In this document: positions 1 through 27,329 of the stretch, piece by piece
Numbering within the stretch: the stretch's first letter is position 1
How the letters are laid out: each line of letters begins with the position of its first letter
NCBI GenBank assembly: GCA_016789785.1
Contig: JAEUQE010000113.1
Location: forward strand, 1-27,329
DNA length: 27,329 nucleotides
Source of the DNA: Bryobacterales bacterium
GTDB lineage: Bacteria > Acidobacteriota > Terriglobia > Bryobacterales > Bryobacteraceae
Direction of reading: 5' to 3'
The notes under the pieces: generated by a model
Databases searched by the model: none
What the model was told of the DNA's origin: nothing
The model's input: only the letters and a program-made list of their open reading frames with translations
Program-made: the position numbers and the translations under genes

Positions 1-1
1 T

Positions 2-271
2 TATCCGACCGACGTGCTCAGCTTTCCGGAACCCGCTCCCGGCTTTCTCGGTGAGATCGCGATTTCGGTGGATCGAGCGGCTGCACAGGCAGCGGAGTTT
101 GGGCATACTCTGGAAGAAGAGATTGAGATTCTGATGCTGCATGGGGCGTTGCACCTGAGCGGCATGGATCATGAGAAAGATAAGGGGCAGATGGCACGGG
201 CGGAGTCGAAGTGGCGCAAGCATTTTGGGCTTCCCCGCGGCCTGATTCAGCGCGCGAGGAAGCGGTCATGA
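2..271 (+). CDS. ybeY: Endoribonuclease YbeY, C-terminal part (5' end outside window)
   Basis: YbeY is a zinc-dependent endoribonuclease that acts in 16S rRNA 3'-end maturation and ribosome quality control. The frame is open from base 2 and reads TDVLSFP at its start, a conserved YbeY segment. An internal ATG at 14 is therefore not the true start, and the gene begins before the window. Near the C-terminus LHGALHLSGMDH provides the HxxxHxxxxxH zinc ligands. The stop overlaps the next gene's ATG as ATGA, so the two are translationally coupled. The order ybeY - CBS/CorC protein - era is a common bacterial arrangement. Identity is secure, but only about 89 residues are visible. Confidence 0.95.
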   Translation, partial: YPTDVLSFPEPAPGFLGEIAISVDRAAAQAAEFGHTLEEEIEILMLHGALHLSGMDHEKDKGQMARAESKWRKHFGLPRGLIQRARKRS

Positions 272-1536
272 TCATGATTTTGCTTCCTCTGATCATTCTG
301 CTGGTGGTGACGGCGCTGCTGGTGATCGCCGTGAGCTATGTACATCTGCTGTGCCGGCAAAGCCTACGCATCACCGCGCGCGAACTGCCGTCGCTGCAGT
401 TCTATCGCGAGACTCTGCAGGAGAAACTCGGGATGGATGCCGAAGATGGGGCGCTTGCGTATTCGCTGATCCGGCACTTTGGCATCATCGGCCTCACGAT
501 CACCACGATGGCGATCTTCGCCATCAATGAGCCAATCTGGCAGTCGATTCTCGAAGCGAGCGTGGCAGGTTCGCTTCTGATGCTGCTCACCAGTTATGTG
601 GTGCCGCGGTTTCTTTATACGCGCACGGTGGGACATTGGGCGGTGGCGGTGGTGGGCATTCTGCGGCTGCTCGCGCTCGCGGCGAAGCCCGTGATTGCGA
701 TGCTCGACTTCATTCAGAGCCTCGCCGAACTGACCGACAAAGCGCCCAGCGGTGATCAGGAGCCGACGCAGGAAGAGCACATTGAAGCGCTGATTGAAGC
801 GGGCAAGGAAGAAGGCATCATTCAGGAGAAGGACGAGGAGTTGATTCACTCCGTGGTGGCCTTCGGCGAGAAGACGGTGCGCGAAGTGATGACGCCTCGC
901 CCCAGTATGGTGGCGATCGCCGCGGACAAGAGGCTGGAGGATTTGCGCCAGGTGGTGATCAACGAACAGTACTCGCGCGTGCCGGTGTATGAGAATACCA
1001 TCGACACGATTGCCGGCTTCGTGCATGTGCGCGATATGTTCGAGTTGGATGAGCAGGAGCGCGCGGATCGCGATGTGCGCTCCATGATGCGGCCGATCCG
1101 GAGCGTTCCGGAAACGAAACCGGTGCATCAGCTTCTGCGCGAAATGCAGCGTGACGGCGTGCATATGGTCGCGGTGATCGATGAGTACGGGAACACCGCG
1201 GGGCTCGCGACGATGGAGGATCTGGTGGAAGAGATCCTCGGCGAGATTCGGGATGAGCACGAGCCCGGTGTGGATGCTGTTCCCGAAGGCGAGGGCGTGT
1301 ATGTAGTGGCCGGCAACTTCGATCTGGACAATCTCAAACGATTGATCGACTTCACGCCGGATCAGGAGATAGAGGCAACCACCGTGGGGGGACTTGTGAC
1401 GGAGTGGTCGGGTTGCGTGCCGAAGGCGGGCGAAACCGTGGCACGCGCGGGCATCGTCCTGGAAGTTCTCTCAAGCGACGACCGCCGGGTGGAGCGCGTC
1501 CGCATTCGTAAGGCTCTCAATGGATCTCACAGCTAA
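268..1536 (+). CDS. CorC/HlyC-type CBS-domain membrane protein
   Basis: Predicted inner-membrane protein of 422 residues in the CNNM/CorC (HlyC/CorC) family, linked to Mg2+/Co2+ homeostasis. The N-terminal third has a strongly hydrophobic first helix (residues 2-25) and further hydrophobic segments around 75-150. A CBS pair follows, running from VREVMTPRP through the second half ending near EEILGEI. A C-terminal CorC_HlyC (transporter-associated) domain starts at about residue 345 (VYVVAGNF). I chose the ATG at 268 because it overlaps the ybeY stop (ATGA) and has GAGGA 7 nt upstream. A longer frame from 211 would lie inside ybeY. The gene overlaps era by 17 nt. The family is clear; the transported ion is not visible. 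Confidence 0.88.
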   Translation: MIMILLPLIILLVVTALLVIAVSYVHLLCRQSLRITARELPSLQFYRETLQEKLGMDAEDGALAYSLIRHFGIIGLTITTMAIFAINEPIWQSILEASVAGSLLMLLTSYVVPRFLYTRTVGHWAVAVVGILRLLALAAKPVIAMLDFIQSLAELTDKAPSGDQEPTQEEHIEALIEAGKEEGIIQEKDEELIHSVVAFGEKTVREVMTPRPSMVAIAADKRLEDLRQVVINEQYSRVPVYENTIDTIAGFVHVRDMFELDEQERADRDVRSMMRPIRSVPETKPVHQLLREMQRDGVHMVAVIDEYGNTAGLATMEDLVEEILGEIRDEHEPGVDAVPEGEGVYVVAGNFDLDNLKRLIDFTPDQEIEATTVGGLVTEWSGCVPKAGETVARAGIVLEVLSSDDRRVERVRIRKALNGSHS

Positions 1537-2467
1537 AACATTCCGGTCCGGATTTGTTTCAATTATCGGCAGGCCGAACGCAGGCAAGTCGACGTTGTTG
1601 AACGCGCTGCTCGGTACGAAGCTTGCCATCGTGGCCGACAAACCGCAGACGACGCGTACTTCGATTCAAGGCGTCTGGACGGACACACCGGCCGGTGATC
1701 AGCCTGGTGCGCAGATCGTCTTCCTCGATACACCAGGTATCAACGAAGCGAAGAGTCTGCTGCACAAGCGCATGAACGACAAGATCAAGGAAGCGCTGGA
1801 TGGGCGCGATTTGATCCTTTTTGTGGTGGATGCGAGCCGGCCGTTTGTGAAAGCGGACGAAGAGGCGCTGCGTTGGGTGGAAGGGTTGAAAGTGCCGGTG
1901 CTGCTGGTGCTGAACAAGGTGGACGCGATGGAGTCAAAAGGGGCGCTGCTGCCGTTGATCGCGCACTATGAAGGACTGCGGGAGTTTGCGGAGATCATTC
2001 CCATCTCGGCTTTGGCGGAAGATGGTGTGGAACTGGTTCGCAAGGCGATTTTGGTGCGTCTGCCGGAAGGTCCGCAGTACTTCCCCGATGACTATCTCAC
2101 CAATCAGCCGGAGCGTTTTCTGGTGGCGGAACTGATCCGCGAGAAGATCCTGCACATGACACGCCAGGAAGTGCCCCATGCGGTCGCCGTGATGGTGGAT
2201 CAATGGGAGGAAGTGCCGAAGCCGTCGGGAACGCTCACGCGCATCCTGGCAACCATCCATGTGGAGCGCGCGGGGCAGAAGGCGATTCTGCTCGGAAGCA
2301 AGGGCGAAATGTTGAAGCGCATCGGTACGGCGGCCCGGCTGGACATCGAGCGTCTGTACGATCGCAAGGTATATCTGGAACTGTTCGTGAAGGTGTCGGA
2401 AGGATGGCGCGAGAGGCCGCAGTTTCTGAACGAACTTGATCAATCCGCCGTCTCGCGGACAGATTAG
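1520..2467 (+). CDS. era: GTPase Era
   Basis: Era is a GTPase that binds the 3' end of 16S rRNA and assists 30S subunit maturation. The 315-residue product has all GTPase motifs: G1 GRPNAGKS (17-24), G2 threonines in TTRTS (44-48), G3 DTPG (70-73), G4 NKVD (132-135) and G5 SA (163-164). The C-terminal KH domain carries GSKGEMLKRIG (259-269), which contacts RNA. Length fits the family. The start lies inside the 3' end of the CorC-like gene, so translation is probably coupled. With ybeY upstream this forms a ribosome-maturation cluster. Confidence 0.97.
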   Translation: MDLTAKTFRSGFVSIIGRPNAGKSTLLNALLGTKLAIVADKPQTTRTSIQGVWTDTPAGDQPGAQIVFLDTPGINEAKSLLHKRMNDKIKEALDGRDLILFVVDASRPFVKADEEALRWVEGLKVPVLLVLNKVDAMESKGALLPLIAHYEGLREFAEIIPISALAEDGVELVRKAILVRLPEGPQYFPDDYLTNQPERFLVAELIREKILHMTRQEVPHAVAVMVDQWEEVPKPSGTLTRILATIHVERAGQKAILLGSKGEMLKRIGTAARLDIERLYDRKVYLELFVKVSEGWRERPQFLNELDQSAVSRTD

Positions 2468-2630
2468 CGCCATGGAACACGCGGGGAACAAGCAGCGATC
2501 CTTGCCGCGGCGAAGCGGTCTGCGAGCCGTGGCGCACCGGCGCCCGAACCAGCGTGCCCTCGGCGCAATGCACATCTCAGTGCACGCCTCCGTGCGATCG
2601 GGCTGGTTGAGTTGACGCACAGAGCCGCCC

Positions 2631-3044
2631 ATGGAACACACTCCTCTTACGTTGAGTCAATTGCGCGCCATGACTGGCAAGATGCCGTTCAACCACAGCC
2701 TCGGCTTGCGGATTGCGAAGGTGCATCGGGATGGTGTCACGCTGGAGATTCCGTTTCGCAGTGATCTGAAGAACCTGGTGGGCGGTCTGCATGGCGGTGT
2801 CAGCGCCACGATCGCGGATGCGGCGGTGGGTATCGCGATCCTGCGGCACTTCGGCGGCAAGCGGCGGTGCACCACCGTGGAACTGAAGATCAACTATTTC
2901 CGTCCAATCACTCACGGCAAGATCGTGGCCCGTTCGAAGCTGTTGCGGGTGGGCGCGAATCTTGTTGTTGGCAGTGTGGACCTTCGCGATGGCGATGGAA
3001 AACTCGCCGGCGCCGCGCTTGCCACTTACATGCTGATTGCGTGA
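2631..3044 (+). CDS. PaaI-type hotdog-fold thioesterase
   Basis: A 137-residue single-domain hotdog thioesterase that should hydrolyse acyl-CoA thioesters in the cytoplasm. The PaaI/YbgC-like core is visible: N-x-VGG-LHGG followed by the helix SATIADAAVG (about residues 47-65), then the strand VELKINYFRP (about 84-93) typical of the 4HBT fold. No substrate can be read from the sequence. It sits 163 nt after era. That gap holds no feature I can support, apart from a CCATGGAACAC string near 2470 that recurs at the start of this gene. The start at 2631 gives the usual length and no competing upstream start is in frame. Confidence 0.85.
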   Translation: MEHTPLTLSQLRAMTGKMPFNHSLGLRIAKVHRDGVTLEIPFRSDLKNLVGGLHGGVSATIADAAVGIAILRHFGGKRRCTTVELKINYFRPITHGKIVARSKLLRVGANLVVGSVDLRDGDGKLAGAALATYMLIA

Positions 3045-3091
3045 GATCATGCGAGGAATCGCGTTACGACAGAAACACAAAGCAGATTCGA

Positions 3092-3104
3092 TACACTGAA
3101 TTCA
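3092..3104 (+). promoter_or_regulatory. Possible leaderless promoter of the MoxR gene
   Basis: A -10-like hexamer TACACT (3092-3097) ends 6 nt before the ATG at 3104, so transcription would begin at or within a base of the start codon. No Shine-Dalgarno is present before this ATG. No good -35 box is seen at 16-18 nt spacing, so the call rests on the -10 and the missing SD only. Confidence 0.35.
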
Positions 3105-4087
3105 TGAGCCAGCGGGAACTAGTGGATGCCCCGCCGGCCGAGGTCTCTCTATCCTGGGCTTCTTCGCGAGTCGCCGGACTCGAGGAATCCCTGGGTACGG
3201 CCATCCGGGGCAAGCAGGAAGTGGTGCGCCTGAGTCTGGTGTGCCTGCTTGCGAAGGGGCATCTGTTGATGGAGGACGTGCCGGGGGTCGGCAAGACGAC
3301 GCTCGCCCAGGCGCTGGCGCGTTCGGTCCGCTGCTCGTTCCACAGGCTGCAATTCACCTCGGACATGCTGCCGAGCGATGTGCTCGGTGTCACGATCTAC
3401 AACGCGCACACCTCCGACTTTGAGTTCAAGCCGGGGCCGATCTTTACGAACTTTCTGCTTGGGGATGAAATCAACCGTGCGACGCCGAAGACACAGTCGG
3501 CCCTGCTGGAAGCAATGAATGAGCGTCAGATCACGATCGATGGGCGGCCGTATCCACTGGCTGAGCCGTTCATGGTGATTGCGACGCAGAACCCGGTGGA
3601 GCATCACGGCACGTATCCGCTGCCGGAGTCGCAGTTGGACCGTTTTCTGATGCGCCTGCGGATCGGCTATCCGGACGCGGCGGCGGAGCGCGAGATTCTT
3701 CGCGATACGATGCGCCCGCACGTGGAATCCGGCCCGATTCTCACGGCGCAGGAGTTGATCCAATTGCAGGCAGTGTCGCCCAAGGTGCGGGTGGACGATG
3801 CTCTCATCGACTACATGCTCGCGATTGTCGCCAAGACTCGCGATCATGATTCGCTTTCGCTTGGCGTGAGCCCGCGCGGCGCTCAGGCGCTGTACCGGGC
3901 GACGCAGGCGCTCGCCTTGGTGGAAGGCCGCGAGTACGCAATTCCGGATGACGTGAAGCGTCTGGTGGTGCCAGTATTCGCGCATCGCGTCGTGTTGAAT
4001 AACCGGGTCGCGCCGTTGCAGCGCTCGCACGACCTGGCGGACCGGATCCTCCAGGAGATCCTTACTTTCGTCGAAGTCCCCTTATAA
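3104..4087 (+). CDS. MoxR-family AAA+ ATPase
   Basis: Cytoplasmic AAA+ chaperone-like ATPase of the MoxR family, 327 residues. Visible motifs are Walker A PGVGKTT (60-66), Walker B LLGDE (118-122), sensor 1 ATQNP (160-164) and the conserved SQLDRF near 177-182. A C-terminal lid domain contains the GVSPRGAQAL motif. MoxR proteins usually work with a DUF58 / von Willebrand-type partner encoded next door. Here the next gene is a YchF-like NTPase and no DUF58 gene is in view, so this copy is an orphan. The frame stays open far upstream, to 2867, but that would overlap the thioesterase gene. The ATG at 3104 gives normal family length. The stop lies inside the possible -10 of the next gene. Confidence 0.9.
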   Translation: MSQRELVDAPPAEVSLSWASSRVAGLEESLGTAIRGKQEVVRLSLVCLLAKGHLLMEDVPGVGKTTLAQALARSVRCSFHRLQFTSDMLPSDVLGVTIYNAHTSDFEFKPGPIFTNFLLGDEINRATPKTQSALLEAMNERQITIDGRPYPLAEPFMVIATQNPVEHHGTYPLPESQLDRFLMRLRIGYPDAAAEREILRDTMRPHVESGPILTAQELIQLQAVSPKVRVDDALIDYMLAIVAKTRDHDSLSLGVSPRGAQALYRATQALALVEGREYAIPDDVKRLVVPVFAHRVVLNNRVAPLQRSHDLADRILQEILTFVEVPL

Positions 4088-4099
4088 GATTCATCGCAA
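4083..4099 (+). promoter_or_regulatory. Possible short-leader promoter of the YchF-like gene
   Basis: TATAAG (4083-4088) overlaps the MoxR stop codon and lies 10 nt before the ATG at 4099, predicting a leader of only about 4 nt. No Shine-Dalgarno precedes the ATG. A CTTACT string around 4061 is a poor -35 match. Moderate to low support. Confidence 0.3.
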
Positions 4100-5169
4100 T
4101 GAGAACAGCAATTATTGGACTGCCCATGACGGGCAAAACCTCTCTCTTTACCATCCTCACGGGCGTGCATGAAGCCACTCGTCTCGGATCGCTTGAAACG
4201 CGGATAGGCATCGCCAAAGTGCCCGATATACGGCTGGAGGAACTGGCAAAGATCTTTAGTCCGCCGAAGGTCACCCATGCCGTGGTGGAGTACGTCGACT
4301 TTCCGGCGATCTCGAAAGAAGCGTTGCGCGAGCCTTCGTATCTGGCAAGCCTGCGCGTGGTGGATGCGCTGGCGCACGTGCTGCGCGTGTTCGAAGATCC
4401 GACAGTTCCGCATGAAAAGGAAACTGTGGATCCGGTCCGCGATCGCGACGATGTGGATACGGAGTTGATTGTGAGCGATCTGGTGGTGGTGGAAAAGCGG
4501 CTGGAGCGCGTGGACAAGGATCGCAAGAAGATCAAGAGTCCCGAACTGGATCATGAGCACGAGTTGCTGATCCGGTGCAAGGATACGTTGGAGGCGAACA
4601 CACCTCTGCGCGAAATGAAGTTGACCGATGATGAGGAGAAGCGCATCCGCGGCTTTCAGTTTCTCTCGCAGAAGCCGATGCTGTATGTGCTGAATCTCGG
4701 AGAAGAGAACGCGGCGAATCTCAACGGGATTGAGCAGAGCTATCGCGAGAAGCTGGGCGCGAAGCCGAATACCTACGTCACCGCGGTGTGCGGCAAGATC
4801 GAAGCGGAACTGGCGGAACTGCCTGTGGAGGAATCGGCGGAGTTGATGGCGAGCTATGGCCTGACAGAGCCGGGGCTCAACCGTTTGATCTCGGCCACCT
4901 ACACGCTGCTGGGTTTGATGAGCTTTCTCACCGCGGGCGAGACCGAAGTGCGTGCCTGGACCATTCCTGTGCATTGCACCGCAGTGAAGGCGGCGGGCGC
5001 GATTCATAGCGACTTTGAGAAGAAGTTCATTCGTGCCGAGGTGGTGAATTGGAAATCGCTGGTGGACCTTGGCGGGTACTCGGGCTTGCGCGAGAAAGGG
5101 TTGCTGCGGCTGGAAGGGAAGGAATACATTGTCAAGGACGGGGATGTGCTGGTGATTCGGCACAGCTAG
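4099..5169 (+). CDS. YchF-like NTPase with TGS/DUF933 domain, degenerate G3 motif
   Basis: A 356-residue Obg/YchF-related P-loop protein. The P-loop is GLPMTGKTS (7-15). The C-terminal 80 residues (VRAWTIP ... IHSDFEKKFIRAEVV ... VKDGDVLVIR) match the YchF TGS/DUF933 domain very well. The switch region is unusual. Canonical YchF has a D-x-A-G-L-V-x-G-A motif, but here the equivalent is D67-F-P-A followed by ISKEA, without the G3 glycine. The base-binding position reads NLGE (199-202), keeping the N and E of the YchF ATP-specific NxxE. It may be a YchF paralogue with altered hydrolysis, so I do not assign ychF itself. A region of about 60 acidic/basic residues around 100-180 is probably the family's helical insertion. 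Confidence 0.85.
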   Translation: MRTAIIGLPMTGKTSLFTILTGVHEATRLGSLETRIGIAKVPDIRLEELAKIFSPPKVTHAVVEYVDFPAISKEALREPSYLASLRVVDALAHVLRVFEDPTVPHEKETVDPVRDRDDVDTELIVSDLVVVEKRLERVDKDRKKIKSPELDHEHELLIRCKDTLEANTPLREMKLTDDEEKRIRGFQFLSQKPMLYVLNLGEENAANLNGIEQSYREKLGAKPNTYVTAVCGKIEAELAELPVEESAELMASYGLTEPGLNRLISATYTLLGLMSFLTAGETEVRAWTIPVHCTAVKAAGAIHSDFEKKFIRAEVVNWKSLVDLGGYSGLREKGLLRLEGKEYIVKDGDVLVIRHS

Positions 5170-5320
5170 TGTACGGAGCTGTCAGCGATCAGTGCTCAGC
5201 TTTCAGCCAAGCTGGATGGGCGGCGCGTGGGAGGCTGGGATCTGATGGGTCGCCGGCGGTAGATCGCCGAATTGCCGAAGTGCTGGACTAAAGTAACTGC
5301 GAAACAGGTGCTCCGAAACA

Positions 5321-7180
5321 ATGTTGCCCTTTCTTGTTCTTGTGCTCGCCGCGCCTTCCTTGTGCGCGCAGGCTCCGCCTCCGAATCCGCCGCCCTACAA
5401 ACTTGCGGCTGAAGAGAGCGCGGCGGTGCGGGCGAAGATGTCGCTGCTGGATGAGCGGATCAAGGCGCTTCGATTGGTCTCGCCGGCAGCTTCGCTGCAC
5501 GAAGTGGAGATCTACCACAAGGCCGCCGACTTCATTCTGCGGCATCCGGAAGAGTTCCTTACGAAGGCGTACTACGAGAACACACTCAAGGTGTTGGATG
5601 CCGGCGTGGCGCGGGCGGCGGAGGTTGCGGCAGGTAAACCGTCGTGGCCTGCCCGCAAGGGGCGAGTGGTGCGAGCCTACCAGTCACGCGTGGATGGAAG
5701 CGTGCAGCCATACATGATGATCGTGCCCGAAAGCTATGACGGCCTTACGCCGATGCGTTTGGATCTGGTGCTGCATGGCCGCAACGCACGGCTCAATGAG
5801 GTGAGCTTTCTCGCCGATGCCGAGTGGGGCAAGCCGGTCACTCCGCAGTCCGATCGTCTGGAACTGCATGTCTACGGGCGCACGAACAATGCGTATCGCT
5901 GGGCCGGGGAGACCGATGTGTTTGAGGCGCTCGATGCCGCGGAGGCGCACTACCGCGTCGACCCGAATCGCATCGTGCTGCGGGGCTTCTCCATGGGTGG
6001 CGCGGGCACGTGGCATATCGGTCTGCATCATCCGGACCGGTGGGCGGCGATGGAGGCGGGCGCAGGTTTCACGGATACGAAGGGGCATGCGAAGATCGCG
6101 AATGCGCCCTCACATGAGACCGCGGCCTGGACCATCTACGATGCTTATCTCTATGCGCGCAACTCCGCAATGCTCCCCTCAGTGGGTTATGGGAGCATCG
6201 ACGATCCGCAACTGCGGGCGGCGAAGCTGGTGGAAGAGCAACTGGCGAAGGAAACGCTGGCGCCCACGGATTTGCGGACGCTGTTTCTGATTGGTCCCGC
6301 CGTGGGACACAAGTTCGCGCCGGAGAGCAAGAAGGAGTCCGAGGCGTTCTTGCAGAGGGCTCTGGTTGCGGGACGCAAGACGCCTGATCGTGTGCGGTTC
6401 GTCACCTACACGACACGCTACAACCGCTGTTTCTGGATTCGTGTGGAGGGTCTGGAGAAGCACTACGAGCGTGCCGAGATCGATGCGCAGCGCGAGGGCA
6501 CGAAGGTTCGCATTGAGGCGAAGGGTGTCAGCCGCATCGCGCTGGAAGGTGCATCGGAAGTCGAGATTGACGGGCAGACACTGCGGAACCCGCGAGAGAT
6601 CGAAAGGCGTAACGGCAAATGGGGGCCGGCTTCGAATGCGAAGGCGCTGCGAAAACGGCACGGTTTGCAGGGACCGATTGACGATGCGTTTCTCGATAGC
6701 TTCCTTTGCGTACGCCCCACGGGTCAGCCGCGAGACATGAGTTCGCATCGTGCCGCGCTCGACCGGTTGGAGGTGTTCCGGCGCGATTACGACAAGTATC
6801 TGCGCGGCGATATCCGGATCAAGAACGATACCGAGGTCAGCGATGCCGATATCGCCAGTCACAATCTTGTGTTGTTCGGTGATCCAGGCAGCAACAAGCT
6901 GATGGCGCGCGTGCTCGGCAAGATGCCGTTGGGCTGGGATGCGAAGTCGGTACGCGTGGGTGCGAGGAAGTTCGAGGGCGAGAATCAACTGCTGGTGGCG
7001 ATCTATCCGAATCCGCTGAATCCGAACAAGTATGTGGTGATCAACTCCGGCCACACCTTTGGAGAGCGGGATTTCAAGGGCACGAATGCTCTGCTGTACC
7101 CGAGGCTGGGGGACTGGGCGGTGTTCGACGCGAAAGGCAACCTGCGCGAGGCGGGCTTCTTCAACGAGCGCTGGGAGTAA
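5321..7180 (+). CDS. Secreted alpha/beta-hydrolase (prolyl-oligopeptidase-like serine hydrolase)
   Basis: 619 residues with a short Sec signal peptide (hydrophobic residues 3-14, probable cleavage near CAQA at 15-18), so likely periplasmic or exported. A helical N-terminal part (about 25-110) precedes an alpha/beta-hydrolase domain with the oxyanion strand DLVLHGR (about 149-155) and the nucleophile elbow GFSMGG (Ser224). His330 in VGHKF is a plausible catalytic histidine. The region after about 350 is a beta-rich C-terminal extension with a late hydrolase-like segment (YPNPLNPNKYVVINSGH). Proteins of this plan occur in acidobacteria and planctomycetes as uncharacterised peptidases or esterases. 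The substrate is unknown. The sulfatase gene starts 41 nt downstream, suggesting joint use in polymer breakdown. No clear Shine-Dalgarno precedes the ATG. Confidence 0.8.
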   Translation: MLPFLVLVLAAPSLCAQAPPPNPPPYKLAAEESAAVRAKMSLLDERIKALRLVSPAASLHEVEIYHKAADFILRHPEEFLTKAYYENTLKVLDAGVARAAEVAAGKPSWPARKGRVVRAYQSRVDGSVQPYMMIVPESYDGLTPMRLDLVLHGRNARLNEVSFLADAEWGKPVTPQSDRLELHVYGRTNNAYRWAGETDVFEALDAAEAHYRVDPNRIVLRGFSMGGAGTWHIGLHHPDRWAAMEAGAGFTDTKGHAKIANAPSHETAAWTIYDAYLYARNSAMLPSVGYGSIDDPQLRAAKLVEEQLAKETLAPTDLRTLFLIGPAVGHKFAPESKKESEAFLQRALVAGRKTPDRVRFVTYTTRYNRCFWIRVEGLEKHYERAEIDAQREGTKVRIEAKGVSRIALEGASEVEIDGQTLRNPREIERRNGKWGPASNAKALRKRHGLQGPIDDAFLDSFLCVRPTGQPRDMSSHRAALDRLEVFRRDYDKYLRGDIRIKNDTEVSDADIASHNLVLFGDPGSNKLMARVLGKMPLGWDAKSVRVGARKFEGENQLLVAIYPNPLNPNKYVVINSGHTFGERDFKGTNALLYPRLGDWAVFDAKGNLREAGFFNERWE

Positions 7181-7207
7181 GCGGACAGCGGGGACTGCAC
7201 CGGGAAC

Positions 7208-7214
7208 AAGGAGG
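7208..7214 (+). promoter_or_regulatory. Shine-Dalgarno that fixes the sulfatase start
   Basis: AAGGAGG lies 7 nt before the ATG at 7222, an ideal spacing. The in-frame GTG at 7216 is only 1 nt away and is therefore rejected as the start. Confidence 0.8.
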
Positions 7215-7221
7215 CGTGCCG

Positions 7222-8712
7222 ATGAACCGTCGACAGGCGATGCTGGGGCTTGTGGCCGGAGCGTCGCGGGCACAATCTACACTGGCGCAATCCACACGGG
7301 CGCAACCGACACGGCCGGCGAAGCGTCCGAACGTGCTGTTCATTCTGACCGACGATCATCCGGTGTCGGCGTTGGGATGCTACGGAAACCGTATCCTCAA
7401 GACACCGAACATGGACCGGATCGCCGCGGAGGGCTTCCGGTTCACGAACGCCTTTGTGACAAACTCGCTGTGTGCCCCGAGCCGGGCGTCGATTCTCACG
7501 GGCACTTACTCGCATGTGAATGGCATCTTCGGCAATTCGGAAACCACGCCGGAGTACATGACCAGAGGGCTGTCCACTTACCCGGAATTGTTGAAGCAGT
7601 CGGGGTATCGCACGGCGGTGATCGGCAAGTGGCATCTCTCGGATGAGCCGAAGGGGTTCGACTATTCGTGTGTGCTGCCGGGCCAGGGAGTGTACAACGA
7701 CCCGGTGTTCTTCGAAAACGGCAGGAAAACCACTGTTCCGGGCTACGTCACCGACATCATTACGGAGAAGTCATTGGAGTGGTTGAAGGCGGCGCCGCGC
7801 GATGAGCCGTTCTGTCTGCTGTATCACCATAAGGGTCCGCACCGGCCGTTCACGCCGCCTCCGCGGCATCAGAAGATGTTCGCGGATATCCAGTTGCCGC
7901 ATCCGCGCACCTATCACGACAACTACGCGACGCGCCACATCGCCCAACAGGCGGAGGATATGCGCTTCGAGATCAGCCTCGCGCCGGATTACGCCGATCT
8001 GCCCCAGGGATTGAATGCGGAGCAGCGGCGCGAGTGGATCTTTCAGCGGTTCGTGAAGGACCACTGGCGTACCACCCATGCGATCGACGAAGGCATTGGC
8101 CGTGTGCTGGATTATCTGGATCGAGAGAAACTGGCTCAAGATACCATCGTGATCTACACCTCCGACAATGGCTTCTATCTCGGAGAGCGCGGCTGGTACG
8201 ATAAGCGCTTCATGTACGAGCCGTCTCTGCGGGTGCCGCTCATGATTCGCTATCCGAAGCTTGGCGTGCGCGGCCGTGTGGAAAACCGAATGGCGTTGAA
8301 CATTGACCACGCTCCGACGATTCTCGACCTGTGTGGCGGTCGGATGCCGGCAGGGATGCAGGGTACGAGTCTGCGGCCGCTGCTTGAGCGGAAACGCACG
8401 GAGTGGCGCACGTCGATGTTGTACACGTACTACGAGAACTCATGGGCACAGCGCAAAGCGGCGGGATTTGATCCGAGCAAGCCCGCGCTGGATCGTTACG
8501 GGACATCGCACCGGATTCCGCCGCATCGTGGGGTTCGCACGGAGCGGCATAAGCTGATCGAGTACTACGGCGAGGGCGATTACTGGGAGTGCTTCGATCT
8601 GGTGAAGGATCCGGATGAGCAACGCAACGTGTACAACGATGCGGCGTATGCGGGTGTTGTGAAGTCGCTGAAGGACGAGTTGGCCCGCTTGCGCACGCAG
8701 TACGGCAATTGA
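7222..8712 (+). CDS. Type I sulfatase, Tat-type signal
   Basis: 496-residue arylsulfatase-family enzyme that should hydrolyse sulfate esters outside the cytoplasm. The N-terminus has a twin-arginine-like signal, NRRQAMLGLVAG. It is followed by three near copies of AQST(L/R) (about residues 18-31) made by a 15-nt tandem repeat. Metal-binding Asp44 and Asp45 lie in ILTDDHP. The formylglycine motif CAPSR puts the modified cysteine at Cys84 and Arg88 after it, so it is the cysteine type needing a formylglycine-generating enzyme or anSME. GKWHL and TSDNG, both conserved in the family, follow. It shares a transcription unit with the hydrolase upstream. The substrate cannot be assigned. Confidence 0.92.
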   Translation: MNRRQAMLGLVAGASRAQSTLAQSTRAQPTRPAKRPNVLFILTDDHPVSALGCYGNRILKTPNMDRIAAEGFRFTNAFVTNSLCAPSRASILTGTYSHVNGIFGNSETTPEYMTRGLSTYPELLKQSGYRTAVIGKWHLSDEPKGFDYSCVLPGQGVYNDPVFFENGRKTTVPGYVTDIITEKSLEWLKAAPRDEPFCLLYHHKGPHRPFTPPPRHQKMFADIQLPHPRTYHDNYATRHIAQQAEDMRFEISLAPDYADLPQGLNAEQRREWIFQRFVKDHWRTTHAIDEGIGRVLDYLDREKLAQDTIVIYTSDNGFYLGERGWYDKRFMYEPSLRVPLMIRYPKLGVRGRVENRMALNIDHAPTILDLCGGRMPAGMQGTSLRPLLERKRTEWRTSMLYTYYENSWAQRKAAGFDPSKPALDRYGTSHRIPPHRGVRTERHKLIEYYGEGDYWECFDLVKDPDEQRNVYNDAAYAGVVKSLKDELARLRTQYGN

Positions 8713-8723
8713 AAAAGCGTGAT

Positions 8724-8762
8724 GGGAATGGCCGCCTGCGCAGGCGGCGTCCGCTCATTCCC
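8724..8762 (+). terminator. Nested hairpin between convergent genes, possible bidirectional terminator
   Basis: A perfect 18-nt palindrome GCCGCCTGCGCAGGCGGC (8731-8748) is enclosed by outer arms GGGAATG (8724-8730) and CATTCCC (8756-8762). It lies between the sulfatase stop and the stop of the convergent SBBP gene. There is no strong U-tract on either strand, so it may act as a Rho-linked or barrier structure. Confidence 0.5.
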
Positions 8763-8802
8763 TGATGAAGCGGACGCACCTGTGCAAGCGCTGTGGGAAC
8801 AC

Positions 8803-11800
8803 CTACGGCGCGAAGTAGCCGTTGATGTCGATAATCACGTCGGTGGTTGCCGCCGCGAAAATGCTGAGCGAGCCGTTCGGTCCAGCAGGAATGATCGCTG
8901 CATTGGCAAGGATCTTCCCGGCGAACGAGTTGAGCAGTGAAACGGTGGGCTGGGCCTGGCTTGCAGGCCAGATGGTGAGGTAAGGCAGTGAGCCTTGCGG
9001 CACCACCGTTACGTTCACTGAGAATGCCCGGGCGCTGAACGGGATGTTGCAGCGTCCCGACGGCACGATGATGGTGCGTGTGCTGTTGCCTGCAATGGAT
9101 GGCGGTCCGAACTCACCGGTGGTTCCCTCGCCGGGGCGCGTATCGAGCAAACGGCATGGCGCGATCGGGTAGAAAGCCAGCGAATTGGCGCTGCGCGTTC
9201 CGAAGTATCCGTTCACGTCGACCAGCAGATCGGTGGTGTTCGTGACGTAAGCGCTGATTCCGCCGGCATTGCCCGCGGGAACGATGGTGGAGTTTGCGGT
9301 GATTTGACCATCACTCGCGTTCAGCGTGGAGGCAAGTGGCCGTGCCTGACCGGCCGGCCAAAGCGTGAGGTAGCCGAGCGGCCCTTGTGGCACTACGGTC
9401 GCATTGACGGCGTATGCTTTCGCATCGGCAGGCAGTGCACAGCGGCTTGTTGGCAGGGTGAAGTCGCGGGAAGTACCGCCGGTGATCGCGGGAGGCCCGA
9501 ACTGGCCCGTGGTTCCCTGTCCGATGCGAGTGTCCACCGCACGGCAAGGCGCGGTGGTGTAAAGGCCGAATGCGTTCGGATCCACTTGCGTGAAGTAGCC
9601 CGCAAGGTCGATCACAACGTCGGTGAGATTCGTGACGAAGACATCGATGGATCCGTTGGCGCCTGCGGGGACAATGGCCGAGTTGGCAACGATGCGCCCG
9701 TCGAACGAGTTCAGGGTCGACACCAGTGGCCGGGGTTGTCCGGTTGGCCAGATGGTGAGGTAGGAGAGCGGCCCCTGCGGCACCACAGTGATGTTCACTG
9801 CGTAGGCGCGAGCGAACGTTGGGATGTTGCAGTTGCTGGTGGCAACCGGGAACGTGCGCGACGTGGCCGCAGGCATGGTGGGCGGGCCGAATGCTCCGCC
9901 GGTCCCTTGGCCGCTGCGCGTGTCCACCAAACGGCACGGCGACATCGGCACGAAGTACGCGCCAATCTGTGCGCCTGTTGTCGAATTGAAAATTGCGGTC
10001 TCCGTGATGGGTCCCCCGACCGTGAGGAGCAGAGGATTCGCCATGCCGCTGTACGATCCGGTACCCGTTCCGGTCCAGCCTGCGAATGCGAATCCAGTGT
10101 TCGGCAGCGCGGAGATGCCGATCTGCGCGCCTTGGGTGAACCATCCGCTCTGAGGTGTGACCGCTCCGCCCGGTCCCGCGATCATGGTCACATAGTGCTG
10201 CGCGGTAAAGTTCGCGACATACAGCGACGGAGTGCTGCCCGCCGTGATGGTGCGTGACGCCGGTGCGCCGTCGCTCCAGTTGGCGAAGGAATACCGGGAC
10301 TGCGAGTTGCCCTGTTGCGCCTCCACGCTGACCTGATGCGTTTCGCCCGCAGGCCAACTGAAGGTCTGGCCACCGGTGTAGGCAAGGCCGTCGACGTAGA
10401 AACGAAGGTTGGCGGGGAATGTGGAGATCGTGGTCTGGTTGCCGCCAGTGCCACCACCACCGCCGCCACCTCCTCCTCCGCCCGGAGGCTCGACCGCGCC
10501 GGAACCGATCTTGGCGACGAAAGCGTCGCCACTGCCCAGGACACTGTTTCCGCCGAAGATCGGCTGCACTGTGCCGCTGGTGATCGGGAAGTTCGACGAA
10601 GCGGTGGTGCCGACCACGTAGATATTGCGCGCGCTATCGACAGCGATTCCGCCGAAACCGAGGAACTCGATCACGTTGTCCCGATTGTCGTTCTCGGTGC
10701 CGCCCATGTAGGTGGCGAACTCAAGGGTAGCCCCCGTGTTGCCGAACACCGCGACGAATGCGTCTTTGAAGTTGCCGCCGTAGATGGCCTGCAAGGGATC
10801 GCGCAGGGGCAGGTCTTCGGACCACGCGCCGCCCACCACATACGCACGTCCTTGTGTGTCTACCGCGATGTCGAGACCTTCATCCACCAGGCTGCCGCCA
10901 TAGTAGGTGGAATAGGCAATGCTCCCGCCTGAAGTGAGCTTCGTGACGAAGGCATCGTCGAATGCGCCTTTCCGCTGTGCCTGATATGCGCTCGATACCG
11001 GGAAGTCCGTGGACGAGGTCGTACCAGTGAGATACATATTGCCCACGCCATCCAGGGCGATGGCGAACGCCTGATCGCGGCCACTGCCGCCAAGATAGCT
11101 CGAATAGGCGATCGCCGTACCAGCGGTGTTCATCCGCAGCACAAAGGCGTCAGCCTCGGGTTTCTTGGCCGCCTGGAGGGCGCCGTTGACGGGGAAGTCC
11201 GGGGATGTGGTCTCACCAACGATGTGCGGCTGATTGTTGCCATCCACGGCTATGTCGTAAGCCAGGTCCCGCTGCGTTCCGCCAATGTAAGTCGAGTAGA
11301 CGAGTTCGGTTCCGAGCGGATTGATCTTGGCCAGGAAGGCATCTTCCAGGCCGCGGTTCGTCTCCTGAATGGCGTTCCGCACCGGGAAATTGGCGGACTT
11401 CGTGTATCCGGTGACAAACGCATTGCCCAGATTGTCCAGAGCGATTCCCATGACACGATCCACGTCGGCGCCGCCGAGATAGGACGAATAGATGATCTGC
11501 GATCCGGCCGCATTCAGCTTCACCACGAATCCATCAGGAAAAATGCTCCCGCCAAAGGTGCGTTGAAATGCGTTCGGGGACACCGGGAACTCGGAAGACG
11601 CGGTGTAACCCGCAATGTGGATCTGGCCCTGCGGATCGACCGCAATCGCAACTCCGCGGTCGTCACTGACCACGCCTCCGCCGCCGATGTAGGTGGAGTA
11701 GAGAACGGTGGTTCCGGTTGGATCGATCTTCGTGATGTAGGCGTCGGACCCAGAGCGTTTCGTAGCCTGCGCCGGATTGCGCGTGACCAGATTCTCTGAC

Positions 11801-12642
11801 TCGGTGCTGCCCGTGAGGTAGACGTTGCGCTGCGCGTCGATGGCGAGATCGCGTCCATCATCCTGGCTGGATCCGCCGAAGAAGGTGGAGTAGGTCAGCA
11901 CAGGATCGATCACCAGCGTGTTCCTGTGATCGTAGGCGCCAACCTGGAATCGCACCTCATTCTTCGATGCAAGGACATAGCGGCCCTCAATGGGACGGCG
12001 CTCGCCATCGTGTTCCTGATAGATCACGGGCTTCTTCTGCACCATCTCCGACGGGCCGACGTTGAGAATCAGATTTCCGTCGCGATCAATGCGCAGCTTC
12101 CGCTGCCCTTCGAATTGCATGCGGATGGCATTCGGATCGGCTCCGGGGGCGACCACGAAGTCGAACTCAAGCTGGCGCTGATTGCCGTAATAGACAAGGT
12201 CGATGCCGCGGTAGACGTTCTGGTAGCGCACCTTGCCATAGTGCGGCACGCCCGTGCGCCAATTCCGCGGATCGCGTCCAAGGAAGTAGTTGCTGACACC
12301 GGGCTGCTTGTCTTCGGCTCGCAGCGCCGCTCCGGGGAGACTGCCGGGCAGACGCATGGTGACCACCGCGGAGGAATCCATTCCCGGACGCTTCACCGAC
12401 AAGCGCGCCTCGCCCTCGCCAAGTTGCAGACGGTAGCCTTTCCCCTGGCTCAAGAAGCGGACGTTGGGGCCGGCCTGTCCGTGATTGGCTTCGAAACTCA
12501 AGGGAATTCGCGCGAACGACACTGGCTTGGCCAGCGTGGGCTTGGCCAGTGCGGACTTGCTCGGGGCAGGCTGACTGGGCGCAGCTCCGGCCGCAGTCAA
12601 AGCCGCCATCACCGCGGGCACGATGAGAAATGATGATCGCAA
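8803..12642 (-). CDS. Large secreted SBBP beta-propeller protein with triple C-terminal repeat
   Basis: 1279 residues. A TTG start is favoured because GGAGG lies 6 nt upstream and a Sec signal peptide follows directly (residues 1-21). Residues about 45-235 form the domain that usually precedes SBBP repeats (FEANHGQ, VRFLSQG). Seven SBBP units follow, each marked by a Y-S-T/S-Y/F-x-GG motif and VYLTG/TGxT-like strands, enough for one seven-bladed propeller. A polyglycine linker (about 11 Gly) comes next. Two beta-rich segments of bacterial-repeat type (FANWSDG, FAGWTGTG) follow. Three modules of about 125-130 residues end the protein, each with PCR-x-(V/L)-DTR, a second cysteine, VVPQG and ANS/A-x-IVPAG. 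It is probably a surface or extracellular binding protein; the ligand is unknown. It lies 118 nt downstream of the epimerase gene. Confidence 0.85.
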   Translation of the reverse strand: MRSSFLIVPAVMAALTAAGAAPSQPAPSKSALAKPTLAKPVSFARIPLSFEANHGQAGPNVRFLSQGKGYRLQLGEGEARLSVKRPGMDSSAVVTMRLPGSLPGAALRAEDKQPGVSNYFLGRDPRNWRTGVPHYGKVRYQNVYRGIDLVYYGNQRQLEFDFVVAPGADPNAIRMQFEGQRKLRIDRDGNLILNVGPSEMVQKKPVIYQEHDGERRPIEGRYVLASKNEVRFQVGAYDHRNTLVIDPVLTYSTFFGGSSQDDGRDLAIDAQRNVYLTGSTESENLVTRNPAQATKRSGSDAYITKIDPTGTTVLYSTYIGGGGVVSDDRGVAIAVDPQGQIHIAGYTASSEFPVSPNAFQRTFGGSIFPDGFVVKLNAAGSQIIYSSYLGGADVDRVMGIALDNLGNAFVTGYTKSANFPVRNAIQETNRGLEDAFLAKINPLGTELVYSTYIGGTQRDLAYDIAVDGNNQPHIVGETTSPDFPVNGALQAAKKPEADAFVLRMNTAGTAIAYSSYLGGSGRDQAFAIALDGVGNMYLTGTTSSTDFPVSSAYQAQRKGAFDDAFVTKLTSGGSIAYSTYYGGSLVDEGLDIAVDTQGRAYVVGGAWSEDLPLRDPLQAIYGGNFKDAFVAVFGNTGATLEFATYMGGTENDNRDNVIEFLGFGGIAVDSARNIYVVGTTASSNFPITSGTVQPIFGGNSVLGSGDAFVAKIGSGAVEPPGGGGGGGGGGGTGGNQTTISTFPANLRFYVDGLAYTGGQTFSWPAGETHQVSVEAQQGNSQSRYSFANWSDGAPASRTITAGSTPSLYVANFTAQHYVTMIAGPGGAVTPQSGWFTQGAQIGISALPNTGFAFAGWTGTGTGSYSGMANPLLLTVGGPITETAIFNSTTGAQIGAYFVPMSPCRLVDTRSGQGTGGAFGPPTMPAATSRTFPVATSNCNIPTFARAYAVNITVVPQGPLSYLTIWPTGQPRPLVSTLNSFDGRIVANSAIVPAGANGSIDVFVTNLTDVVIDLAGYFTQVDPNAFGLYTTAPCRAVDTRIGQGTTGQFGPPAITGGTSRDFTLPTSRCALPADAKAYAVNATVVPQGPLGYLTLWPAGQARPLASTLNASDGQITANSTIVPAGNAGGISAYVTNTTDLLVDVNGYFGTRSANSLAFYPIAPCRLLDTRPGEGTTGEFGPPSIAGNSTRTIIVPSGRCNIPFSARAFSVNVTVVPQGSLPYLTIWPASQAQPTVSLLNSFAGKILANAAIIPAGPNGSLSIFAAATTDVIIDINGYFAP
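8806..9960 (-). repeat. Three tandem modules coding the C-terminus of the SBBP protein
   Basis: Approximate module limits on the + axis are 9592-9960, 9203-9591 and 8806-9202 (first to third in the protein). Each encodes PCR-x-(V/L)-DTR at its start, VVPQGxLxYLT(I/L)WP in the middle and a closing (N/A)GYF. Each has two cysteines, one in PCR and one about 35 residues later, plausibly a disulfide per module. Divergence between copies is clear at DNA level, so the duplication is old. Confidence 0.8.
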
Positions 12643-12760
12643 AGGGCGCCTCCGTAGTCCTCTCGGATGGTCCTTGAGGACGCAAAGTTCTACTCCCTTA
12701 CTTCGACCGTTAGGCTCTGTGTGTTTACCTTAGAGCTGCGTTGGAAATCCCTCAGATGGA
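12643..12760 (-). other. Leader/intergenic region upstream of the SBBP gene with possible RNA structure
   Basis: On the minus strand two nested pairings are possible. An outer helix joins 12737-12741 to 12680-12684 (ACGCA with TGCGT). An inner hairpin has GCTCT/AGAGC arms (12732-12736 and 12714-12718) around a 13-nt loop. A third small palindrome lies at 12671-12680. It does not match any riboswitch class I can recall. The pairs are short and could be chance. Confidence 0.25.
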
Positions 12761-13933
12761 TTAGGATTGCGGCGTGGATTTCGCGCCAAGTAACTCCAGG
12801 ATCAGCAGGACAGCCCTAGGTAAGTGGAACGGGTCCTTCACGGGGAGTGCAATCAGGTCTTGGATCGGCTTGCCCTCGCGATTGAGCCGTTGCCGCCACT
12901 CGCCCACCTCCGGCATGTGAAAGTGCTCAAAGGAGTAGTGATGGATGCGCCAGTACCAATCGAGGCACCAGGGTTCACCCGTCAGTCCGTGCGCGAGCAG
13001 CAAGGCATAGAGCGCCTCCGTATGCGGCCACCAGATTTTCTTCTCGGCGTTCGGAAAGTAGGGGGGATGCCCCTCCAGATCGATCGCGAGAAACAGACCT
13101 CCGAACTCTGGGTCCCAGCCGAGTTCGAGATGTTGGCGGATGGCCTGGACGGCGCGCCGGATCACGTCTTGGTGGCCGCGGCGTCGCGCCCATTCGATAA
13201 CGAACCACATCGATTCGATGGCATGCCCCGGGACCACATAGGTTCCGGCAGGGCCGGGAATCGTCTCGTAGGACGGGCTGAGGATCTCGACGAGCGCGCC
13301 TTTTTCGGGGCGGAGGAACTTGTCGACGATGCGGCGGGCGTGGCGTTCGGCGACCGCTTCGTGTTCGGGATCGCCGGTTGCCTCGGCCAGACGGTTGGTG
13401 ATCTCGGTGAGCATCATGGAGATGCTGTGGATGCGGACGTCCGGCGGGTAGGCGTAGGGGGCGGTGGGCATGTCGCCCGCGGCGATCCGGGCGAGGATGT
13501 TCCGGTGGATACGGACGGCGAGGTCGAGGGCGGCGGTGTCGCCTGACGCGCGATGGTACTCCGTGAAGCCGTAAACGGCGAAACAGTCGGCGAAAATGCT
13601 GGTGGGGCCTTCGATGGGGGCGCCTTCGCGGCTGACACAGTAGAGCCAGCGGCCTTGCGGGTCGCGGCCATGGTGGATCAGGAACTGTGCGGTCTTGCGG
13701 GCGGCCTCCAGCCACTCGGCGCGGGCTTCCAGGCGGCGGTAGAGCGCGGAGAGCACCCAGAGGAATCGCGCCTGCGACCAGATGTACTTGTTGGTGTTAA
13801 CGGGTGTGCCGTCCTCGTTCATGCAGGAGAGGACGCCGCCGAATTCATGGTCGGCGCCGTGACGCATCCAGAAGGGGACGATGCCGTCGAGGAGGAAGCC
13901 TCGGTAGAAGGAGGCGAGGTCGTGGAGTTGCAT
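12761..13933 (-). CDS. AGE-family sugar 2-epimerase / aldose-ketose isomerase
   Basis: 390-residue (alpha/alpha)6-barrel enzyme of the N-acylglucosamine 2-epimerase family, cytoplasmic by lack of a signal. Family histidines are in place: PGHAIESMW (His237, Glu240), WWPHTEALYA (His304, Glu306) and K-x-PFHLPR (His370). An early aromatic/Arg segment, IWSQARFLW (51-59), lines the pocket in relatives. The family includes N-acylglucosamine epimerases, mannose isomerases and cellobiose epimerases, and these motifs alone do not separate them. There is no obvious Shine-Dalgarno. A GATAAT hexamer on the minus strand (13948-13953) lies 14 nt before the ATG and may be its -10. It shares its upstream region with the divergent tRNA-Leu gene. 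Confidence 0.85.
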   Translation of the reverse strand: MQLHDLASFYRGFLLDGIVPFWMRHGADHEFGGVLSCMNEDGTPVNTNKYIWSQARFLWVLSALYRRLEARAEWLEAARKTAQFLIHHGRDPQGRWLYCVSREGAPIEGPTSIFADCFAVYGFTEYHRASGDTAALDLAVRIHRNILARIAAGDMPTAPYAYPPDVRIHSISMMLTEITNRLAEATGDPEHEAVAERHARRIVDKFLRPEKGALVEILSPSYETIPGPAGTYVVPGHAIESMWFVIEWARRRGHQDVIRRAVQAIRQHLELGWDPEFGGLFLAIDLEGHPPYFPNAEKKIWWPHTEALYALLLAHGLTGEPWCLDWYWRIHHYSFEHFHMPEVGEWRQRLNREGKPIQDLIALPVKDPFHLPRAVLLILELLGAKSTPQS

Positions 13934-13978
13934 GCGGTGAAACTGCCATTATCGACCGCGTGGGTGGTGCGGTGCTGC

Positions 13979-13984
13979 TATACT
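13979..13984 (+). promoter_or_regulatory. -10 box of tRNA-Leu
   Basis: TATACT lies 14 nt before the first base of the tRNA, so transcription would start about 7 nt upstream of it. No convincing -35 is seen at 16-18 nt spacing. Confidence 0.45.
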
Positions 13985-13998
13985 ACGAAAAGCCTCGG

Positions 13999-14087
13999 GC
14001 TGGAGTGGCGGAACTGGCAGACGCACGGGACTCAAAATCCCGCGCCTTTCACTAGGCATGTGGGTTCGACCCCCACCTCCAGCACCA
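13999..14087 (+). tRNA. tRNA-Leu (anticodon CAA)
   Basis: A full class II cloverleaf can be drawn. The acceptor GCTGGAG (13999-14005) pairs with CTCCAGC (14077-14083), then comes discriminator A and CCA (14085-14087). The anticodon stem CGGGA/TCCCG has the loop CTCAAAA, giving anticodon CAA. There is a long variable arm (GCCT...AGGC) typical of tRNA-Leu. The T arm GTGGG/CCCAC has the TTCGACC loop. The 3' end is the integration site of the element to the right. The last two bases of the CCA lie outside the att core, on the element side. Confidence 0.96.
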
Positions 14088-15225
14088 GCTTAGACGTTGA
14101 AACTAAAGGATTTATTTCAACGTTTTCACCGTGTGCCGTCCGCGTGCCGTGGACTCGCCTCAGCAGCGTAACAGTCCTACTCTGATAGTCGGGAGACCAT
14201 TTCGAGTAGTGTTTCAGGATGACCTGCGGGGAGTCGCCGAGGATGTTTGCAGCATCCTCGGCGGTTCCGCCGCTCGCTAGGATCTCAGTGGCGAGTGTGT
14301 GGCGGAATCGATGGCTGGAAGCCCGCTCAACGCCAGACTCGCGGAAAACCGCTTGCAGGGTCCGCACCACAGTCTTGATGTGGCCGAATCGCGAACCCTT
14401 GCCCGTCCAAAAGAAGTAGGGGCAATTCTCGTCTGCACCCTGCGGCGAAGGCAACGCCTCCAGTGCAAACTGTACCTCGGGATAGTCGGACAACGGAAGC
14501 CATAGTTGCTTTCCGTTCTTCATCGCCGTGATGAAGATTTCGCCGCTCTTCACCCGGTCACGTTCCAGGGTGGCAACGTCCGACACTCTCAAGCCGAAGT
14601 GCCGCATCAGTAGAATGATTGCACGCGCGCGCCGCCGCTCATAGTCACTCTTCCCGAAGGTGTCACACGCCGCAAGGATGCTCGCGTACTCCTCTGCGGT
14701 GTACGGCGCCCTCTCCCGCGGCTTGGGGTTCGGGGGCATCTTCATCTCGCGCGCAATGTTCTCATCGCACCACTTGCGCTTGCGGCAGAACTCGAAGAAC
14801 TGCCGTAGCAGTTGCAGTTCCTTCGACCAAGACAGCTTGTTGATTTTCCGGCTGGTGCGGTAATCATCAAGGTGCTCAAGTTGCATCCGATCGATGGTGT
14901 ATATCTCGCGACGCTCGCAAAACTCTCTCAGTCGCGCCATGATGCGCCGGTACTTCGTCAGGGTGGATTCCTCCACCTCACGCTGCGCAATGAAGGCCTC
15001 CGCGGCCGCCGCCACACTCTTGCGCGCCTTGCCGGCCGCGGCATCCTCTTCGATCTCCCCAAGGCGCCGTGTCGCACGCGCCCAGTTGACCGTGCTCATG
15101 CTCTGCCGAATGCGGCGCGCGCCAACCATCCCATCACAATGAATCGGGCAATCGCACTTCGTGAAGTGCCGCCCCTTCGCCTTGTGCGGGCAGGTGTCGA
15201 GATGTCGGCGGTAGAGCGTTAACAC
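14032..15225 (-). CDS. int: Tyrosine-family integrase whose 3' end runs into tRNA-Leu
   Basis: 397-residue site-specific recombinase that should integrate the element at tRNA-Leu. The N-terminus has a Cys/His cluster (C12, H14, C24, C26, H29, C30), possibly a zinc-binding arm domain. A SAM-like core-binding domain lies at about 70-160. The catalytic domain has R213 (GLRVSD), a beta-hairpin lysine (K236 or K239 in MKNGKQ), H305-x-x-R308 and the nucleophile Tyr340 in LKHYSKW. The usual second histidine of LGH is D331 here, in LGDSPQ. The start is GTG at 15225, directly after the stop of the HTH gene, with GGAGG 9 nt upstream inside that gene. The last residues from V381 on are encoded by the att core and, beyond it, by tRNA antisense. 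Confidence 0.93.
   Translation of the reverse strand: MLTLYRRHLDTCPHKAKGRHFTKCDCPIHCDGMVGARRIRQSMSTVNWARATRRLGEIEEDAAAGKARKSVAAAAEAFIAQREVEESTLTKYRRIMARLREFCERREIYTIDRMQLEHLDDYRTSRKINKLSWSKELQLLRQFFEFCRKRKWCDENIAREMKMPPNPKPRERAPYTAEEYASILAACDTFGKSDYERRRARAIILLMRHFGLRVSDVATLERDRVKSGEIFITAMKNGKQLWLPLSDYPEVQFALEALPSPQGADENCPYFFWTGKGSRFGHIKTVVRTLQAVFRESGVERASSHRFRHTLATEILASGGTAEDAANILGDSPQVILKHYSKWSPDYQSRTVTLLRRVHGTRTAHGENVEINPLVSTSKLVLEVGVEPTCLVKGAGF
14065..14085 (+). repeat. attL core (in tRNA-Leu 3' end)
   Basis: Covers the T-loop, the T-stem 3' arm, the acceptor 3' arm, the discriminator and the first base of CCA. It is identical over 21 bp to 25970-25990. The flanking bases differ on both sides (G before and C after here; T and T at the right copy). 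Confidence 0.92.
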
Positions 15226-15438
15226 TTAACTGCGCCTCCGGAAGTGCCGTGCGTAGACTTGACGTGCAACAGACTCGGGGATGCGAGGATGGTCCTTCCC
15301 ACCTTGTCCCGTACGCAGAACGCATTCGTCTTCGAACATGCGATGAATCGTATCCTCGCTCAATCCCCAAATTTCCGCAAGTGTGCGGGGGCTGAAGTGC
15401 CGCTCGAACATGGGTTCTGAACTAATCGCGTCCTTCAC
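15226..15438 (-). CDS. Small HTH protein, Xis/AlpA-like
   Basis: 70-residue DNA-binding protein with a MerR/excisionase-type helix-turn-helix. FSPRTLAEIWGLSEDTIHRMFE (positions 15-36) supplies the helices and a basic RIPES-x-V-x-RQVY segment follows. Its place immediately before the integrase, with its TAA abutting the integrase GTG, suggests a directionality factor (Xis) or an AlpA-like activator, as found in PICIs and P4-type satellites. The start is GTG at 15438, with a G-rich stretch about 5-10 nt upstream. ATG at residue 10 is a possible shorter start. The role is inferred from position and fold only. Confidence 0.75.
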   Translation of the reverse strand: MKDAISSEPMFERHFSPRTLAEIWGLSEDTIHRMFEDECVLRTGQGGKDHPRIPESVARQVYARHFRRRS

Positions 15439-15520
15439 TTGACGTCCCCCGGCCCCGAGCCAGGCGCCATGACGGTTTCTTCCGGGTGTCTAATCCTACG
15501 CGATTTGTCCATTCTTCGGC

Positions 15521-16000
15521 TCAGATGTCCAGTTCCTCGACTATCTCAATGTCCAGTTCCGCGGCTACCGCTTGAATCAAACTATCAGGATAGGCAGGAT
15601 GGCCCAGACAATCCGCTTCCGCTTTTGACATGCAGTCAAAATCATCGTACACCTCGAAATCGTCGGCTTGCTCGTTGTACTTATCAAACGTAACCACAAC
15701 AATACGATTAGCTCTTGTGATGGCAACTGAGTAGGGACTCGTGCCATAAATACCCTGGGTCCCATCAAATGAATGCTCCTCGCCTCCTTCTGCACTACCG
15801 ATGATCCAACGGCCATCGAAAGCCTTAGTCGTGTTTTCTGAAACCTTCACCGTGATGCGCCCGGTTTGTGCCCGCTTGATGTCAAGTTCTCTCTTGAGAC
15901 ACCGGATAAACGTCGCAGACATCGAGTCTCCGATCTCCCGCTTTGCTGCTTCGAATAGCTCCATGTCTTGGTCAGGGATGTAGATGTTTGTTCTTGGCAT
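15521..16000 (-). CDS. Ribbon-helix-helix protein, EXLDI type
   Basis: 159 residues. The N-terminal 40 residues (MPRTNIYIP, then two helices ending near KREL) look like a CopG/ribbon-helix-helix DNA-binding domain. The remaining 115 residues are acidic and beta-rich and end in EELDI, the signature end of the EXLDI protein family as I recall it (TIGR04342). The ATG at 16000 sits 6 nt after a -10 hexamer of a consensus promoter with an inverted repeat, so the protein probably represses its own gene. A TTG at 16036 would overlap the -35 box and is rejected. It lies between the head genes and the xis/int pair. A function beyond DNA binding is not visible. Confidence 0.75.
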   Translation of the reverse strand: MPRTNIYIPDQDMELFEAAKREIGDSMSATFIRCLKRELDIKRAQTGRITVKVSENTTKAFDGRWIIGSAEGGEEHSFDGTQGIYGTSPYSVAITRANRIVVVTFDKYNEQADDFEVYDDFDCMSKAEADCLGHPAYPDSLIQAVAAELDIEIVEELDI

Positions 16001-16006
16001 GTGTGA

Positions 16007-16036
16007 AGTATATACACACTCAATGTGTATTGTCAA
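16007..16036 (-). promoter_or_regulatory. Consensus promoter and palindromic operator of the EXLDI gene
   Basis: On the minus strand the -35 is a perfect TTGACA (16031-16036). The -10 is TATACT (16007-16012, 18-nt spacer) or the overlapping TATATA (16009-16014, 16-nt spacer). Between them lies a perfect inverted repeat with 7-nt arms ATACACA/TGTGTAT (16012-16018 and 16024-16030). The ATG begins 7 nt after TATACT, so the transcript would be leaderless. Ribbon-helix-helix proteins commonly bind such short palindromes. Confidence 0.75.
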
Positions 16037-16072
16037 GGCGAATTACGGCTCACCGTCCAAAATTCTCCGGCC

Positions 16073-16411
16073 CTACTCCTTCAACACGAGCCTGATGGTA
16101 CGCTCGGCTGATTGCGCGATAGGCACACTCGCTTTGCCTGAGCGGATCCTCATAAACCGGATGCCCTCCAACTCCAAGCGAACCACCGGATAGAACTTGC
16201 CCGCGTCCGGCTCGATCCGCCAGGGGTCGCGGGTGATGTTGTCCACCTCATGCCAGTTGCTGCCATCGTAGGATGCTTGAAAGGTCATCTCAGCCGTGTC
16301 CCACACTGCGGGCATGTAGAGCCCTACTATGGGCAAGCCCGCTAGGTCGACGGCGCCGCTGAGGGACTGCCCCGCGGCGATCGTCGCCGTGCGAATCGAT
16401 TGCGCGGGCAT
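16073..16411 (-). CDS. Beta-rich virion-type protein, function unknown
   Basis: 112 residues, last gene of the head cluster. Its ATG overlaps the stop of the cement gene (TAATG). The sequence alternates hydrophobic strands with segments such as TFQASYDGSNW and RFMRIRSGKA, reminiscent of small beta-sandwich phage proteins found after capsid genes. It could be a second decoration or head-fibre protein, or a connector. A longer frame upstream to 16555 lies wholly within the cement gene and is rejected. Confidence 0.6.
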   Translation of the reverse strand: MPAQSIRTATIAAGQSLSGAVDLAGLPIVGLYMPAVWDTAEMTFQASYDGSNWHEVDNITRDPWRIEPDAGKFYPVVRLELEGIRFMRIRSGKASVPIAQSAERTIRLVLKE

Positions 16412-16761
16412 TACGCCGGCCCCGTCTGTCCGGTGAGTGCCAACCGGCAATCGACGGTCGTAACGCCGTTGCCGGCCGCTTTGACGGCGATCCCCACCAA
16501 GGGCTTGCTGCCGGTGCCTGCGGTCTTCGTCAGTTTGCTCTGGCCCGAGTCCCAATAAAGCTTGTCCCCGACGGCGATCACGTCGCTCGTGACCTTGGGC
16601 AAGGTGAACACGCCTACCGTGTCGATCGCCACTTCCTCGCCGCTCGATACGCTCGATGCGGCCACTCCAATCAGAGATCCCGAGACAACAAGCTGGCCGC
16701 TGGTGATCGAGCCGCCCGCTGTGACTGTGATCGTATCTCCGCGCTGAACATAGTTAGTCAT
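16411..16761 (-). CDS. DUF2190-type capsid cement (decoration) protein
   Basis: 116 residues resembling the DUF2190/phage cement family: NYVQRGDTITVTA at the start, SGQLVVSGSLIGVA, EEVAIDTVGVFTLPK and GDKLYWD in the middle. These small beta-barrel proteins sit on the outside of HK97-fold capsids and stabilise them. Its start is 4 nt from the gpW-like gene stop and its stop overlaps the next ATG, so it is part of the head operon. Having a cement protein beside the major capsid protein supports an autonomous head. Confidence 0.82.
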   Translation of the reverse strand: MTNYVQRGDTITVTAGGSITSGQLVVSGSLIGVAASSVSSGEEVAIDTVGVFTLPKVTSDVIAVGDKLYWDSGQSKLTKTAGTGSKPLVGIAVKAAGNGVTTVDCRLALTGQTGPA

Positions 16762-16765
16762 TTTG

Positions 16766-16975
16766 TCAAATTCCTCTCGAAGTAACTACAGTGAATACTC
16801 GCGAGCCGCTCTCGCCCGAGAGCCTCGCAATCTCCGCATCGATCAGCGCAAGCTGCGTACGCATTTCGTCGGCGCGCTTGAAAGTCACGCCCGCCCCGTC
16901 GTGGCGCACGTCCTCGATCCCACTGAGTTTCCTCAGTAAGTCATCGCGCTGGGTCTGAAGTTCGGCGATCGTCAT
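16766..16975 (-). CDS. gpW-like head-completion / head-tail joining protein
   Basis: 69 residues, close to the 68 of lambda gpW. The pattern is alike: a first helix (ELQTQRDDLLRKL), a short hairpin around VRHDGAGVTFK, a second helix (MRTQLALIDAEIARL) and a flexible tail. gpW stabilises DNA in the filled head and prepares the neck for tail attachment. In lambda-like phages this gene lies between terL and portal; here it follows the capsid gene. Gaps to its neighbours are 3-4 nt. If correct, this is the only gene pointing toward the tail side of the virion. Confidence 0.7.
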   Translation of the reverse strand: MTIAELQTQRDDLLRKLSGIEDVRHDGAGVTFKRADEMRTQLALIDAEIARLSGESGSRVFTVVTSRGI

Positions 16976-16978
16976 GGC

Positions 16979-18706
16979 TTACCCAGGGTTCTTCCATGCC
17001 CCACGGTGATCGACGGCACCAGCGCCGAGATGCCACACCACCCGAACGTCCACCCCCAACGTTTCGAACGCCTGCCGCGTCTCGGCCTGCGGCCCCTGAT
17101 AGCCCTCAAGCTCTGCGTATTCGAAGACGGGAGTAGTGGCCGGATCAGCGAAGAGATACCACGCCGTCGCTTGGCCCTTGGCGTCGAGTCGAGGCTCAAC
17201 GATCGGCGTCAGGTTGCGAGACGAAACGACAGCATCGCTCGGCTGCTGCGGGTACAACGTGGCCAGCAGCTTATCGACCGTCGCCTCGAGGGCGGCAGGA
17301 AAGACGATGAATCGCGGCGCCGCGTCGATGGGGTTGCCCGATAAGTCGGTCTGCAAGCGCATGGCCTTCTTGCCGTCCGCTATTGTTGTCTCACCAGGCG
17401 CAGCGCCGGAACCTGCGAGGTTCGCGTGACTTGCGTGAAACACCGCGACGTTATCAGCAAGCTTTGGATTGCTGATGATCGTGTCAACCAAGAACCCGTT
17501 GAACCATTGCCGCGCGCCCATGGTCATCTTACCGGCGAGATCCGAGAGCGCCGACACGTCATCGTTGATCAGCACCTTGAATGTGATTCCCCAGGCCTTC
17601 GCATAGCTCTCAAGCTTGTAACTGGAAAGCTCTTTGTCCGTGATTTTTCCCCACGTAATCTCGCCCTTTTCCGCAACCTTCGCGAGACCGCCGCCATCGC
17701 TCATCTCGAGAATGTGGCGTGCGCGGAAATCGCTCATTGTCGCGCGCCGGAAAATCTGCTGCGTTGGCGTGGGCGCCGTGGAGAGCATCAGCAGATTCTT
17801 GTTGCTCCACTCTTGGAGGATCGCTGTGAAGTCGGATGTCGTGTGCAGCGCGCGCGTGATCAATTCCGCCGGCGTGCCCAGAGTGGAGAGCCCGCGGGTC
17901 TGCAGAACGTGGCGTGCCAGGTCCCACGTGCGAAACGTGGCGAACTCGCGGCCGGCATCCGCAGTGTGCCGCGGATTGGTGCGCGCCATGAGTCCGTCAG
18001 CCAGGCGAGCGGTGAGCCCGTCGGCTGCGTCGCGTGTGACCGTCGCTGGTGCGCGGTGATCGATGTGGGGGATTGCGCGCGCCGCCTCGGTGATGATGGC
18101 AGTGCGCGCTTCATCAATTGGTGTGTTGCGCTGGATGAGACCCTCGGCGAAGGCCGCTGGCACACCCACCGCCGCGGCAATGCCGCGGATCTGTTCGTTC
18201 AACTCCATAGCTGGTGTACTCCTTACCTTGGCGCCGGCGTCCGCGCCGAGCGCTACGAATGAAAGCTCTACTGGCCGCCACCGTGTTGCGGTGATGGTGC
18301 GCGCGCCGCTGGCGTCCTTCTCCACTTGTTTCTGCTGAACCGTGTAGCCGATCGAGACCGATCGCACGATGCCTGCCTCGACATTGAGCATGAGCGCCTC
18401 AGCCGCATCGCCGAAACCGAAACGCACTGTCGCGACGCCGCGTTTCCCGTCAACGCTCGCCGCGTCTACGGTCCCAAGGACGCTACTCACATCGAAACGG
18501 TCATGGCTGTTCAGGACCGGACCGCCGATGAGATCTTGAAGATCGACAGCCTCCGGCGCCATACTCAGCCGCTCCATGTAACGGCCCTCGAAGTCGTATC
18601 GCGGCACTGCCGCGCCGGTGGAGAAGATGACATCGACCGTGCGTTTCTCCGCGTTGAAGGTCGCAGGCTCGAACGTCGCCGCGCGTGTGATGATCGTATC
18701 CGTCAT
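16979..18706 (-). CDS. Prohead protease / major capsid protein fusion
   Basis: 575 residues in one chain. Residues 1-160 form an HK97-type (S78/U35) prohead protease with LNSHDR (His68) and VRSVSIGY (Ser118 as probable nucleophile) followed by the ELSFVALGAD strand. A helical linker (about 170-260) may act as an internal scaffold or delta domain. The rest, from about 265, is an HK97-fold capsid protein (FTAILQEWSNKNLL, SSYKLESYAKAWGI, PRFIVFPAALE). Such fusions are known in tailed phages and are expected to cleave themselves during assembly. The start overlaps the stop of the preceding gene (ATGA). No separate scaffold gene exists in the element. Confidence 0.88.
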   Translation of the reverse strand: MTDTIITRAATFEPATFNAEKRTVDVIFSTGAAVPRYDFEGRYMERLSMAPEAVDLQDLIGGPVLNSHDRFDVSSVLGTVDAASVDGKRGVATVRFGFGDAAEALMLNVEAGIVRSVSIGYTVQQKQVEKDASGARTITATRWRPVELSFVALGADAGAKVRSTPAMELNEQIRGIAAAVGVPAAFAEGLIQRNTPIDEARTAIITEAARAIPHIDHRAPATVTRDAADGLTARLADGLMARTNPRHTADAGREFATFRTWDLARHVLQTRGLSTLGTPAELITRALHTTSDFTAILQEWSNKNLLMLSTAPTPTQQIFRRATMSDFRARHILEMSDGGGLAKVAEKGEITWGKITDKELSSYKLESYAKAWGITFKVLINDDVSALSDLAGKMTMGARQWFNGFLVDTIISNPKLADNVAVFHASHANLAGSGAAPGETTIADGKKAMRLQTDLSGNPIDAAPRFIVFPAALEATVDKLLATLYPQQPSDAVVSSRNLTPIVEPRLDAKGQATAWYLFADPATTPVFEYAELEGYQGPQAETRQAFETLGVDVRVVWHLGAGAVDHRGAWKNPG

Positions 18707-18954
18707 GACTTACGCAACCCCTCTCTGAGTTGAATCAAGAACCCGTCGCGGTGATCGGTCACTAAGACCATAAGTGGACCCTCCGGTTTCACCTCGCCCG
18801 CAATAACTTTGCGAATACTCAGTACGCGCGAGTGTCGATCCACTTTGTTGAGTATTTCGCGCGTTGTGCAGTGATCGAACTCGGCGAGTTGTGCTGGAAA
18901 GTAAACCATAACTTCCTTACCTGTCACCCTTCGGATCTGCTCCAACAAACTCAT
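18703..18954 (-). CDS. Small protein between portal and capsid genes, unknown
   Basis: 83 residues, ATGA overlaps with both neighbours, so it is surely translated with the head operon. The sequence begins MSLLEQIRRVTGKEVMVYF and has a strand-rich end (PLMVLVTDHRDGFLIQL). I do not recognise a family. Its position suggests a role in head assembly or control, but nothing in the sequence proves it. Confidence 0.65.
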   Translation of the reverse strand: MSLLEQIRRVTGKEVMVYFPAQLAEFDHCTTREILNKVDRHSRVLSIRKVIAGEVKPEGPLMVLVTDHRDGFLIQLREGLRKS

Positions 18955-20324
18955 TTCGCATCAGCCGCCTCCGTCTGTGCTTGCCCCTGCTGCGAGACCC
19001 TGCGCGGATCGCTGTCGAGTACCAGCCCAAGCCGATCGGCGCGCGCGTTGTCTGATGCAATCTCGGCGTCGATGTCCTCGACGTCCCACCCCGTGCGCGA
19101 AACAACCTCGGCGCGCGATAGGAACCCCGCCCGTACCTGCGCGACCAGGTTCCTCGTCTCGGCCGCCGGGTCGAGCATCTCTATTTGGGGCGCGATCCAC
19201 CGGACGCTGGAGTAATCCTCGATAGTACCCGGCAACATGCCGCTCGCGATCGCGAGTCGTAACCACAGATCGAACACCGGACGACAGAACTGGAAAACGA
19301 GTATGTGGTGCTGCAAGTACTCGATCTGCCGCCTGAACTCAATCAGCGAATGCCGTCCACTCGCGAAAGTAACCTGACTAACATCGCCGCTCAGTAACTC
19401 GTATGGCAGACTAAGTGCGCTCGCGATCGACCGTAAGTAAGCACGTACTGACGGCTCAAAACTCGCCCCCACGTCTGGCAGGCTGGGGAACTCGGTCTCC
19501 TCGCCCGGCTGTAAGCGGATCATTGCGCCAGGCTCAAGCGCAGGCACGCCCGCCGTGCTGACAACCGGGTTGCTCCCGTCCGGCGTCCGCACGAATCCGG
19601 TGAACAGCGCGCCCACCTTTTGGCGGACAAGCGTCGCCTCCATAAACTCCTGAAGCTCACGCAGTGGTAACAGCGCCGGTGCGAGCCAAGATACGCCCCG
19701 CTCGAAGCCCGGCTGCAACGGCTCGAAGAGGTGAATCACCTGCTCGGCCGGAACGCGGACGCTCGCCATGTGGGGCGACTCTGCCGGATGCTTTGCGAAA
19801 AGCCAGTAGGCCACGCGCCGCCCGGCATCGTCGTATTCGATTCCGCCGAGCGTGCGCCCATCGACACGCGAGGTGTCGAGGAACTCAGGGCCGAGAACCT
19901 GTAGCTGTAGCGGAATCGCTTGCTGCGGATCGAGCACGAAGCGGATGAGCACCTCGCCTGAGATGACCATCTCGCGCAGCGTGGCCGCCTGCACGCCGTA
20001 GAAGTCGCGGCGCCCAGCAAAATCGCATCGATCAATCCACGCGTTCCATGCGCGCGTGAACTCCTGACGGCCTGACGGTAGCCGAAGCTGGGGCTTGATC
20101 CCGCCGCCAACTGCTGATGTCGCGAGCACGCTCACGGCGCGCCGGGCCCAGGGGTTGTTTCGGTGCGCATCGCGCGCCCGGTTGCGAACCATTGCCGGCG
20201 TCAGTGATGTGCTGAAGTCGGTGCTCGGTGCGGTCCACTTCGCGAGCCGGTTCCCCGTGCCGGCCGCGTCCCACGTGGGGGCGTTGCGCGTGAGGAACGA
20301 AAGCAGTCTGCTAATGCTAATCAT
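18951..20324 (-). CDS. Portal protein, lambda gpB family
   Basis: 457 residues forming the dodecameric DNA channel at the head vertex. Family features in order: an N-terminal segment with LTPAMVRNRARDAHRNNPWARRAV (residues about 41-64, in which the NN-x-WA motif is typical), the GGGIKPQ strand, the wing region with VLGPEFLD, the VRVPAEQVIHLFEP strand, and the stem helices around EFMEATLVRQKVGALFTGF. ASALSLPYELLSGD and SLIEFRRQIEY are also strongly family-like. Its start overlaps the MerR-like gene by 8 nt and its stop overlaps the 83-aa gene. Length is a little shorter than lambda gpB (533). Confidence 0.93.
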   Translation of the reverse strand: MISISRLLSFLTRNAPTWDAAGTGNRLAKWTAPSTDFSTSLTPAMVRNRARDAHRNNPWARRAVSVLATSAVGGGIKPQLRLPSGRQEFTRAWNAWIDRCDFAGRRDFYGVQAATLREMVISGEVLIRFVLDPQQAIPLQLQVLGPEFLDTSRVDGRTLGGIEYDDAGRRVAYWLFAKHPAESPHMASVRVPAEQVIHLFEPLQPGFERGVSWLAPALLPLRELQEFMEATLVRQKVGALFTGFVRTPDGSNPVVSTAGVPALEPGAMIRLQPGEETEFPSLPDVGASFEPSVRAYLRSIASALSLPYELLSGDVSQVTFASGRHSLIEFRRQIEYLQHHILVFQFCRPVFDLWLRLAIASGMLPGTIEDYSSVRWIAPQIEMLDPAAETRNLVAQVRAGFLSRAEVVSRTGWDVEDIDAEIASDNARADRLGLVLDSDPRRVSQQGQAQTEAADAK

Positions 20325-20916
20325 CCACCTTCACCCCTGCTTCGGCGAAAAACCTGACGAACTTCGGCATGAGCCCCCGCAGAAACAACCTCACGTCGAA
20401 CGTGAGCGTGACGCAACTTTCGATCAGATCACTGGAGTCTGGAAAGCGACCGAAGCTCCTGAAATGTGCCCAGACCTCATCATTCATGTGAATTTCGCAG
20501 GTCGGGTTATACGGGGCGCGGATATCGAAGTCACGGCACTGAAAGCCATTGAGGATCAAATCGAAATCGCGGTTCGTCTCAAAGGCAGCTTTAAGGCATT
20601 CCGGCCACGCGCCAGCTTGTGCCAGTCGATCAATGGCCAGCAGTTTCAACACGTTGCGCGGTGAATAAAGCACATGGTGCCCGCTCCCTGGCGTCTCCGC
20701 AACTTCCGTCAGGTCCCACAATCCGCGACGCGAGTAACTCTCGATTCTTCCTTTGGGCAATCCCGTGAACGCCAACACGTCGGAGAACGACAGCACAGGG
20801 TAATCAATCCAGTGCCACCTAAGCGGCTCCTCGTCTATGGCGTTGACCGGAAGAATATAGCGCTCACCGGTCAGTTCCTGCCAACGAGTTGCGATACTCT
20901 TCGCCTTTCGTGCCAT
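20317..20916 (-). CDS. MerR-like DNA-binding protein inside the head gene cluster
   Basis: 199 residues. Residues about 40-115 look like a MerR-type winged helix: VLSFSDVLAFTGLPKGRIESYSRRGL, then a wing (GSGHHVLYSP) and a helix starting RNVLKLLAIDRL. The C-terminal 80 residues (FDLILNGFQCRDFDI..., VTLTFDVRLFLRGL) may be a ligand or dimer domain; I do not recognise it. It is the first gene of the portal-capsid transcription unit and has its own promoter with a palindrome just after terL. It may sense a signal, perhaps from a helper, and control head production. A MerR-like regulator between terL and portal is unusual. Confidence 0.7.
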   Translation of the reverse strand: MARKAKSIATRWQELTGERYILPVNAIDEEPLRWHWIDYPVLSFSDVLAFTGLPKGRIESYSRRGLWDLTEVAETPGSGHHVLYSPRNVLKLLAIDRLAQAGAWPECLKAAFETNRDFDLILNGFQCRDFDIRAPYNPTCEIHMNDEVWAHFRSFGRFPDSSDLIESCVTLTFDVRLFLRGLMPKFVRFFAEAGVKVDD

Positions 20917-20927
20917 CTTGGATCTAG

Positions 20928-20955
20928 ATTAAATCTATGTGAATAGATTTGTCAA
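20928..20955 (-). promoter_or_regulatory. Promoter with palindromic operator driving the head genes
   Basis: On the minus strand the -35 TTGACA (20950-20955) and -10 TTTAAT (20928-20933) have a 16-nt spacer. The -35 begins 2 nt after the terL stop codon. The spacer holds a perfect inverted repeat with 7-nt arms AATCTAT/ATAGATT (20932-20938 and 20943-20949). The ATG of the MerR-like gene is 11 nt past the -10, so the leader would be about 4-5 nt with no Shine-Dalgarno. An operator between -35 and -10 with a MerR-like gene downstream suggests autoregulation. Confidence 0.7.
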
Positions 20956-20957
20956 GT

Positions 20958-22769
20958 CTACCCCGAAACAAACCTACTCCGGCTCGTGCGGTAGGCCTCC
21001 ACCACTACAGCGCCCGTTTGCCGCATGGCCTCGATCCGCGCCGATTCAACATCGGGAGTTATGCCGTGCGCGGCCAGCGCATACACGCCAGCCAGGGCGT
21101 AGTTGGCGCAGTCCCAGGCCTCCGCCCTCCGGCCCTTCCGGCGCTCCCACACGCGCACCGGACGTCCGCGGCGATACTCCGTGCGCGGGAATTCCGATAG
21201 GAGTTGCTCCATGTAGTCGAGCCCGACGGTTGCAGGGAAGTGCATGCGCCCCGGCCCCTCAGTGATGCGCAGACGATGGGCGATCGTTTGACGCAGCGCG
21301 TCTACGCCGATCACCCACACGCGCCCTTTGGGTGCCTTCGATTCCCGCCGCGGCCACACGGGACGGGTACCCGTAGCTGCCTTGATGGCGAATACACGGC
21401 GGCCGCGCCGCTCGTCACAGAATCGCGTCACCATCCCAGTGAACGCGCCGCTGTCGATGCACACGGCGTGCAGTGGCATCAGGCCGACGATGGGATGTTG
21501 CCACCGCTCCGAGAGGAACGCATCGAGCGCCGCCCACAGGGCCGGAGTTGACGGATCGCCAGGTATGACGCGATGGGTCATGAGCCAGCTCTCCTCGCCG
21601 GCGCCCCACCCCCAGACGGACACCTCCACTCGATCGGCCTGCACGTCGACGCCCGCCGTCAGCAGCGCGACGCGATCGGGCAGCACCGGCCCGTAGGCCT
21701 CACGTCTCGCGAGCAGTTCGGCTTCTTTCACCCCGCCTGCAGCCTGATCGTCCCACCACTCGGCCAGCGATGTATTAATGAACGAGCGCAGCCGCTCCGG
21801 AGATCCTTGTGCGCGGATCCAGTCCTCGGCCATCTCGCCCCACGTGCGCCAGGGGCTATAGAGTTCGCTCAAGTGAAAGCCCGCTGCAGCCCGCCCCGGT
21901 TGCGTGGCCACCCACCGGCCACGGGCGAGCATCCACAGTTTGCGGTGATGCGGGATAAGCTTCTCGCAGTGCGAGCACCGGTACTGCGCTTCCCCAGGGT
22001 TTGCATCTTCGTACTCAACACGCCGCCAAGTCAGCACCTGGTAGTTCTCGCAGTGCGGGCAGGGCACGTGATAGTAGCGTTGGTCGCTCTCAGCCCATGC
22101 TACTTCGATCCGCGACGCGCCCTTGATGGTGGGCGATGAGGTCATGACGATCTTCCGATTCCAGAACGATCGGGTTCGTGCGCGCGCCAGGTCCACGGGG
22201 TCACCTTCGCTACCGGCAGACGCTTCGAAGCGGTCCACTTCGTCCAGAATCAGATAGCGGATCGGCCTTGATGCCAATCCCGCCGGTGAGTTCGATGTTG
22301 CTATGCTCACTTGCCCGCCGATAAACGCCTTTGTGTAAATCGTGCTGCTGGCGTCACGTGCCCGCGATTCGGCCACCTTGCCCCTCAGGATCGGCACGTC
22401 GCGGAGCATCGGAGCAAGGCGTTCCTTGCTGAAGGCCTCCGCCATGATCAGCGTTGGCTGCACCACCAGCGCGGGCCCCGGGTCCTCTGCCATCATGTGC
22501 GCCAGCATCGCCAGGGTGACACTGGTTTTCGACATCTGGCTTGCCCACACCAGCACCACGGTTTGATAGCCCGAGTGCGGCCCCATGCAGTCGAGTGGTT
22601 CTCGCTGATAGGCGAGCAGCGTGACCGGCCCCGGTTGCGCGCTGGACTCGCTGGAGAGGCGGTAGTGCTCCTCGGCCCATTCGCTCAGGGATACGCGGCG
22701 CGCGGGCAGAATCGCCGTTGCCGCCGCTTCGAGCAGCTTACTCGATACCGAGACGTCGTAGCTCATCAT
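20958..22769 (-). CDS. Terminase large subunit, lambda gpA family
   Basis: 603-residue packaging motor and nuclease. The ATPase part has a variant P-loop WASQMSKTS (75-83) and Walker B YLILDEVD (172-179). Two CxxC pairs (CPHC and CSHC, about residues 235-275) are typical of gpA-type terminases. The nuclease domain has acidic strands GVDVQADRVE and CIDSG and a late EAWDCANYAL motif. GpA-type enzymes usually cut at cos sites. The start (ATGATG at 22769/22766) overlaps terS by 32 nt. Length is near lambda gpA (641). This is strong evidence that the element packages its own DNA. Confidence 0.94.
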   Translation of the reverse strand: MMSYDVSVSSKLLEAAATAILPARRVSLSEWAEEHYRLSSESSAQPGPVTLLAYQREPLDCMGPHSGYQTVVLVWASQMSKTSVTLAMLAHMMAEDPGPALVVQPTLIMAEAFSKERLAPMLRDVPILRGKVAESRARDASSTIYTKAFIGGQVSIATSNSPAGLASRPIRYLILDEVDRFEASAGSEGDPVDLARARTRSFWNRKIVMTSSPTIKGASRIEVAWAESDQRYYHVPCPHCENYQVLTWRRVEYEDANPGEAQYRCSHCEKLIPHHRKLWMLARGRWVATQPGRAAAGFHLSELYSPWRTWGEMAEDWIRAQGSPERLRSFINTSLAEWWDDQAAGGVKEAELLARREAYGPVLPDRVALLTAGVDVQADRVEVSVWGWGAGEESWLMTHRVIPGDPSTPALWAALDAFLSERWQHPIVGLMPLHAVCIDSGAFTGMVTRFCDERRGRRVFAIKAATGTRPVWPRRESKAPKGRVWVIGVDALRQTIAHRLRITEGPGRMHFPATVGLDYMEQLLSEFPRTEYRRGRPVRVWERRKGRRAEAWDCANYALAGVYALAAHGITPDVESARIEAMRQTGAVVVEAYRTSRSRFVSG

Positions 22770-23061
22770 GAGCCCCTCTCAGCGCGTTCTCGCACTCCGT
22801 GCGCAGGATCTCCCCGCCCTCTGCCGGGTTGCTCGCCGCCATCACCTGCCGCGCCGCCTTATCGGGGATGCGGAGCACTGCCGCCTTGACCGCCGAGAAC
22901 GCCTTTGTGACGGTGTCGGCTGCCGCCTCGATCGTGATCAGCTTCCCCTCGCGCTCGGCCACTTCCAGTTCCCGCAGCCGTGCCAGTGCCACTTCCTTGC
23001 GGCGCCGGGCCTCGTTTTGCGAGACCATTGCCGCAGTATCAGCCTTACTTATACGTGGCAT
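22738..23061 (-). CDS. Terminase small subunit
   Basis: 107 residues, charged and helical, directly upstream of and overlapping terL, as small terminase subunits are. The central helix RRRKEVALARLRELEVAERE and the downstream segment VLRIPDKAARQVMA are common in Nu1/terS-like proteins of gpA-type systems. No obvious N-terminal winged helix is seen, so it is not a classic lambda Nu1. It would recognise the packaging site, which I would look for just upstream. Confidence 0.75.
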   Translation of the reverse strand: MPRISKADTAAMVSQNEARRRKEVALARLRELEVAEREGKLITIEAAADTVTKAFSAVKAAVLRIPDKAARQVMAASNPAEGGEILRTECENALRGAHDELRRLGIE

Positions 23062-23098
23062 CCATTACCCCAGGTTTTGCTTATGCTGACTAGCGAAA

Positions 23099-23347
23099 TC
23101 ATGCGATGATCCTACCCGCGAGGCGAGCGCGCGAAAAGATCGTTTGACGTCCGGCCCGTCGGGCCTCCGCGCTATCCGCGCCCGTCGCGCGTCGGGCGAG
23201 CGATCCCACCTGGACAGGCGCCGTCGTAGCGAGGCAGCGCGGCGTGGCCTTCCGAGACTCCCCGCCGTGCGCCAGGATGCTGCGCAGGGAACAAGATTGC
23301 TCCGATCGAGCCGCGAGCCACCGCACCAGGTCTGACGCTCCCCTCAT
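23099..23347 (-). CDS. Possible small basic protein (82 aa), uncertain
   Basis: The start ATG overlaps the stop of the 54-aa gene upstream (ATGA), which favours translation. The composition is arginine/alanine/serine-rich with no recognisable fold, and the DNA holds two GC hairpins: GGCCC/GGGCC at 23153-23165 and CGCCCG/CGGGCG at 23179-23198. The stretch may instead be noncoding and hold the packaging (cos) site that is expected next to terS. I give the protein about a one-in-three chance. Confidence 0.3.
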   Translation of the reverse strand: MRGASDLVRWLAARSEQSCSLRSILAHGGESRKATPRCLATTAPVQVGSLARRATGADSAEARRAGRQTIFSRARLAGRIIA

Positions 23348-23508
23348 GCCGCGGCCCTATTGCGGCGAGCATCACGCCGTTGGATCTCAGCGATCATCTC
23401 CGCGTGATCATCGGTGGTGAATGCACTTCGATGAAATCTTGCGAAGTGCCGAAGCGCCCAAGTTGGCACGAGGTGCAGTGGAACGCCTTCATATTTGCCG
23501 TAAGTCAT
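23344..23508 (-). CDS. 54-aa protein resembling DUF3820 small proteins
   Basis: A short frame that reads MTYGKYEGVPLHLVPT, then a helix, then an acidic TTDDHAEMIAE and a basic tail RRDARRNRAAA. The start resembles DUF3820-type proteins, which begin with F/Y-GK-Y/H-x-G-x-P-L and a following P-x-x-Y/W-L. An in-frame ATG 9 nt further upstream (23517) is an alternative start. The stop overlaps the next ATG as ATGA. It lies between the iteron array and terS. Function unknown. Confidence 0.6.
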   Translation of the reverse strand: MTYGKYEGVPLHLVPTWALRHFARFHRSAFTTDDHAEMIAEIQRRDARRNRAAA

Positions 23509-23639
23509 TGTTCCCATGAAGCTTAGCCCCGAAGAAAAATCTTAGTTACTGATCCTTTCGCGTGATCGTGGGGCAGCCCCATTCCCTCGCCCTCGGGTGA
23601 GTCGTAGGGTACCCCCTCCCTATCCCTATACATACTGGT

Positions 23640-23789
23640 GTGAACAGTGTGAACGAGTGAACGGAAGAGGATATGTAGCTTTGGAATCAGACGATTACAG
23701 ACACCACTACCGTTCACGCACCGTTCACGCACACGTCTGCCGTTCACGCCGTTCACACCGTTCACGTTCATACCGTTCACGCCGTTCAC
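23640..23789. repeat. Bipartite iteron array, probable replication origin
   Basis: Seven copies of CCGTTCAC on the + strand start at 23710, 23721, 23740, 23749, 23758, 23773 and 23782; several are spaced exactly 9 bp. Three near copies in the opposite orientation (GTGAAC followed by A or G) start at 23640, 23649 and 23657. A 45-bp spacer richer in A/T (23665-23709) separates the two groups. The last copy overlaps the helicase stop codon. Iterons on both sides of an AT-richer stretch at the 3' end of a rep gene is the design of SaPI origins. It is not CRISPR: the units are 8 bp without unique spacers of even length. Confidence 0.7.
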
Positions 23790-24790
23790 GTATCTCGCCC
23801 AAGGCAGTACCTCCCGTCCGAATTGCGGTTCAGTTGCCCCGCGCTGTACATCTTCTGGATCAGGCGCCGGACGGTGTTCTCATTGCGGCGAAGTCGCCGC
23901 GCGATGTCGGCGGGCTTGAGTGGCGCTTCCTCCCGCAACAGGGTGATGATGTCCTCGCGGGATTCGCTCAGTTCCACCTGTTCACCTTCTCCCGTTTTGT
24001 GCCAGCCGAAGGGTTCGTCGTTCTCGAACGTAAGCCCGATGGTGCGGTCCTCGAACTCGCGGCCCGTAACCTGGAGAGTGGCGCCGTCAGGCTTCTTCGC
24101 GAGGGTCCATATCGCGTCGCACGCCGCAGTCATACCGGACGTTCCGGCGACAGCATCCACGTGGTAATCCGCGGCCGCCTTACGGGAGTGCGCTACCAGC
24201 AGAATCGCCGTCTTGTGCTTCTCAGCGATGGCCCGTAGCCGGTCCACTTCGGCATAGTCACCTCGCATCGCATCCTTGCTCTTCCGATCCCGGACCAACG
24301 CGAGGAAGGTGTCGATGATGACCAACGTTGACGGGTTCGCCACCAGGTACTCATCGAGCAGTTCGGCGCCGCCGCCCAGTAGCGGCATGATCCGATAAAT
24401 GAACCCGATGTTGGCCATGTGCGGTTGATTGCCGGCATCGGGAACCAACCGATGCAATCGGTGATGGGTGCGGGAGTCAGGCTCTTCGAGCGCCAGGTAG
24501 GTAACGCGTCCTTGCTTCGTTGAATGCTGCCCGAACAGTGGAGCGCCGAACGCAACGGCGATGCCGATCTGAAGGGTGAGCCAACTCTTACCAACCTTCG
24601 GCCGCCCCTGCACGATGGTGAGTCCGTCGGTGAGGATTCCGTCCACGATGAATTGCGTCTCTGGATACTCGCGCCGAAAGATGCTGAGCCCATCGATCGC
24701 TTCAAGCTTCGGCTTCGCCGGCCGCTTCGCCTCAGCCCGCAATATCTTCAGATTCTGTTCTACCAGCGCGGTCGCGGTGCTAGGCTGCAT
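23786..24790 (-). CDS. RepA-like RecA-fold replicative helicase with C-terminal winged helix
   Basis: 334 residues from the ATG at 24790. Walker A is GRPKVGKSWL (62-71), Walker B STLVIIDTF (154-162) and a later strand AILLVAHSRK (195-204), as in hexameric RSF1010 RepA / AAA_25 ATPases. The last 55 residues form a winged helix (PLKPADIARRLRRNENTVRRL) that could bind the iterons lying at its own 3' end. I prefer 24790 because GGGGGT lies just upstream. ATG 24805 and TTG 24820 are in frame but lack an SD. It overlaps the primase-like gene by 11 nt. It probably starts replication of the excised element. Confidence 0.85.
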   Translation of the reverse strand: MQPSTATALVEQNLKILRAEAKRPAKPKLEAIDGLSIFRREYPETQFIVDGILTDGLTIVQGRPKVGKSWLTLQIGIAVAFGAPLFGQHSTKQGRVTYLALEEPDSRTHHRLHRLVPDAGNQPHMANIGFIYRIMPLLGGGAELLDEYLVANPSTLVIIDTFLALVRDRKSKDAMRGDYAEVDRLRAIAEKHKTAILLVAHSRKAAADYHVDAVAGTSGMTAACDAIWTLAKKPDGATLQVTGREFEDRTIGLTFENDEPFGWHKTGEGEQVELSESREDIITLLREEAPLKPADIARRLRRNENTVRRLIQKMYSAGQLNRNSDGRYCLGRDT

Positions 24791-25475
24791 GCTGCACCCC
24801 CGCATCGGTAGAGATCGCAAGGCAACCGACGAGAAAAGCCGCTACCTCATCGGCGTTGCGCTCATGCTGAACCTGATCGTCGATCAGCAGTGCAACTTCC
24901 CGTGGTGACTCCTGTGCCGCCTGCTCGAAGCGCCGCGCCAGGTTCGCGCCGGCAAGTTGCTCCGTGGCGTACAGTTCGCGTGAGGCCGTGGTCCAAACAC
25001 ACCAGCGCGCCCAGCGGTCTTCAGGATCATCCGCGGGTTCATCCAGTGCGAACAGCGCCCCAGCCTTGATCCGCTCCAATTCGCGGATCCGGCCCGCTCT
25101 CCACAGCCGGGCATACTCCGCGGCCCGCCGATCCTCGCCGGTGGGTGGAGTGTAGGCGCCATCGCTTGGAAACGTCTCCGTGAGGAATCGGAGCGCTTGC
25201 TGCTTGCCGCCCAGTGCGGCAATCGCGAGTTCGAGACATCGCCCGCCGTCGCCGGTCACATGGTCATGCCATACGTTGTGAGTGACGTCGATGCTCACAT
25301 TGAGCCCGTGGCCATCGCGCCAGAACGCCTTCGTCCGCGCTCTCCCGTTACGGATCGTGAGGGACGGCCCTCCGAGCGCCCGCCATACCTCGGTGATGTG
25401 GAGTGCCTGCCAATCGATTCGGGAGGGCAGGGGCCGCCCTGCCGGCCGGCCCCCAGTCTGCACCGAGCCACTCAT
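24780..25475 (-). CDS. Primase-N-domain-like protein without catalytic core
   Basis: 231 residues. The N-terminal 100 residues resemble the DNA-binding head of phage primases (GRARTKAFWRDGHGLNVSI, VWHDHVTGDGGRCLEL), where a toprim or prim-pol domain normally follows. The cysteines of a CHC2 zinc ribbon are missing. The rest is helical and charged (ERIKAGALFALDEPADD, WTTASRELYATE) with no visible toprim or polymerase motif. It may load or assist the helicase encoded next, with priming done by the host. It overlaps both neighbours (ATGA at 25472; 11 nt at its 3' end). Confidence 0.65.
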   Translation of the reverse strand: MSGSVQTGGRPAGRPLPSRIDWQALHITEVWRALGGPSLTIRNGRARTKAFWRDGHGLNVSIDVTHNVWHDHVTGDGGRCLELAIAALGGKQQALRFLTETFPSDGAYTPPTGEDRRAAEYARLWRAGRIRELERIKAGALFALDEPADDPEDRWARWCVWTTASRELYATEQLAGANLARRFEQAAQESPREVALLIDDQVQHERNADEVAAFLVGCLAISTDAGVQHAA

Positions 25476-25756
25476 CGCGTTGCCTCGTCGAGCAGCTTCC
25501 CGAGCTCGTGATGCTCGGCACTATCCGCGGCGTCGCAATAGAACTCGATTGCCGCCTCGTCAAGGAATGCCCATTTCTGCAGGCGCTGATCGATCCGCGC
25601 GTCGCCATGCGCCAAAAGGAACTGGCGTACCTGATCCCGGAACTTTGCGCGCCGCTTGCGCTCAGCGGCGAGCCGCCGGCGGAACGAAGCGACTGTCTTG
25701 ATAGCCTTGCGGGAAGAACCTTTAGGCGGTAAGCTTGATGGTGTAAGCTTTTTCAC
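25472..25756 (-). CDS. Small basic protein, first gene of the replication operon
   Basis: 94 residues with a GTG start; GAAGGG lies 8 nt upstream. The N-terminal half is very basic (KGSSRKAIKTVASFRRRLAAERKRRAKF), the C-terminal half acidic and helical. Its ATGA overlap with the primase-like gene shows it is part of the operon. No family is recognised. A role in nucleic acid binding at replication is possible but unproven. Confidence 0.6.
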   Translation of the reverse strand: MKKLTPSSLPPKGSSRKAIKTVASFRRRLAAERKRRAKFRDQVRQFLLAHGDARIDQRLQKWAFLDEAAIEFYCDAADSAEHHELGKLLDEATR

Positions 25757-25774
25757 GAGAGAAACCCTTCAACG

Positions 25775-25802
25775 GACCGGCCCCGCGCCGGTCTTTCTTT
25801 TC
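25775..25802 (+). terminator. Terminator-like hairpin facing attR
   Basis: 7-bp stem GACCGGC/GCCGGTC (25775-25781 and 25787-25793) with a 5-nt loop, followed by TTTCTTTTC on the + strand. It has the form of an intrinsic terminator for rightward transcription. On the minus strand it would sit in the 5' leader of the 94-aa gene without a U-tract. No rightward gene is seen before it. Confidence 0.5.
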
Positions 25803-25969
25803 TGGATTTCCCAGCGAACGCGGAAACATTTTCACCCTGAATTGTTCGTGTGCCAATGGCGTGCCATAAGCTTGCGGATTAGGCGGGTTGAGCGGTTCCA
25901 GCGCCAAAGAGGTGCCATGTAGAATCAGTAAGTTGCCTGTTTTCAACACGGCTTCTTCCTCTTCGCTTT
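25803..25969. other. Right end of the element, no supported gene
   Basis: About 170 nt between the hairpin and attR. On the minus strand TTGAAA (25941-25946) is a possible -35 with only a weak -10 (TCTACA) 17 nt on. A 75-codon frame exists but overlaps the 94-aa start and looks random. Codons 25946-25969 (minus strand) would form the integrase C-terminus in the circular form. Confidence 0.4.
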
Positions 25970-25990
25970 TTCGACCCCCACCTCCAGCAC
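25970..25990 (+). repeat. attR core (orphan tRNA-Leu 3' fragment)
   Basis: Exact 21-bp copy of 14065-14085 without the rest of a tRNA. After it the chromosome reads TTCGC rather than CA, so the pre-integration tRNA gene seems not to have encoded CCA. Confidence 0.92.
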
Positions 25991-26293
25991 TTCGCTGAAG
26001 CTACGGCTGGCAAGCCATGCTCTGGCGACCCAAATCAAATCTCGCGGGCAAATTACGCGCCAACGAGTCTCGGTAGATTCAATAGTTTACAGTCTCCTCA
26101 GCGCCAATTCCATCGATCAAGAACCTTCAGGACAAGGCGACACTCCATCTCCTCGACCACTTGTCATCGAAGCCCTGCACGCAGACACGGTCCAGCGAGC
26201 CATGGTTTGTGCTTGTAATGGTCGGTTCAGCCGGGTCGTTGCGGGAAGCCGGGCGGCAGAGTACGTGTTATCATTGCCTGAAAAGCCACAGGT
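25991..26293. other. Chromosomal flank without a recognisable gene
   Basis: About 300 nt of sequence that lay after tRNA-Leu before integration. No supported gene or RNA is seen. A TATCAT hexamer (26269-26274) could be a -10 for the gene at 26294, 19 nt downstream, but no -35 supports it. Confidence 0.4.
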
Positions 26294-26731
26294 ATGCTTA
26301 CGGCACACAACGAGACGGTCCAAAAACTGGAGTCTCTTCTCACCCTTGTGGACCGTCTTCTACCAATCATGTACGACAGTTCCGCCGCAGATCTCAAGAA
26401 GGAAATTGCTCTTGTGTTCGGCGAGGTCGAGGAAGAGTACCGACACTTTGCCGGGAAACAAAGTGTGCTGGTGCCGATACACAATGGTTCGAATGCTCCG
26501 AATGCCGAGTACCCGAACTTCTTCGAAGCGGGGTATCTTTCAGAACGGACCTTCCACACGCACATTGGGCGTCAAGAACTGCTGAGGGTCATTGGAAAGG
26601 CAAGACGGATGGGCGCAGCAACGGGGCAAAGGGCGCATAGCCCCGGTAACAGTGTCAGCACCGGGATAAAACGACAGCAAAACGTCCGGCGATGTAGTCG
26701 GATCCTGGTCCCATCGTCGGGGACGCGGTAA
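26294..26731 (+). CDS. Hypothetical protein, C-terminal third possibly spurious
   Basis: 145 residues, no family recognised. The first 105 residues look like real protein: an amphipathic start (TVQKLESLLTLVDRLLPIMY), an acidic helix (DLKKEIALVFGEVEEEYRHF) and an aromatic segment (YPNFFEAGYLSERTFHTH). From about residue 107 the sequence turns into a low-hydrophobic, Arg/Ser-rich run (GQRAHSPGNSVSTGIKRQQ), as if the frame had lost its original stop or been joined to other DNA. Only weak SD-like bases precede the ATG. Confidence 0.45.
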   Translation: MLTAHNETVQKLESLLTLVDRLLPIMYDSSAADLKKEIALVFGEVEEEYRHFAGKQSVLVPIHNGSNAPNAEYPNFFEAGYLSERTFHTHIGRQELLRVIGKARRMGAATGQRAHSPGNSVSTGIKRQQNVRRCSRILVPSSGTR

Positions 26732-26776
26732 GGACTCTACAGCAGACTCTAAATCGGCATCGGCCGAGGAAAGGGA

Positions 26777-27319
26777 ATGAGCAGCCCGCCGCGGCCATGC
26801 CGCTACTGCGCGAAGCCATTCCAGCCATCGCGATTCCATCCCGCCCAGGCGGTCTGTTCGGAACAGTCCTGCCAGGACCAGCGCCGCGCCGCGAGCCGCG
26901 CACAGCAACTCGCCAACGACGCCGAGTACCGCGATGTCTGCCGAGATAGCGCCCGTAAATGGCGCGCCGCCAACAAAGACTACTGGAAGCAATACCGCGC
27001 GCGCAACCCGCAGTCCACGGCCCACAACCGCGACCGGCAACGGCAGCGCGATGAGCGCCAACGCCTGCTCGATCTTGCAAACAACAACTCGGCTTCCAGC
27101 TTAAAGTCCTTCGATGCAACCGTTTGGATCGTCGCACCCAGCCAAGGGCATCTTGCAAACAACAACTTGGCTCCGTCCAAGGTCCTGATTTTGCAACGCG
27201 ATCCGCGCAAGCCGAACGGCCAGGACACATCTTGCAAACAACATCTATCTAGCTCCGGACACCCGTTTTGCCCGACAACGGAAGAGACGGCGCCGTTGCC
27301 GCTCGCCAACTCATGCTGA
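26777..27319 (+). CDS. CxxC zinc-finger-like protein of acidobacterial type
   Basis: 180 residues. The N-terminus has four spaced cysteines, CRYC (8-11) and C27/C32 in VCSEQSC, fitting a small zinc site. A helical basic stretch with WRAANKDYWKQYRARNPQ follows, then LANNN motifs near residues 100 and 126. I have seen proteins of this shape in Solibacter-like genomes but know no function. After residue 135 a third copy of the DNA repeat is read in another frame, giving SCKQH instead of LANN. The end may therefore be frameshifted, or this may be the normal ending of this subfamily. Confidence 0.6.
   Translation: MSSPPRPCRYCAKPFQPSRFHPAQAVCSEQSCQDQRRAASRAQQLANDAEYRDVCRDSARKWRAANKDYWKQYRARNPQSTAHNRDRQRQRDERQRLLDLANNNSASSLKSFDATVWIVAPSQGHLANNNLAPSKVLILQRDPRKPNGQDTSCKQHLSSSGHPFCPTTEETAPLPLANSC
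27072..27246 (+). repeat. Three direct copies of ATCTTGCAAACAACA
   Basis: Copies start at 27072, 27150 and 27229. The first two are identical over 18 nt; the third matches over 15. Spacings are 78 and 79 nt, so the third copy is out of frame with the first two in the gene that contains them. Confidence 0.85.
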
Positions 27320-27329
27320 CCGCCGAACA

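Follow-up and report, generated by a model that had tools for sequence, protein, structure and literature searches.

Capsid-forming PICIs (cf-PICIs) encode their own head and packaging genes, are induced by a temperate helper phage, and take their tails from it. Their published capsid clades reportedly fall into three radiations. The excerpted text of PMC10690885 lists an HNH endonuclease in the packaging module as a cf-PICI feature, and, according to that of PMC10803314, most reports of capsid-forming satellites concern enterobacterial, pasteurellal, and Gram-positive groups. Our literature search returned no phage satellite reported from Acidobacteria and no cfPICI-type satellite reported from Alphaproteobacteria; papers on phage satellites that also concern Rhodobacter name no such satellites in their titles or the opening lines of their abstracts, and none of the papers listed for Rhodobacterales contains that name.

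The window analyzed here, a stretch of 27,329 nt, comprises positions 1 to 27,329 (forward strand) of contig JAEUQE010000113.1 from the Bryobacterales bacterium assembly GCA_016789785.1. A sequence-only reading had proposed an acidobacterial host and an 11.9-kb element bounded by 21-bp att repeats, and both proposals were borne out: the flanking YchF protein is 87% identical to a Bryobacteraceae protein, its best named match, and exact 21-bp direct repeats (attL core, 14065 to 14085; attR core, 25970 to 25990) are spaced 11,905 bp apart, which is the unit length. The attL core lies inside the 3′ end of a tRNA-Leu (CAA) gene (13999 to 14087, plus strand; ARAGORN), the integration site, and is crossed by the 3′ end of a tyrosine integrase gene (14032 to 15225; PF00589, 1.4e-15; PHROG 1, 2.5e-35), which reaches into the tRNA. 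The integrase gene and all further element features given below are on the minus strand. When an empty site was sought in 396 genomes, the flanking epimerase gave 26 matches, the best at 56% identity (G001:C124). We consider it highly probable that the element is a capsid-forming phage satellite, intact and integrated, and that it represents a distinct lineage. As read from its letters, it occupies a tRNA-Leu site between att repeats and encodes a replication module of its own, with iterons, together with a head and packaging set; we infer that it borrows tails and can be mobilized.

The integrase, helicase, iterons, terS, terL, portal, protease-capsid fusion, gpW-like, and cement genes named in the sequence-only reading were all recovered through Pfam and PHROGs matches or repeat analysis, as was its lambda-type packaging set, in the form of GpA ATPase and nuclease matches and a lambda-family portal. 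The terminase small subunit gene (22738 to 23061; PHROG 57, 8e-14) is followed by that of a lambda gpA-type large subunit (20958 to 22769; PF05876 [GpA ATPase], 5.1e-80; PF20454 [nuclease], 3.8e-83), which had no PDB match at E ≤ 1. A gap of 633 bp separates terL from the portal gene (18951 to 20324; PF05136, 5.2e-94) and contains, directly upstream of the latter, a gene for a predicted MerR-like DNA-binding protein (20317 to 20916; PF13411, 0.0082, below the cutoff). This ORF belongs to a cluster of 20, itself counted, and its AF2 model (pLDDT 78.9) has the MerR-type regulator CvkR as its nearest PDB entry (E = 3.4e-3). Between the portal and capsid genes lies an 83-aa ORF (18703 to 18954). 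A single 575-aa ORF encodes the prohead protease-major capsid fusion (16979 to 18706; PF25209, 7.5e-39; PF04586, 2e-4; PHROG 4523 "major head and protease protein," 1.8e-159), whose model shows the HK97 capsid fold expected of a cf-PICI. After the capsid gene come genes for a gpW-like head-tail adaptor (16766 to 16975; PHROG 2545 "head-tail adaptor Ad1," 2.4e-6, and a family search) and a cement or head decoration protein (DUF2190; 16411 to 16761; PF09956, 1.4e-26; PHROG 122, 3.6e-32). In phage lambda, gpW is the head-tail joining protein; in the window element the gpW-like adaptor is the only connector recognized, and no gpFII-like stopper was found. By Pfam and PHROGs, the element resembles cf-PICIs in that it encodes its own portal, TerS, TerL, and head-tail connector along with a major capsid and a head maturation protease. 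The scanned element ORFs gave no Pfam or PHROGs match to tail, baseplate, holin, or lysin families, as the sequence-only reading had stated, and the relatives, with few exceptions, are alike in having no recognized tail genes of their own.

Iterons of the form GTGAACGGC/T (about 23706 to 23789) lie at the 3′ end of the gene for a RepA-like AAA_25 helicase with a winged helix (23786 to 24820; PF13481, 1.1e-23) and probably serve as the replication origin. Defense genes were represented by only weak CARF-type matches, which fall on this winged helix. The gene at 24780 to 25475, homologous to the fused primase-helicases of L039 and L045, encodes the primase-like, N-terminal half of a split primase-helicase. 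Next to the integrase gene lies that of a small HTH protein (15226 to 15438), a probable excisionase or regulator. An integrase with an AlpA-type regulator is typical of PICIs, and the integrase half of this pair is present by family match; the HTH protein has no significant Pfam or PHROGs match, and the name Xis/AlpA proposed for it therefore rests on gene position and on an excisionase-like counterpart (PHROG 66, 4.3e-6) in the syntenic relative L002. L080, which shares its contig with L205, encodes a relative of the HTH protein itself beside the integrase, and L207 encodes another near cement. The remaining ORFs are small. For a ribbon-helix-helix (RHH)-like accessory ORF of uncertain true start (15521 to 16036; PF01402, 0.0025, below the cutoff), the search of fetched loci gave no relative. 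Downstream of cement, a 112-aa protein (16073 to 16411) is shared, among fetched loci, only with L002 (12303 to 12713); the longer ORF at 16073 to 16513 had no Pfam or PHROGs match, and a search of 5.8 billion proteins (8 candidates scored) found, L002 aside, the 112-aa protein alone. A 57-aa ORF (23344 to 23517) gave weak Pfam and PHROGs matches only and no relative among fetched loci. ORF calling with Pfam and PHROGs scans added a 94-aa ORF (25472 to 25756) and a 75-aa ORF (25722 to 25949), the latter a weak gene candidate.

L002 is an element of 12,171 bp in the Acidobacteria MAG contig JACQZR010000147.1 (genome G001), flanked by a 52-nt repeat (96%) at tRNA-Gly. It is like the window element in gene order, size, iteron place (GTGAACAGG motif, from 4249 on), and the lack of a tail, with identities of 76% for TerL, 62% for the capsid, 64% for RepA, and 44% for the primase-like half. 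It differs in its tRNA-Gly site and its HTH protein, and its integrase belongs to the same broad PHROG 1 yet gave no phmmer match to the window integrase at E = 1e-3. NG86 dN/dS between the two elements, with dS near saturation, is 0.20/1.51 for terL, 0.33/2.53 for capsid, 0.48/2.01 for portal, 0.30/1.67 for repA, and 0.61/1.71 for the primase gene.

Compared with the cf-PICIs EcCIEDL933 and EcCI2, the window element differs in its capsid, which is fused to a protease and belongs to Phage_capsid_4, and in having no HNH gene: Pfam returned no HNH endonuclease in the scanned window ORFs. Among its relatives, one HNH match occurs in 122 unassigned ORFs pooled from 21 elements, and another is annotated in L210. 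A profile of the window capsid, searched against PDB sequences at E ≤ 1, gave four matches (the major capsid protein 9jod, two Mu GpT-domain chains, and one chance match) and did not retrieve the EcCI2 capsid 9gyi, which may not be in the copy searched. The modeled window capsid shares 13 to 16% identity with 9gyi over structurally aligned residues; its VIA list, topped by encapsulins, does not discriminate among HK97-fold capsids. EcCI2, the one cf-PICI radiation compared and the source of the solved capsid, thus has a capsid of a different sequence family from that of the window. The cf-PICI-like label proposed earlier thus holds for the element's own head set and missing tail and does not extend to the HNH gene or the EcCI2 capsid family. 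Our best reading is that the element would work like a cf-PICI, which does not imply a place in the published cf-PICI family. MulchRoom and MiniFlayer, satellites of Streptomyces phages, carry capsid and packaging genes as the window does; as described in the excerpted text of PMC10690885, they differ in that they have virulent helpers and direct terminal repeats and lack key replication genes. The same head module occurs in tailed phages (Rhodobacter RcKemmy, Bordetella PBb001, Shewanella 1/44, Vibrio 1.055.O, and Microcystis yong2), which share with the window a gpA-type TerL, a lambda-type portal, a DUF2190-type cement protein, and the protease-capsid fusion, which is 31 to 35% identical to that of the window in the 20 best records. 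Unlike the window element, these phages measure 41 to 50 kb, have annotated tail genes, and place a gpW-like gene of 67 to 71 aa between terL and portal; cement is followed by tail genes in the phages and by the integrase gene and tRNA in the window.

This difference in gene order extends well beyond the window. In the satellite-type order, gpW lies behind the capsid gene and terL is separate from portal, whereas the order is terL-gpW-portal in tailed phages with capsids of the same family. Loci were gathered with a profile built from the homologs closest to the window capsid, and all counts hold among the matches listed; gpW lies after capsid in 98 of 186 capsid-match loci, before portal in 38, in both places in none, and in neither in 50, proportions that are biased because of this choice of loci and because near-copies occur among the 98 and the 38. 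Tail-region homologs accompany 1 of the 98 gpW-after-capsid (satellite-type) loci and 28 of the 38 gpW-before-portal (phage-type) loci among the matches listed, or 22 of 30 of the latter once eight reference loci are set aside. Where at least 8 kb of downstream sequence is present, the corresponding counts, again among the matches listed, are 0 of 34 and 13 of 17. A second set, from the genomes of one family, added 16 satellite-type loci, 15 of them with gpW after capsid and 2 with tail matches, and gave 20 phage-type loci, 17 of them with gpW before portal and 19 with tail matches.

The window element conforms to the satellite-type design (gpW behind capsid, terL and portal separated, a tRNA att site, a size of ∼10 to 13 kb, and no recognized tail), and the satellite reading is further supported by the syntenic L002, by the one-branch trees described below, and by the sites and sizes of its relatives. 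Among the matches listed, 31 of 38 loci bearing a tRNA or tmRNA have a second exact repeat copy of at least 13 bp, which reaches at least 40 bp in 17 of the 31; the other 7, of which six are at tRNA-Met, gave no such repeat. The 24 elements sized, window included, span 10,154 to 13,234 bp (mean, 11,698; SD, 904), and L119, of the satellite kind, is a circular contig of 11,371 bp. The 122 unassigned ORFs of 21 elements yielded no tail family among the matches listed (25 of 101 for PHROGs and 25 of 30 for Pfam). These results bear on whether the element is instead a complete micro-phage whose 112-aa, 83-aa, and RHH-like ORFs encode an unrecognized, very short tail or some other means of adsorption. 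Several small ORFs do lack matches, and MiniFlayer, a satellite with short tail fibers of its own (excerpted text of PMC10690885), sets a precedent; we nevertheless regard a micro-phage as unlikely, since these ORFs (112-aa in the window and L002; 83-aa, among fetched loci, in the window, L093, and L096; RHH-like in no other) are not family-wide, whereas the lack of a recognized tail is.

The satellite head lineage is not peculiar to Acidobacteriota and occurs mostly in Alphaproteobacteria: among the matches listed, 56 of the 98 satellite-type loci carry a host name, comprising 54 Alphaproteobacteria, 1 member of Pseudomonadota without class, and 1 of Acidobacteriota. Of 396 genomes from the phylum Acidobacteriota, 17 had any capsid match, and among 11 examined only G001 (L002) carried a satellite-type capsid, a single case that points to rarity or thin sampling of such elements in genomes of this phylum. 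In the family of Fuscovulum blasticum, full-length one-piece capsid matches were found in 30 of 295 sampled genomes.

In the capsid tree, the two kinds part on one branch (73 versus 33 rows; SH-aLRT, 99), a split repeated in a larger capsid set (89 versus 52 rows; L271, outside this first count, groups with phage-type rows) and in the portal tree (69 versus 33 rows; SH-aLRT, 100). All trees are quick or FastTree searches, unrooted, without bootstrap, and with long branches. Capsids of <480 aa were kept out of the capsid tree, as were 30 loci selected by hand (near-copies, along with closely related Rhodobacteraceae or viral loci), and it therefore lacks 26 of the 98 satellite-type loci and 5 of the 38 phage-type loci; 17 of the 50 loci without a gpW label entered it as "other." The TerL and portal trees drew on labeled rows of the same set. 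The TerL tree (47 versus 25 rows) needs 5 label changes, and terminases have therefore been exchanged with phages. The window portal and capsid fall in a single deep group, separate from those of tailed phages that share the capsid family, and we read the one-branch splits as one deep satellite head lineage rather than repeated decay. Capsid-only elements on the window's side of the capsid tree, such as the Rhodovastum plasmid RHOAph (L208), indicate that capsid genes alone can be kept, and the module might in principle serve another use, blocking the assembly of invading phages or forming tail-less gene-transfer bodies. We judge such a use very improbable: TerS, TerL, portal, and gpW, a head-tail joining protein, are kept together under selection, which points to real DNA packaging. 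That the element is a decaying prophage, stripped of tail and lysis genes by deletion, is scarcely credible and was rejected: its head module is homologous to those of tailed phages, and L190, a tailed prophage whose capsid belongs to the same superfamily and which has tail and tape-measure PHROGs matches, shares a MAG with L002, but the family of tail-less elements contradicts it, with one design across many tRNA sites and hosts, a gpW position unlike that of tailed phages, portals and capsids split on one branch, and intact genes (no lesions, dN well below dS) that, TerL alone excepted, do not nest among tailed prophages of the same order. The test that the sequence-only reading had set for a deleted prophage was thus run, and it found a similar tail-less family with portal and capsid apart from tailed phages. 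A helper search in G001 by the tape-measure family PF10145 gave no match.

For a satellite of this kind, infection by or induction of a helper would lead to excision, followed by replication from the iterons via the element's primase and helicase, with the MerR-like protein perhaps acting as the switch for late genes. The protease-capsid fusion would build a small capsid, into which the gpA-type terminase would package the 11.9-kb DNA; gpW and cement would finish the head, helper tails would then attach, and particles would be freed by helper lysis. In the next cell, Int would insert the DNA into a tRNA gene. A broader proposal, for and against which we are evenly divided, is that a single ancient own-head satellite lineage arose once, before its spread between Acidobacteriota and Alphaproteobacteria and independently of the characterized cf-PICIs. 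Its founding steps, gpW behind the capsid gene and the parting of terL and portal by a MerR-type gene, would have let one conserved head take the tails of many unrelated phages, with terminases, primases, and integrases freely swapped.

A separate head lineage with lambda-type packaging would now be placed in Acidobacteriota and in the sampled family of Fuscovulum blasticum. Members are carried by cultured Stappia, Paracoccus, Bradyrhizobium, and Histidinibacterium strains, and the question can therefore be tested at the bench; they include Stappia indica SN13-18 (L037) and Histidinibacterium lentulum B17, which has two elements together with a phage-type prophage. Should a single old lineage indeed persist in making its own heads, satellites would be a lasting virus-like way of life and not merely decayed phages, and the gpW/portal interface would offer a direct way to ask how a single head accommodates foreign tails.

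The element in the window is bounded by exact 21-bp repeats (14065-14085 and 25970-25990), the left copy lying within tRNA-Leu(CAA), and all of its genes are on the minus strand. In transcription order, these comprise two small ORFs, a primase-like protein, an AAA_25 helicase with GTGAAC iterons at the gene's end, a 57-aa ORF, TerS, a gpA-type TerL, a MerR-like protein, a lambda-type portal, an 83-aa ORF, a protease-capsid fusion, a gpW-like adaptor, cement, a 112-aa ORF, an RHH-like ORF, an HTH protein, and an integrase whose 3' end runs across the att core. Family scans of the element's ORFs matched no tail or lysis family. GC content is 61.0% within the element, compared with 61.0% in the left flank and 58.0% in the right flank; the flank is Bryobacteraceae-like and encodes a 1279-aa protein (8803-12642, minus strand) with DUF7948/SBBP beta-propeller matches and an InlB-like repeat.

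A capsid search (177 proteins, the best 120 listed) and a genome scan led to a second complete element, L002, on a 131-kb contig from an acidobacterial MAG. L002 carries prim, repA, terS, terL, the MerR-like gene, portal, a small ORF, capsid, gpW, and cement, together with a homologue of the 112-aa ORF, an excisionase-like HTH gene, and an integrase, and its iterons occupy the same place as those of the window. A 52-nt repeat, whose two copies are 96% identical and 12,171 bp apart, bounds the element at tRNA-Gly. The seven genes common to both elements share 44-76% protein identity, with dN < dS in all. Because site and integrase differ, the two represent independent insertions of a single element type, maintained by selection.

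The sequence-only reading had proposed a tail-less satellite that makes its own heads, as opposed to a deleted prophage, and a family of similar tail-less elements is indeed present (24 including the window element). Relatives were drawn from capsid profile loci, namely, the best 80 of 401 confirmed in genome contigs and the best 80 of 493 in IMG/VR. A tRNA or tmRNA is present in 38 of 62 loci scanned. The tRNA region has a second exact copy of at least 13 bp in 31 of these 38 and of at least 40 bp in 17, although the shortest copies, of 13-14 bp (L012, L043, L053, L072, and L077), could have arisen by chance; no second copy was found in the other seven (L006, L010, L014, L018, L021, and L030, all at tRNA-Met, and L191). 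At L010, a Fuscovulum tRNA-Met locus where no att repeat was found, the gene after cement (12717-14054) encodes a 445-aa protein with no resemblance to an integrase. Among 28 elements mapped with phmmer, terL, portal, and capsid were all found in 21, portal and capsid in two (L044 and L075), and capsid alone in five (L058, L067, L072, L076, and L189; 7.5-11.9 kb). Together with the window element, the 23 in which both portal and capsid were found measure 10,154-13,234 bp (mean, 11,698), and one IMG/VR relative, L119, is a circular contig of 11,371 bp. Pooled family scans of 122 unassigned ORFs from the 21 elements with all three genes matched integrases, primases, small terminases, regulators, and replication initiators; no tail family appeared among the 25 commonest families listed, a result that does not wholly exclude a rare tail gene.

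Gene order separates these elements from phages. In all 10 annotated phage records examined, terL and portal flank a 67-71-aa gene, named gpW, adaptor, or connector in six. The window element and its relatives instead have a gpW-like gene 3' of the capsid gene, with terL at a distance from portal. Across 186 loci with a capsid match, gpW follows capsid in 98 (satellite-type), precedes portal in 38 (phage-type), and is in neither place in 50; no locus has both. The terL-portal gap is 718-5,394 bp in 57 of 64 satellite-type loci with both genes found, whereas 34 of 35 phage-type loci have a gap of 136-388 bp and the other, L081, one of 1,119 bp. The remaining seven satellite-type loci have a permuted module order, with terL downstream of the head genes (L083, L088, L089, L096, L105, L115, and L131). 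Using 70 tail-region proteins from nine phages and prophage L190 as queries, we found homologues in 1 of 98 satellite-type and 28 of 38 phage-type loci; in six of these 28, reference phages match one another, and removal of eight reference loci leaves 22 of 30. The sole satellite-type exception, L128, has a baseplate-protein match on the opposite strand. Where at least 8 kb follows the capsid gene, tail homologues occur in 0 of 34 satellite-type versus 13 of 17 phage-type loci (7 of 9 without reference loci).

The same division appears in trees, which are unrooted and long-branched and were built from quick searches of a satellite-capsid-centered sample with rows removed by hand. In the capsid tree (123 rows), one branch parts 73 satellite-type from 33 phage-type rows (SH-aLRT, 99), and six capsid-only elements (L058, L067, L072, L076, L078, and L208) fall on the satellite side; with the 17 "other" rows included, two satellite and six phage label changes are needed. 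The portal tree (69 versus 33 rows) is likewise split by a single branch (SH-aLRT, 100), and FastTree agrees. The TerL tree (FastTree; 47 versus 25 rows) requires five changes, so terminases, unlike portal and capsid, are exchanged between phages and satellites.

A second set came from the family of Fuscovulum blasticum, where 93 of 295 genomes gave a capsid match. Before mapping, 20 full-length, one-piece matches (four at loci already known) were labeled satellite-type; another 20, of which 18 were split into two parts and two (L271 and L275) were partial, were labeled phage-type. In the 16 new one-piece loci, gpW follows capsid in 15, an integrase lies within 4 kb in 13, a tRNA lies downstream in 12, and repeats were found in seven. 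Two gave tail-region matches: an 80-aa ORF resembling part of a tail tube (L237) and a head-tail-attachment-like ORF listed as "unknown" in PHROGs (L242). In the 20 others, gpW precedes portal in 17, tail-region matches occur in 19, and an integrase is nearby in one. L271 (G474:C1:143000-162900), with an integrase, a tRNA, and no tail-region match, has a capsid fusion on the phage-type side; here a satellite with a capsid may have arisen independently. Adding this set to the capsid tree (FastTree; 89 versus 52 rows) again gave one change, with L271 clustering with phages.

In the Acidobacteriota sample, 17 of 396 genomes had a capsid match of any kind. Twelve stretches from eleven of these genomes included capsid-only L189 and phage-type L190 and L191 and, beyond L002, no satellite-type locus, which leaves L002 as the sole relative of the window's type in the Acidobacteriota genomes examined. 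In L198 (5799-15657; genome G152), 49-bp repeats at tRNA-Thr, spaced 9.8 kb, enclose a weak capsid match and mark a possible further capsid-carrying element.

Several other mobile elements carry a capsid only, among them L058, L067, L076, and L208, the 10,690-bp Rhodovastum atsumiense plasmid RHOAph (NZ_OW485609.1), which has ParA and a Phd/RelE toxin-antitoxin pair. L189 (8206-15754; genome G382), a putative capsid-only satellite, is a 7.5-kb tRNA-Thr element with an integrase, a capsid-protease fusion, a replication-initiation gene, and a weakly TerS-like gene; portal and TerL were not found. L209, a circular Escherichia coli "plasmid" of 10,790 bp (NZ_CP148328.1), encodes an integrase, AlpA, an Icd-like protein, a primase, a ClpP-capsid fusion, and a DUF1441 protein, with no terL or portal annotated, and resembles an excised PICI that encodes a capsid of its own. 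The tRNA-flanked Flavimaribacter element L072 (5126-16800; 14-bp repeat) combines a capsid fusion with a 729-aa tape measure (PF10145, 2.7e-38) and a protein resembling a baseplate hub, an odd, partial set of head and tail genes in which terL and portal were not found. L210, a satellite-type locus on a 326-kb Paracoccus plasmid (NZ_CP102356.1, 41684-63471), has a cargo slot between terL and portal that holds a cytosine methyltransferase, an HNH endonuclease, and a second methyltransferase.

ORFs of fitting size directly upstream of portal (n = 64) form a largest cluster of 20, including the window's MerR-like protein, and otherwise clusters of 7, 5, 4, 3, or 2 or singletons; the position is thus more widely common than the sequence. 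The model of the MerR-like protein is fair (pLDDT, 78.9); among solved structures, it comes closest to MerR-type regulators (E value of 3.4e-3 or worse). The capsid model (pLDDT, 82.5) has the HK97 fold. Encapsulins, phage capsids, P4, SaPI1, and the cf-PICI EcCI2 match it to a similar degree, so the fold cannot pick among these capsids. In PDB, the capsid sequence profile significantly matched 9jod and two Mu GpT-domain chains; EcCI2 is not among these matches.

From its gene families, Int would excise and integrate the window element, and replication would start at the iterons. Small, self-made heads would be loaded by the element's own terminase and closed by gpW; helper tails would then attach, with particles released through helper lysis. 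Prophage L190 (G001:C295:1-20000) lies in the same MAG as L002 and has a head of the same superfamily, gpW in the phage position, and minor-tail (7.1e-13) and tape-measure (4.7e-9) matches. It is a possible helper type or source of parts, one case in an acidobacterium, in an 11-Mb MAG that may be mixed. Histidinibacterium lentulum (G466; contigs L018 and L040) carries a phage-type locus, which has tail matches, alongside two loci of satellite type. The working mode predicted for the window element matches that of cf-PICIs, but two of their features, an HNH gene and a capsid of the EcCI2 sequence family, were not found, and we therefore file it as a variant: a putative lineage of capsid-forming satellites that combines lambda-type packaging with a fused protease and capsid. 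No earlier description of such a lineage was found in the literature searched on phage satellites and cf-PICIs.
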